Source: an uncultured Spirochaetaceae bacterium
GTDB taxonomy: Bacteria; Spirochaetota; Spirochaetia; Sphaerochaetales; Sphaerochaetaceae
Length of the DNA: 59,951 nucleotides
NCBI GenBank assembly: GCA_944389075.1
Contig: CALXLA010000003.1
Coordinates: 1-59,951 of the forward strand
Reading direction: 5' to 3'
Below, one piece after another: positions 1 to 59,951 of this stretch. A program made the position numbers and the translations under genes. The notes beneath the pieces are model-generated. The model was not told the origin of the DNA and did no database searches. It saw only the letters and a program-made list of their open reading frames with translations. Position 1 is the first letter of the stretch. Every line of letters starts with the position of its first letter.

Positions 1-1659
1 AAGGCTGAGAAGCTTGATGGGATATGGAAGTGCATGCCTGATGTGTTTGACACTCTTACAAGAAAACAGCTTTTCTCAGGAAGGGAAAAGGAAGATGGCA
101 ATGGGATGAAGATCCCTTCGGACTACAGATTCGGCGATGGCTTTGATGCAGAGGTGCCGGGCTGCTGGAATCTTGTTGATCCTGCGTTCTTCCTCTATGA
201 GGGAAGCACCGCATATGCACGTCATTTCACGTATTATCAGGATGATGCAGATGACAGGGTATTCCTCCGCATAGGAGCTGCGAACTATGAATGCCGCATA
301 TTCCTCAATGGAGAGTATATAGGACGTCACTTAGGAGGTTTCACGCCGTTCTGTGCGGAGCTTACAGGCAAGCTTCAGCATGAGAACGAGCTTATGATCA
401 TCGTCAACAACAGAAGAAGCTTTGAACAGGTCCCTTCCGAGAACTATGACTGGTTCAATTATGGCGGTATCACAAGGTCTGTTGCTCTTTATGAAGTTCC
501 ATCGGCTTTCATAAAGGATTTCCAGATCGAGCTTGTCCCGGATGGTACGTTCAGCCATATAAAGGCCAGAGTGAAAGCGGAGGGGAAGCTGACAGACGGA
601 GTTGTCAGAATCCCTGCACTTGGCGTTGAGAAAGCTTTCACGTTCGAAAATGGCCAGGCTTCCGTGGATATCGAGGCATCTCCTGAGCTATGGAGTCCGG
701 ATTCTCCTGTTCTGTATGATGTTTCAGTCGAAGCTGGAAATGACAGGGTTTCCGACAGGGTAGGATTCAGAGAGATAAAGGCTGATGGCAGGAAGATAAT
801 GCTCAATGGCAAGGAAATCTTCCTCAAGGGCATCTGCTGCCATGAAGAGAGCTATGATGGCGGACGCACTCTCTCCGATGATGAGTGCCGTCAGATCCTT
901 GTGACGGCAAAGGAACTCGGATGCAATGCACTCAGGCTCACTCATTATCCCCACAGCGAGCGCATGTCGCAGCTTGCTGATGAGATCGGCGTGATGCTCT
1001 GGGAAGAGATTTCTGTCTACTGGCTGATTGATTTTGACAACTCTGAGACTCTTGCGAATGCGAGGAATCAGCTGAAGGAGCTGATGACGAGGGATTACAA
1101 CAGGGCAAGTGTCATAATCTGGAGCGTGGGAAACGAGAATCCTGATACTGATTCAAGACTCAAGTTCATGTCTCAGCTTGCCGATGACTGCCATGCATTC
1201 GATAAGACGAGGCTTGTCAGTGCGGCATGTCTTGTGAATATCGACAAGATGGCAATCTGTGACAGGCTCACGGGCGTTGTCGATATCATATCATTCAACC
1301 AGTACTATGGATGGTATTTCAGGAACTACGAAGGCCTCAAGGAGATTCTCGATAATTCCGTTGTCGATAAGCCTCTGATGATTTCCGAAACAGGTGCAGG
1401 TTGTGATTACGGTCATCATGGCAACAGCGAGGAGATCTTCAGCGAAGAGCATCAGGCAAAGGTCTATGAACATCAGATCAAATACTCGGATGGACGCATA
1501 CAGGGACTTTTCCCATGGATCCTCTATGATTTCAGATCACCTGTGAGGATGAATCCTTATCAGCAGGGATACAACAGGAAGGGTGTCATCGCAGATGATA
1601 AGATCAGCAGGAAGATGGCATTCTATGTCCTGCAGGATTATTACAGGAATAAGAAATGA
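1..1659 (+). CDS. GH2 family beta-glycosidase (beta-glucuronidase/beta-galactosidase-like), 5' end outside the window
   Basis: The frame is open from base 1 and already reads LDGIWK-like sequence typical of the GH2 N-terminal sugar-binding domain, so the start lies upstream and the ATG at 34 is internal. GH2 signatures seen in order: the NALRLTHYPHS motif, a GVMLWEE strand, the acid/base motif SVGNEN (the Glu after Asn), and a SETGAG nucleophile motif. The end carries an N-R-K-G segment followed by an AFYVLQDYY tail as in small cytoplasmic GH2 enzymes of roughly 550-600 residues. No signal peptide can be judged. N-x-K-G occurs in both beta-glucuronidases and some beta-galactosidases, so the substrate is not fixed. 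A hairpin follows the stop. Confidence 0.85.
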   Translation, partial: KAEKLDGIWKCMPDVFDTLTRKQLFSGREKEDGNGMKIPSDYRFGDGFDAEVPGCWNLVDPAFFLYEGSTAYARHFTYYQDDADDRVFLRIGAANYECRIFLNGEYIGRHLGGFTPFCAELTGKLQHENELMIIVNNRRSFEQVPSENYDWFNYGGITRSVALYEVPSAFIKDFQIELVPDGTFSHIKARVKAEGKLTDGVVRIPALGVEKAFTFENGQASVDIEASPELWSPDSPVLYDVSVEAGNDRVSDRVGFREIKADGRKIMLNGKEIFLKGICCHEESYDGGRTLSDDECRQILVTAKELGCNALRLTHYPHSERMSQLADEIGVMLWEEISVYWLIDFDNSETLANARNQLKELMTRDYNRASVIIWSVGNENPDTDSRLKFMSQLADDCHAFDKTRLVSAACLVNIDKMAICDRLTGVVDIISFNQYYGWYFRNYEGLKEILDNSVVDKPLMISETGAGCDYGHHGNSEEIFSEEHQAKVYEHQIKYSDGRIQGLFPWILYDFRSPVRMNPYQQGYNRKGVIADDKISRKMAFYVLQDYYRNKK

Positions 1660-1667
1660 TCCAGCAT

Positions 1668-1700
1668 CAGGCCGGAGAAAATCCCCGGCCTGTAATTCTG
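1668..1700 (+). terminator. Hairpin after the GH2 gene
   Basis: Arms CAGGCCGG (1668-1675) and CCGGCCTG (1685-1692) are perfectly complementary with a 9-base loop. The following bases are only moderately T-rich, so it is a probable rather than classical Rho-independent terminator. Confidence 0.55.
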
Positions 1701-1794
1701 TTAACACGAACTTCCTCCATATTTTACAAGCTTCTCCTATCATTCCTCTTTTAGTGATACGGCTATGTGCTAAACTGAGACAAAGGAGCTAGAA

Positions 1795-2865
1795 ATGAGA
1801 ATAGGAATTCTTACAAGTGGCGGAGATTGTCCGGGACTGAATGCTGTTATCAGGGGATTTGCGAAATACGCATACAATCAGATCAAGGATGTAGAGCTTA
1901 TCGGTATATCCGATGGATATCTCGGGCTTATCACTAATGATGCGAAGAAGATGAAGCCTTCGGACTTCTCAGGCATTCTCAATGTCGGCGGCACGATCCT
2001 TGGTACATCGCGCCAGCCTTTCAGCAAGATGACGGAAGAGGACAGGAATGGCGAGAGCAAGCTTGAGAAGATGAAGGAGAACTATAAGGAGATGGGCCTT
2101 GATGTGCTTGTCACCCTTGGCGGTGCAGGTACACATAAGACAGCAGCGCTTCTTTCATCCGTAGGTCTCAATGTCGTGGGAATTCCGAAGACTATAGATA
2201 ATGACATCTATGGAACCGAGGTCACTTTCGGTTTCCATTCCGCAGTCGATATCGCGACGGAATGTATTGACAGGATTCATACCACAGCTGCAAGCCATGG
2301 ACGCACGATGCTTATCGAGATTATGGGAAACAAGGTAGGTTGGCTGACACTGTATTCAGGTATAGCAGGCGGTGCTGACATCATCCTTCTTCCAGAGATT
2401 CCATACAATCCTGAGGAAGTGGTGAAGACCGTGAAGAAGAGGCTCAAGAACGGAAGCGATTTCACAATCATCGCAATCGCAGAAGGCGCAATGAGCCTTG
2501 AAGAGTCGAAGATGAAGAAGAAGGAGCTTGCGGAATACAGAGGAGGGAAGCCTACAGGCACAGAGCTTCTTGCCAGGTACATCGAGGAAAATGCAGGCGT
2601 TGAGACAAGAGTCGTGGTCCCCGGGCATCTTCAGCGCGGCGGTGCTCCGTCTCCGTATGACAGGCTGCTTTCGACAGAGATGGGCTCTTTTGCAGGAAGG
2701 CTTGTGAAACAGGGCATCTATGGAGTCACTGTGGCCTTGAAGGGCAATGAGATCTCGTACAATGCGCTTGCAGATATCGCTGGGAAGATGAAATTCGTTC
2801 CGGTAGGTGACCAGAGGATACAGGTCGCAAGATCAATCGGCATATCATTCGGTGATGGCAAATGA
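1795..2865 (+). CDS. pfkA: 6-phosphofructokinase, group III-like, with altered GGxG motif
   Basis: 356 residues. It phosphorylates fructose 6-phosphate in glycolysis. The N-terminal GILTSGGDCPGLNAVIRG nucleotide loop, the PKTIDND catalytic segment, MGNKVGWLTL and the PGHLQRGG sugar-phosphate site are all present. In the motif that reads GGDG in E. coli PfkA this protein has GGAGTHKTA: Gly is kept at the position that favours ATP over PPi, Lys is present before TIDND as in PPi-type and mixed-group enzymes, and the Mg-ATP-contacting Asp is replaced by Ala. Donor choice (ATP or PPi) therefore cannot be settled by eye. RBS AAGGAG lies ahead of ATG 1795. It overlaps the next gene by ATGA and heads a pfk-ppx-ppk1 operon. 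Confidence 0.9.
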   Translation: MRIGILTSGGDCPGLNAVIRGFAKYAYNQIKDVELIGISDGYLGLITNDAKKMKPSDFSGILNVGGTILGTSRQPFSKMTEEDRNGESKLEKMKENYKEMGLDVLVTLGGAGTHKTAALLSSVGLNVVGIPKTIDNDIYGTEVTFGFHSAVDIATECIDRIHTTAASHGRTMLIEIMGNKVGWLTLYSGIAGGADIILLPEIPYNPEEVVKTVKKRLKNGSDFTIIAIAEGAMSLEESKMKKKELAEYRGGKPTGTELLARYIEENAGVETRVVVPGHLQRGGAPSPYDRLLSTEMGSFAGRLVKQGIYGVTVALKGNEISYNALADIAGKMKFVPVGDQRIQVARSIGISFGDGK

Positions 2866-3752
2866 GGGAAGCCCTGATAGATTTCTCCAGTACAGGTCTT
2901 TCGCTTCTCGTGATGGATGATGGGAAGAAGCCTGTCTTCCGTCTCAGGAGAACCCTTTCTGTAGTCGATTTCATGTCGAGGAAGGGGAAACTCATGGATA
3001 GAGGCATCGACAAGGTTGCGGAAGCTGTCCTTCATCTGAAAGATGCGGCGCTTGAAGTCGGTGCCCTGCGTATCTATCTCATAGCGACTGCCTCAATGAG
3101 GCTGATCGTGAACCATGATGATGTAAAGAACAGGATACTGGAGAAGACAGGACTCTCGCTGTCGATACTCAGCGGCAGCGATGAGGCATATTGCACAGCT
3201 GCTGTGAACAGGGAATATGCTGAGGACTGTACTGCACTGCTTCTCGATATCGGCGGTGCTACATGCCAGATCGCGGATCTCAGAGAGCCCGAGAGGGATA
3301 ACATGTTCTCTCTGCCAATCGGTCCTATGAGCCTTTACAAGCGTCTTGATGATATCCTCCCGACAAAGAAGGAAATCAAGGATATGCGGCGGTATATCAT
3401 AGATGTCCTTGCAGGAGAGATGGTGTATCAGGGTGCCTCATATGAGAGGATCGTATTGGCAGGAAGCACAGCAGAGGCTCTGCTTAATATCTATGCGGAC
3501 TACTATGGCAGGCTGGATTCTGATATGAAGATGATGAGCCGCAAGATGCTGAAGAGGCTTGTGGATCACCTTGTCGGAAGCGGAGAGGGCCGCAGCTTGA
3601 TACTCAGGAATGCTCCTGAGAAGATTCATGTGCTGATACCTGCTGCTGTTCTGGCGCTGACATGTGCAAAATACTATGATTCAGATGAGTTCATATACTC
3701 AGAGATGGGTGTCAAGGAAGGCTATTTGAGGATATTGGAGGAAAACAGATGA
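2862..3752 (+). CDS. Divergent Ppx/GppA-family phosphatase
   Basis: 296 residues in the ASKHA fold. The N-terminal ALIDFSSTGLSLLVMD strand corresponds to the phosphate-1 loop, LLLDIGGATCQ to the usual DIGGGSTE loop, and VLAGSTAEAL to the adenosine-like motif. The conserved SGxEEA segment reads SGSDEA. Several hallmark residues differ, including the Glu at the end of DIGGGSTE, which is Gln here, so activity may be weakened or specialised. Neighbours make exopolyphosphatase or a polyphosphate-linked regulatory function the best guess: it overlaps pfkA upstream and ppk1 downstream by four bases each. It is shorter than full E. coli Ppx (about 510 residues) and lacks the C-terminal HD-like part. 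Confidence 0.75.
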   Translation: MREALIDFSSTGLSLLVMDDGKKPVFRLRRTLSVVDFMSRKGKLMDRGIDKVAEAVLHLKDAALEVGALRIYLIATASMRLIVNHDDVKNRILEKTGLSLSILSGSDEAYCTAAVNREYAEDCTALLLDIGGATCQIADLREPERDNMFSLPIGPMSLYKRLDDILPTKKEIKDMRRYIIDVLAGEMVYQGASYERIVLAGSTAEALLNIYADYYGRLDSDMKMMSRKMLKRLVDHLVGSGEGRSLILRNAPEKIHVLIPAAVLALTCAKYYDSDEFIYSEMGVKEGYLRILEENR

Positions 3753-5812
3753 GTAAGGAAAAGACAAGATGCATCAGGGCACCATATATCAATAGGGAAT
3801 ACTCATGGCTGCAATTCGATGATCGTGTTCTTGATCAGGCGAGAGATGCGGAGAATCCTCTTCTTGAGAGATGCCGTTTCCTTTCCATATTCATATCGAA
3901 TCTCGATGAGTTCGTACGGGTACGCCTAGGTTCCCTGATGAACCTTCAGATGCACAGCCCTGATTACAGTGATAACAAATCCGGTATGGATGCGGCAGAG
4001 CAGATAGATATGATTCTTTCGCAGCTGCCAGCCTATTACAGGAAGGCTGATGAGACATTCTCCAAGCTCAGGAAGGAGCTTAGGAAAGCCGGTATTGATA
4101 TCCTGATGTCGAGTTCTATCTCAGAGACACAGAAGGCAAAGGCGCTTGAGTATTTTCAGGAGAATGTCATGCCGTTTGTCTCTCCGCTGATCCTTGATGC
4201 GAAGCATCCTATGATCAGGTTCGAGAACCAGAGGCTGTATCTTGTCCTCCGCCTGGAGCGGGATGGCCGTGATATGTTCGGTGTTGTCTCAATGGGACGC
4301 AGGGTTGAGGATCTTGTTCAGCTTCCCGGTGGCAAGAAGTGCCGTCTCATACCTTCCGCGGAGCTTCTGTATCTGTTCGGGGATATGCTTTTCCCTTCAT
4401 GCAGGATCAAGGAAAAGATTCTTGTCAGGGTGACAAGGAATGCTGATTTCGAAGCTTCTGTCGAAGATGCGGATATCGAATATGATTTTGACTTCTCGAA
4501 GCTTATCCGCAATAGAGTGGAATCCAGAGGAAGCCTTGCTGCCGTAAGACTTGAGATGAATAAGGAGTCAGAAGAGCTCAAGCAGTTCCTCCTGAAGCAT
4601 CTCGGCATAAAGAAGAATCATGCATTCGTTGTCAACGGATGCTTCTCATACAAGTATATGTTCTCCCTCGATTCCTATTTCCCGGAAGGGGAAGCTCATG
4701 CACTCCGCTATCCCGGATTCAAGGGAAGTGTCCCCGCTGGTCTTCATAAGGGCGGCATGATTGATTTCGCGCTCAGGAAGGATATCTTCCTTTCGTATCC
4801 TTTCCAGTCTATGGATCCGCTTCTCTGGCTTCTTGAGGAATGTGCGGACGATCCCCGCGTGACGAATATAAAGATCACGATCTACAGGCTTGCGACTCAT
4901 TCACGTATCGTCCAGTCCCTGATACGTGCTGCGGAGAATGGCAAGGATGTCTCTGTCATAATGGAGCTCTGTGCACGCTTTGATGAGGAATCTAACCTAT
5001 CCTATGCACAGAAGCTTCAGGAAGCTGGCTGTTCTGTCTTCTATGGCGTGGAGAACTACAAGGTCCATTCGAAGATCATCTCGATTGTTCTCAGGGATAA
5101 GGGAAAGGTCAGATACATAACTCATCTTGGAACTGGCAATTACAATGAGAGCACATCAAAGCAGTATACGGATTTGAATATCATAACATCAGATAAGGAT
5201 ATCGGAACTGATGGAGTGTCATTCTTCCGCAATCTTGCGACTCTCACCATCGATGCGAAGTATAAGAAGCTCCTTGTGGCGCCATACTCGCTGAAGCAGG
5301 GAATCATGGCATGCATTGATAAGGAGATAGAGAAGGGGCCGAAAGGTTCAATGGCTTTCAAGATGAACTCGCTTTCTGACAAGGAGATCATCGACAAGCT
5401 TGTGGAAGCTTCAATGAAAGGAGTCCGTGTCCGCCTGCTCATAAGGGGCATATGCTGTCTTCTGCCAGGTGTCCCGGGCCTTACTGAGAATATAAGCGTG
5501 AAGAGCATAGTAGGGCGCTTCCTTGAGCATTCCAGAATCTATTCATTCGGCTCTGGCGATATGTTCATCTCTTCTGCAGACCTCATGACAAGGAATGTTG
5601 ACAGACGTGTGGAGATCGCGACTCCTGTGACCAATCCTGAGATAAAAGCCCAGATCAGCCGCATGCTTGAGCTTATGCTGAATGACAATGTGAAAGGCAG
5701 GGTGCTTGGCAATGATGGGAAATACACAGAGGTCCCAAGACTCCCGGAACCAATAAACAGCCAGGAAGCATTTCTTTCATACTTCCATTCATTGAATGGG
5801 AATGCTAACTGA
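3749..5812 (+). CDS. ppk1: Polyphosphate kinase 1
   Basis: 687 residues, full length for PPK1. It transfers the gamma-phosphate of ATP to polyphosphate reversibly through a phosphohistidine. The N-terminal domain opens with INREYSWLQFDDRVLDQA and the NLDEFVRVR motif. Two PLD-like catalytic domains follow: KVHSKI carries the likely autophosphorylated His, ITHLGTGNYNE follows, and the second domain has FLEHSRIYSFGSG. The start overlaps the ppx-like stop (ATGA), so translation is probably coupled. Cytoplasmic or membrane-associated. The PLD-like folds here are the kinase's own and have nothing to do with the DISARM PLD protein. Confidence 0.95.
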   Translation: MSKEKTRCIRAPYINREYSWLQFDDRVLDQARDAENPLLERCRFLSIFISNLDEFVRVRLGSLMNLQMHSPDYSDNKSGMDAAEQIDMILSQLPAYYRKADETFSKLRKELRKAGIDILMSSSISETQKAKALEYFQENVMPFVSPLILDAKHPMIRFENQRLYLVLRLERDGRDMFGVVSMGRRVEDLVQLPGGKKCRLIPSAELLYLFGDMLFPSCRIKEKILVRVTRNADFEASVEDADIEYDFDFSKLIRNRVESRGSLAAVRLEMNKESEELKQFLLKHLGIKKNHAFVVNGCFSYKYMFSLDSYFPEGEAHALRYPGFKGSVPAGLHKGGMIDFALRKDIFLSYPFQSMDPLLWLLEECADDPRVTNIKITIYRLATHSRIVQSLIRAAENGKDVSVIMELCARFDEESNLSYAQKLQEAGCSVFYGVENYKVHSKIISIVLRDKGKVRYITHLGTGNYNESTSKQYTDLNIITSDKDIGTDGVSFFRNLATLTIDAKYKKLLVAPYSLKQGIMACIDKEIEKGPKGSMAFKMNSLSDKEIIDKLVEASMKGVRVRLLIRGICCLLPGVPGLTENISVKSIVGRFLEHSRIYSFGSGDMFISSADLMTRNVDRRVEIATPVTNPEIKAQISRMLELMLNDNVKGRVLGNDGKYTEVPRLPEPINSQEAFLSYFHSLNGNAN

Positions 5813-5828
5813 AATCAGTATATGAAAA

Positions 5829-5852
5829 AGGGCAGGGCCTTTTGGCTCTGCC
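5829..5852 (-). terminator. Terminator of hsp20, possibly bidirectional with ppk1
   Basis: Stem 5831-5839 / 5844-5852 with a TTTT/AAAA loop and one G-U pair. On the minus strand it is followed by CTTTTTC, which fits termination of the Hsp20 gene. The plus-strand side has only a weak T stretch for ppk1. Confidence 0.7.
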
Positions 5853-5871
5853 TCTATTGTGTCGGTACTGG

Positions 5872-6312
5872 TTACTTACCGATTTTCACCTCAATCTTCT
5901 TAGGCTGTTCTTCTGGAGTCTTCGGAAGAGTCACTGTGAGGATTCCATTTGCGAAATCCGCTGTGATTGCAGACTCATCAAGTCCGTCAGGAAGACTGAA
6001 GGACCTTTCGAAGGATTCGTATCTGCGTTCCTTGATGAGATACTTCTTTCCATTCTCATCCTTGTTTGTCTCATCGATCTTTCCGGAGATGGTGAGAACA
6101 TGCTTGTCTACTGTGATCTTCACATTGTTCTCATCGAATCCAGGAAGCTCTGCCTTCACTATATAGTTCTCTGGTGTTTCCTCTACATCTACAGCTGGAA
6201 GCCTCGTTGAGTAGTTGTCCCATGCTCCAAGCATCGAATCAAAGAAGTCATCGAATATTGAGAGATCCCTTCTTCCAGTCCTGTTGTTGTATCTTGTAAT
6301 GTCATGTGCCAT
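5872..6312 (-). CDS. hsp20: Small heat-shock protein Hsp20 (alpha-crystallin family)
   Basis: 146 residues. It is an ATP-independent holdase chaperone that binds unfolding proteins as oligomers. The N-terminus reads MAHDITRYN..., then FDDFFDSML, and the alpha-crystallin domain runs from about residue 40 with ENYIVKAELPGF, the DGLDESAITADFANGILTVTLPK segment (the GILTVTLPK signature), and a short tail after PEEQPKKIEVK. Strong RBS AAGGAGG precedes ATG 6312. It is monocistronic, with a terminator downstream. No CIRCE element is visible upstream. A -24/-12-like element and a 5'-leader hairpin are listed separately. Confidence 0.95.
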   Translation of the reverse strand: MAHDITRYNNRTGRRDLSIFDDFFDSMLGAWDNYSTRLPAVDVEETPENYIVKAELPGFDENNVKITVDKHVLTISGKIDETNKDENGKKYLIKERRYESFERSFSLPDGLDESAITADFANGILTVTLPKTPEEQPKKIEVKIGK

Positions 6313-6340
6313 TTTGTGGCCTCCTTATATTATCATTTTA

Positions 6341-6357
6341 TGTTCCTCTCTGGAACA
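6341..6357 (-). promoter_or_regulatory. Hairpin in the hsp20 5' leader
   Basis: TGTTCC / GGAACA arms with a 5-base loop lie about 30-45 bases ahead of the hsp20 start. It does not cover the AAGGAGG site, so it is not an obvious RNA thermometer. It may stabilise the leader or be an operator. Confidence 0.35.
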
Positions 6358-6367
6358 CAAATCAATG

Positions 6368-6383
6368 TGCACATACTGTGCCA
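6368..6383 (-). promoter_or_regulatory. Candidate sigma-54 (-24/-12) promoter for hsp20
   Basis: On the minus strand the element reads TGGCACAGTATGTGCA: GG and GC are separated by exactly 10 bases as in the TGGCAC-N5-TTGCA consensus, with one mismatch (GTGCA). A start about 12 bases further on would leave a leader of roughly 45 bases. An AT-rich stretch further upstream (TATATT) is an alternative ordinary promoter. Confidence 0.4.
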
Positions 6384-6449
6384 ACTTTAATATATGCTTA
6401 TCTTATAAATAATTAGACTTTGATTGATTTTGAAGATTCCGTGTCGATG

Positions 6450-6462
6450 GGACATTTTGTCC
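6450..6462. repeat. Short inverted repeat downstream of the LysR gene
   Basis: GGACA-TTT-TGTCC. The CATTTTGTCC half recurs near 6493. It lies in the short gap between the hsp20 promoter region and the LysR stop. Role unknown; a weak terminator or operator. Confidence 0.3.
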
Positions 6463-6524
6463 TCAGCTGGTCCGATGGAGATCTTTACTGTGTCATTTTG
6501 TCCGTGAAAGAAGCTTTCTCATTG

Positions 6525-7388
6525 TCAGAATGCATATGCATGGGTCTTCCGGAACTCAGCCCTGAAGTGCTTTGCAAGATATGACAGCTCTGCGAGGTTC
6601 TTTGAGCGAGAGGAAATATAGTAGGCAATATGTGCATCTTCATCAGTGATTGGGATTGCGACCTTTCCTTCCGATGGCCTGTAGACGATATCTGTAGTGA
6701 ATGAAGGAATTGCAGACTTGAGCACGAGTTCCTCGAATGATTCAGGGTCGCTCTGGATGAAGAATTTCGATGAAGGCATCTTCCTTTTCGGAAGTTCTGC
6801 CCATATTCCGATGTGCTCATAGAGAATCATGTTCTCCCCATCCATATCCTTGAGTGTCAGCGTTTTCCTGTCAGCGAATCTGTGCGTGGATGGCAGGAGA
6901 AACATCAGATGCTCTTCTCCCAGCTTCACAGTCGAGAAGCCATCAGCCGTAATCGGAGTGGCTGTGATTGTATATGAATATGTTCCATTCCTCAGCCCAT
7001 CTTCCAGAATCCTTCTATCGCGTATTTCCCCGGCTACAGTTTTGTCTGTCTTTGTGGATGACAGCATCGATACAACGCTCCATAGCGGAGCAGGGGCCTC
7101 TGCTCCTATGAGTATCGTCTTCTGTCTTCTGTCAGCAGCACGTATTTCCTCAGTTGCCCGCTGGACCATCTCAGAGATCCTTGTTGCCCATTCAGCTGCG
7201 ACTTTGCCCGTCTCATTAAGTTCTATCGAATTCGATGTCCTGCTGAAGATCGAAACACCAAGTTCTCCTTCAAGAAGTTTCATGGCACGTGACGCAGCAG
7301 GCTGTGATACACCTGTTTCCTCTGCCGCTTTGGATATCGATCCAAGTCTTCCAAATGCTGCAAGCTCTCTTAGCTGATAAAGTTCCAA
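6525..7388 (-). CDS. LysR-family transcriptional regulator
   Basis: 287 residues. The N-terminal winged HTH (about residues 1-60) has MELYQLRELAAFGRLGSISKAAEETGVSQPAASRAMKLLE, the classic LysR pattern. A linker helix follows, then a substrate-binding-like effector domain with segments such as GEEHLMFLLPSTHRFA. It is divergent from the aldo/keto reductase gene, and a T-N11-A type inverted repeat lies between them, so the reductase is its likely target along with its own gene. The inducer cannot be told from sequence. Confidence 0.92.
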   Translation of the reverse strand: MELYQLRELAAFGRLGSISKAAEETGVSQPAASRAMKLLEGELGVSIFSRTSNSIELNETGKVAAEWATRISEMVQRATEEIRAADRRQKTILIGAEAPAPLWSVVSMLSSTKTDKTVAGEIRDRRILEDGLRNGTYSYTITATPITADGFSTVKLGEEHLMFLLPSTHRFADRKTLTLKDMDGENMILYEHIGIWAELPKRKMPSSKFFIQSDPESFEELVLKSAIPSFTTDIVYRPSEGKVAIPITDEDAHIAYYISSRSKNLAELSYLAKHFRAEFRKTHAYAF

Positions 7389-7423
7389 GACAACCCCCTG
7401 CTATAACAATAGATTATACCGGT

Positions 7424-7447
7424 ATTGATAATTTGTCCTGTATCAAT
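7424..7447. promoter_or_regulatory. Candidate LysR operator
   Basis: ATTGATA-N10-TATCAAT, a perfect interrupted dyad of the LysR type, lies in the 103-base gap between the divergent LysR and reductase genes. Confidence 0.5.
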
Positions 7448-7491
7448 TGTCGGATACGCATTACTTTCTATTGCAGATAACGGAGGAATAT

Positions 7492-8346
7492 ATGATAGAG
7501 ACAATAAGGCTTAACAATGGAATTGAGATGCCGCTCGAAGGCTTTGGCGTATTCCAGGTACCTGATGGTGATGTATGCAGGAAGGCTGTCAGCGATGCAA
7601 TCAGCACAGGCTACAGGCTCATCGATACGGCTGCCGCATACATGAATGAAGAGGCAGTAGGGCGGGCTATCAGGGAATCCGGCGTGAACAGAGCGGACCT
7701 CTTCATAACGACAAAGCTCTGGACGCAGGATGCATCGTATGAGAGTGCGAAGAAGGCATTCAATACTTCCCTTGAGAAGCTCGGCCTTGATTACCTCGAC
7801 CTTTATCTCATCCACCAGCCAGTGGGCGACTACTATGGCGCATACAGGGCAATGGAAGAGCTCTACAAGGAAAGCAGGGTAAGGGCAATAGGCGTCTGCA
7901 ACTTCTATCCTGAGCGCCTCACTGACCTTGTGCTCCATGCTGAAGTGATTCCTGCTGTGAATCAGGTGGAGCTCCATCCGTTCTTCCAGCAGGAGAAGGC
8001 AATAGCGAACATGAGGGAGTATGGCGTCGTGCCTGAGGCATGGGGACCGTTTGCTGAAGGTAATCATGGAATCTTCACGCATCCTGTCCTTTCCGCAATC
8101 GGGAAGAAGTATGGCAAGAGCGCTGCTCAGGTCGCGCTGAGATGGAACGTGCAGAGGGGCGTGGTAGTCATCCCCAAGTCAACCCATAAGGAGAGAATGG
8201 AGCAGAATATCGATATATGGGACTTTGCTCTTTCCGATGATGACATGGCTGAGATTGCGAAGCTTAATATCGGGCACAGCGAGATCGTCGATCACTCAGA
8301 TCCTGCATTCATAAAGATGATTTCAGGAATGAAGATCCACGACTGA
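7492..8346 (+). CDS. Aldo/keto reductase (2,5-diketo-gluconate reductase-like)
   Basis: 284 residues from ATG 7492, which has a CGGAGG site just ahead; an upstream in-frame TTG lacks one. It is an NADPH-dependent carbonyl reductase with a TIM-barrel fold. Catalytic tetrad residues are visible: Asp in LIDTAAAY, Tyr of the same motif, Lys in TTKLW, His in YLIHQP. The cofactor-binding VVIPKSTHKERMEQN segment is near the C-terminus. Substrate unknown. It sits divergent from a LysR gene and only 10 bases from the convergent AAA ATPase gene, with no clear terminator between. Confidence 0.92.
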   Translation: MIETIRLNNGIEMPLEGFGVFQVPDGDVCRKAVSDAISTGYRLIDTAAAYMNEEAVGRAIRESGVNRADLFITTKLWTQDASYESAKKAFNTSLEKLGLDYLDLYLIHQPVGDYYGAYRAMEELYKESRVRAIGVCNFYPERLTDLVLHAEVIPAVNQVELHPFFQQEKAIANMREYGVVPEAWGPFAEGNHGIFTHPVLSAIGKKYGKSAAQVALRWNVQRGVVVIPKSTHKERMEQNIDIWDFALSDDDMAEIAKLNIGHSEIVDHSDPAFIKMISGMKIHD

Positions 8347-8356
8347 CAATTCTGAT

Positions 8357-9724
8357 TTACAGATGCAGGAGAACCGGGCTGAACAGCTCATCTCCTGCTA
8401 TTCTTCTCTCTCCAGGTGTTTCGAATCCTGATGATGAGATGAAGCCGAAAGATGTTATCTTTATACCGGCAATGCTGCGTATTTTCCTGCTTTCCTTTTC
8501 TATAAGGGCATTGCTCATCGGGGATTGCAGGAACTTCGTCTCATAAATCTCATAGCCATCAAGAGTTTCAAGAGCTACATCAAATTCACCCTTTGTCTTT
8601 GCAACTGGATTGTCATACCAGTATGTACCGACAGCCACGATATCTTTTCTTATGTTCTTCTCTGCTATATGCCAGAACCATTGTCTTGCGATTTCCTCGA
8701 AACGATAGGATATGAATGTGTTCAGCGATGGCCTGACATATTTCTCCATGAATGCGGCGGAGGCTATGGCCTGAGAATTCCTTTCCAGATATGCAAGATG
8801 GAATCTCAGCAGATTTGATTTCAGATTGTAGAATATCCTTTTCCTGTTGCCCGTTTCATTGATCGGGTTTTTCTTCTCAATGAAATCGGCCTTCTGTAGC
8901 TGTTCAAGCGTATAGTCAAGCGAATTTGCGTCTTTTGTTCCCAGACTTGCCTTGATTTCAGAGTAGCTTCTTTTCCCATTGCCGATCCGTGTTATTGCTG
9001 CGTATGCGCCACCTGAGCTTTTCAGCTCTGAATAGAGTATATCCTCAGCATAAAGTCTGGCGGATCCATTGTTGCTGATAAGCAGTGACATGAGATTTTC
9101 CTCAAAAGAAGCTTCAGGGGATATCATGGAGAGAATCATGGGGATGCCTCCGAATACGCTGTATAATGCGATTTTGTCCCTGACTGATCTTTCCGGATAA
9201 AACAGCGATGATTCCAGATAGTCCATTTCCCCTAATGGGATTTCGAGTGTGAAACGCTTATATAGCGGGTTATCGATATCGAGAAGGCTTTTCATTATCC
9301 GTATAGCTGAACCGGAGATGATTATCTTGATATTATCAGGAGCGTAATCGATGAAATCCCTCAGATATGCATCCACGACTTCTCCTTTTGGGTTTCTCCT
9401 GAGATCCTGGTATTCATCGATTTCAAGTATGACTTCCATTTTCATGGACGAAATGTACTTCAGCAGCTTCTCGAAGTCTGTTATCTGCAGTCCCGGAACG
9501 CCAGTTGCTTCCGCTACAGCAGCAGATAGCCTCGCTGAATTTGCCTCAAGGCTATCAGGAACTGCCGTGAATCGTATTATGCATGCATCTGCATCTTTAA
9601 GCGATTCAGATATAAGCGAAGACTTGCCGATTCTTCTTCTTCCATAAATCAGGATGGCGGCTTTGCTCTTTTTCGAGAGTTCTCTTCTGAGCATCCCAAG
9701 TTCCTTCTGACGGCCTGTGAACAT
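8357..9724 (-). CDS. Archaeal-type AAA ATPase with C-terminal DUF234 nuclease-like domain
   Basis: 455 residues. Walker A is GRRRIGKSSL near residue 30, Walker B is VILEIDEYQDLRR near residue 100. The middle is winged-helix-like (YSEIKASLGTKDANSLDYTLEQLQ). The C-terminal part has FDVALE...YETKF, resembling a PD-(D/E)xK core as in DUF234. Such genes are common, often multi-copy, in gut anaerobes and archaea; their role is not established, with proposals including DNA processing and mobile-element functions. It stands alone behind a striking palindrome. Confidence 0.85.
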   Translation of the reverse strand: MFTGRQKELGMLRRELSKKSKAAILIYGRRRIGKSSLISESLKDADACIIRFTAVPDSLEANSARLSAAVAEATGVPGLQITDFEKLLKYISSMKMEVILEIDEYQDLRRNPKGEVVDAYLRDFIDYAPDNIKIIISGSAIRIMKSLLDIDNPLYKRFTLEIPLGEMDYLESSLFYPERSVRDKIALYSVFGGIPMILSMISPEASFEENLMSLLISNNGSARLYAEDILYSELKSSGGAYAAITRIGNGKRSYSEIKASLGTKDANSLDYTLEQLQKADFIEKKNPINETGNRKRIFYNLKSNLLRFHLAYLERNSQAIASAAFMEKYVRPSLNTFISYRFEEIARQWFWHIAEKNIRKDIVAVGTYWYDNPVAKTKGEFDVALETLDGYEIYETKFLQSPMSNALIEKESRKIRSIAGIKITSFGFISSSGFETPGERRIAGDELFSPVLLHL

Positions 9725-9740
9725 ATCAGCTCCTTTTTTG

Positions 9741-9786
9741 CATGAATCAGTTTTGGCAGAATTGATTTTGCCAAAATCAATTCATG
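9741..9786. promoter_or_regulatory. Nested palindromes upstream of the AAA ATPase gene
   Basis: A perfect 21-base palindrome (10-base arms ATTGATTTTG / CAAAATCAAT, one central base, 9761-9781) overlaps a larger imperfect dyad (CATGAAT...TTTTGGCA at 9741-9758 against its mirror ending at 9786). It lies 17-62 bases upstream of the start codon, where an autoregulatory operator would sit. Confidence 0.55.
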
Positions 9787-9843
9787 TAAAAATTGTAATA
9801 TTGAATTGTTGCTTTGGCTACATCAAATCGGAAAAGGATCGCT

Positions 9844-9873
9844 AAAAAGAAAAGCCCCGGAACTTTCCGAGGC
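9844..9873 (-). terminator. Terminator of pgi
   Basis: Nine-base stem 9854-9862 / 9865-9873 with one G-U pair, followed on the minus strand by TTTTCTTTTT. A clear Rho-independent terminator. Confidence 0.85.
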
Positions 9874-9891
9874 AATGGATCTGCGCTGTTC

Positions 9892-11472
9892 TCAGATCAG
9901 CAGGTCTGCATAGGCTTTGAGAATATCATCGCCTTCGCATCCTGCGAGCACTTTCTTCGCAAGCACCTTGCCGAGCTGCACGCCTTCCTGGTCGAATGAG
10001 TTCAGGTTCCACAGGAAGCCCTGAAACATGACCTTGTTCTCGAAGTGGGCAAGGAGAGCACCGAGTGCTTCAGGGGTGAGCTCATCTCCGTAGATAAGGG
10101 ATGAAGGCCTTTCCCCGTCGAACTCCTTGTTCGTGTTCTCATCTGCCTTGCCGCGTGCGAAAGCCGCAATCTGCGCCGCAAGATTCGCATTGAGCTTTGT
10201 CTGGCTGTATGAGCCTGCTGTGACGAGATCCTTTCCATACTGGCATTTTCTGAAGCCGATGAACTGGAGCGGCACGATATCTGTTCCCTGATGGAGAAGC
10301 TGATAGAATGAGTGCTGGCCATTGGTTCCCGGCTCGCCAAAGATGACAGGGCCTGTCACGTAATCAAGTTTCTCTCCGAATCTGTTCACATGCTTTCCGT
10401 TCGATTCCATATCGAGCTGCTGAAGATGCGCGGGGAATCTTGAAAGAGCCTGTGAGTATGGAAGGATTGCGGTTGCAGGATAGCCTTTTACTGATCTCAG
10501 ATAGAAACCGATAAGCGCATCGAGCATCGCTCCGTTCTCAGTGATGTTCCCGTTTGTGGAGAGAACGTCCTCCTCATGAGCTCCCTTGAGAAGCTTCTCG
10601 AAAGTCTCGAATCCGAATGCCAGGGAAAGGACAACGCCGCCTACAGCAGATGTCGATGAGTATCTTCCGCCGATGTAGTCATCGATGAAGAATGATGCGA
10701 GCATAGAGCTGTCAGATGCAAGAGGCGAGGTCTTTGATGTGACTGCGACCATATGCTTTGAAGGATCGAAACCCTCGATTGGCTGTGCCTTGAGTGTCTC
10801 AAGCACGAGATCCCTGTTTGTCAGCGTTTCCTGTGTCGTGCCGCTCTTTGAGACAAGGATGAAAAGGGTAGTCTCCGGATTGAGAGTCGTCATCACATCT
10901 GCGGCATCATCAGGATCCACATTGGATATGAATCTGCCTTCGAGCGTCTTGATGCCATTTCCTGCAGCCCAGCCTTTGAGAGCAAGATACAGAGCTCTTG
11001 GACCGAGGTCTGAGCCTCCGATGCCGATCTGGCATACAGTGGTGAATGGCTTGCCTGTAGATCCCTTGATTTCCCCGTTCCTGACTTTCTCCGAGAAATC
11101 ACGGATGCTCTTCAGGACATCTTTGTAGAACACATCCTTGTCCTCGCCATCAGCCATTACAGGCTTGCCAAGCACATTGCCTCTTGTGAGCTGATGAAGC
11201 ACAAGCCTCTTCTCGCCAGTGTTCATGACTTCACCGGAAAGGATTGCCTTATATTTATCGATGAGCTCTGCTTCATCCGCAAGTGCCTGCAGATCCTTGA
11301 GAATCTCGTCAGAGACAGGCATTGCTGCCCAGTTGTATTTAAGGCCGCCGCCCAATCTGACAGAAGAAGATGCGACACGCTCTGCGCTCAGCAGCTTCCT
11401 GATATCTGCGCATTCAGCTTTCCTGAGAGTCTGGAAGGACTTCAGCTTGTCCGTGTTGATGTAGGAAATCAC
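9892..11472 (-). CDS. pgi: Glucose-6-phosphate isomerase
   Basis: 526 residues, the long bacterial form. It interconverts glucose 6-phosphate and fructose 6-phosphate in the cytoplasm. SIS-domain signatures: IGIGGSDLGPRALYLAL, VSKSGTTQET, GGRYSSTSAVG, and PGTNGQHSFYQLLHQGTD with the catalytic His region. The start overlaps the 3' end of the argR gene upstream by four bases, so pgi is probably co-transcribed with argR. A terminator follows. Confidence 0.96.
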   Translation of the reverse strand: MISYINTDKLKSFQTLRKAECADIRKLLSAERVASSSVRLGGGLKYNWAAMPVSDEILKDLQALADEAELIDKYKAILSGEVMNTGEKRLVLHQLTRGNVLGKPVMADGEDKDVFYKDVLKSIRDFSEKVRNGEIKGSTGKPFTTVCQIGIGGSDLGPRALYLALKGWAAGNGIKTLEGRFISNVDPDDAADVMTTLNPETTLFILVSKSGTTQETLTNRDLVLETLKAQPIEGFDPSKHMVAVTSKTSPLASDSSMLASFFIDDYIGGRYSSTSAVGGVVLSLAFGFETFEKLLKGAHEEDVLSTNGNITENGAMLDALIGFYLRSVKGYPATAILPYSQALSRFPAHLQQLDMESNGKHVNRFGEKLDYVTGPVIFGEPGTNGQHSFYQLLHQGTDIVPLQFIGFRKCQYGKDLVTAGSYSQTKLNANLAAQIAAFARGKADENTNKEFDGERPSSLIYGDELTPEALGALLAHFENKVMFQGFLWNLNSFDQEGVQLGKVLAKKVLAGCEGDDILKAYADLLI

Positions 11473-11939
11473 TCTTTTACCTCCGGAATCCTGGAATTGA
11501 AGCTCTCAAGCAGATCTTCCTTTGTCATACCTTCCCTGAGGATGATGAAGATCGTATCATCTCCTGCGACTGAACCCAGTATCTCAGGGAGGGCAAGGAC
11601 ATCGAGAGCGAAGCCTACGCTGTTCGCGTGTCCGGGCCGTGTCTTGATTACTCCGAAGTTCCCAGAAAATTCAATAGAGATTATACCGCGTCTTACATCC
11701 TGTATGTAGCTTTTTTCCGATTCGCTTACAAGATCGCTTTCCGGAAGCGTATAGTAGTAGCCTGACCAGCCATCAGATATCTTTCCGACTTTCAGCATCT
11801 TCAGATCCCTTGAAAGCGTTGCCTGTGTGACGTTGTAGCCTTCTTTCTTCAGAAGTTCCAGGAATGTATCCTGATTGTCGATCCTGTTGTTCTTTATGAG
11901 TTCCTTGACTACGGACAGCCTGTTATGTCGTTCTTTCAT
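11469..11939 (-). CDS. argR: Arginine repressor ArgR
   Basis: 156 residues from ATG 11939, which has GGAGG close upstream; a longer open frame to 12038 adds 33 residues without homology-like sequence. N-terminal winged HTH carries NVTQATLSRDLKML, a hallmark of ArgR. The C-terminal hexamerisation and arginine-binding domain has GHANSVGFALD and GSVAGDDTIFII. It controls arginine metabolism genes, none of which are in the window; its coupling to pgi is unexpected. The promoter region holds three TGCATA/TATGCA half sites that could be self-operators. Confidence 0.93.
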   Translation of the reverse strand: MKERHNRLSVVKELIKNNRIDNQDTFLELLKKEGYNVTQATLSRDLKMLKVGKISDGWSGYYYTLPESDLVSESEKSYIQDVRRGIISIEFSGNFGVIKTRPGHANSVGFALDVLALPEILGSVAGDDTIFIILREGMTKEDLLESFNSRIPEVKE

Positions 11940-11953
11940 GAATCCTCCGAAAA

Positions 11954-11978
11954 TGCATAAGTATGCAACTATTATGCA
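11954..11978. promoter_or_regulatory. Candidate ArgR operator (three half sites)
   Basis: TGCATA (11954-11959), TATGCA (11962-11967) and TATGCA (11973-11978) lie just upstream of argR. The last two are 11 bases apart, about one helix turn, and the first two form a dyad. Position and symmetry suggest autoregulation. Confidence 0.45.
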
Positions 11979-12060
11979 TGATACATGTTGTTTCGATTTG
12001 GGGCAACCTTGGAAGATGACGCGTAACTGTGATAACATTCAGACAAAGGAGCTGATTGAG

Positions 12061-12612
12061 ATGATTGCTGCAATTGTGATTGCTATTGTTGTCCTGGCCA
12101 TCCTTCTCTGGGCCGTTGTTTCCTATAACTCATTCATCAAGCTTGCGAACAAGGCAGAGGAAGCCGATGCGGGCATAGACGCTGAGCTCAAGAAGCGCTA
12201 TGACCTTGTACCAAATCTGGTAGAGACTGTCAAAGGCTATGCAGCACATGAGAGCAGTACCCTTGAAGCTGTCATCACTGCACGAAACAATGCCGTGAAT
12301 GCAGAGGGCAGGGAAGCGAAGGACAATGCGGACAAAGGACTGACAGGCGCTCTTTCAAAACTCTTCGCGCTCTCCGAAAGCTATCCTGACCTGAAGGCAA
12401 ATCAGAATTTCATGTCTCTGCAGAATGATCTCAGGGATATCGAGACTTCGATTCTCAATGCCCGCAAGTACTACAATGCCGTAATCCGCGAATACAACGA
12501 CAGGACCATGGTATTCCCTGCATCGATTATCGCATCGATGTTCCATTTCAGGAAGAAGGAATACGTGGAAATCGAGGAAGCGCACAGGGAAAACATCAAA
12601 GTGGAGTTCTGA
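12061..12612 (+). CDS. lemA: LemA family membrane protein
   Basis: 183 residues from ATG 12061 with an AAGGAG site upstream; the open frame further upstream runs through argR's promoter. One N-terminal transmembrane helix (residues about 2-22, IAAIVIAIVVLAILLWAVV), then the LemA helical domain starting YNSFIKLANKAEEADAGIDAELKKRYDLVPNLVETVKGYA. The cellular role of LemA is not settled. The stop overlaps the start of a DUF2207 gene by one base; LemA-DUF2207 pairs are a recurring arrangement. Confidence 0.93.
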   Translation: MIAAIVIAIVVLAILLWAVVSYNSFIKLANKAEEADAGIDAELKKRYDLVPNLVETVKGYAAHESSTLEAVITARNNAVNAEGREAKDNADKGLTGALSKLFALSESYPDLKANQNFMSLQNDLRDIETSILNARKYYNAVIREYNDRTMVFPASIIASMFHFRKKEYVEIEEAHRENIKVEF

Positions 12613-14348
12613 TGAGAAAGATCGCTGTCCTTTTCATCTGCCTTCTGGCCCTTCTTCCGCTTTCTGCCGATGCAGGCTTCTCTATTGATAGCTATTCAGT
12701 GGATATCGATGTGCTGCCATCAAGAGCTGCATATATAAGCGAAGAACTGAATGTCGATTTCACCCAGCCATCGCATGGAATCATCAGGGATATCCAGACA
12801 GTTTTCCCGGGTGTCAGGGCAAAGGTCTCTGATATCCAGGGCAGCGCAATAGCAGGGGCAGAACGGAATGGTGATTTCCTTTCCGTATTGATGGGCGATG
12901 GTTCACGGATGGTTGTCGGACCGGTGTCTTACAGCCTTTCATATCTTTATGATATCGGAAGCGACAGATACCGCGGCTATGATGAGTTCTATTACAATAT
13001 AGTATCCCCTGCATGGGCTTCTGGCATGTCACAGGTTGAGTTCTCCGTTCATTTCCCGTATCCGATAGATGCTGACAGGGTATGGCTGACCTATGGGCCT
13101 GATGGCTCTTTGGCACAGCTTCCGGTCAATGTCTCTCAAGATGGGATGACTGTATATGGAAACTATGAAGGGCTTCCTCCTTATAATGCCATAACGCTGC
13201 GCGTCGAGATGGATGATGGCTATTTCACAAGAAGCGTCGATTTGTTTCAGTTCATACCGCTTATCGCATCGATTCTGGCGCTTGTCATAATCATCATTCT
13301 CTATATTGCTTTCGGACGCGATGAGAAGATCATCGCACCTGTAAGGTTCGAACCGCCTGAGAACTGCAACCCGGTTGCTGCAGAGTATGTCTACAAGAGC
13401 AGGGTGACACAGGATTCCGCCGCGGCTTCGATAATCTATTTCGCCGATAAGGGATATATATCCATTGACGGACTTGAGGATAAGAACACGAGATTCCATA
13501 AACTGAAGGAGCTGTCTACGGGAAGTCTTGCGCTCTCAACAGTCTTCCGCCTTCTTTTTCCCGGCGGTCCTGATAGTGATACAGCGCTTCTTCAGCTTAC
13601 GCACTTCGCGGATGCTTTCCAGTCCAGTATGCCATCTGCCGTGAAGAATGACATGAAGTACATCTATGACAGGAAATCGCTTGGTGTCTCGAAGGTGGCG
13701 ATAGCGGTTTTCTTCCTTGCTGTGATTGCATCATCTTTGCTTGCAGGCTTTGAAAGCGGTGAGCCGATGCTCTCGTTCTTCCTGTTCGTGCCGCTTCTGA
13801 TGCTGTTCATAATCCATCATGCAGGAGCTCCTGTCTTCGTCAGGATTTTCTTCACGATATTCCTTGCGGTCTTCGTGACAATTCCATTCGCCGGGCTTCT
13901 CTCGCAGTCATTCCTGTATATCGTCCTTCCGCCTTTCCTTTCCACGCTGATCGCACCGGTCATAATACGGAACATACGCAGATACTCAGCTGAAGGCAGG
14001 AAGCTCCGCTCTGAGATTGACGGGTACAGAGAGTTCATCGACAAGGTGGAAGCAGACAGGATCGCGAAGCTTTCAGAGGAGGATCCGCTGTTCTTCTATC
14101 ATGTCCTTCCATATGCCATGGTCTTCGGCCTCGCAGACAAGTGGTGCGATAAGTTCCGCCTGATATCCATCCAGTCACCAGACTGGTACGCTGGCACATT
14201 CGTCTACAATGATTTCAGGAGACAATGGATGCATGATTATTCAAGAATGCATGCCCCAAGATCCTCAAATGCAGGAAGAAGCTCATTCAGAGGTTCCTCC
14301 GGTTCTGCTGGCGGCGGGTTCTCCGGAGGTGGAGGCCGAAGCTGGTGA
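12612..14348 (+). CDS. DUF2207 membrane protein (LemA partner)
   Basis: 578 residues. Signal peptide (about residues 1-22, hydrophobic core then SADAG), an extracytoplasmic DUF2207 domain beginning FSIDSYSVDIDVLPSRAAYISEELNVDF, a transmembrane segment near 215-235 (FIPLIASILALVIIIILYIAF), two more hydrophobic stretches near 365-435, and a Gly/Ser-rich tail SGSAGGGFSGGGGRSW typical of this family. Function unknown; probably envelope-associated and working with LemA. Its stop overlaps the next gene's GTG start. Confidence 0.88.
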   Translation: MRKIAVLFICLLALLPLSADAGFSIDSYSVDIDVLPSRAAYISEELNVDFTQPSHGIIRDIQTVFPGVRAKVSDIQGSAIAGAERNGDFLSVLMGDGSRMVVGPVSYSLSYLYDIGSDRYRGYDEFYYNIVSPAWASGMSQVEFSVHFPYPIDADRVWLTYGPDGSLAQLPVNVSQDGMTVYGNYEGLPPYNAITLRVEMDDGYFTRSVDLFQFIPLIASILALVIIIILYIAFGRDEKIIAPVRFEPPENCNPVAAEYVYKSRVTQDSAAASIIYFADKGYISIDGLEDKNTRFHKLKELSTGSLALSTVFRLLFPGGPDSDTALLQLTHFADAFQSSMPSAVKNDMKYIYDRKSLGVSKVAIAVFFLAVIASSLLAGFESGEPMLSFFLFVPLLMLFIIHHAGAPVFVRIFFTIFLAVFVTIPFAGLLSQSFLYIVLPPFLSTLIAPVIIRNIRRYSAEGRKLRSEIDGYREFIDKVEADRIAKLSEEDPLFFYHVLPYAMVFGLADKWCDKFRLISIQSPDWYAGTFVYNDFRRQWMHDYSRMHAPRSSNAGRSSFRGSSGSAGGGFSGGGGRSW

Positions 14349-14968
14349 ATGACCTGACAGCACTTGCATTGTCTGCGGCTCTTGTGGCTGCAGCCTTTGC
14401 ATCTTCGTTTATCCTGACTAAGGTTTCAGCACCTTTATGGCTTTCCCGCAAGGCCTGCCATATCATTGTATCGTTCTGGGTATTCATAATGGCTGGCTGC
14501 TTTGAGACGACTTCTGCAAGAGTCATCGGTCCTGCTTTGTTTGCTGTCGTGAATCTTGTCCTCAGCAGGACAGGAGCCTCAGCTTCCGCCGGAATAGGCA
14601 AGGGCGGAAATGATATCGCGCTCGTGTTCTATCCTGTCTCTCTTCTTATTGTTTCAGTGTTGTACAGCTATGGTTCAATCTCTTCTGATACAGCAATTGC
14701 CAGCATCATGATTCTTGGTCTGGGAGATGGCTCTGCGGCGATTGCCGGACATATAGCAGGAAAGAAGGACAAGAGCCTTGTCGGAAGCGTTGCCATGGCT
14801 ATAGTTTCATTTCTGCTTGTTATTGCGATAACCGGGCTTTCCTTCCCATATGCCTTGCTTGTGGCGCTGGCAGTCTCTGCAGTGGAACGCATAACGCCCC
14901 ATGGCTATGATAATCTTACAGTACCTGTTGCCGCGGTACTGCTTCTGGAGGTCCTATGTATTCGCTGA
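14345..14968 (+). CDS. Phytol/dolichol-kinase-like integral membrane protein (VTE5-like)
   Basis: 207 residues with about six hydrophobic segments. The GTG at 14345 overlaps the DUF2207 stop. ILGLGDGSAAIAGHIAGKK resembles the CDP/CTP-binding GDG motif of the dolichol kinase/phytol kinase/CdsA group, and the tail VERITPHGYDNLTVPV is typical of phytol-kinase-like proteins. It would phosphorylate a polyprenol or other isoprenoid alcohol at the inner membrane. It overlaps the following DUF92 gene by 13 bases; see the paired finding. Confidence 0.75.
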   Translation: MNDLTALALSAALVAAAFASSFILTKVSAPLWLSRKACHIIVSFWVFIMAGCFETTSARVIGPALFAVVNLVLSRTGASASAGIGKGGNDIALVFYPVSLLIVSVLYSYGSISSDTAIASIMILGLGDGSAAIAGHIAGKKDKSLVGSVAMAIVSFLLVIAITGLSFPYALLVALAVSAVERITPHGYDNLTVPVAAVLLLEVLCIR

Positions 14969-15780
14969 CAGCATGGCTCGATGGATATTTCTTCAGCTTG
15001 CCGCTTATCTATAGATGTCTGATCATAATAGCTTTCATTGCTGTAGCTGCAGTCATTGCTTATAGAAAGAAAATGCTGACTCCATCAGGAGTCGCTGCCG
15101 CAGCTGTCCTTGGCTTTGCTGTGTTCTTCATAGGCGGAACAAGCTGTATCCTTGTATTTCTTTTCTTCTTTGTGACAGCATCCATAGCGTCAAGGCTGCT
15201 GCCTGTGCCTGTCGGCATTGTCCGCAAAGGTTCTGAAAGGGACTGGGTACAGGTTGCCGCGAATGGAGTGCCTGCTGCGGCTATGCTGATCCTGTACAGA
15301 TTCCAGGGCTGGGATGGCATTTATCTGATAGCGTTCGCATCAGCTGTCGCAGAGGCCGAGGCTGATACCTTTGCCTCATCGTTCGGTCTTCTGAGCCGGA
15401 AGCCGCCGCGCTCGATAATCACGGGCACCATTGTTCCTTCAGGCATTTCAGGAGGAATAACCTCTGCAGGAACTCTCGCATCTCTTGCAGGAGCATTCCT
15501 TGTAGCGCTCCTTTCGATGCCTTCGCTGATGCTGAGCATTCTTGAGTCCGGTGTGATACTCATAGCAGGCTTTGCAGGCTGTGTGCTTGATTCTGTTCTT
15601 GGAGGTGTTGTGCAGGCACAGTACAGGGCACCTGATGGAACATTGACAGAGAAGGACGAGATTGATGGAAAGAAGCTTGAAAGGGTAAGGGGCATATCAT
15701 TCATAGATAACGATGCGGTTAATCTCATCTCAGGGCTTTTCTCTGCATCGCTCGGACTGCTTCTTTCGCAGATTTTCTAG
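14956..15780 (+). CDS. DUF92 integral membrane protein (VTE6-like)
   Basis: 274 residues, multi-span. Segments LTPSGVAAAAVLGFAVFFIGG, the polar AEAEADTFASSFGLLSR motif, ITGTIVPSGISGGITSAGTLASL and the tail with IDNDAVNLISGLFSASLG are those of the DUF92/TMEM19 family. The plant member VTE6 phosphorylates phytyl phosphate to phytyl diphosphate. The neighbouring VTE5-like gene supplies the matching first kinase step, supporting an isoprenyl-alcohol salvage role; the substrate here is unknown. Confidence 0.82.
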   Translation: MYSLTAWLDGYFFSLPLIYRCLIIIAFIAVAAVIAYRKKMLTPSGVAAAAVLGFAVFFIGGTSCILVFLFFFVTASIASRLLPVPVGIVRKGSERDWVQVAANGVPAAAMLILYRFQGWDGIYLIAFASAVAEAEADTFASSFGLLSRKPPRSIITGTIVPSGISGGITSAGTLASLAGAFLVALLSMPSLMLSILESGVILIAGFAGCVLDSVLGGVVQAQYRAPDGTLTEKDEIDGKKLERVRGISFIDNDAVNLISGLFSASLGLLLSQIF

Positions 15781-15789
15781 GAGGGCAAT

Positions 15790-16599
15790 ATGTGGGACTG
15801 CAGCTCAGAAGAGCTTATCAGGAGAATCGAGGGACTTCAGGATAACCAAGTCATTCCTATGTCGCAGTGCGGGTTCATATTCTCCGTATCAGGCATGAAG
15901 ATTGCCATTGATGTGATGGCATCCGATCTTCTTGGAAGCGATGGGAAATCGAGACGCATTGTACCGCCTCCATTCGGATGCGATGAGCTGCCGTCGCTTG
16001 ATATCCTTCTTGTCACTCATGACCATGCTGATCATCTCGACAGGGCTGTCGTGGAGAGCCAGATGAGAAGGAATCCAGAATGCAGGATAATCGCGCCTGC
16101 ATCGATTCTCGATTCCCTGGATATCCCGCATGAGAGCAAAATCTATCTTTCAGATATGGAAAGATACAGTACCGGCGATTGCGTCATAACGCCTGTTCCT
16201 GTTCCTCACATGGAATACCATGAGTCATCTCCACACCACTCTGATTTCTATGGATACATCCTTGAGTATGGCGGCATGCGCATCTTCCATGGTGGCGATA
16301 TGGTTTCAGAATCCGGACTTATTGAGAGACTGAGGGAATATTCCTCATTCGATTATGCATTCCTTCCGATAAACGGGAGAGACAGCGAGAGGGAGAGCAG
16401 GGGAATCATAGGCAACATGCATCCTGATGAAGCTGTGGAGTTCGCTCTGGAGATCCATGCAAGGACGCTTGTTCCGACTCACTTCGATATGATTGCAGGC
16501 AATACAGGGGATCTTCAGGCGTTCAGGAATGCCGCAGAAGGACGTATCGGATACATCGTTCCAGTTCCCGGAAAGGCAATAGAGCTGAATCCATTTTGA
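15790..16599 (+). CDS. Metallo-beta-lactamase fold hydrolase (UlaG-like)
   Basis: 269 residues, cytoplasmic. The metal-binding motif THDHADHLD is near residue 75, a second His group at VPVPHMEYHE, GDMVSESG contributes an Asp, and PTHFDMIAGN near the end supplies the last His. The arrangement is that of UlaG/L-ascorbate-6-phosphate lactonase-like proteins, though no ascorbate genes are nearby and the substrate is open. It starts nine bases after the DUF92 gene with a GAGGG site and is the last gene of the lemA operon. Confidence 0.82.
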   Translation: MWDCSSEELIRRIEGLQDNQVIPMSQCGFIFSVSGMKIAIDVMASDLLGSDGKSRRIVPPPFGCDELPSLDILLVTHDHADHLDRAVVESQMRRNPECRIIAPASILDSLDIPHESKIYLSDMERYSTGDCVITPVPVPHMEYHESSPHHSDFYGYILEYGGMRIFHGGDMVSESGLIERLREYSSFDYAFLPINGRDSERESRGIIGNMHPDEAVEFALEIHARTLVPTHFDMIAGNTGDLQAFRNAAEGRIGYIVPVPGKAIELNPF

Positions 16600-16608
16600 A
16601 AAGAGTAC

Positions 16609-16637
16609 TTGCCACCTTTGCTCTTTATGCTTAATTT
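16609..16637 (+). promoter_or_regulatory. Candidate groEL promoter
   Basis: TTGCCA and TAATTT separated by 17 bases, about 55 bases ahead of the groEL start. No CIRCE (TTAGCACTC-N9-GAGTGCTAA) element is visible, so control by HrcA is not indicated. Confidence 0.45.
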
Positions 16638-16694
16638 AACTCATGGCAGCAAATCAGCTGTCTTCTGATTGTGAAATAGATAAGGAGTATGGAT

Positions 16695-18323
16695 ATGGCA
16701 AAACAGCTTCAGTTCAATGAAGAGGCCAGGAAGTCATTGGTTAATGGCGTAGAGAAGATTTCCAAGGCCGTTATGACAACTCTCGGTCCTAAGGGACGTC
16801 TTGTTCTTCTCGACAAGAAGTATGGTGCACCTACAGTAACAAAGGATGGTGTATCAGTTGCAAAGGAAATCGAGCTTGAGGATCCGTTTGAGAACATGGG
16901 TGCTCAGCTTCTCAAGGAAGTCGCATCAAAGACTAACGACGTAGCTGGTGACGGAACGACAACAGCAACAGTTCTTGCATGGTCTATTACAAAGGAAGGC
17001 ATGAAGAGCGTTGCAGCAGGTGTCAATCCAATGGGTATCAAGAGAGGAATCGATAAGGCTGTCCAGGATGCTGTAGAGTGCATCAAGAAGGAAGCCAAGA
17101 TGATTCAGGACAAGGAAGAGATTGCACAGGTCGCTTCCATCTCCGCAAATAACGACAGGACTATCGGCGATGAGATTGCAAATGCAATGGACAAGGTCGG
17201 CAAGGATGGCGTTATCACAGTAGAAGAGTCAAAGACAATCGAGACAACAGTCGATTTCGTCGAAGGCATGCAGTTCGACCGCGGCTATCTTTCCGCTTAC
17301 TTCTGCAACAACAGAGACACAATGACAGCAGTTCTCGACAATCCGTACATTCTCATCTACGACAAGAAGATCTCTTCAATGAAGGATCTCCTTCCGCTTC
17401 TTGAGAAGGTCGCACAGTCCGGCAAGCCGCTTCTCATCATCGCAGAGGATGTTGATGGCGAGGCTCTCGCAACACTCGTTCTCAATGCAGTCAGAGGAAC
17501 ACTCAGCGTAGTTGCTGTAAAGGCTCCTGGATTCGGTGACAGACGCAAGGCAATGCTTGAGGATATCGCAATCCTCACAGGCGGACAGGTCATCACAGAA
17601 GAACTCGGCATGAAGCTTGAGAATGCAGATATTTCTATGCTTGGAAGAGCAAAGAGCGTCAAGGTCGAGAAGGAGAATACGACAATCATCAATGGAGCAG
17701 GCGAGGCTTCCGCTATCCGCGACAGGATCGCACAGATCAAGCTCCAGATCGAGGATTGCACATCTGACTATGACAGGGAGAAGCTTCAGGAGAGGCTTGC
17801 AAAGCTCGCTGGCGGCGTAGCAGTCGTCAATGTAGGCGCAGCTACTGAAGTTGAGCTCAAGGAGAAGAAGCACAGAGTTGAGGATGCTCTCTCAGCAACT
17901 CGCGCAGCTATCGAGGAAGGTGTCATCCCTGGCGGCGGTGTAGCTCTTGTCCAGGCTGTGAATGATCTTTCCAAGAAGGATCTCTCAGCACTCTCTGAGG
18001 AAGAGAAGGTCGGATACAGGATTGTCATCCGCGCTCTTGAGGAGCCAATCAGGCAGATTGCAGAGAATGCAGGCGTTGACGGTTCCATCATCGCTGACAA
18101 GTGCAAGAACGAGAAGCAGGGTGTTGGTTTCGATGCAAATGCAATGCAGTGGGTCAACATGGTTGAAAGCGGTATCATCGATCCTGTGAAGGTTACAAGA
18201 TCCGCTCTCCAGAATGCAGCTTCCATCGCATCTCTGATTCTCACAACTGAGTGTGCTGTCACTGATATCCCGGCACCAGAGCCGGCAGCTCCGGCAAACC
18301 CAGGCATGGGCGGAATGATGTGA
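16695..18323 (+). CDS. groL: Chaperonin GroEL (Hsp60)
   Basis: 542 residues from ATG 16695. Another ATG six bases upstream is only one base from the AAGGAG site, so the second ATG with proper spacing is preferred and gives [15 protein letters not shown]. Family marks: [30 protein letters not shown] (ATP site), the signature AALEEG-like [15 protein letters not shown], and the C-terminal GGMM repeat. It folds proteins with GroES in the cytoplasm. There is no groES next to it. Codon choice looks like that of a highly expressed gene. Followed by a terminator. Confidence 0.98.
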
Positions 18324-18345
18324 TAAGCCGTTAAGGCTGGATATG

Positions 18346-18372
18346 AGGGACGTCGGAAGGCGTCCCTTTCTT
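18346..18372 (+). terminator. Terminator of groEL
   Basis: AGGGACG (18346-18352) pairs with CGTCCCT (18361-18367) around an 8-base loop and is followed by a short T-rich run. Confidence 0.7.
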
Positions 18373-18532
18373 CGTCTCTGAGCATATCTTTTCCCGGTTT
18401 TGTTCAGTGTATTGAACAGATCCTGCTTTTTCTTAAGTTAATATTCTTTTAACTAGAATAAGACATATTTATTCTTCATTATGATGAAATAACTCCTTTC
18501 ATATCATATAATGAAAAACAGGAGGACTTGTT

Positions 18533-19786
18533 ATGCACTATCCTGAGTTCGAATATTCATTGGATTGGATTACAAATAGTCATGATTGGTATGCGATTTC
18601 CGAAGGAAAAGACAAGGAGCTGTTTGATTCGCTATTTTCCATAATGAATTCCATCAGGCCTGATAAGAATGGATTCCGCACTATATGGATAGCACTTGAG
18701 CGTGGCCCTGAGCCTTCTGATGAGGAATGCGATGAAGCCGTGGCCTGTGATGGCTATGAATCCAGGGAAGAGTACATCAGGTTCTGGTTTGAGATGCATA
18801 GCCAGAGTATGCGGTATTACGAGGTCGATGCAGGCGAGAATAGTGATGGATTCCGCTCATTGATTGTGAAAAACCGGTTCGCATTTCAATATGATCCGGA
18901 AGACAGGAATTTCGGAAATACTGTCCGCAGGGCATTTGAAGATGAGCTTCAGCCGTTTCTCAGTGCCCTTATAGAACATGTCAGTGAAAGTATGAAGAAA
19001 GTATATGCTGGTACCTATAACAGCTGGCTTTCCGTGAATCTGCCTCCAAGAAATCGTATTGGCAGAATCAGGCGCTCAGCTCTCTGGGAGGCTTTTCCGT
19101 ACTCGCGTGAACGCTATATTGATGACCTGACAGATGAGGAGATAAAAGCGTTCGCCGATGCTGTTGATAGCGGTCAGACTGATATCGATAACATAGGCAG
19201 GCTTGATGAGATGACTGCCGGATTATTCTTCAGGGCTTGCGGCATCGGCTACAGGGCAGCAGGGGCACATCAATATGGAGTAAGGCTTAATGCCGATACC
19301 GATAAGGGCCTGTATCTTATCAATGCCGATGGAAGAGATGAAGGTCTCCGGGATATCCCAGAAGATGATCCTGAGGCTTTTGAATCATGGCTCAGGCACA
19401 GACCTCATATCGGGCATCCATGGGAAGTATGCAGGGGAGGGAATTCCACGCATGTAGACCTTTGCCCAATTGAAGATGATGGCGGATGGTATTTAAGTCT
19501 TGCCGGGGAGCTGCGTGCCATGGAGGTCGTGAGATTCTATCTTGCGCTCTCAAAGGAAGGTTTTCCTGTTTATGTATACAGAGCAGAGGCCATCAGGAAA
19601 GCTGTCCTTGGAGAGGATAATATAGGTATTGTTCCTGAAGGAGTGATTCCCGCTTATTGCGGCGATATGTTCCCGGGAGAGAACATAATCAGTTTCATGA
19701 ATATCTCAGAGGATGCTGAGAACAACGAAGCGTTCATGTCTGAAGCTGTATTCGATCCACCTGATAAGCTGGAGCTGAATGAGTGA
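18533..19786 (+). CDS. Protein of unknown function, 417 residues
   Basis: I do not recognise a family. It starts MHYPEFEYSLDWITNSHDW with GGAGG ahead of the ATG, is acidic (many Asp/Glu), rich in Trp and Tyr, and has no signal peptide or membrane helix, so it is likely cytoplasmic. Notable segments are FRTIWIALERGPEPSDEECDEA, a GNSTHVDLCPIEDDGGWYLSL stretch, and a Cys near CGIGYR. It sits directly upstream of the AT-rich defence island, but its base composition and codons look like the host's, so it is probably chromosomal and not part of the island. A hairpin follows its stop. Confidence 0.8.
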   Translation: MHYPEFEYSLDWITNSHDWYAISEGKDKELFDSLFSIMNSIRPDKNGFRTIWIALERGPEPSDEECDEAVACDGYESREEYIRFWFEMHSQSMRYYEVDAGENSDGFRSLIVKNRFAFQYDPEDRNFGNTVRRAFEDELQPFLSALIEHVSESMKKVYAGTYNSWLSVNLPPRNRIGRIRRSALWEAFPYSRERYIDDLTDEEIKAFADAVDSGQTDIDNIGRLDEMTAGLFFRACGIGYRAAGAHQYGVRLNADTDKGLYLINADGRDEGLRDIPEDDPEAFESWLRHRPHIGHPWEVCRGGNSTHVDLCPIEDDGGWYLSLAGELRAMEVVRFYLALSKEGFPVYVYRAEAIRKAVLGEDNIGIVPEGVIPAYCGDMFPGENIISFMNISEDAENNEAFMSEAVFDPPDKLELNE

Positions 19787-19812
19787 ATCATCTGGCTTCA
19801 GTTGTTTTGCAA

Positions 19813-19844
19813 TGGCTGCGAAGCTGTATTCTACATGGCAGCCA
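19813..19844 (+). terminator. Possible terminator after the 417-residue gene
   Basis: TGGCTGC / GCAGCCA arms, perfectly complementary, loop of 18 bases, only a weak T-rich stretch afterwards. It marks the left edge of the defence island. Confidence 0.4.
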
Positions 19845-19895
19845 CATCATATGTTCTCTTGATTCACCTCAGATAGGACATGAAAATAATAAGGG

Positions 19896-19934
19896 TACCT
19901 GGACTTTACACATGTATTTTTGATATTATACACG
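19896..19934 (+). promoter_or_regulatory. Candidate promoter of the methyltransferase gene
   Basis: An AT-rich stretch with TATTAT (about 19923-19928) preceded by TGGACT at 18 bases. Two similar ten-base blocks, TTACACATGT and TATACACGTC, flank it about one pair of helix turns apart and could be operator halves. Weak evidence. Confidence 0.3.
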
Positions 19935-19950
19935 TCAAGGGAGTTCGTGG

Positions 19951-21957
19951 ATGTCTACTTTTATTGATATGTTTGCAGGAGCTGGTGGCTTTAGTGAGGG
20001 ATTCTTGCAGGCAGAGTATGGTGGAAATAATTTTGAGTTTCTACTTGCAAGTGATATTAACCCAACATGTGAATTAACTCACTATGTGAGATATAATCTT
20101 CAACTGGGGCTGAATACTGCTTTCTTGACAAAAGACATAAGCGATTCCGATTTTATTGAGGTTCTTCTTGCGACGATAAGGCAAAATTTTGGAGATAAAT
20201 CGATAGATGTATTAACTGGAGGCCCCCCTTGTCAGTCATTCAGTCTTGCTGGAGAGCGAAGAAAGAATGACAAAAAAGATGATTTGTTTTCCTACTATTT
20301 AAAGGTTATTGGAATTATTAAGCCTAAGTATTTCATCATGGAAAATGTTTTTGGGATTCTTACCAAAGACAATGGTAAAATTAAAGAGAGAATCTTGCAT
20401 GAAATACGTAACATCATTGATTACGATGCTTTGAATAAGTTTGTGGTTTCTGTAGAGGATCTGATTGAAAAGATTCAGGATTCGAAAACAGAACTTGAGT
20501 TGTGCCTAAAAATTCTGAAAATCTGGATGGAAGATAATCGGCTTCTAGAGGAACGAAGAAATGATTATCTGGCTATATTGGATCATTTAAAGTCATATGA
20601 ATTATCAGAAAATCAGGAAGCATTTCTTAAGAAATCTTTACTTGAGAATAAGAATATAATCTCAAATCCTCTTTTGGTTGAATTTTGCAATTCTCTTTCC
20701 TCTCAGCTTGTAGAAGCATTTAGAAATGATAAGGAAACACCTGAAGATGATAGAAATGTTATACGACAGGCAGTAGCTTTAATAAGCAAGAGTGCAACAC
20801 TTAATCAGCTACAGCATGAAATAAAAAAACAAATCAATACAGCGCAACTTAAAAGAAGTATATATAAAACGCAATATGATCAGATTGCAGATTGGTTGAG
20901 TCTTGATAATATTCTTGATATTGCTGTTACACAGTGTGAGAAGATTGTTGCAACTAGTACCAATTCAAAAGCGAAATACGTACTTCAATATATCAGATTA
21001 GCGATAGATATAATATCAGAAGGACCATATGAAGTTGTTCAACGGGTCAATAGGCTTCTATTGAAAAATAATGTCGAATATAATGATCTTGAAAAAGATT
21101 TAAAAGCCATTTCTTTATATAACATTGCAAGTCCTATGATTTTACGTGCTTCTGATTATGGCGTGCCTCAGAATAGAGTACGAGTAGTTTTTATAGGCTG
21201 TCGGAATGATCAAAATATTATAACGAAGATTCCTCCAACTGTGTCTGATTCTAGCAAGGTCACGATAGCTGAGGCTATCGGCGATTTGAATTATATAAAG
21301 ATTGGAGAGCATCCTCTAGACTATGAATCATCTTTCTATTCTAAATTCAAAAGAACAAAAGCAGGTCATATTATGCGAGCTGCTGATGGTGCTTTGGCTA
21401 CAGACTCAAATAATGATTATAAAACATATGTTGAATGGAGTAGACAGGGAAGATTAAGTCCCGAAAGGTTCCCGAATCTAAAAAATGGAATGCCTATATA
21501 TTCGAAAGCAAACTCCATGGATGAATTTGATGAAGAAGATTTGCTCAGAGCAAAACTTCAGAATCATGAATCATCAAATCATAATGATATGGTTCAGGAG
21601 CGATATAAAATCATGAGGAAATATGGAGGATATCAAGAGGCTAAGGAAGCTGAACCAGATAATCCACTTATGGCAACAAAAAAAAGGAACTACACTGTTC
21701 TTAAACCAAACGAGCAAGCTCCAACTATTACGACAATGCCTGATGATTTTGTTCACTATGATGCAAATCGTTCTCTTACTGTAAGAGAGATGGCTCGATT
21801 GCAATCATTTGATGATAGCTTCGTGTTTCAAGGCAAGAGAGCAACAGGAGGTGATAAAAGAAAAGATGAAACACCCCAGTCCACGCAAGTTGGGAATGCC
21901 GTACCTCCTTTGATGGCACGGGCAATTGCAATGGAGATTTTGAAAAATATCAAATGA
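19951..21957 (+). CDS. drmMII: C5-cytosine DNA methyltransferase (DISARM DrmMII-like)
   Basis: 668 residues, with RBS AAGGGAG ahead of ATG 19951. It methylates cytosine C5 in host DNA to mark self. Motif I FAGAGGFSEGF (residues 8-18), motif IV GGPPCQSFS with the catalytic Cys94, motif VI ENV (131-133), motif VIII QNRVRV (from 407), motif IX REMARLQ, motif X QVGNAVPPLMARAIA near the end. The gap between motifs VI and VIII is about 270 residues against roughly 50-60 in ordinary enzymes and is filled with charged, probably helical sequence. It is the first gene of the AT-rich island. The stop lies 11 bases from the convergent restriction enzyme gene. The drmE-drmA-drmB operon beyond supports a class 2 DISARM methylase; it equally serves the adjacent nuclease. 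Confidence 0.9.
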   Translation: MSTFIDMFAGAGGFSEGFLQAEYGGNNFEFLLASDINPTCELTHYVRYNLQLGLNTAFLTKDISDSDFIEVLLATIRQNFGDKSIDVLTGGPPCQSFSLAGERRKNDKKDDLFSYYLKVIGIIKPKYFIMENVFGILTKDNGKIKERILHEIRNIIDYDALNKFVVSVEDLIEKIQDSKTELELCLKILKIWMEDNRLLEERRNDYLAILDHLKSYELSENQEAFLKKSLLENKNIISNPLLVEFCNSLSSQLVEAFRNDKETPEDDRNVIRQAVALISKSATLNQLQHEIKKQINTAQLKRSIYKTQYDQIADWLSLDNILDIAVTQCEKIVATSTNSKAKYVLQYIRLAIDIISEGPYEVVQRVNRLLLKNNVEYNDLEKDLKAISLYNIASPMILRASDYGVPQNRVRVVFIGCRNDQNIITKIPPTVSDSSKVTIAEAIGDLNYIKIGEHPLDYESSFYSKFKRTKAGHIMRAADGALATDSNNDYKTYVEWSRQGRLSPERFPNLKNGMPIYSKANSMDEFDEEDLLRAKLQNHESSNHNDMVQERYKIMRKYGGYQEAKEAEPDNPLMATKKRNYTVLKPNEQAPTITTMPDDFVHYDANRSLTVREMARLQSFDDSFVFQGKRATGGDKRKDETPQSTQVGNAVPPLMARAIAMEILKNIK

Positions 21958-21968
21958 TATTCAACATA

Positions 21969-23174
21969 TCATAGGATGTATATTTGAGGCGATCCTAATA
22001 GCATAGGTAAGTCGTCTGGGAACATTTTGAACAGCATCCCATGATCTCTCCATTTTCCTGTCTCTGGATTTATGTGAGCAGCTAAATCTACTGTTATCTT
22101 GCCTTCCTCTATCAATGGAACAAGCAGGGAGGCATTTGGCTCTTTTGTATGAAGAATTTTGTTATATTGGAAATATTCTCCATCAGCTTTTTTGATTGAA
22201 GCGGCCTCTACCCAGAACGTTTCATGATGCTTCAAAAGTAAAGTATCCTTGAGGTTTTTTAACAACCATCCTGAAACATATTTTGAGATATTGTCTTTTG
22301 TGTATATCAATTGCAGCTGATCTTGATTTTCTTGAATTGCCAATTGCAAGTCATATGCATTTGGTTTTGAAATGCGACATGTTTCATAGAGTTGCAATCG
22401 AGGTTTGTCTGAATCTCTTGGAATCTGAATTTTGCCATATGTTTCGACAATTTGCCGGTATTTCAAGCCTTCATCTGGTACTTTTGCAAATAATGTTTCT
22501 CTGGTTTGAGTCCTTTTTATGCCTCCCTTGGTTGTTCTGGTTGTTTTTAATTCAATGCCTTTGTAATCGGGGTTTTTAGAGTTGTTTCTTTTTATTCCAA
22601 GTGCATTTTCTAAAGTATCACCTACACCAGGATCTCCCGGAGTTATAGATTTTAGATACCCCATATTATGTATTTCTTGAATCTTGTTGCGTAATTCTTC
22701 AGCAATGGCGTTTTTAACGTATCTGGCTTCACTGATTATTTCACGTGCGATGCCATTGATATCAAGTACTGATTCGCTGATTGAAGGGTTGGATAGGTTA
22801 AAAACATAAATTGCACCTCTGATTACAATCAATGCCAGTAAATTATAAGGACGGCAATACTCTTTTAAATTCCTAAACCATATTCGAGGATCTCCATGTT
22901 TGGTAACTGGTCGGTATAATGAAGCACTGGTTTCTATTGTTCCAGAACTTGTGACAAAAAATGCTGGGACAACAGCTTTATTTTCTGGGCCTTGTTTTTG
23001 GCTTTGATAATTATGAACTTTCTCTGTATAAAGCAAATCTCTAACAGGGCTCGTTGCGTCCATTATTGATTTTGTATATCCAGTTTCAGTTGGAACAAGA
23101 AAAGCGACATTTACACCAGTATTGGCAAATACTTGAAAATATCGATCTATTGACGTATCAGCCTTACTAAGCAT
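21969..23174 (-). CDS. MvaI/BcnI-family type II restriction endonuclease
   Basis: 401 residues, GGGGG-type RBS before ATG 23174. The central GDTLENALGI (186-195) followed by PDYKGIELKTTRTT (E-L-K at 208-210) is the pattern I associate with the MvaI/BcnI family, whose founding members cut CC-W-GG and CC-S-GG. The Glu-x-Lys pair fits a PD-(D/E)xK-like active site. It is convergent with the methyltransferase gene and divergent from drmE, with a near-perfect inverted repeat in the drmE intergenic region. AT-rich like its neighbours. Recognition sequence is inferred from the family only. Confidence 0.82.
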   Translation of the reverse strand: MLSKADTSIDRYFQVFANTGVNVAFLVPTETGYTKSIMDATSPVRDLLYTEKVHNYQSQKQGPENKAVVPAFFVTSSGTIETSASLYRPVTKHGDPRIWFRNLKEYCRPYNLLALIVIRGAIYVFNLSNPSISESVLDINGIAREIISEARYVKNAIAEELRNKIQEIHNMGYLKSITPGDPGVGDTLENALGIKRNNSKNPDYKGIELKTTRTTKGGIKRTQTRETLFAKVPDEGLKYRQIVETYGKIQIPRDSDKPRLQLYETCRISKPNAYDLQLAIQENQDQLQLIYTKDNISKYVSGWLLKNLKDTLLLKHHETFWVEAASIKKADGEYFQYNKILHTKEPNASLLVPLIEEGKITVDLAAHINPETGKWRDHGMLFKMFPDDLPMLLGSPQIYIL

Positions 23175-23200
23175 AATCTACCCCCAGCATTTATTAACTA

Positions 23201-23248
23201 TGTTTTGATTGATTCTATTTTCTCTCTTTTGTTTAATCAATTAAAACA
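23201..23248. promoter_or_regulatory. 14-base inverted repeat in the divergent endonuclease/drmE promoter region
   Basis: TGTTTTGATTGATT (23201-23214) and AATCAATTAAAACA (23235-23248) match as an inverted repeat at 13 of 14 positions with a 20-base spacer. It lies 27 bases upstream of the endonuclease start and about 110 upstream of drmE, where one factor could govern both genes. Confidence 0.5.
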
Positions 23249-23303
23249 AATCTCTCAAATTTATGGCATAAATAAGCACTGTATATCTACAATTCTAATA
23301 TAT

Positions 23304-23313
23304 TGTTATAACA
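23304..23313. promoter_or_regulatory. Perfect palindrome upstream of drmE
   Basis: TGTTATAACA, about 50 bases before the drmE start, overlapping a possible -10 region. Possible operator or simply an AT-rich -10 element. Confidence 0.35.
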
Positions 23314-23361
23314 TACAAGATGTATTGGACTTGCGTTGTTTAGGGGAAGGGAGATTAAGGC

Positions 23362-25944
23362 ATGAAGTGCAAGATTAGCTGGCAAAACTATATTGCTAGT
23401 ATTTTGAATAAATCACATGAGATATATGATAATCTTTCATTTGAAAAGGAAGAGAAGCTCCCTTCAATCATTAAAGCAAGTGCATATATACAATCAAAAC
23501 TTAAAGAGCATAATAAGAATGCGATTTTTGTGGTTCCTGAATGTGAACTATCTTCTTGCCTCTTTTCTGTAGTGAATGCAATATCCTATATCCTTTCAGG
23601 AAAGAATAAAGGAGATATTACAACTATAGATGATTTTGAGCCTAACACAAAGGTAAGGGCATTAGACTGTACTATTTTGTTTAAGGGGGTTGAAGAAAGA
23701 GACGGAATAAAAAGGGTTAGGTTCGCATTCAAAGATGAGGGCTCGGGATTTCTTGCCTTACCTGATGCACTTCCCGTATTCCAAAAATCTGAGGGGAAAT
23801 TATCTTCATTTAACAATTGGGAAAAGCACTATGCTAAATGGAAAGCATCAAGTAACGAAAGTATTGAGCCATCTTTACTTGCCAGAATAAAGGACAAGAA
23901 ATCCTTCCTTGAAGGAAGTGTTGTCTATGTTGGCAATCTTCAAAACTCTAGAAACATTCTGTCTAATGCCTACATTAAAGGACAAGATTTAAGAGATATT
24001 CTTATAATCAAATATCTTACAAAGGATGGGGAATCAAAGGCACTGAAAGGAGTTGTCTCTGGTGTTCCTTCACTATTACTTGTATCTAACATTGATCAAA
24101 TTGTAGATCTGATAAATTCAAATACTAAAATACTTGGTGTTGTAATTGATTATTCTCAGAATTCAGCTTCTTTCATCGAACGATTAAAACATATTCTTAG
24201 ACAGGATATTCCTGTAACAATCTTTATGAATCCAGCTGATTCAATAGACAATACCTCAAGTCTATATGAGAGTTTGGGATTTAAGATATGGAAATGGGAT
24301 AAATTTGGAATTATTGATAAAATGTATGCTGACACAGGATACATAGAGCATGCAGTTGCAAACGAATGCAACAACTCCATTCAATTCATACCATGCTCAG
24401 CACCAGAAATAACAGAGGCTTTTGCAATTGCAAATAAGTATAAAAATCTTGTTGATAACGAAGAACTCCCTGATCAGATTTGTAGTATCTATAGTGATTA
24501 TGTTGGTTTTCTTTATGACCTAATGAGGGCCATTTCTCCTATAAATGATGCAGCTTATAATTCAATCAAAGAACAACTGGAATGTGATTCTGCCGTCTTA
24601 AAGAATTCGAAAATATCCGATGAAATGATTTCTGATATGGAAAAAATTGCTCATATCATACTTGCATTTGCTGAAAAAATGGCTATGGCAAAAAGTAGTT
24701 ATATTGGAAATACTATCCTTCAAAATAAACATAACGACTTGTTTGTTATTGTTCCTCCAAGAGCAAATAGACAGGACATTACGGGGTATTACAAAGAATT
24801 TTCTTTATTAAGAAATATTCATCCGAAAGTGTATCTGGTTTCATCAAAGGAATTCGAAAAGATAAGCCAGCATTCCGGAGATTTCACGGTAGTTGTCTCC
24901 TCTTGGTTTGATAAGAAAACTATGAGAGAACTTCTTTTTTCATATAAGTTCTCTGATATAAGAATCCTTCTCACAGAATATGAAGCAAAGTGGGCGATAG
25001 CAGCAATTCGATTCTGGAATAAGGAGCTGAATGATACATGCAATAAAGAGATAATAGATAACTATATTTCAAATGATACTATTGAGGTGGATGGAGGTTG
25101 CTTTTCAGGGAAAGATATTTTTGATCAATTGCCGGAATTTAGTATTGAAAAAGAGGAAGAAATCCATCCTGAGGATATTACAGATTCTGATTTGTCTGTA
25201 ATTGAGCAATATTTCAGAAATCTTAAATACCGCAAGTACAGAGCAAATAGCTCTGGGAATAGTTCTGAAACAATAGTAGACGCATTACCTATTGAGTATG
25301 TAGATAACAATATTTCGTTCTTTATTCCGGATCATGAGCTTATAGTTTGTGAAACCAATGACGATGACATAATACGGGTTGTAAAAAAATCGGCTCAGGA
25401 CTTAAGTGTTGGAGATGCCGTTGCTTTGCGAAAAGATGATAATGATTTAATTAGAGCCGTTGCGGATATAGCATTAAAAGAACAGAATGCGGAATCTGCA
25501 AGAGAATCGGCAGCATACTTCCAGAATTTTCTTATGCGAAAGGTAGGAAATGTTGCCTCTTTCCATCGTAAGCTTATTGATTCAGGTTATGGTATTAGCT
25601 ATGCAGCAGTTTTATCTTGGGTTAATAATGATGATTTTATTGGCGTTCAGGACAAAGCTGCTTTGTATGCAGTTGCAAATATTTTAAATTCTGATTTTCT
25701 CAAAGAAAATGCTGATAGGATTTTTGATGCTGCTGAAACAGTGAAGAATGCCCATCGAAGTGCAGGGAAGGCACTGTCAAAGTTGCTGAATGATTATTTG
25801 CAGAAGCAGAAGCTAGAAAGAATCCCTTTGACAATGACAACACAAGAGTTCGGTGAAATCGAATTCCATGTTGTAGATAATATTGGCGAACCTATTAAAA
25901 TAGAACGCTCTCGATTAAATCATATTCGGATAAAGGATGTGTAA
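23362..25944 (+). CDS. drmE: DISARM protein DrmE (unknown biochemical function)
   Basis: 860 residues; RBS GGGAAGGGAG lies ahead of ATG 23362. The assignment rests mainly on context: size, class 2 DISARM gene order (drmE-drmA-drmB), and a C-terminal region with ALPIEYVDNNISFFIPDHELIVCE...DLSVGDAVALRKDDNDLIRAV that resembles the conserved end of DrmE-type proteins. No signal peptide, membrane helix, Walker motif or nuclease motif is evident by eye. In B. paralicheniformis DrmE is required for defence. It is six bases upstream of drmA, AT-rich, and divergent from the endonuclease gene. Confidence 0.72.
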   Translation: MKCKISWQNYIASILNKSHEIYDNLSFEKEEKLPSIIKASAYIQSKLKEHNKNAIFVVPECELSSCLFSVVNAISYILSGKNKGDITTIDDFEPNTKVRALDCTILFKGVEERDGIKRVRFAFKDEGSGFLALPDALPVFQKSEGKLSSFNNWEKHYAKWKASSNESIEPSLLARIKDKKSFLEGSVVYVGNLQNSRNILSNAYIKGQDLRDILIIKYLTKDGESKALKGVVSGVPSLLLVSNIDQIVDLINSNTKILGVVIDYSQNSASFIERLKHILRQDIPVTIFMNPADSIDNTSSLYESLGFKIWKWDKFGIIDKMYADTGYIEHAVANECNNSIQFIPCSAPEITEAFAIANKYKNLVDNEELPDQICSIYSDYVGFLYDLMRAISPINDAAYNSIKEQLECDSAVLKNSKISDEMISDMEKIAHIILAFAEKMAMAKSSYIGNTILQNKHNDLFVIVPPRANRQDITGYYKEFSLLRNIHPKVYLVSSKEFEKISQHSGDFTVVVSSWFDKKTMRELLFSYKFSDIRILLTEYEAKWAIAAIRFWNKELNDTCNKEIIDNYISNDTIEVDGGCFSGKDIFDQLPEFSIEKEEEIHPEDITDSDLSVIEQYFRNLKYRKYRANSSGNSSETIVDALPIEYVDNNISFFIPDHELIVCETNDDDIIRVVKKSAQDLSVGDAVALRKDDNDLIRAVADIALKEQNAESARESAAYFQNFLMRKVGNVASFHRKLIDSGYGISYAAVLSWVNNDDFIGVQDKAALYAVANILNSDFLKENADRIFDAAETVKNAHRSAGKALSKLLNDYLQKQKLERIPLTMTTQEFGEIEFHVVDNIGEPIKIERSRLNHIRIKDV

Positions 25945-25949
25945 TAAAA

Positions 25950-28900
25950 ATGACTGATGTAAGGAATATAATCAAAGATATAGTATATAGAGAGTTTGTC
26001 GGTCCAGATCCTATTAAGGAAAATCCGGATCTCATCCAAGAAAATGGAGAAGAGATACTTCAATATGATTCACCATTGCGGAAATATACTGCTGGAATAC
26101 TATTTCCTTTGGGTACAACAAAAATACGAACATCGACAACATCAAAAGAACTAGACGAAGAAAAGGCTGATGAAGAGGATAATTCATTCATTTCTAATGA
26201 AGTAGATTCAGAATTCTCAAATGACGATACTGACAATATACAAAGCCTCACAAACTCTTATATGCCATCTGCAATGGGATTGACTATCGCTATTAAACAA
26301 GAAGATGACATATTTATAACGGTATCTGCTGGACATTACGACAAAACCAAAGGAGAAATCCCTCAGTATTATAGAAAGCAAATCACGTGGAGCAATAATG
26401 GGGATAGTTTAAAGCTTCCGGACAAGAAGAATAATTCGGTTGCTTATTCCATTGCTGACAGTTATTTATCATTTCGTATTGACTACCGTTATACTGTTAA
26501 CAGAGTTGATATTTTTACATGTACTTTGATAAATACCAAAACGAGATCAGCTGCAGTTTCTAGGGATGTGGAATGCTATTTCCAATGTGGGTTTACACTG
26601 GTCTCTGCAAAAGGGTTTGAGAATCTACCCGATGCAGCACGATTAACCAAAGACGAAGACTATATATCAAATCAGCTACTGTATAGAAATGTTAAAAACT
26701 ATGCCATAGGACACGGTTGTGCTGCTGATTGGGCGGAAGACACTGAGGGGACAGTATATCAGATTGAAACTTCGATATTTCCTTCATACGAACTAAAAAC
26801 AATAACTCCTGCATCAATCGAAGGGATCTCTCTTTCGATGCAAGCTTTTGGAGATATTGAAAAAGCAAAATCAACATTTTCTGAACTTAGACAACTCTGT
26901 TACAAGTATGAAGAATGGATATGTGAGAGAGATAGGGAACTGATTTGTATCCCTGATATTTATAATGAAGAAGCAAGTAAACATATATTAAATTGCAGGA
27001 ATTGTCTTAATCGTATGCGAGAAGGTGTAATGTTGCTTGAATCTGATGCATCTGTTTTAGAGGCATTCACGCTAATGAATAGAGCAATGCTTTTACAGCA
27101 ATTGCATTATAATCTCCCGTTGCAACAATGGAAGATAATCAATGGGCTTCAAAAAGAACTTATAAATCCGATTCATTTGCCAAAATATGAAGATCCTTCA
27201 ACTTGGCATGGCGATAAAGATCGTTATGGTCATTGGCGACCATTCCAGATTGCATTCATTCTTATGAACTTAAAATCTATGAATGATCCTTCCTGCGATG
27301 AACGTAAGATTGTTGATTTGATATGGTTTCCTACTGGAGGTGGCAAAACTGAAGCCTATCTAGGACTTTCGGCCTTTACAATCTTTCTGCGCAGATTGCA
27401 TAATCCATCAGATGTTGGGACATCCATTATCATGCGATATACATTACGACTTCTATCTGCTCAGCAATATTCCAGAGCAGCTAGTCTAATATGTGCATGT
27501 GAGATAATCAGGAAGGAGCAAAGTGATAAACTTGGTAAAACTCCAATCTCTATAGGCCTGTACGTTGGCAGTGCTTCTACTCCAAATACTGAAAAAGATG
27601 CTGTGAAGGCATTAGATCAGATGTATAATCGAACAAGTGAAGAAAATCCCTTCATTGTATTGAAATGTCCATGGTGTGGGGCAGAAATGGGTATCATAAA
27701 ATATGATTCCTTTTCTGATGTTGCAGGGTATCATACAGAAGGTAGGGGTAATAATGCAAAGTTCTTTATGAGTTGTGATAACCCAGAATGTGATTTCTCA
27801 GGACAAGAAAAGCTACCATTATATGTCATTGATGAGACTATATATAATGTTGAACCTACATTAGTATTGGGAACTGTAGATAAATTTGCAATGTTGCCAT
27901 ATAGACCGAAAGCTCAAAGCCTATTCGGGCTTCATAATGGAAAAAGATATTCATCTGCACCTGACTTGATTATACAGGACGAGCTTCATCTGATTTCTGG
28001 CCCTTTAGGATCAATGGTTGGAATGTATGAGACTCTTATAGGTGAATTATCGTCAGATTATATTGACGGTAAGTATCGCAAGCCAAAAATCATTGCTTCT
28101 ACTGCAACAATAAGCAGGGCGAAGGAGCAATGCAATGCACTGTATGCATGCAATGCTGATGATGTAGTGCAATTTCCGCCGGCTGGATTTGACTATTCTG
28201 ATTCCTTCTTTGCAAAACTTGATAATTCAAAATCCGGTAGGGACTATATTGGAATATTAGCCTCAGGTGGTACTTCTAAGATTGCAATGGTCGCACGACT
28301 TTTTGCCACACTATTATATGCTGGCAAGATTCTTGAGAAGAGTAACCCCGAACTTGCGGATTTCTATTGGACCAACATAGCTTACTTTAATAGCATAAAA
28401 GAACTTGGGCATGCTGAAACTCTTATTAATGCTGAAGTGCGTGAACAATTATCTCTGATTTATCAACGTCATAAAGCGCCCAATGTTATAGATGATGAGA
28501 CTCGACGAGATGCTCTTGGTTTGTTCAGCAATGAATTAACCAGTAGAATAAGTAGCGATAAGGTCACTCAATCTTTACAGAAACTTGAAGTTTCGCTACC
28601 AGTAGAGAATCATCCGATTGATATCTGTCTTGCCACCAATATGATTTCTGTTGGGCTTGATATCTCAAGACTTGGCCTTATGACCGTTATGGGACAACCA
28701 AAAACAACTTCTGAGTATATTCAGGCTACAAGCCGTGTTGGTCGTAAAGCTTCAGGACCAGGTCTTGTATTTGTACTATATAATGGAGCTCGTCCACGCG
28801 ATCGCTCACATTATGAAAATTTCAGGAATTATCATGCAAGAGTATACTGTAATGTAGAACCCACTAGTGTTACTCCTTTTGCAGAGCCTGTTATTGAAAG

Positions 28901-29276
28901 GGCACTTCATGCTGTAGCTATCGGTTTGATTCGGTTGATGGGTACAGTAAAATCGTATGATATTCCGAATCCGCCAACAGAGGAGCAAAAGGAATATGTA
29001 AGCAATATAATCTTAAATCGAATAGAAAAGATTGCCCCAGAAGAAGTACCAATAGCTAAAAATCGATTAAGTAGAATTTTTGAAATATGGGAAAATAACC
29101 AACCTGCAGTTTATGATGACCTATCAGGAAAAGGGAATAAGATACCTCTTATGTTCCCATATGGGCAATTGAAAAATCCAGAGTGGGGAGACAGTGAAGA
29201 ATTCCCATTTAGGACATTAACATCAATGCGAGCCGTAGATGCATCTTCAGAGGTGTATATCTTAGGGAAATATTGA
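25950..29276 (+). CDS. drmA: DISARM helicase DrmA
   Basis: 1108 residues, an SF2-type helicase. Motif I WFPTGGGKTEAYLG starts at residue 459 (Lys466), motif II is QDELH (Asp677), motif III STATIS near 717, motif VI QATSRVGRKASGPG near 927. A four-Cys zinc-ribbon-like insertion (CPWCG...CDNPEC) lies between motifs I and II. The long N-terminal region before residue 450 is typical of DrmA and lacks helicase motifs. Known DrmA works with DrmB on phage DNA with a 5' single-stranded overhang. The stop is 11 bases before the drmB ATG. Confidence 0.93.
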   Translation: MTDVRNIIKDIVYREFVGPDPIKENPDLIQENGEEILQYDSPLRKYTAGILFPLGTTKIRTSTTSKELDEEKADEEDNSFISNEVDSEFSNDDTDNIQSLTNSYMPSAMGLTIAIKQEDDIFITVSAGHYDKTKGEIPQYYRKQITWSNNGDSLKLPDKKNNSVAYSIADSYLSFRIDYRYTVNRVDIFTCTLINTKTRSAAVSRDVECYFQCGFTLVSAKGFENLPDAARLTKDEDYISNQLLYRNVKNYAIGHGCAADWAEDTEGTVYQIETSIFPSYELKTITPASIEGISLSMQAFGDIEKAKSTFSELRQLCYKYEEWICERDRELICIPDIYNEEASKHILNCRNCLNRMREGVMLLESDASVLEAFTLMNRAMLLQQLHYNLPLQQWKIINGLQKELINPIHLPKYEDPSTWHGDKDRYGHWRPFQIAFILMNLKSMNDPSCDERKIVDLIWFPTGGGKTEAYLGLSAFTIFLRRLHNPSDVGTSIIMRYTLRLLSAQQYSRAASLICACEIIRKEQSDKLGKTPISIGLYVGSASTPNTEKDAVKALDQMYNRTSEENPFIVLKCPWCGAEMGIIKYDSFSDVAGYHTEGRGNNAKFFMSCDNPECDFSGQEKLPLYVIDETIYNVEPTLVLGTVDKFAMLPYRPKAQSLFGLHNGKRYSSAPDLIIQDELHLISGPLGSMVGMYETLIGELSSDYIDGKYRKPKIIASTATISRAKEQCNALYACNADDVVQFPPAGFDYSDSFFAKLDNSKSGRDYIGILASGGTSKIAMVARLFATLLYAGKILEKSNPELADFYWTNIAYFNSIKELGHAETLINAEVREQLSLIYQRHKAPNVIDDETRRDALGLFSNELTSRISSDKVTQSLQKLEVSLPVENHPIDICLATNMISVGLDISRLGLMTVMGQPKTTSEYIQATSRVGRKASGPGLVFVLYNGARPRDRSHYENFRNYHARVYCNVEPTSVTPFAEPVIERALHAVAIGLIRLMGTVKSYDIPNPPTEEQKEYVSNIILNRIEKIAPEEVPIAKNRLSRIFEIWENNQPAVYDDLSGKGNKIPLMFPYGQLKNPEWGDSEEFPFRTLTSMRAVDASSEVYILGKY

Positions 29277-29287
29277 AGGGTATTTAT

Positions 29288-31102
29288 ATGAGAAGGACAG
29301 AGAGGCAGATAAGAAGAGGCAGTTTGATTACACCCTGGGGAGTTGGTGCGATTATACCATTCCCGAACGATGATACTTTAATGATTGCTGGATTGGATAA
29401 CTGGTACTATGAATCAGAAAACCCTGATGAATATGAAATAGAGGATTATAGGTTGGCAGAGCGGCTTGGCGTGAAAGTGTTCAGAATGCCTCCTGATTAC
29501 CATGAGAGAGGTTTGAACAGGAAGGTTAGAATTCCTTCTGTTAGATTTCCAAGGTGGTATTATTGTCCTAAATGTGGGTATATGCAAAAGGTTAGTTACT
29601 ATTCGAATATAAAGCCTACCTGCCCAGAGTGTTTAGAGAAGAATCCAAAAGCAAAACCAATTAACATGATTCCTGACCGATACATTGTGGTTTGCCCAGA
29701 AGGGCATGTTGATGATTTTCCTTTTGGAGAATGGCTGCATTTTAATAGCGGACACCAATATGATCCGAGTACCTGCAAGTTAAAACGACTTTCACGCAAA
29801 GGAACTACTTCATATTCAATAGTTCAATATGAATGTACTACTTGTGGTGTACATAAATCTTTTGGAGATGCTTTATTGCCAGAAGCTCTTTCCAGAATTA
29901 ATTTTCAATGTTCGGGTTCTATGCCTTGGCTTGGTATAGATCACTCTGATTGTGACAGCCATGCATCAGAGTTAAAAGTATCTCTGGTGAATTCTTCCAA
30001 TGTGTGGTTCGGTGAGACTAAGAGTTCAATATATATCCCATATGATGATATGAAAGCTAAGATACGGCATGATATAGAAACAAATCTTACAACGATAAGA
30101 TTATTAATTTCTGGAGCCTCTATTAGCCATATAGCAGAAGCCTTATCGAAATCCAAGAATTTATCAACTGATATGTATTGCAAGATGTTGGAACAACGAC
30201 TGAATAATGAAGGATGGGAAAATGCTAACGAGACTGCCAATGAAGATGATTATCGTAAGGATGAATATGATGTACTCCGAACTACTATAGAAATAAAGGA
30301 TTTTCCTTTCAGAACGAAGAATTTATCAATCGATAATTATGATTCTAAGCTCAGTAAGTATTTTAAGAGCATAACATTGGTTCCAAAACTAAAGGAAACA
30401 AGGGCTTTGATTGGTTTTTCTAGACTTGTCCCTGTTGGCGAAAAATCAGATTTAAAAACTCTTCGCAAAAATATGTCAAGGAATCCTGTTGATTGGTTGC
30501 CTGCGATTGAAGTCTATGGCGAAGGGATTTTCTTTGAATTTAATTATGAAACAATAAAATGTTGGCTTGAGAACGAAGAAGTAAGCAAACGAATTAATTT
30601 GATTGACAATGCTCTTTTGAAATCAAAGCTGTATCATCATTATTCAGATGCTAGCTTGAAGCCAGAGTTTGTTATGATTCATACATTTGCACATTTAATG
30701 ATTAATCAGTTAAGCTTTGAATGTGGATATGGCAGCTCATCATTGAGAGAAAGAATTTACTGTGAGAAATATGCTGACCGAAACGAGATGCACGGAGTAT
30801 TGATTTATACAGCCTCTGGTGATTCTGAAGGTTCTCTTGGAGGTCTTGTTAATCAAGGAAAACCAAACGCATTAGAAAATACAATTTTTGCTGCAATTGA
30901 GAATGCAAGATGGTGTTCATCGGATCCTGTTTGTATTGAATCACGGGGGCAGGGACCCGATTCCTGCAATCTTGCAGCTTGCTATAATTGCACATTGTTG
31001 CCAGAAACAAGTTGTGAATATGGAAATAGATTGCTTGACAGAGGAATTGTAATCGGGACTTTGGACAATTCCTCTATTGGATATTTTGCTGACTTAAAAT
31101 AG
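29288..31102 (+). CDS. drmB: DISARM protein DrmB (DUF1998)
   Basis: 604 residues from ATG 29288, which has GAAGGG seven bases ahead; a TTG at 29273 inside the drmA end is less likely. The N-terminus RRTERQIRRGSLITPWGVGAIIPF is DrmB-like. Zinc-binding Cys groups occur at YYCPKCG...TCPEC (near residue 85) and YECTTCG. The C-terminal DUF1998 domain has HTFAHLMINQLSFECGYGSSSLRERIY and a Cys-rich end DSCNLAACYNCTLL. DrmB partners DrmA in the core DISARM complex. No drmC (PLD protein) follows; the next gene is on the other strand and chromosomal. Confidence 0.93.
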   Translation: MRRTERQIRRGSLITPWGVGAIIPFPNDDTLMIAGLDNWYYESENPDEYEIEDYRLAERLGVKVFRMPPDYHERGLNRKVRIPSVRFPRWYYCPKCGYMQKVSYYSNIKPTCPECLEKNPKAKPINMIPDRYIVVCPEGHVDDFPFGEWLHFNSGHQYDPSTCKLKRLSRKGTTSYSIVQYECTTCGVHKSFGDALLPEALSRINFQCSGSMPWLGIDHSDCDSHASELKVSLVNSSNVWFGETKSSIYIPYDDMKAKIRHDIETNLTTIRLLISGASISHIAEALSKSKNLSTDMYCKMLEQRLNNEGWENANETANEDDYRKDEYDVLRTTIEIKDFPFRTKNLSIDNYDSKLSKYFKSITLVPKLKETRALIGFSRLVPVGEKSDLKTLRKNMSRNPVDWLPAIEVYGEGIFFEFNYETIKCWLENEEVSKRINLIDNALLKSKLYHHYSDASLKPEFVMIHTFAHLMINQLSFECGYGSSSLRERIYCEKYADRNEMHGVLIYTASGDSEGSLGGLVNQGKPNALENTIFAAIENARWCSSDPVCIESRGQGPDSCNLAACYNCTLLPETSCEYGNRLLDRGIVIGTLDNSSIGYFADLK

Positions 31103-31120
31103 CATGAGAACATCAATTTT

Positions 31121-31142
31121 GTCCGCTGCTTCGGTGGCGGAC
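31121..31142. terminator. Hairpin at the right edge of the defence island
   Basis: GTCCGCTGC-TTCG-GTGGCGGAC: a nine-pair stem (two G-U) closed by a hyperstable C(TTCG)G loop on the plus strand, 19 bases after the drmB stop. No T run follows on either strand, so transcription stop is inferred from position. Confidence 0.45.
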
Positions 31143-31148
31143 ATTCAT

Positions 31149-33110
31149 CTATATCTCTGTAGTGATTGTAAGCTCATCAGCTCTTTTCACTGCATATCTC
31201 CTTCCGTTCTGCTCATAGATTCCTTCCTCTGTCCATGCTCTTGAGATAAAGAGTGGAGGCTGGAAGTTCTCTGCAATTGTAGGAGTGAATGGCCATGGCT
31301 TTTCATAGCTGTCTCGCTCGATCCAGAGATAGCCTCCGATAAGATCAGTTATTTGTTCTTTTATGAGAGCAGCTGCCTCTCTGTTTGATAAATACAGGTA
31401 GACATCTGCAAAATAGCTGAACTCCGGATGCTCTTTTGCGAATCTGATATCCGCGATGTTGTTCATTCCGATTACATCGCCTGGTTTTGCTCTGTCGAGG
31501 ATTGTGCTGTAGAGCTTTTTCTCATCGAATCTCACAGGAGGCAGCGTGAACCATGTCCTGCCATCGATTGCAATGCCATCTATGTTCCAGGGAACATCCT
31601 TTCCTGATAATAGATTCCTGTCTGGGAGAGTCATTGTTTCATTGTCTTCGATGTCAGTTGTGTATTCGATTTCCTTATCAGGCATAGCATCATACTCAGC
31701 GAGGAAATCCCTTCTTATTTCCTTGAGCCGCTTAGGGCTTATATAGAATGAGCTGTATCGGGAATTGTTTTCTATTTCCGTAATTGCCAGCTGATGCATG
31801 CTGTCGCCGGACTGGGAGAATATCTTCCGGATTGATGCAGTCCCATCGTTTTCAGAGATCTGAGCATCTATTTCATATGTCTTTGAAAGCTTATCTGTCT
31901 TTATTGTGAGAGCGGATTCCGTAATTGAGACCACAGCATCTGCTTTCTTCTTTGCCTGACGGATATCCGTAGAAGGGGATGGTGGGGTGCTTCTGCTGTC
32001 GCTGATTTTGTAGAGAATCATATCATCAGAGCTGACTGTATCCTCAATGCGGAGCGTGTATGTATTGCCGTTCTTCCTCAGGATTTCAGGCCTGAATCGA
32101 TATGCATTCCCCTCTGATATCATCATGAGGCCGTCATGCGGGAATATCCCGGTCCTGCACTGCACTTCGATAGCATCACGATACACAGCTGTTATCTTAC
32201 CCGCAGGGTATCCTCTGTGACCTGTATATCGTCCGGTCTGCATGTTACGTCTGTCTGTATTGAGAAGCCAGCCAGTGCCTGATTTGCGCCTGAATGATGC
32301 AGCAGCCGGTTCCTCCAGCTGCCTGAAGTCCTTGCCATCGATTGCTGCCCTGTAGTACTCAGCAACTGCCTTTGAATAATCAGGACCTTTGAGACGGCCT
32401 TCGACCTTGAGGCTGTCTATCCCGATATCCATCAGCATCTTCACAAGTTCAGCACCATCAAGATCTTCCAGAGAGAACGGATAGCATTTCCTGCCATTGC
32501 TGTCTTTGAACCATGAACGGCAGATCTGCGCGCATGCTCCTTCATTTGCAGAGCGTCCTGTGATTATATGAGAGGCCATGCACAGCCCTGAGAATCCATA
32601 GCAAAGCGCGCCATGGATGAATACTTTCAGCTCTATATCAGGACAGGCTTTGCGTATGTCGCTTATCTCATCGAGGGAAAGTTCCCTGGAAAGCACAACG
32701 CGCTCGAAGCCAAGATCCTGAAGCATCTTCACTCCATCTACTGTGTGGACGTCAAGCTGCGTTGAACCATGAATCGGAAGAGAAGGGAAGAGCTCCCTCA
32801 TCAGATTGACGACGCCAAGATCCTGGACTATCACGCCATCCGTCCCATAATGTGAAATCATATCAAGGAGCTTTGTAAGCTTCCCGAGGGATGCGTCATC
32901 GACAAGCGTGTTTACGGCTATGTATGTTTTCTTTCCATTCTCCAGGGAATACTGGCGGATCTTCGCGAGATCTTCCTCTGAAAAGTTCCCGGCGCCCTTA
33001 CGCGCGGAGAATTCCTTCATTCCGAAATACACTGCATCCGCGCCTGAGCGCAGTGCGATAAGCGCCTCTTCCAGAGTGCCGGCAGGCATGGCAAGCTCGA
33101 TCTTCTTCAT
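31149..33110 (-). CDS. U32 family peptidase, RlhA-like
   Basis: 653 residues from ATG 33110 (MKKIELAMPAGTLEEALIALRSGADAVYFG), the form that matches U32 starts; a longer frame to 33155 would begin with a GTG. No strong RBS is seen at either. The conserved core KVFIHGALCYGFSGLCMASHIITGRSANEGACAQICR holds the family's Cys cluster. Length matches E. coli RlhA, which makes 5-hydroxycytidine in 23S rRNA, so rRNA modification is more likely than proteolysis. It is divergent from pckG. Confidence 0.85.
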   Translation of the reverse strand: MKKIELAMPAGTLEEALIALRSGADAVYFGMKEFSARKGAGNFSEEDLAKIRQYSLENGKKTYIAVNTLVDDASLGKLTKLLDMISHYGTDGVIVQDLGVVNLMRELFPSLPIHGSTQLDVHTVDGVKMLQDLGFERVVLSRELSLDEISDIRKACPDIELKVFIHGALCYGFSGLCMASHIITGRSANEGACAQICRSWFKDSNGRKCYPFSLEDLDGAELVKMLMDIGIDSLKVEGRLKGPDYSKAVAEYYRAAIDGKDFRQLEEPAAASFRRKSGTGWLLNTDRRNMQTGRYTGHRGYPAGKITAVYRDAIEVQCRTGIFPHDGLMMISEGNAYRFRPEILRKNGNTYTLRIEDTVSSDDMILYKISDSRSTPPSPSTDIRQAKKKADAVVSITESALTIKTDKLSKTYEIDAQISENDGTASIRKIFSQSGDSMHQLAITEIENNSRYSSFYISPKRLKEIRRDFLAEYDAMPDKEIEYTTDIEDNETMTLPDRNLLSGKDVPWNIDGIAIDGRTWFTLPPVRFDEKKLYSTILDRAKPGDVIGMNNIADIRFAKEHPEFSYFADVYLYLSNREAAALIKEQITDLIGGYLWIERDSYEKPWPFTPTIAENFQPPLFISRAWTEEGIYEQNGRRYAVKRADELTITTEI

Positions 33111-33175
33111 CGCAGATAATAATAGCGTGAAAGGGCAGGGCATTGCAAAAAGCACGGTTTGTATTTATCCTTTTC

Positions 33176-33198
33176 AGATAGGAATATCTAGCTAGATA
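33176..33198. promoter_or_regulatory. Palindromic site upstream of pckG
   Basis: A perfect 14-base palindrome TATCTAGCTAGATA (33185-33198) preceded by a further AGATA half (33176-33180), just ahead of the AGGAG site of pckG. Could be an operator for a regulator of gluconeogenic/fermentative flux. Confidence 0.4.
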
Positions 33199-33216
33199 CT
33201 TCATAAGGAGAAACCA

Positions 33217-35049
33217 ATGACACTTAATGATCTTAAACATCCTAAGCTTGTACAGTGGATCAATGATTTCGCCGCTCTTACAACTCCGGATAACATCGTT
33301 ATCGCAGATGGATCCCAGGAGCAGTATGACGAGCTCATCGATCTTCAGGTGAAGGAAGGCCTCTGTGTCCGCCTTAACCCAGAGAAGAAGCCAAACTGCG
33401 TGCTCTTTGATTCCGATCCATCGGACGTTGCACGTGTAGAGAAGAGGACATTCATCGCTGCAGAGAAGCAGGAAGATGCAGGTCCTACAAACAACTGGAT
33501 TGAGCCACATGAGCTTAAGAAGACAATGACAGACCTCTACAGGGGCTGCATGAAGGGCAGGACACTTTATGTCATTCCTTTCTCAATGGGTCCTCTTGGC
33601 TCTCCAATGGCAAAGATTGGTGTCGAGCTCACAGATAGCGCATACGTTGTCTGCAACATGCAGATCATGACACGCGTAGGCGTGAAGGTTCTCGATATCC
33701 TCGGAACAGATGGATATTTCGTGCCATGTTACCATTCTGTCGGTAAGCCTCTCCAGGAAGGCGAGAGCGACAACGGCAAGTGGCCATGCGCTCCAATGGA
33801 GCACAAGTATATCTCCCAGTTCCCAGAGACAAGGGAAATCTGGTCATATGGTTCAGGATACGGCGGAAACGCTCTTCTCGGAAAGAAGTGCTTCGCTCTC
33901 CGCATAGCATCTGTCCTTGCACGCGACGAAGGCTGGCTTGCTGAGCACATGCTCATCCTTAAGGTCACTAACCCAGAAGGCAAGAGCAAGTATGTCACAG
34001 GCGCATTCCCATCAGCTTGCGGAAAGACAAACCTCGCAATGCTCATTCCTACAATCCCAGGCTGGACAGTCCAGACAATCGGTGACGATATCGCATGGAT
34101 GAAGCCAGGAAAGGACGGAAGGCTCTATGCAATCAACCCAGAGGCAGGCTTCTTCGGCGTTGCTCCTGGAACATCAGCAAAGTCTAATTACAATGCTCTC
34201 ATGGCTGCATCTGCGAATACAATCTTCACAAACGTTGCTCTCACAGAGGACAAGGACGTATGGTGGGAAGGTATTGGTTACGATGCTCCTGGCAAGCTTA
34301 TTGACTGGAACGGAAATGAGTGGATTCAGGACAAGGGCAACAAGGAGCAGAAGCCAGCTGCACATCCGAATTCGAGATTCACAGCTCCTGCCAGACAGTG
34401 CCCATGCATCGCACCAGAGTGGGAGGATCCGGCAGGCGTACCAATCTCTGCAATCCTCTTCGGCGGCAGAAGACCTTCGACAATTCCTCTCGTGCACATG
34501 TCACGCAACTGGAATCATGGTGTATTCCTTGGCTCGATCGTAGGTTCTGAGGTTACAGCTGCTACTCTCGATGTAAAGGCTGGAACAATCAGAAGAGACC
34601 CATTCGCAATGCTCCCGTTCTGCGGATACAACATGGGTGACTACTTCCAGCACTGGATTGATGTAGGCAAGGCAGCTCCTTCACAGGATGTCCTTCCGAA
34701 GATCTTCTACGTCAACTGGTTCCGCAAGGATGCAGAAGGCCACTTCATCTGGCCTGGTTACGGTGACAACAGCCGCGTCCTCAAGTGGATCTTCGAGTGC
34801 TGCGATGGAACTGCAAAGACAGTCGACACTCCAATCGGAATCATGCCGACAGTTGATGCAATCGATCGCCCAGAGGGTGTTACAGAAGATGACATGAAGG
34901 AACTTCTGAAGATCGATACAGAAGGCTGGCTCAGAGAAGTTGGGGATATCAGGACTAACCACTATCCGAAGTTCGGAAGCCATCTTCCAAAGGAACTTTC
35001 AGAGATGCTCGATACTCTCGAAGCTTCCCTCAAGGCATACAAAGGCTGA
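33217..35049 (+). CDS. pckG: Phosphoenolpyruvate carboxykinase (GTP)
   Basis: 610 residues, usual length for GTP-type PEPCK. It interconverts oxaloacetate + GTP and PEP + CO2 + GDP; in fermenters it often runs toward oxaloacetate. Seen: [12 protein letters not shown] (P-loop with the active-site Cys), GDDIAWM (metal site), the sugar-nucleotide loop NWFRKD, and the C-terminal lid region. AGGAG precedes the ATG. Codon bias resembles groEL, suggesting high expression. It may feed the oxaloacetate decarboxylase pump encoded at 44-47.7 kb. Confidence 0.97.
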
Positions 35050-35066
35050 TTGACTTCATAAGCCAG

Positions 35067-35105
35067 GACCCACCCGGATTCCATCTGAGGTGGGTCTTTT
35101 TTTTT
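35067..35105 (+). terminator. Terminator of pckG
   Basis: GACCCACC (35067-35074) pairs perfectly with GGTGGGTC (35089-35096), followed by nine T residues. Confidence 0.92.
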
Positions 35106-35160
35106 ACCTGTTGAGGAAATTGTTTTATTCGTGCAGTTTGTGTGTCATAATAAATACAAT

Positions 35161-35739
35161 ATGAATAGAAAGCACTTTATATCTGCTATATTGGCATTAA
35201 CAGTTTCTGCGGTGCTGATGTATATATCATTGGGACTCAGCCAGATAAGACCTGATACGATACTTGCTCCTGTGCTGGCTGGCATTTCGATGGTTGTCAT
35301 GATTGGAGTGGCTTTCGCTTCCGCTTCAGGCCCACGTTCAATTGCGCTGGCTGTCATCATAGCTGTAGTCGCTGTTGCGCTTGCGGCAGGTGTTGCTACT
35401 GCATCAATCGCATCATCTTCTATCCCCGCAGAAGAAACTGTTCCTTCTGTTGAGGAAACAGTACCGGAAGAAGAGACATCGGTTGTTCCTGAAGAACCAG
35501 TAGTGGAAGAGCCCGTGGTCGTTCCATCGGAACCTGTTATCGAAGAACCAGTTGTGGTGGAAGATGAGGTCAGGATTCCAGCGCCTCCTGTCATTTCCGT
35601 TGATTCGGCGTCGCTTGCAGAGGATCCGGTTGTCCCTGAGCCGCCTTCTGTCTCATTTGAGACTGAGATAATAGAGACTCCAGCAGTTCCTGATGCTCCT
35701 GCGGTATTTATCACGATCTATCCTGATAAGGCTGTCTGA
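35161..35739 (+). CDS. Small membrane protein with acidic Pro/Val/Glu repeat tail
   Basis: 192 residues from ATG 35161; a GTG at 35131 is also in frame and neither has a convincing RBS. Two or three hydrophobic segments (ISAILALTVSAVLMYISLGL; ILAPVLAGISMVVMIGVAF; IALAVIIAVVAVALAAGVATASIA) are followed by about 95 residues of EEPVVVPSEPVIEEPV-type repeats, negatively charged and proline-rich, probably extended and outside the membrane. No family recognised. The last base overlaps the RNase D start (TGATG), so the two are coupled. Confidence 0.7.
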   Translation: MNRKHFISAILALTVSAVLMYISLGLSQIRPDTILAPVLAGISMVVMIGVAFASASGPRSIALAVIIAVVAVALAAGVATASIASSSIPAEETVPSVEETVPEEETSVVPEEPVVEEPVVVPSEPVIEEPVVVEDEVRIPAPPVISVDSASLAEDPVVPEPPSVSFETEIIETPAVPDAPAVFITIYPDKAV

Positions 35740-36608
35740 TGGAGTATACGCTGCTTGATAGCGACAGGCTTATCGAGGATGCTGTTCCCGGACTGAATGC
35801 TCTTGAGCGCATTGCTGTTGATTTCGAATGCGAATTCAATCTCCATATCTATGGTGAGCATCTCTGTCTCATCCAGATATTCACCGGATCTGAGTATCTT
35901 GTAATCGATCCACGTGCGAAGGCTGTCACAGCAAAGGGACTGAAGGCATTCTTCCTGACTGATACGGAGAAGATCTGGTTCGATTCACACTCAGATCATT
36001 CGCTTGTCTATAAGAACTACGGCATCCAGATAAGGAATATCTATGATATCCGCGTTCCTGCGAAGCTGCTTGGCTATGATGGCAATCTCCTTTCGCTGGA
36101 GAATGAGCTTCTCGGGCTTCAGCTTGAATTTGCAAAGAAGAAGAACCAGACCGCGAATTGGCTTTGTCGTCCTATTTCAGATGATCAGATGGAGTATGCG
36201 CTTGCTGATGTCGCGCATCTCATCGAGCTGAAGGCAGTGCTTGATGAGATGATTGCCAAACATGGCCTTGAAGATGTGAATGCAAAGCAGATGAAGGCTG
36301 CCATAACTCCCAAGCCTGCAACGCCTGGCTGGAAGAATCTTCCTGGCTGGAGGAATCTCGGGAAGAAGGAAAGGATATATGCGAAATGGTTCTTTATTGC
36401 CCGCGATAAGATTGCGGAGCGCTTCAATGTGCCACCGCATCGTGTGTTTGACAAGCATTCAATAGTGAGCCTCGCATCGCATTCCCCAACGCCAGAGAGG
36501 ATCTCTTCTGCGATGACTGCAGTCAACCCACGCTTCAGGAAATTCCTTGCAGATTCAATGATGGTTGCTCTCAAGAGGGCAGATGAGGAATCAGGAAAGC
36601 GAGATTAG
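35739..36608 (+). CDS. rnd: Ribonuclease D family 3'-5' exonuclease
   Basis: 289 residues. DEDDy exonuclease: VDFECEF (Asp-x-Glu, exo I), HSDHSLVYK (exo II region), and YALADVAHL (Tyr and Asp, exo III). NWLCRPISDDQMEYA is characteristic of RNase D. One HRDC-like domain fits the C-terminal RIYAKWFFIARDKIAERFNVPPHRVFDKHSIV segment. It trims tRNA and other RNA 3' ends. The 3' end overlaps the convergent peptidase gene by 18 bases. Confidence 0.88.
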   Translation: MEYTLLDSDRLIEDAVPGLNALERIAVDFECEFNLHIYGEHLCLIQIFTGSEYLVIDPRAKAVTAKGLKAFFLTDTEKIWFDSHSDHSLVYKNYGIQIRNIYDIRVPAKLLGYDGNLLSLENELLGLQLEFAKKKNQTANWLCRPISDDQMEYALADVAHLIELKAVLDEMIAKHGLEDVNAKQMKAAITPKPATPGWKNLPGWRNLGKKERIYAKWFFIARDKIAERFNVPPHRVFDKHSIVSLASHSPTPERISSAMTAVNPRFRKFLADSMMVALKRADEESGKRD

Positions 36609-37646
36609 CGCTTTTATCTGCTTTTCAAGCATTCTGAGTTCGGCTTTCCCTATATGTTCTGCCGTGCTGTGCGGTGCGATATATCCTGCAGACAAGACAA
36701 TCGCATCAATCCCAAGGGCTCTTAGTGCATTCGCATCGCTTCCGCCTGATGTCGGTGCTGTCTCAAGCTTTCTGCCTATCATATCAGCAGATTCTCCTGC
36801 AAGCTGAAGTGCCTTGCTTTCTTCTCCGATTCTGTATGGTTTATAAAGAAGCTTTACATTGCTCTCAAGCGAATTGCCGGCTTTGTCTGCCGTTTTCTGT
36901 GCAATGGAAAGGATGTCGCTTATGAGTGCTTCAAGCTTCTCAATAGACTGGGATCTCACTTCAAGTTTCATCTCAGCATAATCAGGGACAACATTTATGC
37001 TGCCTTCTGATACGAGGCACCCGATGTTTGCAGTAGTTTCATTATCGATTCTACCTGAAGGAATTGCTGCCGCGGCTTCTGCTGCAGCAAGAAGGGCAGA
37101 GCGCCCTTTTTCCGGTTCAAACCCGGCATGCGCCGAAATACCATGGAACATCAGCTTGATATAAGCTTTTCCCGGTGCTGATATCGCGGCTTTCCCTATA
37201 TCGCCTTCGATATCGAATATGAAGGCTGCTTTGATACTGAAGGAATCAAAGAAAGACCTGTCTATCAATGCAGATCCTGCAAGCCCCTGTTCCTCTGCGA
37301 CTGTGAAGAGGAATAGCACATCTGGTTTCGATTCTGCCACTGCGATCAAAGCCGCCAGCGCGCACTTATCATCAGCGCCTAATGCAGTTGTGCCATCTGT
37401 CATGAAGCGGTCTTCTGTTTCAATCAGATGCGCATCCCCTGCTTTCGCTACAGTGTCCATATGAGCAGAGAACATCAGCTTAGAGCCTGCTGTGTTCAGA
37501 TAGAACAGCATATTGCCATAGCTGTCCTCGAGGCAGAGGTAGCCATAGTCAGCCATCGTATTCCTGATGAATTCCGCAATAGCTGATTCCTTCCAGGAAG
37601 GGGAGGATATCGATACGAGTTTTCTGAAAAGCTCTTCCGTGTTCAT
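36591..37646 (-). CDS. M20 family peptidase (PepT-like)
   Basis: 351 residues, cytoplasmic zinc exopeptidase. Metal ligands are in SAHMDTV (His), GADDK (Asp), the EEQG pair (catalytic Glu and Glu ligand), DIEGD and IAPHSTAEHI near the end (His). The dimerisation lid lies around ISAHAGFEPEKGRSALL. The pattern is that of PepT-like proteins. The start overlaps the stop of the molybdenum hydroxylase gene by four bases, so they form one transcript. Confidence 0.88.
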   Translation of the reverse strand: MNTEELFRKLVSISSPSWKESAIAEFIRNTMADYGYLCLEDSYGNMLFYLNTAGSKLMFSAHMDTVAKAGDAHLIETEDRFMTDGTTALGADDKCALAALIAVAESKPDVLFLFTVAEEQGLAGSALIDRSFFDSFSIKAAFIFDIEGDIGKAAISAPGKAYIKLMFHGISAHAGFEPEKGRSALLAAAEAAAAIPSGRIDNETTANIGCLVSEGSINVVPDYAEMKLEVRSQSIEKLEALISDILSIAQKTADKAGNSLESNVKLLYKPYRIGEESKALQLAGESADMIGRKLETAPTSGGSDANALRALGIDAIVLSAGYIAPHSTAEHIGKAELRMLEKQIKALISLS

Positions 37647-40258
37647 TTCCTGTATGGAGTCCTTTCAAGCGGCAGGCTCTTCCTTTCGATGCCATCGATT
37701 CGTCTGTATGCATTTGCAATTGCAGGAGCCGTCGGAATAGTACAGAGCTCGCCGATGCCTTTTGCTCCGAATGATGACGGAAGCTTGTCGTCAGCAGAGA
37801 CAAGAATTGGCTTTATCTCAGGTCTGTCCGTAGATCTCAGAAGTCCCAGCGTTCCGTATTTTGATTTCACGATCCCATTCTCGATCCTGAAATTCTCGGT
37901 GAGAGCAAAACCCATGCCCATGAGCACTCCACCTTCGATCTGCCCTTCAGTTGCTGTCATATTGATTATCCTGCCAGCATCGCATGCCGCTGTAATCCTG
38001 CTTACTTTGCCATCTTCTCCGATTTCTGCAACCTGCGCAGAGTATGAGTATGCAAGATGGGATACAGGATTTGGCTTGTCTGATGTTATAGGATCTGTAG
38101 GGTAGCTGAATTCAGCATAGTATTTATTGCCCTCAAGCTCAGCAATAGTATGGGTATTGAAATCTTCTTTGAGTTTCAGAGCCGCAAGTCTCACAGCTTC
38201 TCCTGTGAATGCTGTCTGCCTTGATGCAGTGGATGTTCCGCTGTCAGGTGTCCGGCTTGTATCAGGAAGCTCCACTGCGAAAGCCGATGCAGGGAGGTCA
38301 AGGACTGCTGATGCGATCTGAAGCTCGACTGTGGCGACTCCCTGTCCCATGCATGCCGCTGATGATCTGATATGGATGAGCCCATCCTCGATTGAGATCG
38401 TACATCTTCCTGTATCTTCGTTTCCGACGCCGATTCCGCTGTTCTTCAGAGCCACGGCAATACCTGTGCGATTTGATGAGTAGTATGCATCTTTGACGCT
38501 CTCAAGGCATTCCACGATTGCAGTATCAGGGGATGCTATCTGTCCATTCGGCATCACATCCCCCGGCCTCAGGGCATTGAGCATCCTGATCTCATATGGA
38601 TCCAGATCCGTAAGCGATGACAGCTTGTCAATCAACAGTTCTATCGCGAAACATGACTGAGTGACACCGAAACCTCTGTATGCACCGGCTGGTACGTTAT
38701 TTGTATAGACTGCAGTGCCTATGACCTTGAAGTTCTGGAAGTTGTAAGGTCCTGATGCATGTGTGCATGCCCTCTGGAGCACAGGACCCCCAAGGGATGC
38801 ATATGCTCCGGTATCTGCCAGGATTTCAGCTTTCAATCCATTTATCCTTCCATTCTTTCCGGCACCAAGCGTGAAATGCATCTTCATCGGATGTCTTTTC
38901 GGATGGACGATAAGGCTTTCCTGCCTTGTCAGCCTGACTTTGACAGGAAGACCTGTAATGAATGATGCGAGCGCTGCATGGTGCTGCACGGACATATCTT
39001 CCTTCCCGCCGAAGCCTCCGCCGACATATGTGCTTCTTATCCTGACTTTATCTTCAGGAATGCAGAGCATTCTCACGATTTCCCGCTTATCGTCATATAC
39101 CGACTGATCTGATGCATAGACGACAAGGCCATCCCCGTCAGGCACAGCGACAGCGCATTCAGGTTCCATGAATGCATGTTCCGTGAAAGGCGTCTCGAAA
39201 GTATCTTCAATGACTATATCCGAGGAGGCTATTGCATTGTCTGCATCACCTCTTGCTATCTTTTCGACACATAATATGTTCGATCTGTCAGGATGAACAG
39301 GGATTTCATCCTTCATCGCCTCTTCAGGAGAGTAGATTCCCTGCAGTTCCTCATACCGGATATCTACAAGCTTCTTTATACGATCAAGGCCTTCAGCTGT
39401 CTTCGCGACAATCAGACATACAGCATCGCCTATGTACCTTGTTATATCGCCCTCCGCGACAAGGACAGGCCAGTCAGGCACTATGTGGCCATGTCTGTTG
39501 TATGGCACATCTTCTGCTTTGATGATTCTTATGAAATCAGGGTCTTTTTCCGCTTCTGCCGCATCAATTGAGATGATTCTTGCGCGGGGAGAAGGTGAGC
39601 GTATGGCAGAGGCATAGACCATGCCTTCTATTTTTATGTCATCGGCAAATGCGCCCTGTCCAAGAGCCTTTTCTATGGCGTCTATCCTCTTCATCCTGCC
39701 GGAGAGCGAGGTATCATCATCTGATGAAGGTACATCTTTCCCTGTGCGGAGCATCTCAGCTGAAAGAAGGATCGCATCCTCGATCTTAACATAGCCTGTG
39801 CATCTGCATATATTGCCTCTGATTGCCTTCCTTACGTCATCCCTCGATGGTTCAGGGCATGAATCGATAAGTGCCTTTGCCGCCATGATCATCCCGGGAG
39901 TGCAGAATCCGCACTGCACGGCTCCAGCTTCTGCGAATGCAAAGCTGTAGACTGCTTTTTCCCTGTCTGAAAGCCCCTCGATGGTTATCACGGAAGAACC
40001 ATCAAGTTTCGAGAGCATTCTCCTGCATGATTTTATGAGCTTGCCATCCGCTATAACCGAACATGTTCCGCAGATCCCTTCGCTGCAGCCTTCCTTCGTG
40101 CCTGTAAGCCATAGCTTTTCCCTGAGGAATTTCAGGAGTGTCATATCCTCATGTGTGATGTAAAGCGTTCCGTTTACTGTAATCTGCACATCAGTCTCCA
40201 ATCTGTCCGGGCCGCTTAGCTTCTGTCTGGATGACAGCGGTCTGTGATGCCCCTCCAT
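37643..40258 (-). CDS. Fused [2Fe-2S]/molybdopterin hydroxylase (xanthine dehydrogenase/Mop-type, no FAD domain)
   Basis: 871 residues if started at 40258; a GTG at 40189 with a GGAG site gives a start (VQITVNGTLYITHE) that matches the family better. The N-terminal ferredoxin domain has CSEGICGTC and the second Fe-S domain has CGFCTPGM and CRCTGY. From about residue 190 come the molybdopterin domains: VGGGFGGKED, PAGAYRGFG, and the C-terminal SFGAKGIGE with the catalytic Glu. The protein joins small and large subunits and lacks the flavin subunit, as in Desulfovibrio Mop and the selenium-dependent xanthine dehydrogenase group. The substrate (purine or aldehyde) is unknown and no Mo-cofactor genes are nearby. 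Confidence 0.85.
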   Translation of the reverse strand: MEGHHRPLSSRQKLSGPDRLETDVQITVNGTLYITHEDMTLLKFLREKLWLTGTKEGCSEGICGTCSVIADGKLIKSCRRMLSKLDGSSVITIEGLSDREKAVYSFAFAEAGAVQCGFCTPGMIMAAKALIDSCPEPSRDDVRKAIRGNICRCTGYVKIEDAILLSAEMLRTGKDVPSSDDDTSLSGRMKRIDAIEKALGQGAFADDIKIEGMVYASAIRSPSPRARIISIDAAEAEKDPDFIRIIKAEDVPYNRHGHIVPDWPVLVAEGDITRYIGDAVCLIVAKTAEGLDRIKKLVDIRYEELQGIYSPEEAMKDEIPVHPDRSNILCVEKIARGDADNAIASSDIVIEDTFETPFTEHAFMEPECAVAVPDGDGLVVYASDQSVYDDKREIVRMLCIPEDKVRIRSTYVGGGFGGKEDMSVQHHAALASFITGLPVKVRLTRQESLIVHPKRHPMKMHFTLGAGKNGRINGLKAEILADTGAYASLGGPVLQRACTHASGPYNFQNFKVIGTAVYTNNVPAGAYRGFGVTQSCFAIELLIDKLSSLTDLDPYEIRMLNALRPGDVMPNGQIASPDTAIVECLESVKDAYYSSNRTGIAVALKNSGIGVGNEDTGRCTISIEDGLIHIRSSAACMGQGVATVELQIASAVLDLPASAFAVELPDTSRTPDSGTSTASRQTAFTGEAVRLAALKLKEDFNTHTIAELEGNKYYAEFSYPTDPITSDKPNPVSHLAYSYSAQVAEIGEDGKVSRITAACDAGRIINMTATEGQIEGGVLMGMGFALTENFRIENGIVKSKYGTLGLLRSTDRPEIKPILVSADDKLPSSFGAKGIGELCTIPTAPAIANAYRRIDGIERKSLPLERTPYRK

Positions 40259-40268
40259 ATTTATTATA

Positions 40269-40727
40269 TCATTGCTTTCCGTTGCTCTTGTATGAAAGAG
40301 TCATGCGCTCGGCTTCCTTCTCTATGGCTTTATCGCTGGCTCCATCGATTTTCAGAGCTGTAAGATAGTAGCCCACGAATCGTATTACATGACGCTTTGT
40401 TATAACAACCCTGACACCCTCTGCAATAGATTGTGCGAAGGCTTTTCCCGCTTTATCGCTGAGACCGATTACATTCGCGCCATCACCAAGATCCTCTGCT
40501 GCCATCGCAACCTGTTCCTTTGGCACCCTTCCCTGAAGGAACAGCTGCCCCAGGCGCTTGCAGTCCGATGGGGTGGTATAGTCAGGATATCTTTTCCTGA
40601 GCTTCCTGATAGGCCTCTCTATCTCGCTGAGAGACCATTCTATTGCCCAGTCTCTGCTTCCGTTGGAAATGGAATCCGAGATTGTCCTGAGAAATGGGGT
40701 GCTTGTGTTGTAGAAAGGCTTACTCAT
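40269..40727 (-). CDS. Conserved-looking protein of unknown function, 152 residues
   Basis: Start chosen at ATG 40727 (MSKPFYNTSTPFLRT); the longer frame to 40778 runs into the dCMP deaminase end. Basic and helical, with RDWAIEWSLSEIERPIRKLRKRYPDYTTPSDCKRLGQLF and GDGANVIGLSDKAGKAFAQSIAEG. No membrane segment. Its start overlaps the end of the dCMP deaminase gene by eight bases, so they are probably translated together. I do not recognise the family. Confidence 0.7.
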   Translation of the reverse strand: MSKPFYNTSTPFLRTISDSISNGSRDWAIEWSLSEIERPIRKLRKRYPDYTTPSDCKRLGQLFLQGRVPKEQVAMAAEDLGDGANVIGLSDKAGKAFAQSIAEGVRVVITKRHVIRFVGYYLTALKIDGASDKAIEKEAERMTLSYKSNGKQ

Positions 40728-41211
40728 GGAAATGGAGGATAAGTTCTTTCTTTTCAGTGACAAGCTGCTTGAGCTCAATACCGGCTGCTGTCAGCATCAT
40801 CCTGCTGGCTTTCGTTGCATCTGTATCCCTGTATTTATCTGAGAGATAGACAACTTTGCTTATGCCTGTCTGGATTATTGCCTTGGCGCATTCATTGCAA
40901 GGGAAGAGCGCAACGTATAGCGTGGATCCTTTCAATGATGTGATTGATGAGTTGAGAATCGCATTCAGCTCCGCATGGCATACATATGGATACTTTGTAT
41001 CGATCCAGTTACCTTCGCGTTCCCAGGGCAGATCATCATCAGAACATCCTTTAGGAAAGCCATTGTAGCCAACCCCCACGATTTTCCTATCAGGGCTTAC
41101 GATGCACGCACCCACCTGCGTATTCGGATCCTTTGACCTCATTGCGGAAAGTATCGCAACACCCATGAAGTACTCATCCCATGAAATATAATCCTTTCTC
41201 TTTCCCGGCAT
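40720..41211 (-). CDS. Deoxycytidylate (dCMP) deaminase
   Basis: 163 residues from ATG 41211 with AGGAG seven bases ahead; the longer open frame upstream is not needed. Zinc-dependent deamination of dCMP to dUMP for thymidylate supply. Seen: SWDEYFMGVAILSAMRSKDPNTQVGA, the HAELNAIL (His-Ala-Glu) motif and PCNECAKAI (PCxxC) zinc motif. Related to ComEB-type proteins. Confidence 0.94.
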   Translation of the reverse strand: MPGKRKDYISWDEYFMGVAILSAMRSKDPNTQVGACIVSPDRKIVGVGYNGFPKGCSDDDLPWEREGNWIDTKYPYVCHAELNAILNSSITSLKGSTLYVALFPCNECAKAIIQTGISKVVYLSDKYRDTDATKASRMMLTAAGIELKQLVTEKKELILHFHE

Positions 41212-41280
41212 AACAGACTCCTGAAGTTCTATTATACAGCATATGTCGGGTTGTGGAATCTTCCATGAATTCACTATGCT

Positions 41281-41306
41281 TCTGGAATCTCAGAGAGGCT
41301 TCCAGA
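41281..41306 (-). terminator. Hairpin after the P-type ATPase gene
   Basis: TCTGGAA / TTCCAGA arms with a 12-base loop lie eight bases past the ATPase stop. No T run follows, so termination is uncertain. Confidence 0.35.
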
Positions 41307-41313
41307 GTCGCGG

Positions 41314-43170
41314 TTATAGCTTGCGGTCATATAGCAATGCAGCGATGAGAACCACGAAAACGGAGCCTGCATTGTGGACAAGGGCTCCGGTCGTCGGGGT
41401 AAGCAGTCCCAGAAGCGACAGCACGATTGCTATTGCGTTGATTATCAGCGAGAGCGATATGCTCAGTTTTATCGTACTTGCCGTTGCATTTGAGAGCCTT
41501 TTAAGGTATGGAATTCTTGAGATATCATCACCCATGAGGGCGATGTCAGAGGCTTCTATTGCAATATCACTTCCTATCGCGCCCATTGCTATTCCTACAT
41601 CCGCAGCCTTTAGCGCGGGGGCATCGTTGACTCCATCTCCAGCCATTGCGACTATGTATCCATCTCTCTGTAGTCCTGAAATGGCATCTACTTTCTTTGA
41701 GGGAAGAAGATCTGCCTGTACATCTTCTATTCCGATTTTCCTGGCCAGATGCTCTGCGGCCATTTTATTGTCGCCTGTGAGCAGGATGCTCCGGATGCCC
41801 ATTTCTGATAATCTATGGAGCATGTCTTCTGCTCCGGCTCTTGGTCCATCAGAGAATCCGATGAGACCGGTGACAGTTCCATCAATGGCTACGATGATTA
41901 TCGCTTTTCCTTCATTGCAGAGATTACGTATGCTGCTCTCGGCTGGACTGAGATCAATATTGCATTCTTCCATGAATCTTCTGTTTCCGCATAGCACCTT
42001 CCTGCCATGTATCGCAGCCTTTACACCTTTCCCCGCCGAAACCAGAGATGATTCAGCCGGCATTACCTCGATTCCAATGGAGGATGAGTAGGCTATGAGT
42101 GCCTTTGCCAGAGGATGCCCGCTTCTTCCTTCAGCAGCGGTGGCTATGGCCAGAAAGTCGTTTTCTGTATATCTGCTGTCTATGACCGATATATCCGAAA
42201 CCGCAGGCTTCCCATATGTAAGCGTACCGGTCTTGTCGAAGACCATGGCATTCGCTTTGCCCATATTCTCGAGTGCTTCTCCGGATTTTATGACTACTCC
42301 ATTTTTAGCGGCCTGTCCTATCGCCGCCATGATAGCTGTCGGCGTTGCCAGAACCAGAGCGCATGGACAGAAGACCACCAGAATGGTCACAGCCCGTATC
42401 AGGTCCGATGTGATGATATATGCAATGACTGCAATCATGAGGGCAACAGGAACAAGCCAGCTTGCCCAGCGGTCCGCGATGCGCTGGACCGGAGCTTTTT
42501 TCCTGTCGGCTTCTTCCACAAGATGGATAAGCTGTTCAAGGGAGCTGTCCTTGCCGACTTTCCGGGCCATTATATCGATTGATCCGTACAGATTCATCGT
42601 GCCGGAGAAGACATCATCGCCGATTTCCTTATCTACCGGAAGCGATTCTCCCGTCATTACTGACTGATCTATGGAGGATGCCCCTGTGATCACAGTTCCA
42701 TCTACAGGGATTCTCTCTCCCGGAAGAATGCGGATCGTATCGCCGATGCGTATTTCATCCAAAGGGACATATTCCTCTTTGCCTTCCATGATTCTCCTTG
42801 CTGTTCTTGGGACGAGGCTTATCAGTTTCCGCAATCCCTTGCGGGCCCTTTGCGTTGTCTTCTCTTCAAGAATCGCGCCAAGCGCCATTATGAAGGCGAC
42901 TTCTCCTGCCGCGAATAAGTCTCCGATTGCGATTGCAGCAATCATCGCTATTGAAATGAGCAGCGCTGATGATATTCTGGAAATTCCTTTATTGTGCATC
43001 AGTCTCCATATGGCAAGATGGAGAAGAGGGATCCCGCATATGGCTATTGTCATCCATGCGGGATCTATCGGCATGGCTATATCCGAAAGTGATGTTCCCA
43101 GACTGAGTGCGAGAAATATTCCTCCTATGATTGTCATCGGTATACCTGATAGGATATCCATGATCTTCAT
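41314..43170 (-). CDS. P1B-type heavy-metal-transporting ATPase
   Basis: 618 residues from ATG 43170 with AGGAGGG ahead. Short form without an N-terminal HMA metal-binding domain. Visible: the actuator TGES, the transmembrane CPC motif in VVFCPCALVLATP, the phosphorylation DKTGTLT, the HP motif SGHPLAKAL, GDNKMAAEHLA and GDGVNDAPAL, and the last helices containing HNAGSVFVVL. CPC with HNAGS suggests transition-metal export, but the metal (Zn, Cd, Mn, Cu) cannot be named. Divergent from a TetR gene with a dyad between. Confidence 0.9.
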   Translation of the reverse strand: MKIMDILSGIPMTIIGGIFLALSLGTSLSDIAMPIDPAWMTIAICGIPLLHLAIWRLMHNKGISRISSALLISIAMIAAIAIGDLFAAGEVAFIMALGAILEEKTTQRARKGLRKLISLVPRTARRIMEGKEEYVPLDEIRIGDTIRILPGERIPVDGTVITGASSIDQSVMTGESLPVDKEIGDDVFSGTMNLYGSIDIMARKVGKDSSLEQLIHLVEEADRKKAPVQRIADRWASWLVPVALMIAVIAYIITSDLIRAVTILVVFCPCALVLATPTAIMAAIGQAAKNGVVIKSGEALENMGKANAMVFDKTGTLTYGKPAVSDISVIDSRYTENDFLAIATAAEGRSGHPLAKALIAYSSSIGIEVMPAESSLVSAGKGVKAAIHGRKVLCGNRRFMEECNIDLSPAESSIRNLCNEGKAIIIVAIDGTVTGLIGFSDGPRAGAEDMLHRLSEMGIRSILLTGDNKMAAEHLARKIGIEDVQADLLPSKKVDAISGLQRDGYIVAMAGDGVNDAPALKAADVGIAMGAIGSDIAIEASDIALMGDDISRIPYLKRLSNATASTIKLSISLSLIINAIAIVLSLLGLLTPTTGALVHNAGSVFVVLIAALLYDRKL

Positions 43171-43224
43171 CGTTTTCCCTCCTGCTGTTGATATATCCAG
43201 CAATTAAGTACAACATTCCTGTAT

Positions 43225-43238
43225 AGAACAGTTGTTCT
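43225..43238. promoter_or_regulatory. Candidate TetR operator between the ATPase and regulator genes
   Basis: AGAACA-GT-TGTTCT dyad in the 152-base divergent gap, about 55 bases before the ATPase start. Confidence 0.5.
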
Positions 43239-43322
43239 GAATTAAATATCATGCATCTCAGATTTAGAAGGAAGGGGCAGTATGCTCCTTGTGTAAGTTA
43301 GCGAACAGAATGGGGGAGATAT

Positions 43323-43886
43323 ATGGATAGGAGACAAAGGAAAAGCAGAACCGCCATTTTCACGGCTTTCAACAGTCTGCTTGGACAGAAGGCGTATTCC
43401 AGCATAACAGTACAGGAGATAATCGATCTGGCAGATGTGGGCAGGACCACATTTTACTCGCATTTCCCGACTAAGGATGATCTGCTCAGGGAGCTTTCTG
43501 CGGAAATCCTCGATCATGTATTCTCTGATTCGCTTGAAAAGGAAAGCACACATGATTTCTCTACCGGCGATATCGATTGCGAGAAGCTTGTCCTGCATAT
43601 CCTTTTCCATATACGCGACAACAGTTTCAATATCATGAGGATACTGACAAGCGATTGCTCCGTCATCTTCCTGAAATATTTCAGGGAAAGGCTTTCCAGA
43701 TACCTGAGCGGTAGAATCGAGATTCGTCATGGCATTGTACCGGAGAGCTATGCCATATATGTGTTCTCAGGTGGTGTGATATCCACGATCGAGTGGTGGT
43801 GTGCTGGCGGAATGCGCGAAAGGCCCGAATCTCTGGCCTCCTTCTTTTCCCTGATGTTTGGTGATTCCGGAAGCCTGCATCAATGA
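43323..43886 (+). CDS. TetR/AcrR-family transcriptional regulator
   Basis: 187 residues with GGGGAG ahead of ATG. N-terminal HTH: RKSRTAIFTAFNSLLGQKAYSSITVQEIIDLADVGRTTFYSHFPTKDDLL, the canonical TetR pattern. The C-terminal ligand domain (residues about 60-187) matches the tail style of TetR proteins with a GGVISTIEWWCAGGMRE segment. Divergent placement makes the metal ATPase its likely target. Its end faces the oadB terminator. Confidence 0.9.
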   Translation: MDRRQRKSRTAIFTAFNSLLGQKAYSSITVQEIIDLADVGRTTFYSHFPTKDDLLRELSAEILDHVFSDSLEKESTHDFSTGDIDCEKLVLHILFHIRDNSFNIMRILTSDCSVIFLKYFRERLSRYLSGRIEIRHGIVPESYAIYVFSGGVISTIEWWCAGGMRERPESLASFFSLMFGDSGSLHQ

Positions 43887-43893
43887 AGCTATG

Positions 43894-43925
43894 AAAAAAA
43901 GAAATCGCCACCCGGAAGTGGCGAT
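43894..43925 (-). terminator. Terminator of the oadGAB operon
   Basis: ATCGCCAC (43904-43911) pairs with GTGGCGAT (43918-43925) around six bases; the minus strand then reads TTTCTTTTTTT. Confidence 0.9.
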
Positions 43926-43948
43926 CTGAAGAATAGCGATCTGCTCTC

Positions 43949-45193
43949 TTATACAAGTGCACCGAGCATTGTCGGAATGACTGAGATCAGGACACCTGCT
44001 GCGACTGCAGAGCCGATAACGCCAGATACGTTCGGTCCCATGGCGTGCATGAGAAGGAAGTTCTGGGTATCTGCTTCCTGTCCGACCTTGCTGGATACTC
44101 TCGCAGCCATAGGAACCGCGCTGACGCCAGCAGAGCCGATGAGCGGATTCGTAGGATGCTTCGGGTCAAGCTTGTTCATGAGCTTGCCGAGAAGCACTCC
44201 GCCAGCTGTTCCGACACCGAACGCGACCATTCCAAGAAGAAGGATGCCGAGTGTCTCGAGGTTGAGGAACTTGTCAGCAGCCATCTTGGAGCCTACAGAG
44301 AGGCCGAGGAAGATCGTGACTGTATTCATCAGTGCATTCTGCATCGTATCGCTGAGACGGTTGATGACTCCGCATTCCCTTGCGAGGTTTCCGAACATCA
44401 GAGCTCCGATGAGAGGACATGCAGAAGGAAGGAGGATTGCGCACATCGTGATTACCATTACCGGGAATACGATTTTCTCAAGCTTTGAGACCGGCCTGAG
44501 CTGCTGCATCCTGATCTTTCTTTCCTTCTCTGTTGTGAGTGCCTTCATGATAGGCGGCTGGATGATAGGAACCAGTGCCATATATGAATAGGCCGCAACA
44601 GCAATCGAGCCAAGATAATCTGGCGCAAGACGACTTGTCACGTAGATGGCTGTAGGACCATCTGCTCCTCCGATGATTCCGATGGAACCTGCAACAGCGA
44701 GGTTGAAGTTGATTCCAGGAATATAGGAGAGGAGCAGAGCTCCGATCAGAGCTGTGAAGATGCCGAGCTGGGCAGCTGCTCCAAGAAGAAGCGTCTTCGG
44801 GTTCGCGATGAGCGGACCGAAGTCAGTCATGGCACCGACACCCATGAAGATCAGAACAGGGAAGAGTCCTGACTCAATACCTGCATCATAGAGGATCTTG
44901 ATGAATCCAGCATCTCCTGATGTAGGATCAATAGCCGCAATGAATGCAGAAGGTATGTTGGAAAGGATACAGCCCATCGCAATAGGAATCAGGAGGAGAG
45001 GCTCGAAGCCCTTCTTGATTCCAAGATAGAGGAGCAGGAATCCTACAAGGATCATAAGAGCGCATCCGATGCCTGTAGCACCAGCTTGTGCTGCGCCTTC
45101 ACCCCAAATAGCTACCAGCTGGTCCGGGAACAGGAATCCGAAGATTCCTGTCGAAGTCCAGAGCTGCTGGAGACCACTTACAATAGCTTCCAT
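43949..45193 (-). CDS. oadB: Oxaloacetate decarboxylase beta subunit, Na+ pump
   Basis: 414 residues, about nine to eleven hydrophobic segments. It decarboxylates the biotin-bound carboxyl and pumps Na+ across the cytoplasmic membrane. Seen: [49 protein letters not shown] (the GGADGPT motif), and [12 protein letters not shown]...[23 protein letters not shown] site ahead of ATG, 15 bases after the oadA stop. The last gene of the operon. Confidence 0.96.
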
Positions 45194-45208
45194 TAGCTTT
45201 CTCCTCCC

Positions 45209-47419
45209 TTAGCCGATGATCATCAGAAGTGTGTCAGCATTGATCTGATCACCCTGGTTGACGAGGATCTGCTGTACTGTTCCTGCGCATGGCGAATAGA
45301 TTTCATTCTCCATCTTCATAGCTTCCATGACCATGAGAATCTGGTCAGGTGCGACCGTATCGCCGACCTTCACATTGAAGCGGAGCACAAGACCCGGCAT
45401 TGGTGCCTTGATCTCAGTTCCTGCAGCAGGTGCTGCCGCTGGAGCTGGCTGTGCAGCTGGCTGAACTGGTGCCGCTGCTGGCGCTGGCTGAGCAACTGGC
45501 TGTGGTGCAGGTGCAGCAGGAGCTGTCTGAGCAGGTGCTGCCTGTGCGACGCCGCCGATTGTGAGGAGAAGGTCTCCTGACTGGAGCTGCTGGCCCTGAG
45601 CAACAGGAATCGATGTTATTACACCATCGCATGGAGCATAGATTTCATTCTCCATCTTCATAGCTTCCATGACCATGATGACCTGATCTTTCTTTACTGT
45701 GTCGCCGACGCTTACATTCACGCGGAGAACAAGACCCGGCATTGGTGCCTTGACCTCTTCAGAACCTGTCACGACAGTCTGCTGTACAGGAGCTGCCTGA
45801 ACTGGAGCTGCTGCTGGCTGTGCTGGTGCGGCTGCCGGAGCTGCAATGCCTTCGGAGATTGAGACAGGGTAGGAGACACCATTGACAACAGCTGAGCCCT
45901 GAGCAAGCTTCACGCCGTATGCCCTGCCGTTGACAGTGACTGTGTACTCGCCATTTCCAGCTGCCTTAGGAGCTGCTGCCTGTGTTGCTGCTTCAGCTTT
46001 CTTCTTCTCTTCGCTCTTGAGTCTGATGCCGTTGACTTTTGCTTTTCCTGTGAGGTAGAGGATACCCTTCTCCTTACATGTGGAAGCAATGAAGATATTC
46101 TCATCTGTCTCAGGAAGGTTCGCTTCCTCAAGCATCTTCTTTGCAGCTGCGATTCCCTTCTTAGGATCCTTGTCGTTGATGTCTACGACCTTCTCTGTTG
46201 TAGGCTCAAGCTTGAGCTGTGCTGCAGCAAGCTTCACGACTTCCGGATCCGGAGCTACTGGAGTCTTGCCGAAGTAGCCGAGAACCATCTTGCCATAACC
46301 TTCTGCGAACTTCTTCCAAGGTCCGAACATGACGTTGTTGAATGCCTGCTGGAAGTAGAACTGGGAAACAGGAGTTACAGATGTGCCGAAACCACCCTTT
46401 GCGACTGTCTCGCCCATAGCTTCGACAATCTCCGGATACCTGTCCATGAGGCCGTTGTCCCTGAGCATCTGGGTATTTGCCGTGAGAGCTCCGCCTGGGA
46501 GAGGGAAGAACGGGATTTCAGGATTGACCGCTGTCGCTTCTGGTGGGAGGAAGTAGTCAGACATGCATTCCTCGAATACCTTCTCAGCTTCTCTTACCTT
46601 GTTGATGTCGATGTCGAGAGTGTAGTCCGTGCCTCTGAGAGCATGCCACATCGTGAGTACGTCTGGCTGGCATGTACCGCCGGAAACAGGTGCGAGAGAA
46701 AGATCGATCTGATCTGCACCGGCATCAAGAGCTGCTCTGTACTGAGCGATGGAAACACCTGCTGTCTCATGTGAGTGGAATACGATCTTCACATTAGGAC
46801 CGAGCATCTTCCTTGCTCTCTTGATTGTCTCATATACGTTATGAGGAGTCGATGTTCCTGATGCATCCTTGAAACATACTGAGTCGTATGGGATATCCGC
46901 ATCGAGGATATCGCGGAGGATGCGCTCATAGAAGTCAGGAGTATGTGCGCCTGTAACACCTTCTGGAAGGCTCATCATCGTCACTGTGACTTCATGCTTG
47001 AGGCCTGCGTCGTGGATGGCCTTTCCGCTGTCGATGAGGTTGTTCACATCGTTGAGTGCGTCGAAGTTCCTGATTGTCGTCATGCCATGCTTCTTGAAAA
47101 GCTGTGCATGGAGCTTGATGATGTCGCGTGGCTGCGAGTCGAGTCCTACTACGTTGACGCCTCTTGCGAGAGTCTGGAGATTTGCATCAGGTCCTGCTAC
47201 TTTCCTGAACTCATCCATCATCGCGAATGCATCTTCGTTTGTGTAGAAATACAGTGACTGGAATCTGGCTCCGCCACCTGCTTCGAAGTGTGTGATTCCT
47301 GCTTCTCTAGCAGCAGCAACTGCTGGCATGAAATCCTTTGTGAATACACGTGCGCCGTATACAGACTGGAATCCATCACGGAATGCCGTGCACATAAAAT
47401 CAACTTTCTTCTTGCCCAT
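45209..47419 (-). CDS. oadA: Oxaloacetate/pyruvate carboxyltransferase alpha subunit with two biotinyl domains
   Basis: 736 residues. Carboxyltransferase TIM barrel at about 1-290 (FRDGFQSVYGAR, CFKDASGTSTPHNVYET, HSHETAGVSIAQY), a conserved PYC/OADA domain to about 470, a biotin-attachment-like region, then two complete biotinyl domains at about 552-623 and 667-736, each with EAMKMEN (biotinyl Lys588 and Lys702), joined by a 43-residue Ala/Pro/Gln linker. Normal OadA has one. The two copies share a 41-base identical DNA block. It transfers the carboxyl of oxaloacetate to biotin. Downstream of oadG, upstream of oadB. Confidence 0.95.
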   Translation of the reverse strand: MGKKKVDFMCTAFRDGFQSVYGARVFTKDFMPAVAAAREAGITHFEAGGGARFQSLYFYTNEDAFAMMDEFRKVAGPDANLQTLARGVNVVGLDSQPRDIIKLHAQLFKKHGMTTIRNFDALNDVNNLIDSGKAIHDAGLKHEVTVTMMSLPEGVTGAHTPDFYERILRDILDADIPYDSVCFKDASGTSTPHNVYETIKRARKMLGPNVKIVFHSHETAGVSIAQYRAALDAGADQIDLSLAPVSGGTCQPDVLTMWHALRGTDYTLDIDINKVREAEKVFEECMSDYFLPPEATAVNPEIPFFPLPGGALTANTQMLRDNGLMDRYPEIVEAMGETVAKGGFGTSVTPVSQFYFQQAFNNVMFGPWKKFAEGYGKMVLGYFGKTPVAPDPEVVKLAAAQLKLEPTTEKVVDINDKDPKKGIAAAKKMLEEANLPETDENIFIASTCKEKGILYLTGKAKVNGIRLKSEEKKKAEAATQAAAPKAAGNGEYTVTVNGRAYGVKLAQGSAVVNGVSYPVSISEGIAAPAAAPAQPAAAPVQAAPVQQTVVTGSEEVKAPMPGLVLRVNVSVGDTVKKDQVIMVMEAMKMENEIYAPCDGVITSIPVAQGQQLQSGDLLLTIGGVAQAAPAQTAPAAPAPQPVAQPAPAAAPVQPAAQPAPAAAPAAGTEIKAPMPGLVLRFNVKVGDTVAPDQILMVMEAMKMENEIYSPCAGTVQQILVNQGDQINADTLLMIIG
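45296..45336. repeat. Direct repeat copy 1 within oadA
   Basis: 41 bases identical to 45638-45678, covering the EAMKMEN coding block of the second (C-terminal) biotinyl domain. The offset is 342 bases (114 codons). Confidence 0.9.
45638..45678. repeat. Direct repeat copy 2 within oadA
   Basis: 41 bases identical to 45296-45336, covering the EAMKMEN block of the first biotinyl domain. Perfect identity, including silent positions, suggests recent duplication or gene conversion. Confidence 0.9.
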
Positions 47420-47436
47420 ACTGGATAACCCTCTTT

Positions 47437-47706
47437 TTACTGTTTTGATTTGTCGTAGGCTGCTGCGATAGCCGCTGCGATGGCTGCATCGTCCTGTACC
47501 GGCGCTGCAGGTGCTTTCTGGACAACCGGAGCGCTGGATACTGCCTGTGCTGGAGCTGTCTGATTCCTATTGCAAAGCTTGCTCATCAGCTTTGTCGCGT
47601 AAATCAGGATAACAAGGAACACGAATACGGTTCCCATTCCCAGCACCAGGAGTACGAGACCATCCATCAGCTGCGCTGAGAGCAGTTCCTTTGGTAAGTT
47701 ATACAT
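47437..47706 (-). CDS. oadG: Oxaloacetate decarboxylase gamma subunit
   Basis: 89 residues from ATG 47706 with CAGGAG seven bases ahead; a TTG one codon upstream is not needed. One N-terminal transmembrane helix (LVLLVLGMGTVFVFLVILIYATKLM) and a Pro/Ala-rich cytoplasmic tail ending DDAAIAAAIAAAYDKSKQ, as in OadG. It anchors and assembles the OadA-OadB complex. First gene of the operon. Confidence 0.92.
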   Translation of the reverse strand: MYNLPKELLSAQLMDGLVLLVLGMGTVFVFLVILIYATKLMSKLCNRNQTAPAQAVSSAPVVQKAPAAPVQDDAAIAAAIAAAYDKSKQ

Positions 47707-47719
47707 CAAATGACTCCTG

Positions 47720-47735
47720 AACCGATGTATCGGTT
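47720..47735. promoter_or_regulatory. Candidate operator upstream of oadG
   Basis: AACCGAT-GT-ATCGGTT, perfect seven-base arms, between the -10 element and the oadG RBS. Well placed for a repressor. Confidence 0.5.
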
Positions 47736-47746
47736 TTCAAGTTCTG

Positions 47747-47776
47747 AATATATCAGAAGAAAGGGATATCTTGCAA
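47747..47776 (-). promoter_or_regulatory. Candidate promoter of oadGAB
   Basis: On the minus strand TTGCAA (47771-47776) and TATATT (47747-47752) are 18 bases apart. Confidence 0.5.
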
Positions 47777-47799
47777 CAGTTTCAGGGGCTGTGAAAGGA

Positions 47800-47832
47800 C
47801 ATGGAAAAGCCCCGGTTTGAATGAGCCGGGGC
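47800..47832 (-). terminator. Terminator of the SIMPL-domain gene
   Basis: GCCCCGG (47809-47815) and CCGGGGC (47826-47832) pair perfectly; the minus strand then reads TTTTCC. Confidence 0.75.
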
Positions 47833-47838
47833 GATGAA

Positions 47839-48531
47839 TTACTCGATTGTGAAAACCATTGATACCGAAGCGCTTACGGTTATGTCATCGGCATAATATT
47901 CCGTAGAGGCTTCTGCGTCTGCGGCCATGAGCCGCATGTTCGAGACTTTATATGCGGGGTAGTAGGATGATGTCTCGGAAATAGAGAGTACCTTTCCGAC
48001 TTCCACACCTGCTGCTTCCGCATAAGTGTCAGCCTTTGTCCTTGCATCGAGCACGGCTTTTGTCCTTGCCTCCTCAAGTTCCGCGCTCTTGTCAGCTTTG
48101 TCGAGCGTGACTGATGAGAATGTCAGTCCGTTCAGTGCAGAGAGACTGTCGTAGATATCGCCGATAATGTCCAGATCTGTTATCGTGATCCTCAGATCTT
48201 GCGAAGCTCTCTGCCCGACCAGAATCTGCTCGCCATCCGTCCATTTATATTCAGGATTGATGGAGAGGTTTTCTGTAACGATATCCTCCTTTTCCACACC
48301 ATACTCTGAAGTCAGGATCTCAATTGCGCTGCTGATTGTCCCGGAAGCGAGCTTCCTTGCTTCTTCTGAAGTATCCGCGACGAATGATGCGGATATCGAG
48401 AAGTAAGCTGTATCGGGTTTGACAGAGACTTCTGCAGAACCTGAGACCGAAATCGTTGGTGTTATGTCTTCGGCTGCCAGCGGCAGTACGATAAGTGCTG
48501 CTAAAAGGATTGATGCGATAGCTTTCTTCAT
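47839..48531 (-). CDS. SIMPL-domain (DUF541) envelope protein
   Basis: 230 residues from ATG 48531, with GGAGGT close upstream. Signal peptide (MKKAIASILLAALIVLPLAAE), then ISVSGSAEVSVKPDTAYFSISA, the SIMPL/DUF541 opening, the ARTKAVLDARTKADTYAEAAGVEVGKVLSISE segment, and a Tyr/Ser-rich end. Periplasmic or membrane-linked; role unknown in general. Divergent from the Mrp gene. Confidence 0.9.
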   Translation of the reverse strand: MKKAIASILLAALIVLPLAAEDITPTISVSGSAEVSVKPDTAYFSISASFVADTSEEARKLASGTISSAIEILTSEYGVEKEDIVTENLSINPEYKWTDGEQILVGQRASQDLRITITDLDIIGDIYDSLSALNGLTFSSVTLDKADKSAELEEARTKAVLDARTKADTYAEAAGVEVGKVLSISETSSYYPAYKVSNMRLMAADAEASTEYYADDITVSASVSMVFTIE

Positions 48532-48598
48532 CTCTACCTCCACCTTAATTTAAGCATGAATCGGAAATAAGGATGTAGAGAATAGGTGTACTTCTCCT

Positions 48599-49573
48599 AT
48601 GAGATGGCTGAAGTTCTCTGTAGCCGAGAAGAAGATGTTCGGCTATATTAAGGATACTATGGCAGATGTGAATGACGAATATGCGGCACAGGATCTGAGG
48701 ATCCGCGAACGTCTTGATAAGATAGGCCGCAAGATAATGATAATGTCGGGCAAGGGCGGTGTCGGAAAGACAACCGTGACTGTCAACCTTGCGAATGCAC
48801 TTGTTGATATGGGATGCAGGGTCGGCGTCCTCGACACTGACCTCCATGGACCGAATGTGGCAGTGATGTTCGGCTGCAAGGACGCAAAGCTTTTCTCCGA
48901 TGACGGCACGACTCTGGTTCCTATTGAACCCAGGGAAGGGCTTAAGGTAATGTCGCTTGCTTTCGCGCTTGAGGACCCGGATGCTCCTGTTATCTGGAGG
49001 GGTACTCTCAAGAACAGCGCAATCAGGCAGTTCATCGGCGATGTGGACTGGGGAGAATTGGATTATCTTCTGATCGATACACCTCCTGGGACAGGTGATG
49101 AGCAGCTGACAGTGTGCCAGACAATCCCTGAGCTTACAGGCTCCATAATCGTCACGACACCACAGGAAGTCGCAGTCCTCGATGCCCGCCGTTCAGTTAA
49201 TTTCTCACGTAAGCTCGGTGTCGCAATCATCGGCGTGATTGAGAATATGTCAGGCCTTGTATGTCCTCACTGCGGTGAGGAGATCCCTCTTTTCGGCAAA
49301 GGTGGCGGAAAGAAGATGTGCCAGGAGATGCATGTTCCGTTCCTTGGCGCGGTGCCTATGGAGGTGGGACTTCCTGAAGCTGAGGATTCGGGAGTCGCTT
49401 GGGTTGAGCAGGCAGGACATCCTTCAGCTGAAGCGCTTAAGGCCATTGCGAATGAGATCAACAACGGCACTGCATGTTCCACATCAAGGGATACATCATT
49501 CCTCGGAACACCTTCATGCAAGCCTTCCGCATGTGCCTCATGCACATCGAACTGCCCATCGAGGAAGAAATGA
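48599..49573 (+). CDS. Mrp/NBP35-type Fe-S carrier P-loop ATPase
   Basis: 324 residues from ATG 48599 (an ATG at 48659 with AAGGA is also possible). Deviant Walker A GKGGVGKTT near residue 52, DTDLHGPN switch, DYLLIDTPPGTGDEQLT, and VCPHCGEEIPLFG with the bridging CxxC that holds a [4Fe-4S] cluster. The tail beyond residue 295 is unusually Cys-rich (CKPSACASCTSNC). Delivers Fe-S clusters to apoproteins; the NifS/NifU pair lies 5 kb downstream. The stop overlaps the NUDIX start by ATGA. Confidence 0.93.
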   Translation: MRWLKFSVAEKKMFGYIKDTMADVNDEYAAQDLRIRERLDKIGRKIMIMSGKGGVGKTTVTVNLANALVDMGCRVGVLDTDLHGPNVAVMFGCKDAKLFSDDGTTLVPIEPREGLKVMSLAFALEDPDAPVIWRGTLKNSAIRQFIGDVDWGELDYLLIDTPPGTGDEQLTVCQTIPELTGSIIVTTPQEVAVLDARRSVNFSRKLGVAIIGVIENMSGLVCPHCGEEIPLFGKGGGKKMCQEMHVPFLGAVPMEVGLPEAEDSGVAWVEQAGHPSAEALKAIANEINNGTACSTSRDTSFLGTPSCKPSACASCTSNCPSRKK

Positions 49574-50157
49574 GCAGGGATTTCTCATGGAAGACGATAG
49601 GGGAAGAGAAGGCATTCTCGACTCCTATCTTCGATGGTTATCTTGCAGACAGGACAGGCCCGGAGGGAAGGAAAGGCCGGTTCGTATGGCTTGACAGCCC
49701 TGACTGGGTCGTGATCATCCCATGGCTCCTTGTTGATGGCGTTCCTCATTTCATCATGGAGGAGCAGTGGCGTCATGGTCCATGCCGCATGACAAGGGAA
49801 TTTCCTGCAGGTCTTGTGGAGAAAGGGGAAGAGGCAGCTGCTGCAGCTGGGAGGGAGCTTCTTGAAGAGACTGGATGCTCAGGTGATCTCACACTTCTTG
49901 GATGCGTCAATCCAAATCCTGCATTCATGGCAAATCATCAGTCATACTTCCTTGCCGAGAATATAAGGAAGATATCCGATCAGAACCTTGATGAGAATGA
50001 GGAGATAAAGGTCCTCACCGTTCCTGTGGAAGAAGCCCTGCGGGATATGGGTACAGGGCTTTATGACAATGGAATAATGATGGCAGCTGCAGGCTTCTTC
50101 ATGCGCTATGCCGAGAAAAGGAAAGATCTCCGTCAGTCAAGCACGCTGACAAGATAG
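49570..50157 (+). CDS. NUDIX hydrolase (ADP-sugar pyrophosphatase type)
   Basis: 195 residues from ATG 49570, overlapping the mrp stop. The NUDIX box G-x5-E-x7-REL-x-EE-x-G is seen as GLVEKGEEAAAAAGRELLEETG, which matches the consensus spacing. DWVVIIPWLL and EQWRHGPCRMTREFPAG resemble ADP-ribose/ADP-sugar pyrophosphatases. The 3' end overlaps the convergent gpsA by 25 bases. Confidence 0.88.
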   Translation: MSRDFSWKTIGEEKAFSTPIFDGYLADRTGPEGRKGRFVWLDSPDWVVIIPWLLVDGVPHFIMEEQWRHGPCRMTREFPAGLVEKGEEAAAAAGRELLEETGCSGDLTLLGCVNPNPAFMANHQSYFLAENIRKISDQNLDENEEIKVLTVPVEEALRDMGTGLYDNGIMMAAAGFFMRYAEKRKDLRQSSTLTR

Positions 50158-51092
50158 TCATTCAGGCTCTCTCCTTCATAAAGCAGCCTGTAGAGCGCCT
50201 GCACGAGGGGGAAGTCTCCGGCGACCCCCTTTTCCTTTGTGATGTTTCCCATCAGTTTCACCGTCCTCAATCCTTCGACGACAGTTGATGATCTGGTGTT
50301 CGGATCGAACCCGAAGCCTTTGCCTATAAGCATGCCAAGCGTCCTGTTTCTGGAAAGATCATTGAGCGCGGTGAGCCCAAGGTCGCCGATGCCGCAGTAG
50401 CGGAAGATAGTGTCTTCCTCGCAGCCGAATATCCGGAGAAAGCCTTTCATCTCATTTACGGCCTTTGTATATACAAGGAAATCAACGTTCGGACTGTTGT
50501 ATTTCCCTGATACAAGCCCTATGGCTATTGCATACATGTTCTTCAGGATGCTCATCAGCTCTACAGCTCTGACATCCGAGGAATAGTCGAGTGAGAACTG
50601 CGTATAAGGAAGGATTTCCCTTCTCATGTATTCGTAGTCTTCCTTATTGCCGCCGAATGTGAATGAAGTCGGAAAGCCATTTATGGTCTCGATTGCGAAT
50701 GATGGCCCTTTCATGCTGGCAGCTCTTCTGAACGGGATATCCTCTGTTATGAATGCGCCTTCATCGCTCATTCCCTTTGCAAGATTGACTACCAGCGGTT
50801 CTTTCTGGGTATTTTTCCTGACCTCTTCCGAGAATGAGACTATTGCTTTCGATGGGATTACAAGGAGAATCACATCGGCTTCACTGAATACAGAGAGATC
50901 AGATGATGCGGAAAGATATCTGTTCAGAAAGCGCGTGGGGAAGTACTTCCTGTTCTGGTGATTCGTGTTTATGTCCTTCTCGACATCCTTCTCTATAGTA
51001 TGAAGCGTCACTCTGTTTTCTGAGTTCCATGCAAGGCGCTCGGCGACGGCTGTGCCGAATGTGCCTGCGCCCGCGACAATTATATTATTCAC
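50133..51092 (-). CDS. gpsA: NAD(P)-dependent glycerol-3-phosphate dehydrogenase
   Basis: 319 residues. It makes sn-glycerol 3-phosphate from dihydroxyacetone phosphate for lipids. N-terminal Rossmann loop GAGTFGTAVAERLA, PSKAIVSF, KGPSFAIE, the catalytic Lys in SILKNMYAIA, and CGIGDLGLTALNDLSRNRTLG near the active site. Overlaps the alpha-galactosidase end by eight bases, so both are on one transcript. Confidence 0.94.
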   Translation of the reverse strand: MNNIIVAGAGTFGTAVAERLAWNSENRVTLHTIEKDVEKDINTNHQNRKYFPTRFLNRYLSASSDLSVFSEADVILLVIPSKAIVSFSEEVRKNTQKEPLVVNLAKGMSDEGAFITEDIPFRRAASMKGPSFAIETINGFPTSFTFGGNKEDYEYMRREILPYTQFSLDYSSDVRAVELMSILKNMYAIAIGLVSGKYNSPNVDFLVYTKAVNEMKGFLRIFGCEEDTIFRYCGIGDLGLTALNDLSRNRTLGMLIGKGFGFDPNTRSSTVVEGLRTVKLMGNITKEKGVAGDFPLVQALYRLLYEGESLNDYLVSVLD

Positions 51093-53337
51093 TTTTCGTT
51101 CTCCTGATTAAGTAGAGGCGTGAAGAGAAGTCTCCGAGCATCCTCATCCCATCTTTGTAGCCGTTGCCGGAAACCTGATCCACAAGGGGAATGCCCGCCC
51201 ATCTGAGGATATCCCCTCCAGATTTATAGCATTCGGTCTCCTGGGGATAGTATGACAGTTCCTGATCGCTGAGCGTATGGGGCCTTGCCATGACTATATA
51301 CTCTGAATTCGGATCTGCATCCTCGACATACAGTTTCTCTGCAGTCGTATTCGGCTTCAGCAGCTTCTGGAAATAGAGAAGGAGTATCATCGACCTGTTT
51401 TTATCGGATACGGTCCAGATGATTCTGTTTCCATCTTCCTGAAGTCTGAAGCGTCCTCCCTGAAGTATGTTCCGGTATGTTTTGTAGAATTCTATCTGCT
51501 TCCTGTATGCCTCTGATTCAAATGCTGAAAGCGATGATGTGTCTATTGAATACTGCAAGGATGAGAAAGCTGCCGTATTGAAGCGCGTTTCCCTGTCTGC
51601 AATCCTGTCGGTGATCTGATTCGGCGATGGTGTGAATGATGCTGATATGACTGAGGGCGGATAAAGCATCGATGCCGAGGCAATCATCTTGGCGAGACAT
51701 AGCGGATCTGAGTTATCGCTTATTGATATCGAGGCTGAATAGCACATCATGCCAAGATCGAAACGCCCTCCGCCGGCCGCGCTTGTCTCGATATACATAG
51801 AGGGGAATCTTCTTCCTATAGTCCCGATCACTTTATACAGGCCCTGTATGTACTTATGCATGAACATGCCATAGTCCTCGATTCCCTGATGTGAGAACAG
51901 GTCGCTGCTCATCCTTGATATATCCCATTTCAGATAATCGACGCGGCATCTGTCAATCAGAGATGAGATAGTATCTATAAGCCATGCCCTGACATCGCTT
52001 CTTGTGAGGTCAAGGAGGTTCTCATGACTTCCTTTTGCATTTGCAGCATCGCTATGGCCAATGATCCAGTCAGGATGTTCCTTGTATAGCATTGATTTCC
52101 CGCTTATGCCTTCCGGCTCTATCCAGAGCCCGAAGAGAAGGCCCAGCCTGTGTATGTCCTGCGACAGCTCGAAAAGCCCTGATGGGAACTTCATCGTGTT
52201 GGGGAACCAGTCGCCTATGCTTGTCTTCACGCTGCTTCTTGAACCGAACCAGCCATCACCGATGATTATGCCCTCCATGCCGATGCTTTTCGCAGCTTTG
52301 GCCATGGCAAGAACACGTCCTTCTGTCACGGCATATGAGAGAGCGCTTTCGGTCGACATCATCAGAGGCCTGAGCTTCTCAGACCATATCGAGCGTATTA
52401 TGCAGGTGTTGATGAAGCGGTGCATCCTTTCCGTGCAGTCTGTCCTGTCATCTGCGAAAACCATTACAGCCTCAGGAGAGTCGAAGGATTCTCCCTCATC
52501 GAGGGGCCATGAGAACTGATCGGGATTGATGCCCCAGACAATATGCGCAATGCCGTGGACAGTTTCGGAGAAGGACGCTCTGTGAGGTCCCGAGTAAACA
52601 AGATTCATCGCATAGAATCCGCCGGTTCCATCTTCAATCAGAAATCCCGGATTGGCTTCTGCTGATGATCCCATCTGCCGGCTTTCGCTTACGAATGTCC
52701 CATGATCCAGTACTTTCTCATAGCGTTCGAACTCTCGGCCCCATGCACCGGAGAATGCTGTTATCCGTATCTTGTCCGAACGGAAATCTAGCTGGGAAGA
52801 TGCCAGAGAGCGGATGATGCAGCTTTTCGATGCCTTAAGCGATGATTTCCTTACTATTGCATCAAGCTCCGGGAATATGGTGTATGTCAATGTCAGCGTC
52901 AGTCCGAGCTTTTCATCTTCGAATACGAGAAGAAGGGATTCTGCTTCCGTTTTATCGGCCTTTGCCTGCGGAAGCCCTGAGATCTGAGCGATCCCTTCAT
53001 GTCTCATATAGCCCTTGTAGCGGAAATCAGCTGTGCGCTCTCCATTCTCTCCTGCAGAGACAGCGACAAGGGGTATCCTGTAGTCACCTTTGCCTTCTGC
53101 CGAGAACTCGAGGAGCACATCATCAAGCGAAAGAGTTGTATCCTCATCTGAATAATAAGTGGCATTTTTCTGTCTTGTGTATCTTTTTTCCATCAGTGTG
53201 GTCAGATACTGAACAGGCCTGCTGAGTTTTCTGCCATAGTATATATGCTCAGCATGTCCTGATGGGAGGATGTGCATAATGTAGCTTGAATTGTCTGTTG
53301 CGAGATGAAATATGCTTCCATCTGTGATTGCTATCAT
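51085..53337 (-). CDS. GH36 alpha-galactosidase
   Basis: 750 residues, full length for bacterial GH36, no signal peptide. Seen: GIIIGDGWFGSR, GLWIEPEGIS followed by LYKEHPDW, VDYLKWDISRMSSD with the nucleophile Asp, and ETSAAGGGRFDLGMMCYS with the acid/base Asp. Most relatives have Cys in the 'CxSGGGR' site; here it is Ala-Ala-Gly. It removes terminal alpha-galactose from raffinose-type sugars or galactomannan. No transporter is nearby. Divergent from the 391-residue mutarotase-like gene. Confidence 0.93.
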   Translation of the reverse strand: MIAITDGSIFHLATDNSSYIMHILPSGHAEHIYYGRKLSRPVQYLTTLMEKRYTRQKNATYYSDEDTTLSLDDVLLEFSAEGKGDYRIPLVAVSAGENGERTADFRYKGYMRHEGIAQISGLPQAKADKTEAESLLLVFEDEKLGLTLTLTYTIFPELDAIVRKSSLKASKSCIIRSLASSQLDFRSDKIRITAFSGAWGREFERYEKVLDHGTFVSESRQMGSSAEANPGFLIEDGTGGFYAMNLVYSGPHRASFSETVHGIAHIVWGINPDQFSWPLDEGESFDSPEAVMVFADDRTDCTERMHRFINTCIIRSIWSEKLRPLMMSTESALSYAVTEGRVLAMAKAAKSIGMEGIIIGDGWFGSRSSVKTSIGDWFPNTMKFPSGLFELSQDIHRLGLLFGLWIEPEGISGKSMLYKEHPDWIIGHSDAANAKGSHENLLDLTRSDVRAWLIDTISSLIDRCRVDYLKWDISRMSSDLFSHQGIEDYGMFMHKYIQGLYKVIGTIGRRFPSMYIETSAAGGGRFDLGMMCYSASISISDNSDPLCLAKMIASASMLYPPSVISASFTPSPNQITDRIADRETRFNTAAFSSLQYSIDTSSLSAFESEAYRKQIEFYKTYRNILQGGRFRLQEDGNRIIWTVSDKNRSMILLLYFQKLLKPNTTAEKLYVEDADPNSEYIVMARPHTLSDQELSYYPQETECYKSGGDILRWAGIPLVDQVSGNGYKDGMRMLGDFSSRLYLIRRTKSE

Positions 53338-53392
53338 GGCTGACCTCTTCCTGTATATGCTATGCTAAATCAAAGAGGAGAATTTTGCCACT

Positions 53393-54568
53393 GTGGATAT
53401 CAGAAGACTGGTGCTCTGGGAAGGACGTTATGCAACGTATATGTCAAATGATGTTTTCTCGACTGTGATTGAAGATCAGGGCGATGTGATGCTTGAACTG
53501 ACATCAAGGGCTCTGTCCGGGGCCAGGATAAATGCCCTTTCCCTTCCTTATTTCAGAGGAACGGGACAGGGTGTCATGTCTGATGCCAATGCTGAATGGT
53601 GGCAGAATAAGCAGTCTCTCTATCAGGCAGGTGGAGGGTACTTCTCCTTCTCCGCGGATCCTTCTGGAGCAAGGAGTTCCGATGCCTACTGGACGCTGAG
53701 ACGCTATGGCTCTGCTGAGGAAAATGGCGGGGTATGGAGATGTTCGGAGATGAAGAGCCGTGAAGATGGGAATAAATTCCATCTCCGGAAAGTCGATATG
53801 CTTCTCCCGGGACATCCCGCAGTCTACACAGCCATCAGGATTGAGAACACATCGCCTGAGCCTCTGGCTGCGACAGCCTCATGGCATACGATGCTCGGAT
53901 ATCCTGCAATAGAGACAGGTGCGATGATACAGACAGATGCCAGATATTTCACCGCATATGCGATGACATCCAGAGAGTCCGGGGTAGGCAGATTCAGGCC
54001 GGGAGTCGTCTTCGATGAGCTGAGGCATGCGCCGCTTTCGAGAGGCGGCAATGCTGATGCAGGTTATGTTCCGCCCCCGACAGGAACTTATGATTACATA
54101 ATAGGCAAGATTCCTGAGAAGGAGAGCTCCGGATGGGTGAGCATAAACAGTCCCCGCAATCAGCTTGTATATTTCCTTCTCACGCCTCACAGGGCTGAGA
54201 GTGATGATGACTATATCTTCCCGAATGTCGATCTTGCTGAGAACTGGTTCGGAAGGATGGATGCTCCATGGGCGCTCTATGATGGTGGTGTCCCGGATGT
54301 GATGGCGCTTACCTGCGGCTTCAATACAGGACCAAAGGGAACGAGGAATCTCGTGCTGCAGCCAGGAGAGTCGAAGACGGTGTATATAGCCAATGGTTTC
54401 TCGAGTTATGATAGCCCGAGGCTCTCGATGGGCTTCTATTCAACGGAATTCACAGAAGATGGAGTTGTCTTCAAAAGGACGAAGAGCTGGACTTTCATGC
54501 CGCTTGACCACAGATTCAAGGCAATAAGGAAGCAGGCAGAGCGTATCTTCTCCCCAGATAGCGAGTGA
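53393..54568 (+). CDS. Unassigned carbohydrate-related protein (mutarotase-like beta-sandwich inferred)
   Basis: 391 residues from GTG 53393; the GAGGAG site is 12 bases upstream, a little far, but no better start exists. Beta-rich with many Trp, Tyr and Gly; FFSFSADPSG-like and YFLLTPHRAESDDDYIFPNVDLAENWFGRMDAPW segments, and a late RNLVLQPGESKTVYIANGF strand typical of sugar-mutarotase-like beta-sandwich proteins. No signal peptide. It is divergent from the GH36 gene, which suggests a sugar role. I cannot name the family. Confidence 0.65.
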   Translation: MDIRRLVLWEGRYATYMSNDVFSTVIEDQGDVMLELTSRALSGARINALSLPYFRGTGQGVMSDANAEWWQNKQSLYQAGGGYFSFSADPSGARSSDAYWTLRRYGSAEENGGVWRCSEMKSREDGNKFHLRKVDMLLPGHPAVYTAIRIENTSPEPLAATASWHTMLGYPAIETGAMIQTDARYFTAYAMTSRESGVGRFRPGVVFDELRHAPLSRGGNADAGYVPPPTGTYDYIIGKIPEKESSGWVSINSPRNQLVYFLLTPHRAESDDDYIFPNVDLAENWFGRMDAPWALYDGGVPDVMALTCGFNTGPKGTRNLVLQPGESKTVYIANGFSSYDSPRLSMGFYSTEFTEDGVVFKRTKSWTFMPLDHRFKAIRKQAERIFSPDSE

Positions 54569-54597
54569 TTGACGCTGAATCAAGTTCTCCATAGATT
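54569..54597 (+). promoter_or_regulatory. Candidate promoter of nifS-nifU
   Basis: TTGACG and TAGATT are 17 bases apart and 19 bases before the nifS start; a TAGGAG site follows. Confidence 0.5.
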
Positions 54598-54615
54598 AAG
54601 CGGTAGGAGATTATA

Positions 54616-55782
54616 ATGGGTAGATATATCTATCTTGATAATAATGGTACGACTGAAATGGATGCCGAAGTCATCAGCTTCATGCACCAGTATGAAAGTC
54701 TTTACGGAAATGCCTCAAGCATGCACTCGCTTGGCAGAAATGCGGCTGCAGGCATAGATTGGGCCAGGGGAGAGGTCGCAAAGCTCATTGATGGCGATGA
54801 AAGCGGTGTCTATTTCACATCGGGAGCCACAGAGAGCAACAACACCGTATTCTCTATCTTCCGGGATCTTATCGATGATGGCAGCAGCAGAAACAGGATT
54901 GTCCTGTCCTCAGTTGAGCATCCGGCTTCTATTGAGACTGCGAAGTATCTCAGGAAGCGTGGCTATAATGTGGATTTCGCTCCTGTTGACCATTCCGGAC
55001 GGCTTGATCTGGACAAGTACAAGGCCCTGATGGGAGATGATGTATGCTTTGTCTCTGTCATGGTCGGAAACAATGAGTCCGGAACTATACAGCCTGTGAA
55101 GGAGGCTGCGGAGATCGCCCACTCATCAGGCGCTTATTTCCATACGGATGCGACACAGGCAATCGGAAAGATCCCTGTATCTGTCAGGGAAATCGGCGCA
55201 GACTATCTTTCTCTTTCTGGTCATAAGTTCTATGGGCCAAAGGGAATCGGAGTCCTGTATGCAGCTCCATCGGTCCCGATGCGGCCATTTATCCATGGCG
55301 GGCATCAGGAGAATGGGATGAGGGCCGGGACTTACAACAACCAGGCAATCTATGGGCTTGGCAAGGCCGCGGAGCTTGCCCTGAAGAACATCGAATATGA
55401 GCATACGATGCTCTGGCAGATGAGGGAAGCTCTCAGAAAAGGAATCCTTGACAGAATTCCGGATGTCATTGTCAATGGCTCTGATAATCCTGAATACTGT
55501 CTTCCGGGAACGCTGAATGTGTCATTCGCAGGAGCTGAAGGCGAATCGATCCTGCTGTATCTTGATCTTGAGGGCATTGCTGTCTCTACAGGTTCCGCAT
55601 GTGCGACAGGTTCTCTTGAGCCTAGCTATGTGCTTCTTGCAGCTGGTCTTGATACAGAGCTTGCTCATGGTTCAATAAGATTCTCATTCGGTCGCTTCAA
55701 TACAATGGAAGATGTTGATTATGTGCTTGAGAAGCTTCCCCCTATCATCGATAGGATCAGGAAGATGAGCACGAGGAGGTAG
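54616..55782 (+). CDS. nifS: Cysteine desulfurase (NifS-type)
   Basis: 388 residues. PLP enzyme that takes sulfur from cysteine for Fe-S assembly. MGRYIYLDNNGTTEMD opening, SGATESNN, GAYFHTDATQAIGK, SGHKFYGPKGIGVLY with the PLP Lys, and STGSACATGSLEPS with the active Cys. The short SACATG loop is NifS/IscS type. It ends three bases ahead of the nifU start region and forms an operon with it. Confidence 0.95.
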   Translation: MGRYIYLDNNGTTEMDAEVISFMHQYESLYGNASSMHSLGRNAAAGIDWARGEVAKLIDGDESGVYFTSGATESNNTVFSIFRDLIDDGSSRNRIVLSSVEHPASIETAKYLRKRGYNVDFAPVDHSGRLDLDKYKALMGDDVCFVSVMVGNNESGTIQPVKEAAEIAHSSGAYFHTDATQAIGKIPVSVREIGADYLSLSGHKFYGPKGIGVLYAAPSVPMRPFIHGGHQENGMRAGTYNNQAIYGLGKAAELALKNIEYEHTMLWQMREALRKGILDRIPDVIVNGSDNPEYCLPGTLNVSFAGAEGESILLYLDLEGIAVSTGSACATGSLEPSYVLLAAGLDTELAHGSIRFSFGRFNTMEDVDYVLEKLPPIIDRIRKMSTRR

Positions 55783-55785
55783 GAA

Positions 55786-56397
55786 ATGGCTTCGAGTTTC
55801 ATGGCTCAGTGGGTATATACGGATGTCGTAAAGGATCATTTCATGAATCCGAGGAATCTCTGGAAGGAAGATGAGGACTTCGTTCCTGATGGGGTCGGAG
55901 AGGTGGGGTCCCTTGCCTGCGGTGATCAGATGCGTGTAGGTATCAAGGTTCGTGATGGCAGGATCTCGGATCTCAGATGGCTTACATATGGCTGTGCGAG
56001 CGCGATAGCTTCAACGTCGATGATGAGCGAGATGGCCATATCCATGACTCTTGAGGAAGCTTATCATCTTACACCCCAGATGATCACGGAAGCCCTTGGA
56101 GGCCTTCCCGAGCATAAGTTCCATTGCTCGGTGCTGGGTGACAAGGCGCTCAGGGCTGCTATCGATGACTACTTCGAGAAGAATGGCATCGAGAATACGC
56201 TCAAGGGCACTACTGCGAAGATGATCTGCGAATGCCAGGGTGTCACGGATCAGATGATCGAGGAGCTGGTGAAGACCGACAAGGTCCATAACTTTGATGA
56301 GCTTCAGGCGCTTACAGGATGCTCGACAGTGTGCGGCAGATGCCGTGATGGCATCCTTGAGGAACTCAACGAGCTTCTCCATATATATGGCAAATGA
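55786..56397 (+). CDS. nifU: NifU-like scaffold: IscU domain plus BFD-like [2Fe-2S] domain
   Basis: 203 residues. The IscU part has Cys at SLACGDQM, TYGCASAIAS and FHCSVLG (the three cluster ligands), and the C-terminal Fer2_BFD part has ICECQGVT and GCSTVCGRCRDG. The Nfu domain of full NifU is missing. Assembles Fe-S clusters with NifS. GGAGG ahead of the ATG, and the stop overlaps the HTH gene by ATGA. Confidence 0.92.
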   Translation: MASSFMAQWVYTDVVKDHFMNPRNLWKEDEDFVPDGVGEVGSLACGDQMRVGIKVRDGRISDLRWLTYGCASAIASTSMMSEMAISMTLEEAYHLTPQMITEALGGLPEHKFHCSVLGDKALRAAIDDYFEKNGIENTLKGTTAKMICECQGVTDQMIEELVKTDKVHNFDELQALTGCSTVCGRCRDGILEELNELLHIYGK

Positions 56398-56726
56398 TCA
56401 GCATCTATCTTGATATCGTGAAGGATGCCCTGTATCCGAAGAAAAGGGGTGTCCTTTCAAAGAGAAACAAGTTCATAAAAGTATCAGCGCTTTCCCCGAT
56501 GAGTGCCGAGGATATAAGGAAGCTGAGGCAGAAGCTTCATCTGTCAGCTCAGCTTTTCGCCGATGTACTTGGAGTTTCGGTGAAGACCGTCAATGCATGG
56601 GAAAGCGGGACGAACACGCCTCAGGGGGCTTCCCTGAGGCTTATGAACATGCTATCTGCCTATCCTGATATCCTGATTGAGACAAAGACTGTCGTTGAGA
56701 CGGGATATCATCAGATTGCTCCATAG
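56394..56726 (+). CDS. HTH protein, HigA/NadS-like antitoxin fold
   Basis: 110 residues. The C-terminal helix-turn-helix LHLSAQLFADVLGVSVKTVNAWESGTNTPQGASLRLMNML (about residues 48-88) is that of HigA-type antitoxins and related regulators; the basic N-terminal 35 residues are unassigned. No toxin gene adjoins. The start overlaps the nifU stop, so it is in the Fe-S operon, and the 3' end overlaps the convergent kinase by 16 bases. It could regulate the operon or be a leftover half of a toxin-antitoxin pair. Confidence 0.75.
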   Translation: MISIYLDIVKDALYPKKRGVLSKRNKFIKVSALSPMSAEDIRKLRQKLHLSAQLFADVLGVSVKTVNAWESGTNTPQGASLRLMNMLSAYPDILIETKTVVETGYHQIAP

Positions 56727-58366
56727 ATAGAGCCTCCTATGAATTCCCTGAGAATGGAATCAGGGGGAATCATATCATCTGGCATCGGAAGAATAAGGTC
56801 GAGGAATGCGAGCAGCCTTCTCGCCACTATATATGGTTCGCCTGATTCTTTCCGCACGCTTCTGAGAAGCGGTACCGTATAAGGCACAAGCGCGGCAAGC
56901 TCATAGCTCAGCGCACTGTTTATCATCGAATTCGCATTGTTCTGGAATGGAAAGATATTGTTCTTTTCACCTCTTTCCACTGAAGGCCATCTCGACAATG
57001 TCTCTGTCGGGGAGATTCCCCTTGTCCTTGAGTCCCTTATCATCCTACGGAGTATCCTGTTGTCTGTCGTGCTTATCCTGGATCTTGTATCAAGGTTTAT
57101 CTGGGTCAGTGCCGAGATGTATATCCGGAATATCATGGACTCATCGAATCCTGCCGTAAGCTGCGGATTGAGGCCATGAATGCCTTCGATTATGAGGATG
57201 GTATCATCGTCCATCCGAGATGGCTCTTCACGGAACGATGTCGACTTCTCCTTGAAGTCATGGACTGCGAGGTGCACGCTTTTGCCTGCAGTTAGATCCG
57301 ATAGCTGTCTTCTGAACAGCTCGAGATCAAGAGATTCAAGCACATCGAAATCCTTCTCCCCGTTCTCATCAAGAGGAATGAGGTCTCCTGAGAGATAGTA
57401 GTCATCAAGGGAAAGCTTCAGCGGCTTATAGCCATGGATCCTGAGTTCATCGCACAGCTTCATCGAGAAGGTTGTCTTTCCTGATGAGGAAGGTCCTGCG
57501 ATGAATACAGCTCTGACAGAGCCTTTCTCCTTTATCTTCCTCCCGATTTCCATGATGTTCTGCCTCAGGAGCGTCTCTGAAAGTCTTATTGTCTCATCGA
57601 TTGAGCCATCTATGATTTGCTGGTTCAGATCACCGAGCGAGCTGATTCCTATAAGCTCTGATATCCTCTTGTTGTTGCGGAAGACTTCAAAAAGCTTTGG
57701 ATTGTCCGTGAATTCCATGAGCCTGTATGGGCTCCTGGACTGCGGGTATCTCAGAAGAAGGCCATCTTCATACTCCCTTAGTTCCCAGAGTGTCAGATAT
57801 CCTGCGGATGGCAGTACCGGCTCATAGTAGAGCTCTATGCAGTCTCCAAGTCTAGCAGCTTTGTAAAGCGGGCTGTTACGGGTGTTCAGAAGCTTCACGG
57901 TCTCATCGAGCTTCTTGCTTTCTGAATATTCAAGAGCCTCATCATCTGTAAGCGAGACTATATCGATCGGAAGATCCGCATCGACAGCTGCTTTCATCGT
58001 CCTTATAAGTTCTTCTGTCTTCGGAGGATCAGGATCCCTGTAGCGGAAATAGTATCCATCGCCGAGGCTGTGTCCAATGATGAGATTGCGTTCAGGTGAT
58101 ACGACCGATGATGCATATGAGAGCAGAAAGCAGAGCGTCTTCCTGTAGATTCTCTTTCCAAGTGGAGAGATAAGGCGGACTGTCTGTATCTCGGCATTGC
58201 CTTTGAGTTCTTCCTGAAGCGGTACGAGTATCCCGTTCACGATAGCTCCCGCCGCGGGATTATTGCTGTAGGATGTTGTATTGTCATGGCCGATTATATC
58301 CATGATCCTTGTCCCATATGGAATGGACATATCCTTGCCATTCAATCTGATTTTCAGCTCTGTCAT
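56711..58366 (-). CDS. TGS-domain nucleoside (uridine-kinase-like) kinase
   Basis: 551 residues. N-terminal TGS domain (about 1-65), a ThrRS second-additional-domain-like part (LIIGHSLGDGYYFRYRDPD, about 95-190), then a uridine kinase/phosphoribulokinase-like domain with P-loop AGPSSSGKTTFSMKLCDEL (about 289-307), LSLDDYYLSGDLIP, and IEGIHGLNP. This architecture is common in Firmicutes, Thermotogae and spirochaetes; it phosphorylates nucleosides, but substrate and the TGS role are open. Divergent from guaA. Confidence 0.85.
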   Translation of the reverse strand: MTELKIRLNGKDMSIPYGTRIMDIIGHDNTTSYSNNPAAGAIVNGILVPLQEELKGNAEIQTVRLISPLGKRIYRKTLCFLLSYASSVVSPERNLIIGHSLGDGYYFRYRDPDPPKTEELIRTMKAAVDADLPIDIVSLTDDEALEYSESKKLDETVKLLNTRNSPLYKAARLGDCIELYYEPVLPSAGYLTLWELREYEDGLLLRYPQSRSPYRLMEFTDNPKLFEVFRNNKRISELIGISSLGDLNQQIIDGSIDETIRLSETLLRQNIMEIGRKIKEKGSVRAVFIAGPSSSGKTTFSMKLCDELRIHGYKPLKLSLDDYYLSGDLIPLDENGEKDFDVLESLDLELFRRQLSDLTAGKSVHLAVHDFKEKSTSFREEPSRMDDDTILIIEGIHGLNPQLTAGFDESMIFRIYISALTQINLDTRSRISTTDNRILRRMIRDSRTRGISPTETLSRWPSVERGEKNNIFPFQNNANSMINSALSYELAALVPYTVPLLRSVRKESGEPYIVARRLLAFLDLILPMPDDMIPPDSILREFIGGSIYGAI

Positions 58367-58386
58367 GGAGTTATTCTAACATAGCA

Positions 58387-58415
58387 TTTCCACAATCCGC
58401 GATTTCGCATAGAAT
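58387..58415 (+). promoter_or_regulatory. Candidate guaA promoter
   Basis: TTTCCA and TAGAAT are 17 bases apart in the short divergent gap; GGAG follows before the ATG. Confidence 0.35.
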
Positions 58416-58435
58416 CGTCTATGTAGGAGAAATAT

Positions 58436-59416
58436 ATGGCTGATAACAAGCGTCCGGATTCTATGGAGAGGATAACGAATGCAGCTCTGGCTGAGGCATT
58501 CATCAAGGAAGAAGTCGAGAAGGTAAAGGCACAGGTCGGCGATAAAAAGGTTCTGCTGGCTCTTTCAGGTGGAGTCGATTCATTTGTTGTCGCGGCATTG
58601 CTCATCAAGGCAATCGGTAAGAACCTTGTCTGCGTTCATGTCAATCATGGTCTTCTCAGGAAAGGAGAGCCGGAGCAGGTTATCCAGGTGTTCAGGAATG
58701 AGATGGATGCGAATCTCATCTATGTGGATGCGGTGGACCGCTTCCTCGATAAGCTTGCAGGAGTCACGGATCCTGAAGAGAAGAGGAAGATAATCGGAGC
58801 TGAGTTCATCAGGGTATTTGAGGAAGAGGCCAGGAAGCTTGAGGGAATCGAGTTCCTTGCGCAGGGAACGATTTATCCGGATATCATCGAGAGCGATGGA
58901 GTGAAGGCTCATCATAATGTCGGCGGTCTTCCTGAAGATCTGAGATTCGAGCTTGTGGAGCCTGTGAAGTTCCTCTTCAAGGATGAGGTAAGGGTAGTAG
59001 GCAAGGCTCTTGGTCTTCCAGACAACATGGTATACAGACAGCCGTTCCCGGGGCCCGGTCTTGGTGTAAGGTGTCTTGGAGCTATCACACGTGATCGTCT
59101 TGAGGCTGTCAGGGAATCAGATGCGATCCTCAGGGAGGAATTCGCGAAGAATGGTCTTGAGGGAAAGGTCTGGCAGTACTTCACTATCGTTCCTGACTTC
59201 AGGTCAACTGGCATCAGGGATGGCAAGAGGACATTCGAGTATCCTGTCATCATCAGGGCAGTCAATACGAAGGATGCTATGACTGCTACAGTCGAGAACG
59301 TCCCGTTCGAGCTTCTCTCGCATATCACGGAAAGGATCCTCAATGAGGTGAAAGGCGTCAACAGAGTCTGCTATGATCTGACACCGAAGCCGGTCGGGAC
59401 GATTGAGTGGGAGTGA
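58436..59416 (+). CDS. guaA: GMP synthase ATP-pyrophosphatase subunit, no glutaminase domain
   Basis: 326 residues. It converts XMP to GMP using ammonia. PP-loop ALSGGVDSFVVAALL at about residues 42-56, CVHVNHGLLRKGEPEQV, HHNVGGLPE, PFPGPGLGVRCLGAITRDRL and the C-terminal PKPVGTIEWE typical of the dimerisation domain. The usual N-terminal type I glutamine amidotransferase domain (about 200 residues) is absent and no partner gene adjoins. Complete at both ends. Confidence 0.9.
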   Translation: MADNKRPDSMERITNAALAEAFIKEEVEKVKAQVGDKKVLLALSGGVDSFVVAALLIKAIGKNLVCVHVNHGLLRKGEPEQVIQVFRNEMDANLIYVDAVDRFLDKLAGVTDPEEKRKIIGAEFIRVFEEEARKLEGIEFLAQGTIYPDIIESDGVKAHHNVGGLPEDLRFELVEPVKFLFKDEVRVVGKALGLPDNMVYRQPFPGPGLGVRCLGAITRDRLEAVRESDAILREEFAKNGLEGKVWQYFTIVPDFRSTGIRDGKRTFEYPVIIRAVNTKDAMTATVENVPFELLSHITERILNEVKGVNRVCYDLTPKPVGTIEWE

Positions 59417-59437
59417 TTTCAATTTATTTATAATAAG

Positions 59438-59485
59438 AAAATCGTTGTAATATAGTGACTTGTATTATGACGATTTTTTTATTTT
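59438..59485 (+). terminator. Terminator of guaA
   Basis: AAAATCGT (59438-59445) pairs with ACGATTTT (59470-59477), with a second small stem inside the long loop, followed by a T run. Confidence 0.75.
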
Positions 59486-59598
59486 TTGTCAATTATTGCT
59501 ATTCTTTCAGATTTTTCCTTCCAAATTCCTACCACGCAAAATCTTTAAAACCGGTATACGTATTATATTGTAGGCAAAATAAGAACCGATTTTTTTCA

Positions 59599-59617
59599 AA
59601 CCTTGTAATCCAAGGTT
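59599..59617. repeat. Seven-base hairpin in the right intergenic region
   Basis: AACCTTG-TAATC-CAAGGTT, perfect stem. No T run follows it on either strand, so it is not a clear terminator. Confidence 0.35.
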
Positions 59618-59886
59618 CATTTCTTCATGTCCTTTTGTCAACCATTTGATTGGATATTGCTGTTTTTATTCCCATTATTGACTTACGGGCTCAAATAAAC
59701 TATCTTACAAGTCCTCACCATTGGCTACGGCACCCTGTCACGGAAAATCTACTAAATATATGACTATAAAAAGCTTAAAAACGTGAGAAGGGCTCGTGGT
59801 CGTCGCTCCATATTCAGACCAGGTATCTCCGGGTAACGGTAGCCTGCATGAGATCGGATATCAAAAATACACTGATTTACAGGCCC

Positions 59887-59951
59887 CTACCAGGTGTCAT
59901 TCAGCCTGTATCTGAGGTACTTCCCTCCGTTTTCCTTCAGCAGTATCTCCT
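59887..59951 (-). CDS. C-terminal end of an unidentified gene running off the window
   Basis: On the minus strand an open frame from the window edge reads EILLKENGGKYLRYRLNDTW and stops at 59887. Codon style (AGG, CTG, AAC) fits the host. Too short to identify; the ORF could also be chance. Confidence 0.3.
   Translation of the reverse strand, partial: EILLKENGGKYLRYRLNDTW

Follow-up and report, generated by a model that had tools for sequence, protein, structure and literature searches.

Can the methylase of a type II restriction-modification (R-M) pair take the place of the dedicated methylase of a DISARM system, or do such neighbors simply share a defence island? This question is raised by a locus in the genome of a gut spirochaete (an uncultured Spirochaetaceae bacterium), at positions 19951-31102 of the window, i.e., the whole stretch of 59,951 nucleotides that was analysed. 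The island consists of five intact genes: a C5 methylase gene, a convergent gene for an MvaI/BcnI-family nuclease, and a divergent drmE-drmA-drmB operon. All five open reading frames were found at the positions and on the strands given by the initial annotation, and Pfam, NCBIfam, PADLOC, and 7s9v matches bore out the gene identities, with profile matches far beyond chance. One composition and one insertion site are common to the five genes. GC3 lies between 0.27 and 0.30 in all of them vs 0.46-0.53 for three measured genes of the host, and the block has a single low-G+C signature, flanked by groEL and a U32 peptidase gene; at the syntenic site of a relative (G409), the block is absent and these two flanking genes are near-neighbors. 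The nuclease gene and drmE diverge from a 187-bp intergenic region (23175-23361), in which both promoters presumably lie.

The operon starts with a gene for an 860-aa protein (23362-25944, + strand) that profile models place with DrmE, as had been proposed, at the family level only: it scores 250 bits with NF038316 (cut-off 80) and 30.7 with PF24957 (cut-off 27), its PADLOC match is weak (E 4.6e-5), and it did not reach the canonical DrmE equivalog, NF038323, in the NCBIfam search. Across 393 genomes of the phylum, no other protein exceeds the NF038316 cut-off, the remaining matches being weak and covering about 60 residues within proteins of about 1100 aa; relatives of the window protein were also not found on plasmids or viral contigs. 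DrmA, an SF2 helicase of 1108 aa (25950-29276, + strand), matches NF038325 (914 bits), DrmA of 7s9v (E 3e-137), and the PADLOC model (E 8e-218), and its motifs GGGKT, DELH, and QATSRVGR are intact. The 914 bits fall under the equivalog cut-off of 950, as do the scores of its relatives in L266 (930) and L309 (861). DrmB, the MZB/DUF1998 zinc-binding partner (609 aa; 29273-31102, + strand), scores 448 with NF038324 (cut-off 240), matches PF09369, and resembles the solved DrmB (7s9v chain B, E 4e-72); its gene has an alternative ATG start at 29288. No relatives of DrmA or DrmB were found among phages. DrmA, DrmB, and, at the family level, a DrmE encoded upstream of drmA are therefore all present, in the same order and on the same strand as in the class 2 DISARM of B. 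paralicheniformis (drmMII-drmE-drmA-drmB-drmC).

The lack of drmC, a further difference from that system, had already been noted and was confirmed: in the 95%-complete draft genome, no drmC was found next to DISARM genes or elsewhere, and the sole PLDc_2 reading frames encode 508-aa and 707-aa proteins, which are not of DrmC size and not beside other DISARM genes. There is nothing unusual in this lack: drmC is missing from each of the 15 DrmA loci closest to that of the window, and a published account calls the gene dispensable and frequently absent (PMC9142583). The proposal that the nuclease replaces DrmC was thus rejected as the main reading, because the nearest loci are without drmC anyway. 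Three loci from Bacillota and a viral contig (L266, L267, and L373) are the closest relatives found, with DrmA and DrmB 50-51 and 49-51% identical to those of the window, and all three are organized as drmMII-drmE-NERD/UvrD-drmA-drmB; the genes that the window lacks are therefore those for DrmMII and the NERD/UvrD helicase, not DrmC. A NERD gene was also not found in the draft genome. Together with a plasmid of L. plantarum that carries drmMII-(802-aa gene)-drmA-drmB, these loci indicate that DISARM systems of this branch usually encode a C5 methylase of their own.

With two genes of all three nearest loci missing, drmEAB might be what is left of a decaying system after the loss of drmMII and the NERD gene, with only the R-M pair still functional. 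The divergence of DrmE, which is only 24-25% identical over its full length to the DrmE of L266 and L267 and has the high PADLOC E value given above, would be in line with decay. Such a history is nevertheless very improbable in our view, as the three reading frames are full length and closely packed, their helicase and zinc motifs are intact, and DrmA and DrmB share about 50% identity with their counterparts in complete loci.

Where DrmMII stands in the closest DISARM relatives, the window has the R-M pair. Its C5-cytosine DNA methyltransferase (668 aa; 19951-21957, + strand; PF00145, E 3.9e-55) retains the motifs FAGAGG, PPCQ, ENV, QNRVR, and GNAVPP and has an insertion of about 190 aa between motifs VI and VIII. 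We reject an assignment of this protein as DrmMII, since its PADLOC score is higher for MTase_II (263 bits) than for DrmMII (157 bits), whereas true DrmMII controls from L266 and L309 score the opposite way (550 and 457 bits for DrmMII vs 337 and 322 bits for MTase_II), and since it groups with R-M partner methylases, apart from DrmMII, in the methylase tree. It is 78% identical to a copy in the congener G226 that is itself beside the same nuclease. Unlike drmMII of class 2 DISARM, its gene does not abut drmE codirectionally, and the restriction nuclease gene lies in between. A second C5 methylase was not found in the draft genome, in which this is the sole PF00145 protein found.

The claim of a full R-M pair holds, with both genes intact, convergent, and 11 bp apart. 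The 401-aa nuclease (21969-23174, - strand) belongs, as annotated, with MvaI_BcnI (PF15515, E 3.4e-64); profile comparison relates it to R.MvaI (E 2.7e-29) and R.BcnI (E 8.7e-21), and its AF2 model (pLDDT 93.6) aligns with MvaI and BcnI in VIA with Z of 16.7 and 15.4, although identity to these enzymes is weak (22-28%). The active site, PD-(x4)-E-x-K, is intact, and D203, E208, and K210 are invariant in 51 homologues. A single-domain MvaI/BcnI nuclease was rejected: the C-terminal catalytic domain (PF15515 match, about residues 155-400) is preceded by a B3-like DNA-binding domain (about residues 10-140), for which the model has a pLDDT of 96.6. In VIA, the 21 matches of this domain alone with Z≥5 are all B3 domains (Z 5.0-9.2; next row, 2.7), including those of EcoRII-N, UbaLAI, BfiI, and NgoAVII; Foldseek gave no match at E≤0.001, the B3 match coming from VIA. 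As modelled, the nuclease is a B3 + MvaI-like enzyme with the architecture of UbaLAI.

A C5 methylase is found beside this type of nuclease in almost all of 80 related loci, and the pair is autonomous, since it occurs without drm genes on small plasmids and in G226, where it (78/86% identity) has a broken BREX gene as a neighbor. The cassette as a sequence unit covers 19898-23196: a blastn comparison of the window with L070 gave 74.6% over 3304 columns and none beyond, and the stretch shared with G226 reaches 53 bp upstream of the methylase gene and 22 bp upstream of the nuclease gene. Because the pair lives without DISARM in G226 and on plasmids, nothing forces cooperation. The island may hold two independent systems, a mobile and self-sufficient UbaLAI-type R-M pair that inserted beside a drmEAB operon working without a methylase or with an unrelated mark, with adjacency reflecting only the clustering of defence genes. 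The sharp edges of the cassette argue for such independence, to which we would give somewhat less than even odds, as do DrmAB loci without a recognisable methylase nearby (e.g., L307), which suggest that DISARM may not need one, and the NaeI-type R-M genes near DrmAB in R. opacus, as expected of islands. Independence accords less well with the common base composition of the five genes, or with the lack of DrmMII at the very place that it occupies in the nearest relatives, the R-M methylase being the sole C5 methylase found.

The distribution of the pair bears on both sides of this question. Only 2 of the 80 related pairs have DISARM-like genes linked to them, which favors independence. The arrangement, said at first not to be standard, is indeed unusual, but it recurs: in 12 of the 80 loci, a pair of this kind lies near helicase genes of DISARM or Druantia type, namely in two DISARM-like loci of alphaproteobacteria and in ten loci of Druantia type. 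In one alphaproteobacterial clade, 9 of 14 pairs adjoin such genes, several at 123-139 bp and often codirectionally, and this repeated tight linkage speaks against mere clustering. Within the group of the 23 nearest nucleases on the tree, linkage to DISARM is confined to the window copy; on the nuclease tree as a whole, the link between DISARM and R-M arose at least twice, in the window and in L166/L168. Clustering of DISARM and Druantia labels on this tree was not significant against shuffles, and in a small control of few loci, single-domain PF15515 nucleases with wide flanks had no DISARM or Druantia match.

UbaLAI, a B3 + MvaI-like enzyme, cuts CC/WGG, and the similar two-domain architecture of the window nuclease therefore predicts CCWGG as its site. 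This prediction agrees with the CC-N-GG-type site proposed initially, as does a weak depletion of CCWGG in two carrier genomes (o/e 0.72 and 0.57 vs 0.67-0.92 in eight congeners, with site counts for the source genome from a 398-kb sample), in which CCSGG is not depleted. One control genome, G337, is as low in CCWGG as the carriers. MvaI itself is insensitive to internal 5mC (PMC10305163), so the window pair may have another site or methylate another base. The DISARM of B. paralicheniformis methylates CCWGG (PMC5957327), a match with the predicted site that is less expected of independent systems. Moreover, methylation lowers the ATPase activity of DrmAB, which prefers 5' overhangs (PMC9142583).

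It is plausible that one methylase marks self for both the R-M pair and DISARM, and our main reading, with a probability of roughly 0.5, is a class 2-like DISARM core (DrmE-DrmA-DrmB) with a UbaLAI-type R-M cassette that doubles as its self-marking module. According to this proposal, the methylase would put 5mC on CCWGG-type sites of the host, and the nuclease would cut incoming DNA that is unmethylated at such sites. Activation of DrmAB would be favored by unmethylated DNA with 5' overhangs, and the same mark would keep DrmAB off host DNA; with both the nuclease and DrmAB blocked there, one methylase would mark self for two effectors. DrmAB would then attack phage DNA that escapes the nuclease or has no sites, and cleavage at CC/WGG, which leaves short 5' ends, may provide its entry points.

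Each known system resembles the locus in part. Class 2 DISARM has an adjacent C5 methylase and the CCWGG site predicted here, and differs in its canonical DrmE and in the points given above; the three closest loci, likewise without drmC, have DrmMII and the NERD/UvrD helicase gene, both missing from the window, and no R-M pair in their stead. UbaLAI-type R-M shares the nuclease architecture and PD-ExK active site, whereas the window pair lies beside DISARM genes, its methylase has the insertion, and its site is predicted. In alphaproteobacterial Druantia-type loci (L065, L163, L172, L174, L193, and others), a methylase of R-M type and a B3-MvaI nuclease also adjoin a helicase system, but its core is DruF-DruE with a UvrD/NERD-like gene instead of DrmE-A-B, and the two R-M genes are codirectional; the known form of Druantia includes a methylase module. 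ARMADA, BRIGADE, TALON, and other YprA-helicase systems have helicases of the same superfamily and exchangeable methylase and nuclease modules, but with PglX-type methylases, base hypermodification, and Vsr, PLD, or NERD nucleases, and the accessible part of their description names no type II R-M pair (PMC12458937). A broader, rather unlikely idea is that B3-MvaI R-M pairs are plug-in modules for self-marking and first cuts, replacing DrmMII in DISARM and DruM in Druantia; a shared CCWGG mark would guard against both nuclease and helicase complex, and cleavage would hand 5' ends to the helicase in a two-stage defence.

With this locus, self/non-self discrimination and nuclease use by DISARM become testable: it lacks both the cognate methylase and the accessory nuclease genes usual for DISARM but has an R-M pair of the well-understood CCWGG type, so that known enzymes can be used to turn the mark on or off or to exchange it. 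Since R-M pairs of this type also neighbor Druantia-type genes, it would seem that methylation modules are exchanged among helicase-based defences, and that pipelines for annotation may divide one working system in two, or overlook one without drmMII and drmC.

Between 19951 and 31102, the island carries five open reading frames (ORFs), all recovered at the coordinates and on the strands proposed in the initial annotation: a C5 methylase (19951–21957, plus strand), a nuclease of the MvaI/BcnI family (21969–23174, minus strand) and drmE–drmA–drmB (23362–31102, plus strand). HMM searches assigned the five products as had been suggested, with the 23362–31102 genes encoding a DrmE-family protein, DrmA and DrmB; the last two align with the solved complex 7s9v. 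Catalytic motifs are intact. The methylase and nuclease stop codons are separated by 11 bp, the nuclease and drmE diverge from a 187-bp interval, drmE and drmA are 5 bp apart, and drmA overlaps drmB. The host genome is a draft of 2.23 Mb in 60 contigs, 95% complete. It encodes two proteins of the PLD family, 508 and 707 aa long, neither adjoining DISARM genes, so that no drmC was found elsewhere beside such genes. The same draft contains no NERD protein and no second PF00145 methylase; an N6 methylase (527 aa) and a weaker 1421-aa match lie on other contigs. Gene content, integrity, insertion site and the absence of alternatives in the draft are direct observations.

The neighborhood is syntenic in the congener G409 (ORFs 12612–16599, groEL, and the U32 peptidase, PEPCK and RNase D-like genes), in which the groEL–U32 gap holds, in place of the island, a single ORF resembling an AraC-type regulator by eye. 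G+C per kb is 0.33–0.40 in the island versus about 0.45–0.51 in its flanks, and third-position G+C is 0.27–0.30 in all five island genes versus 0.46–0.53 in the three host genes measured. Therefore, judging from this island-free site and their distinct, common composition, the five genes look like cargo of similar origin, though not necessarily acquired together. The groEL–U32 gap also contains an unrelated 417-aa ORF (18533–19786; G+C 0.47) with no match in Pfam, NCBIfam or PADLOC, which has homologues (24–56% identity) in 7 of 39 congeners, elsewhere in those genomes.

DrmMII, the C5 methylase of class 2 DISARM, was rejected as the identity of the island methylase, which scores 263 bits with the PADLOC model MTase_II versus 157 with DrmMII. 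Genuine DrmMII proteins of DISARM loci score the opposite way (550 versus 337; 457 versus 322), and a FastTree phylogeny with several long branches places the island methylase among partners of this nuclease type. On sequence grounds, it is thus not a DrmMII. In the AlphaFold2 model of the nuclease (pLDDT 93.6), residues 152–400 align to MvaI (Z 16.7) and BcnI (Z 15.4). For the N-terminal domain, modeled separately (pLDDT 96.6), every match with Z ≥ 5 is a B3 domain (5.0–9.2; including EcoRII-N, UbaLAI, BfiI and NgoAVII), unrelated folds beginning at Z 2.7. The predicted enzyme is therefore two-domain, B3 plus MvaI-like, an architecture shared by the CC/WGG enzyme UbaLAI. In this phylum, single-domain MvaI/BcnI nucleases adjoin SPPY (amino-methylase) genes and B3-bearing ones adjoin C5 methylases; judging by this pairing, the B3 domain may confer 5mC sensitivity. 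Across L033–L084 and L125–L204, the former are ~230–280 aa, beside SPPY-type (probably N4-cytosine) methylases, and the latter ~400 aa, beside C5 methylases. Two nuclease copies stand in tandem at L207:8690–11092, and at L192:10001–11567 a further fragment of the N-terminal domain comes after the nuclease.

The observed/expected ratio of CCWGG is 0.72 in host sequence from outside the island (398 kb) and 0.57 in 137 kb of the congener G226, compared with 0.67–0.92 in eight congeners lacking the nuclease as far as tested; CCSGG is not depleted in these genomes. The two carriers rank first and third of ten (chance about 1 in 22), which hints weakly at CCWGG as the site. CCWGG is also methylated by the DISARM of B. 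paralicheniformis (PMC5957327). As a caveat, MvaI cleaves whether or not internal 5mC is present (PMC10305163); the nuclease–methylase pairings described above bear on this point. GATC counts fall below expectation in each of the ten sampled genomes (host L311–L330 plus window, and nine congeners; observed/expected 0.58–0.87).

A set of 51 DrmA loci, one of them the window's, was drawn from genomes, plasmids and viral contigs and scored by simple rules, drmC being counted as a small PLD ORF directly 3′ of drmB. It occurs in 13 of 48 loci; the 15 that most resemble the window are all without it. DrmMII, DrmE and a NERD/UvrD gene are present in each of the three nearest loci (L373, L266, L267), whereas in the window DrmMII and NERD are missing and the restriction–modification (R–M) pair is found instead. 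A plasmid of L. plantarum carries drmMII–(802 aa)–drmA–drmB without drmC or NERD, its 802-aa gene matching no DrmE model. From this survey, the absence of drmC is ordinary, and nuclease and methylase accessory genes near DrmAB vary freely, in agreement with the mixing of DISARM components (PMC9142583) and with modules common to YprA-helicase systems, as described in PMC12458937. A NERD/UvrD helicase gene often neighbors DrmAB in this branch, at 13 of the 51 loci (among them L266, L267, L373, L260, L297, L298, L261, L376, L166 and L168), and may be an overlooked effector. On R. opacus pROB02 (L306:8842–18613), drmA–drmB and a NERD gene adjoin a further R–M set, in which a NaeI-type nuclease and a C5 methylase are accompanied by Vsr and HNH.

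Searching the genome contigs with an alignment of the nuclease yielded 80 related loci, in almost all of which a methylase adjoins the nuclease. In two alphaproteobacteria, Novosphingobium (L166) and Porphyrobacter (L168), the R–M pair lies 2–3 kb from drmA–drmB, with a NERD/UvrD gene and no recognized DrmE. Ten further loci place it near DruE-type genes, six of them strong Druantia-like DruF–DruE–helicase operons; four of the 80, and L065 on a plasmid, have the methylase start about 120–140 bp past a Druantia-like operon. At L131, within the wider clade containing the window's nuclease, the methylase adjoins UvrD-type and MZB helicase genes. DISARM-linked entries require at least two origins in the nuclease tree, and of the 44 loci whose flanks reach 6 kb or more on each side, 10 have a DISARM- or Druantia-type helicase system nearby. 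Since no more than a few per cent of genomes have DrmA, the linkage would exceed random placement; clustering of defense genes is a live alternative explanation for it. An ORF for a base-excision glycosylase of the HhH-GPD type comes after the pair or overlaps its end at L166:11175–11861, L174:11154–11858, L161 and L171; its product might serve the C5 methylase as a Vsr-like partner for T:G mismatch repair.

The congener G226 carries an R–M pair 78 and 86% identical to the window's, in the same convergent layout and without drm genes, the homology being confined to 19898–23196. Plasmids, one of 11.8 kb, also carry drm-free pairs; thus, the R–M pair is autonomous. The G226 copy (L070:11121–13769) adjoins a transposase fragment and a truncated BREX PglZ gene.

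If the two systems cooperate, a single methylase would mark self for nuclease and DrmAB alike. The nuclease would go first, at unmethylated sites, and DrmAB, which is stimulated by unmethylated DNA with 5′ overhangs (PMC9142583), would then handle the remaining DNA and possibly also the newly made ends. Action on the new ends is the most speculative part of this scheme, since CC/WGG cleavage gives only a one-base overhang.

In the open literature searched, no paper naming DISARM together with MvaI was found, and among titles and abstracts matching DISARM combined with DrmE or with type II restriction, none reports the arrangement. The odds between functional sharing and mere adjacency of the pair and DISARM are about even. 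The arrangement itself proved genuine and unusual, as first claimed: a variant of class 2-like DISARM combined with an R–M system of known type.
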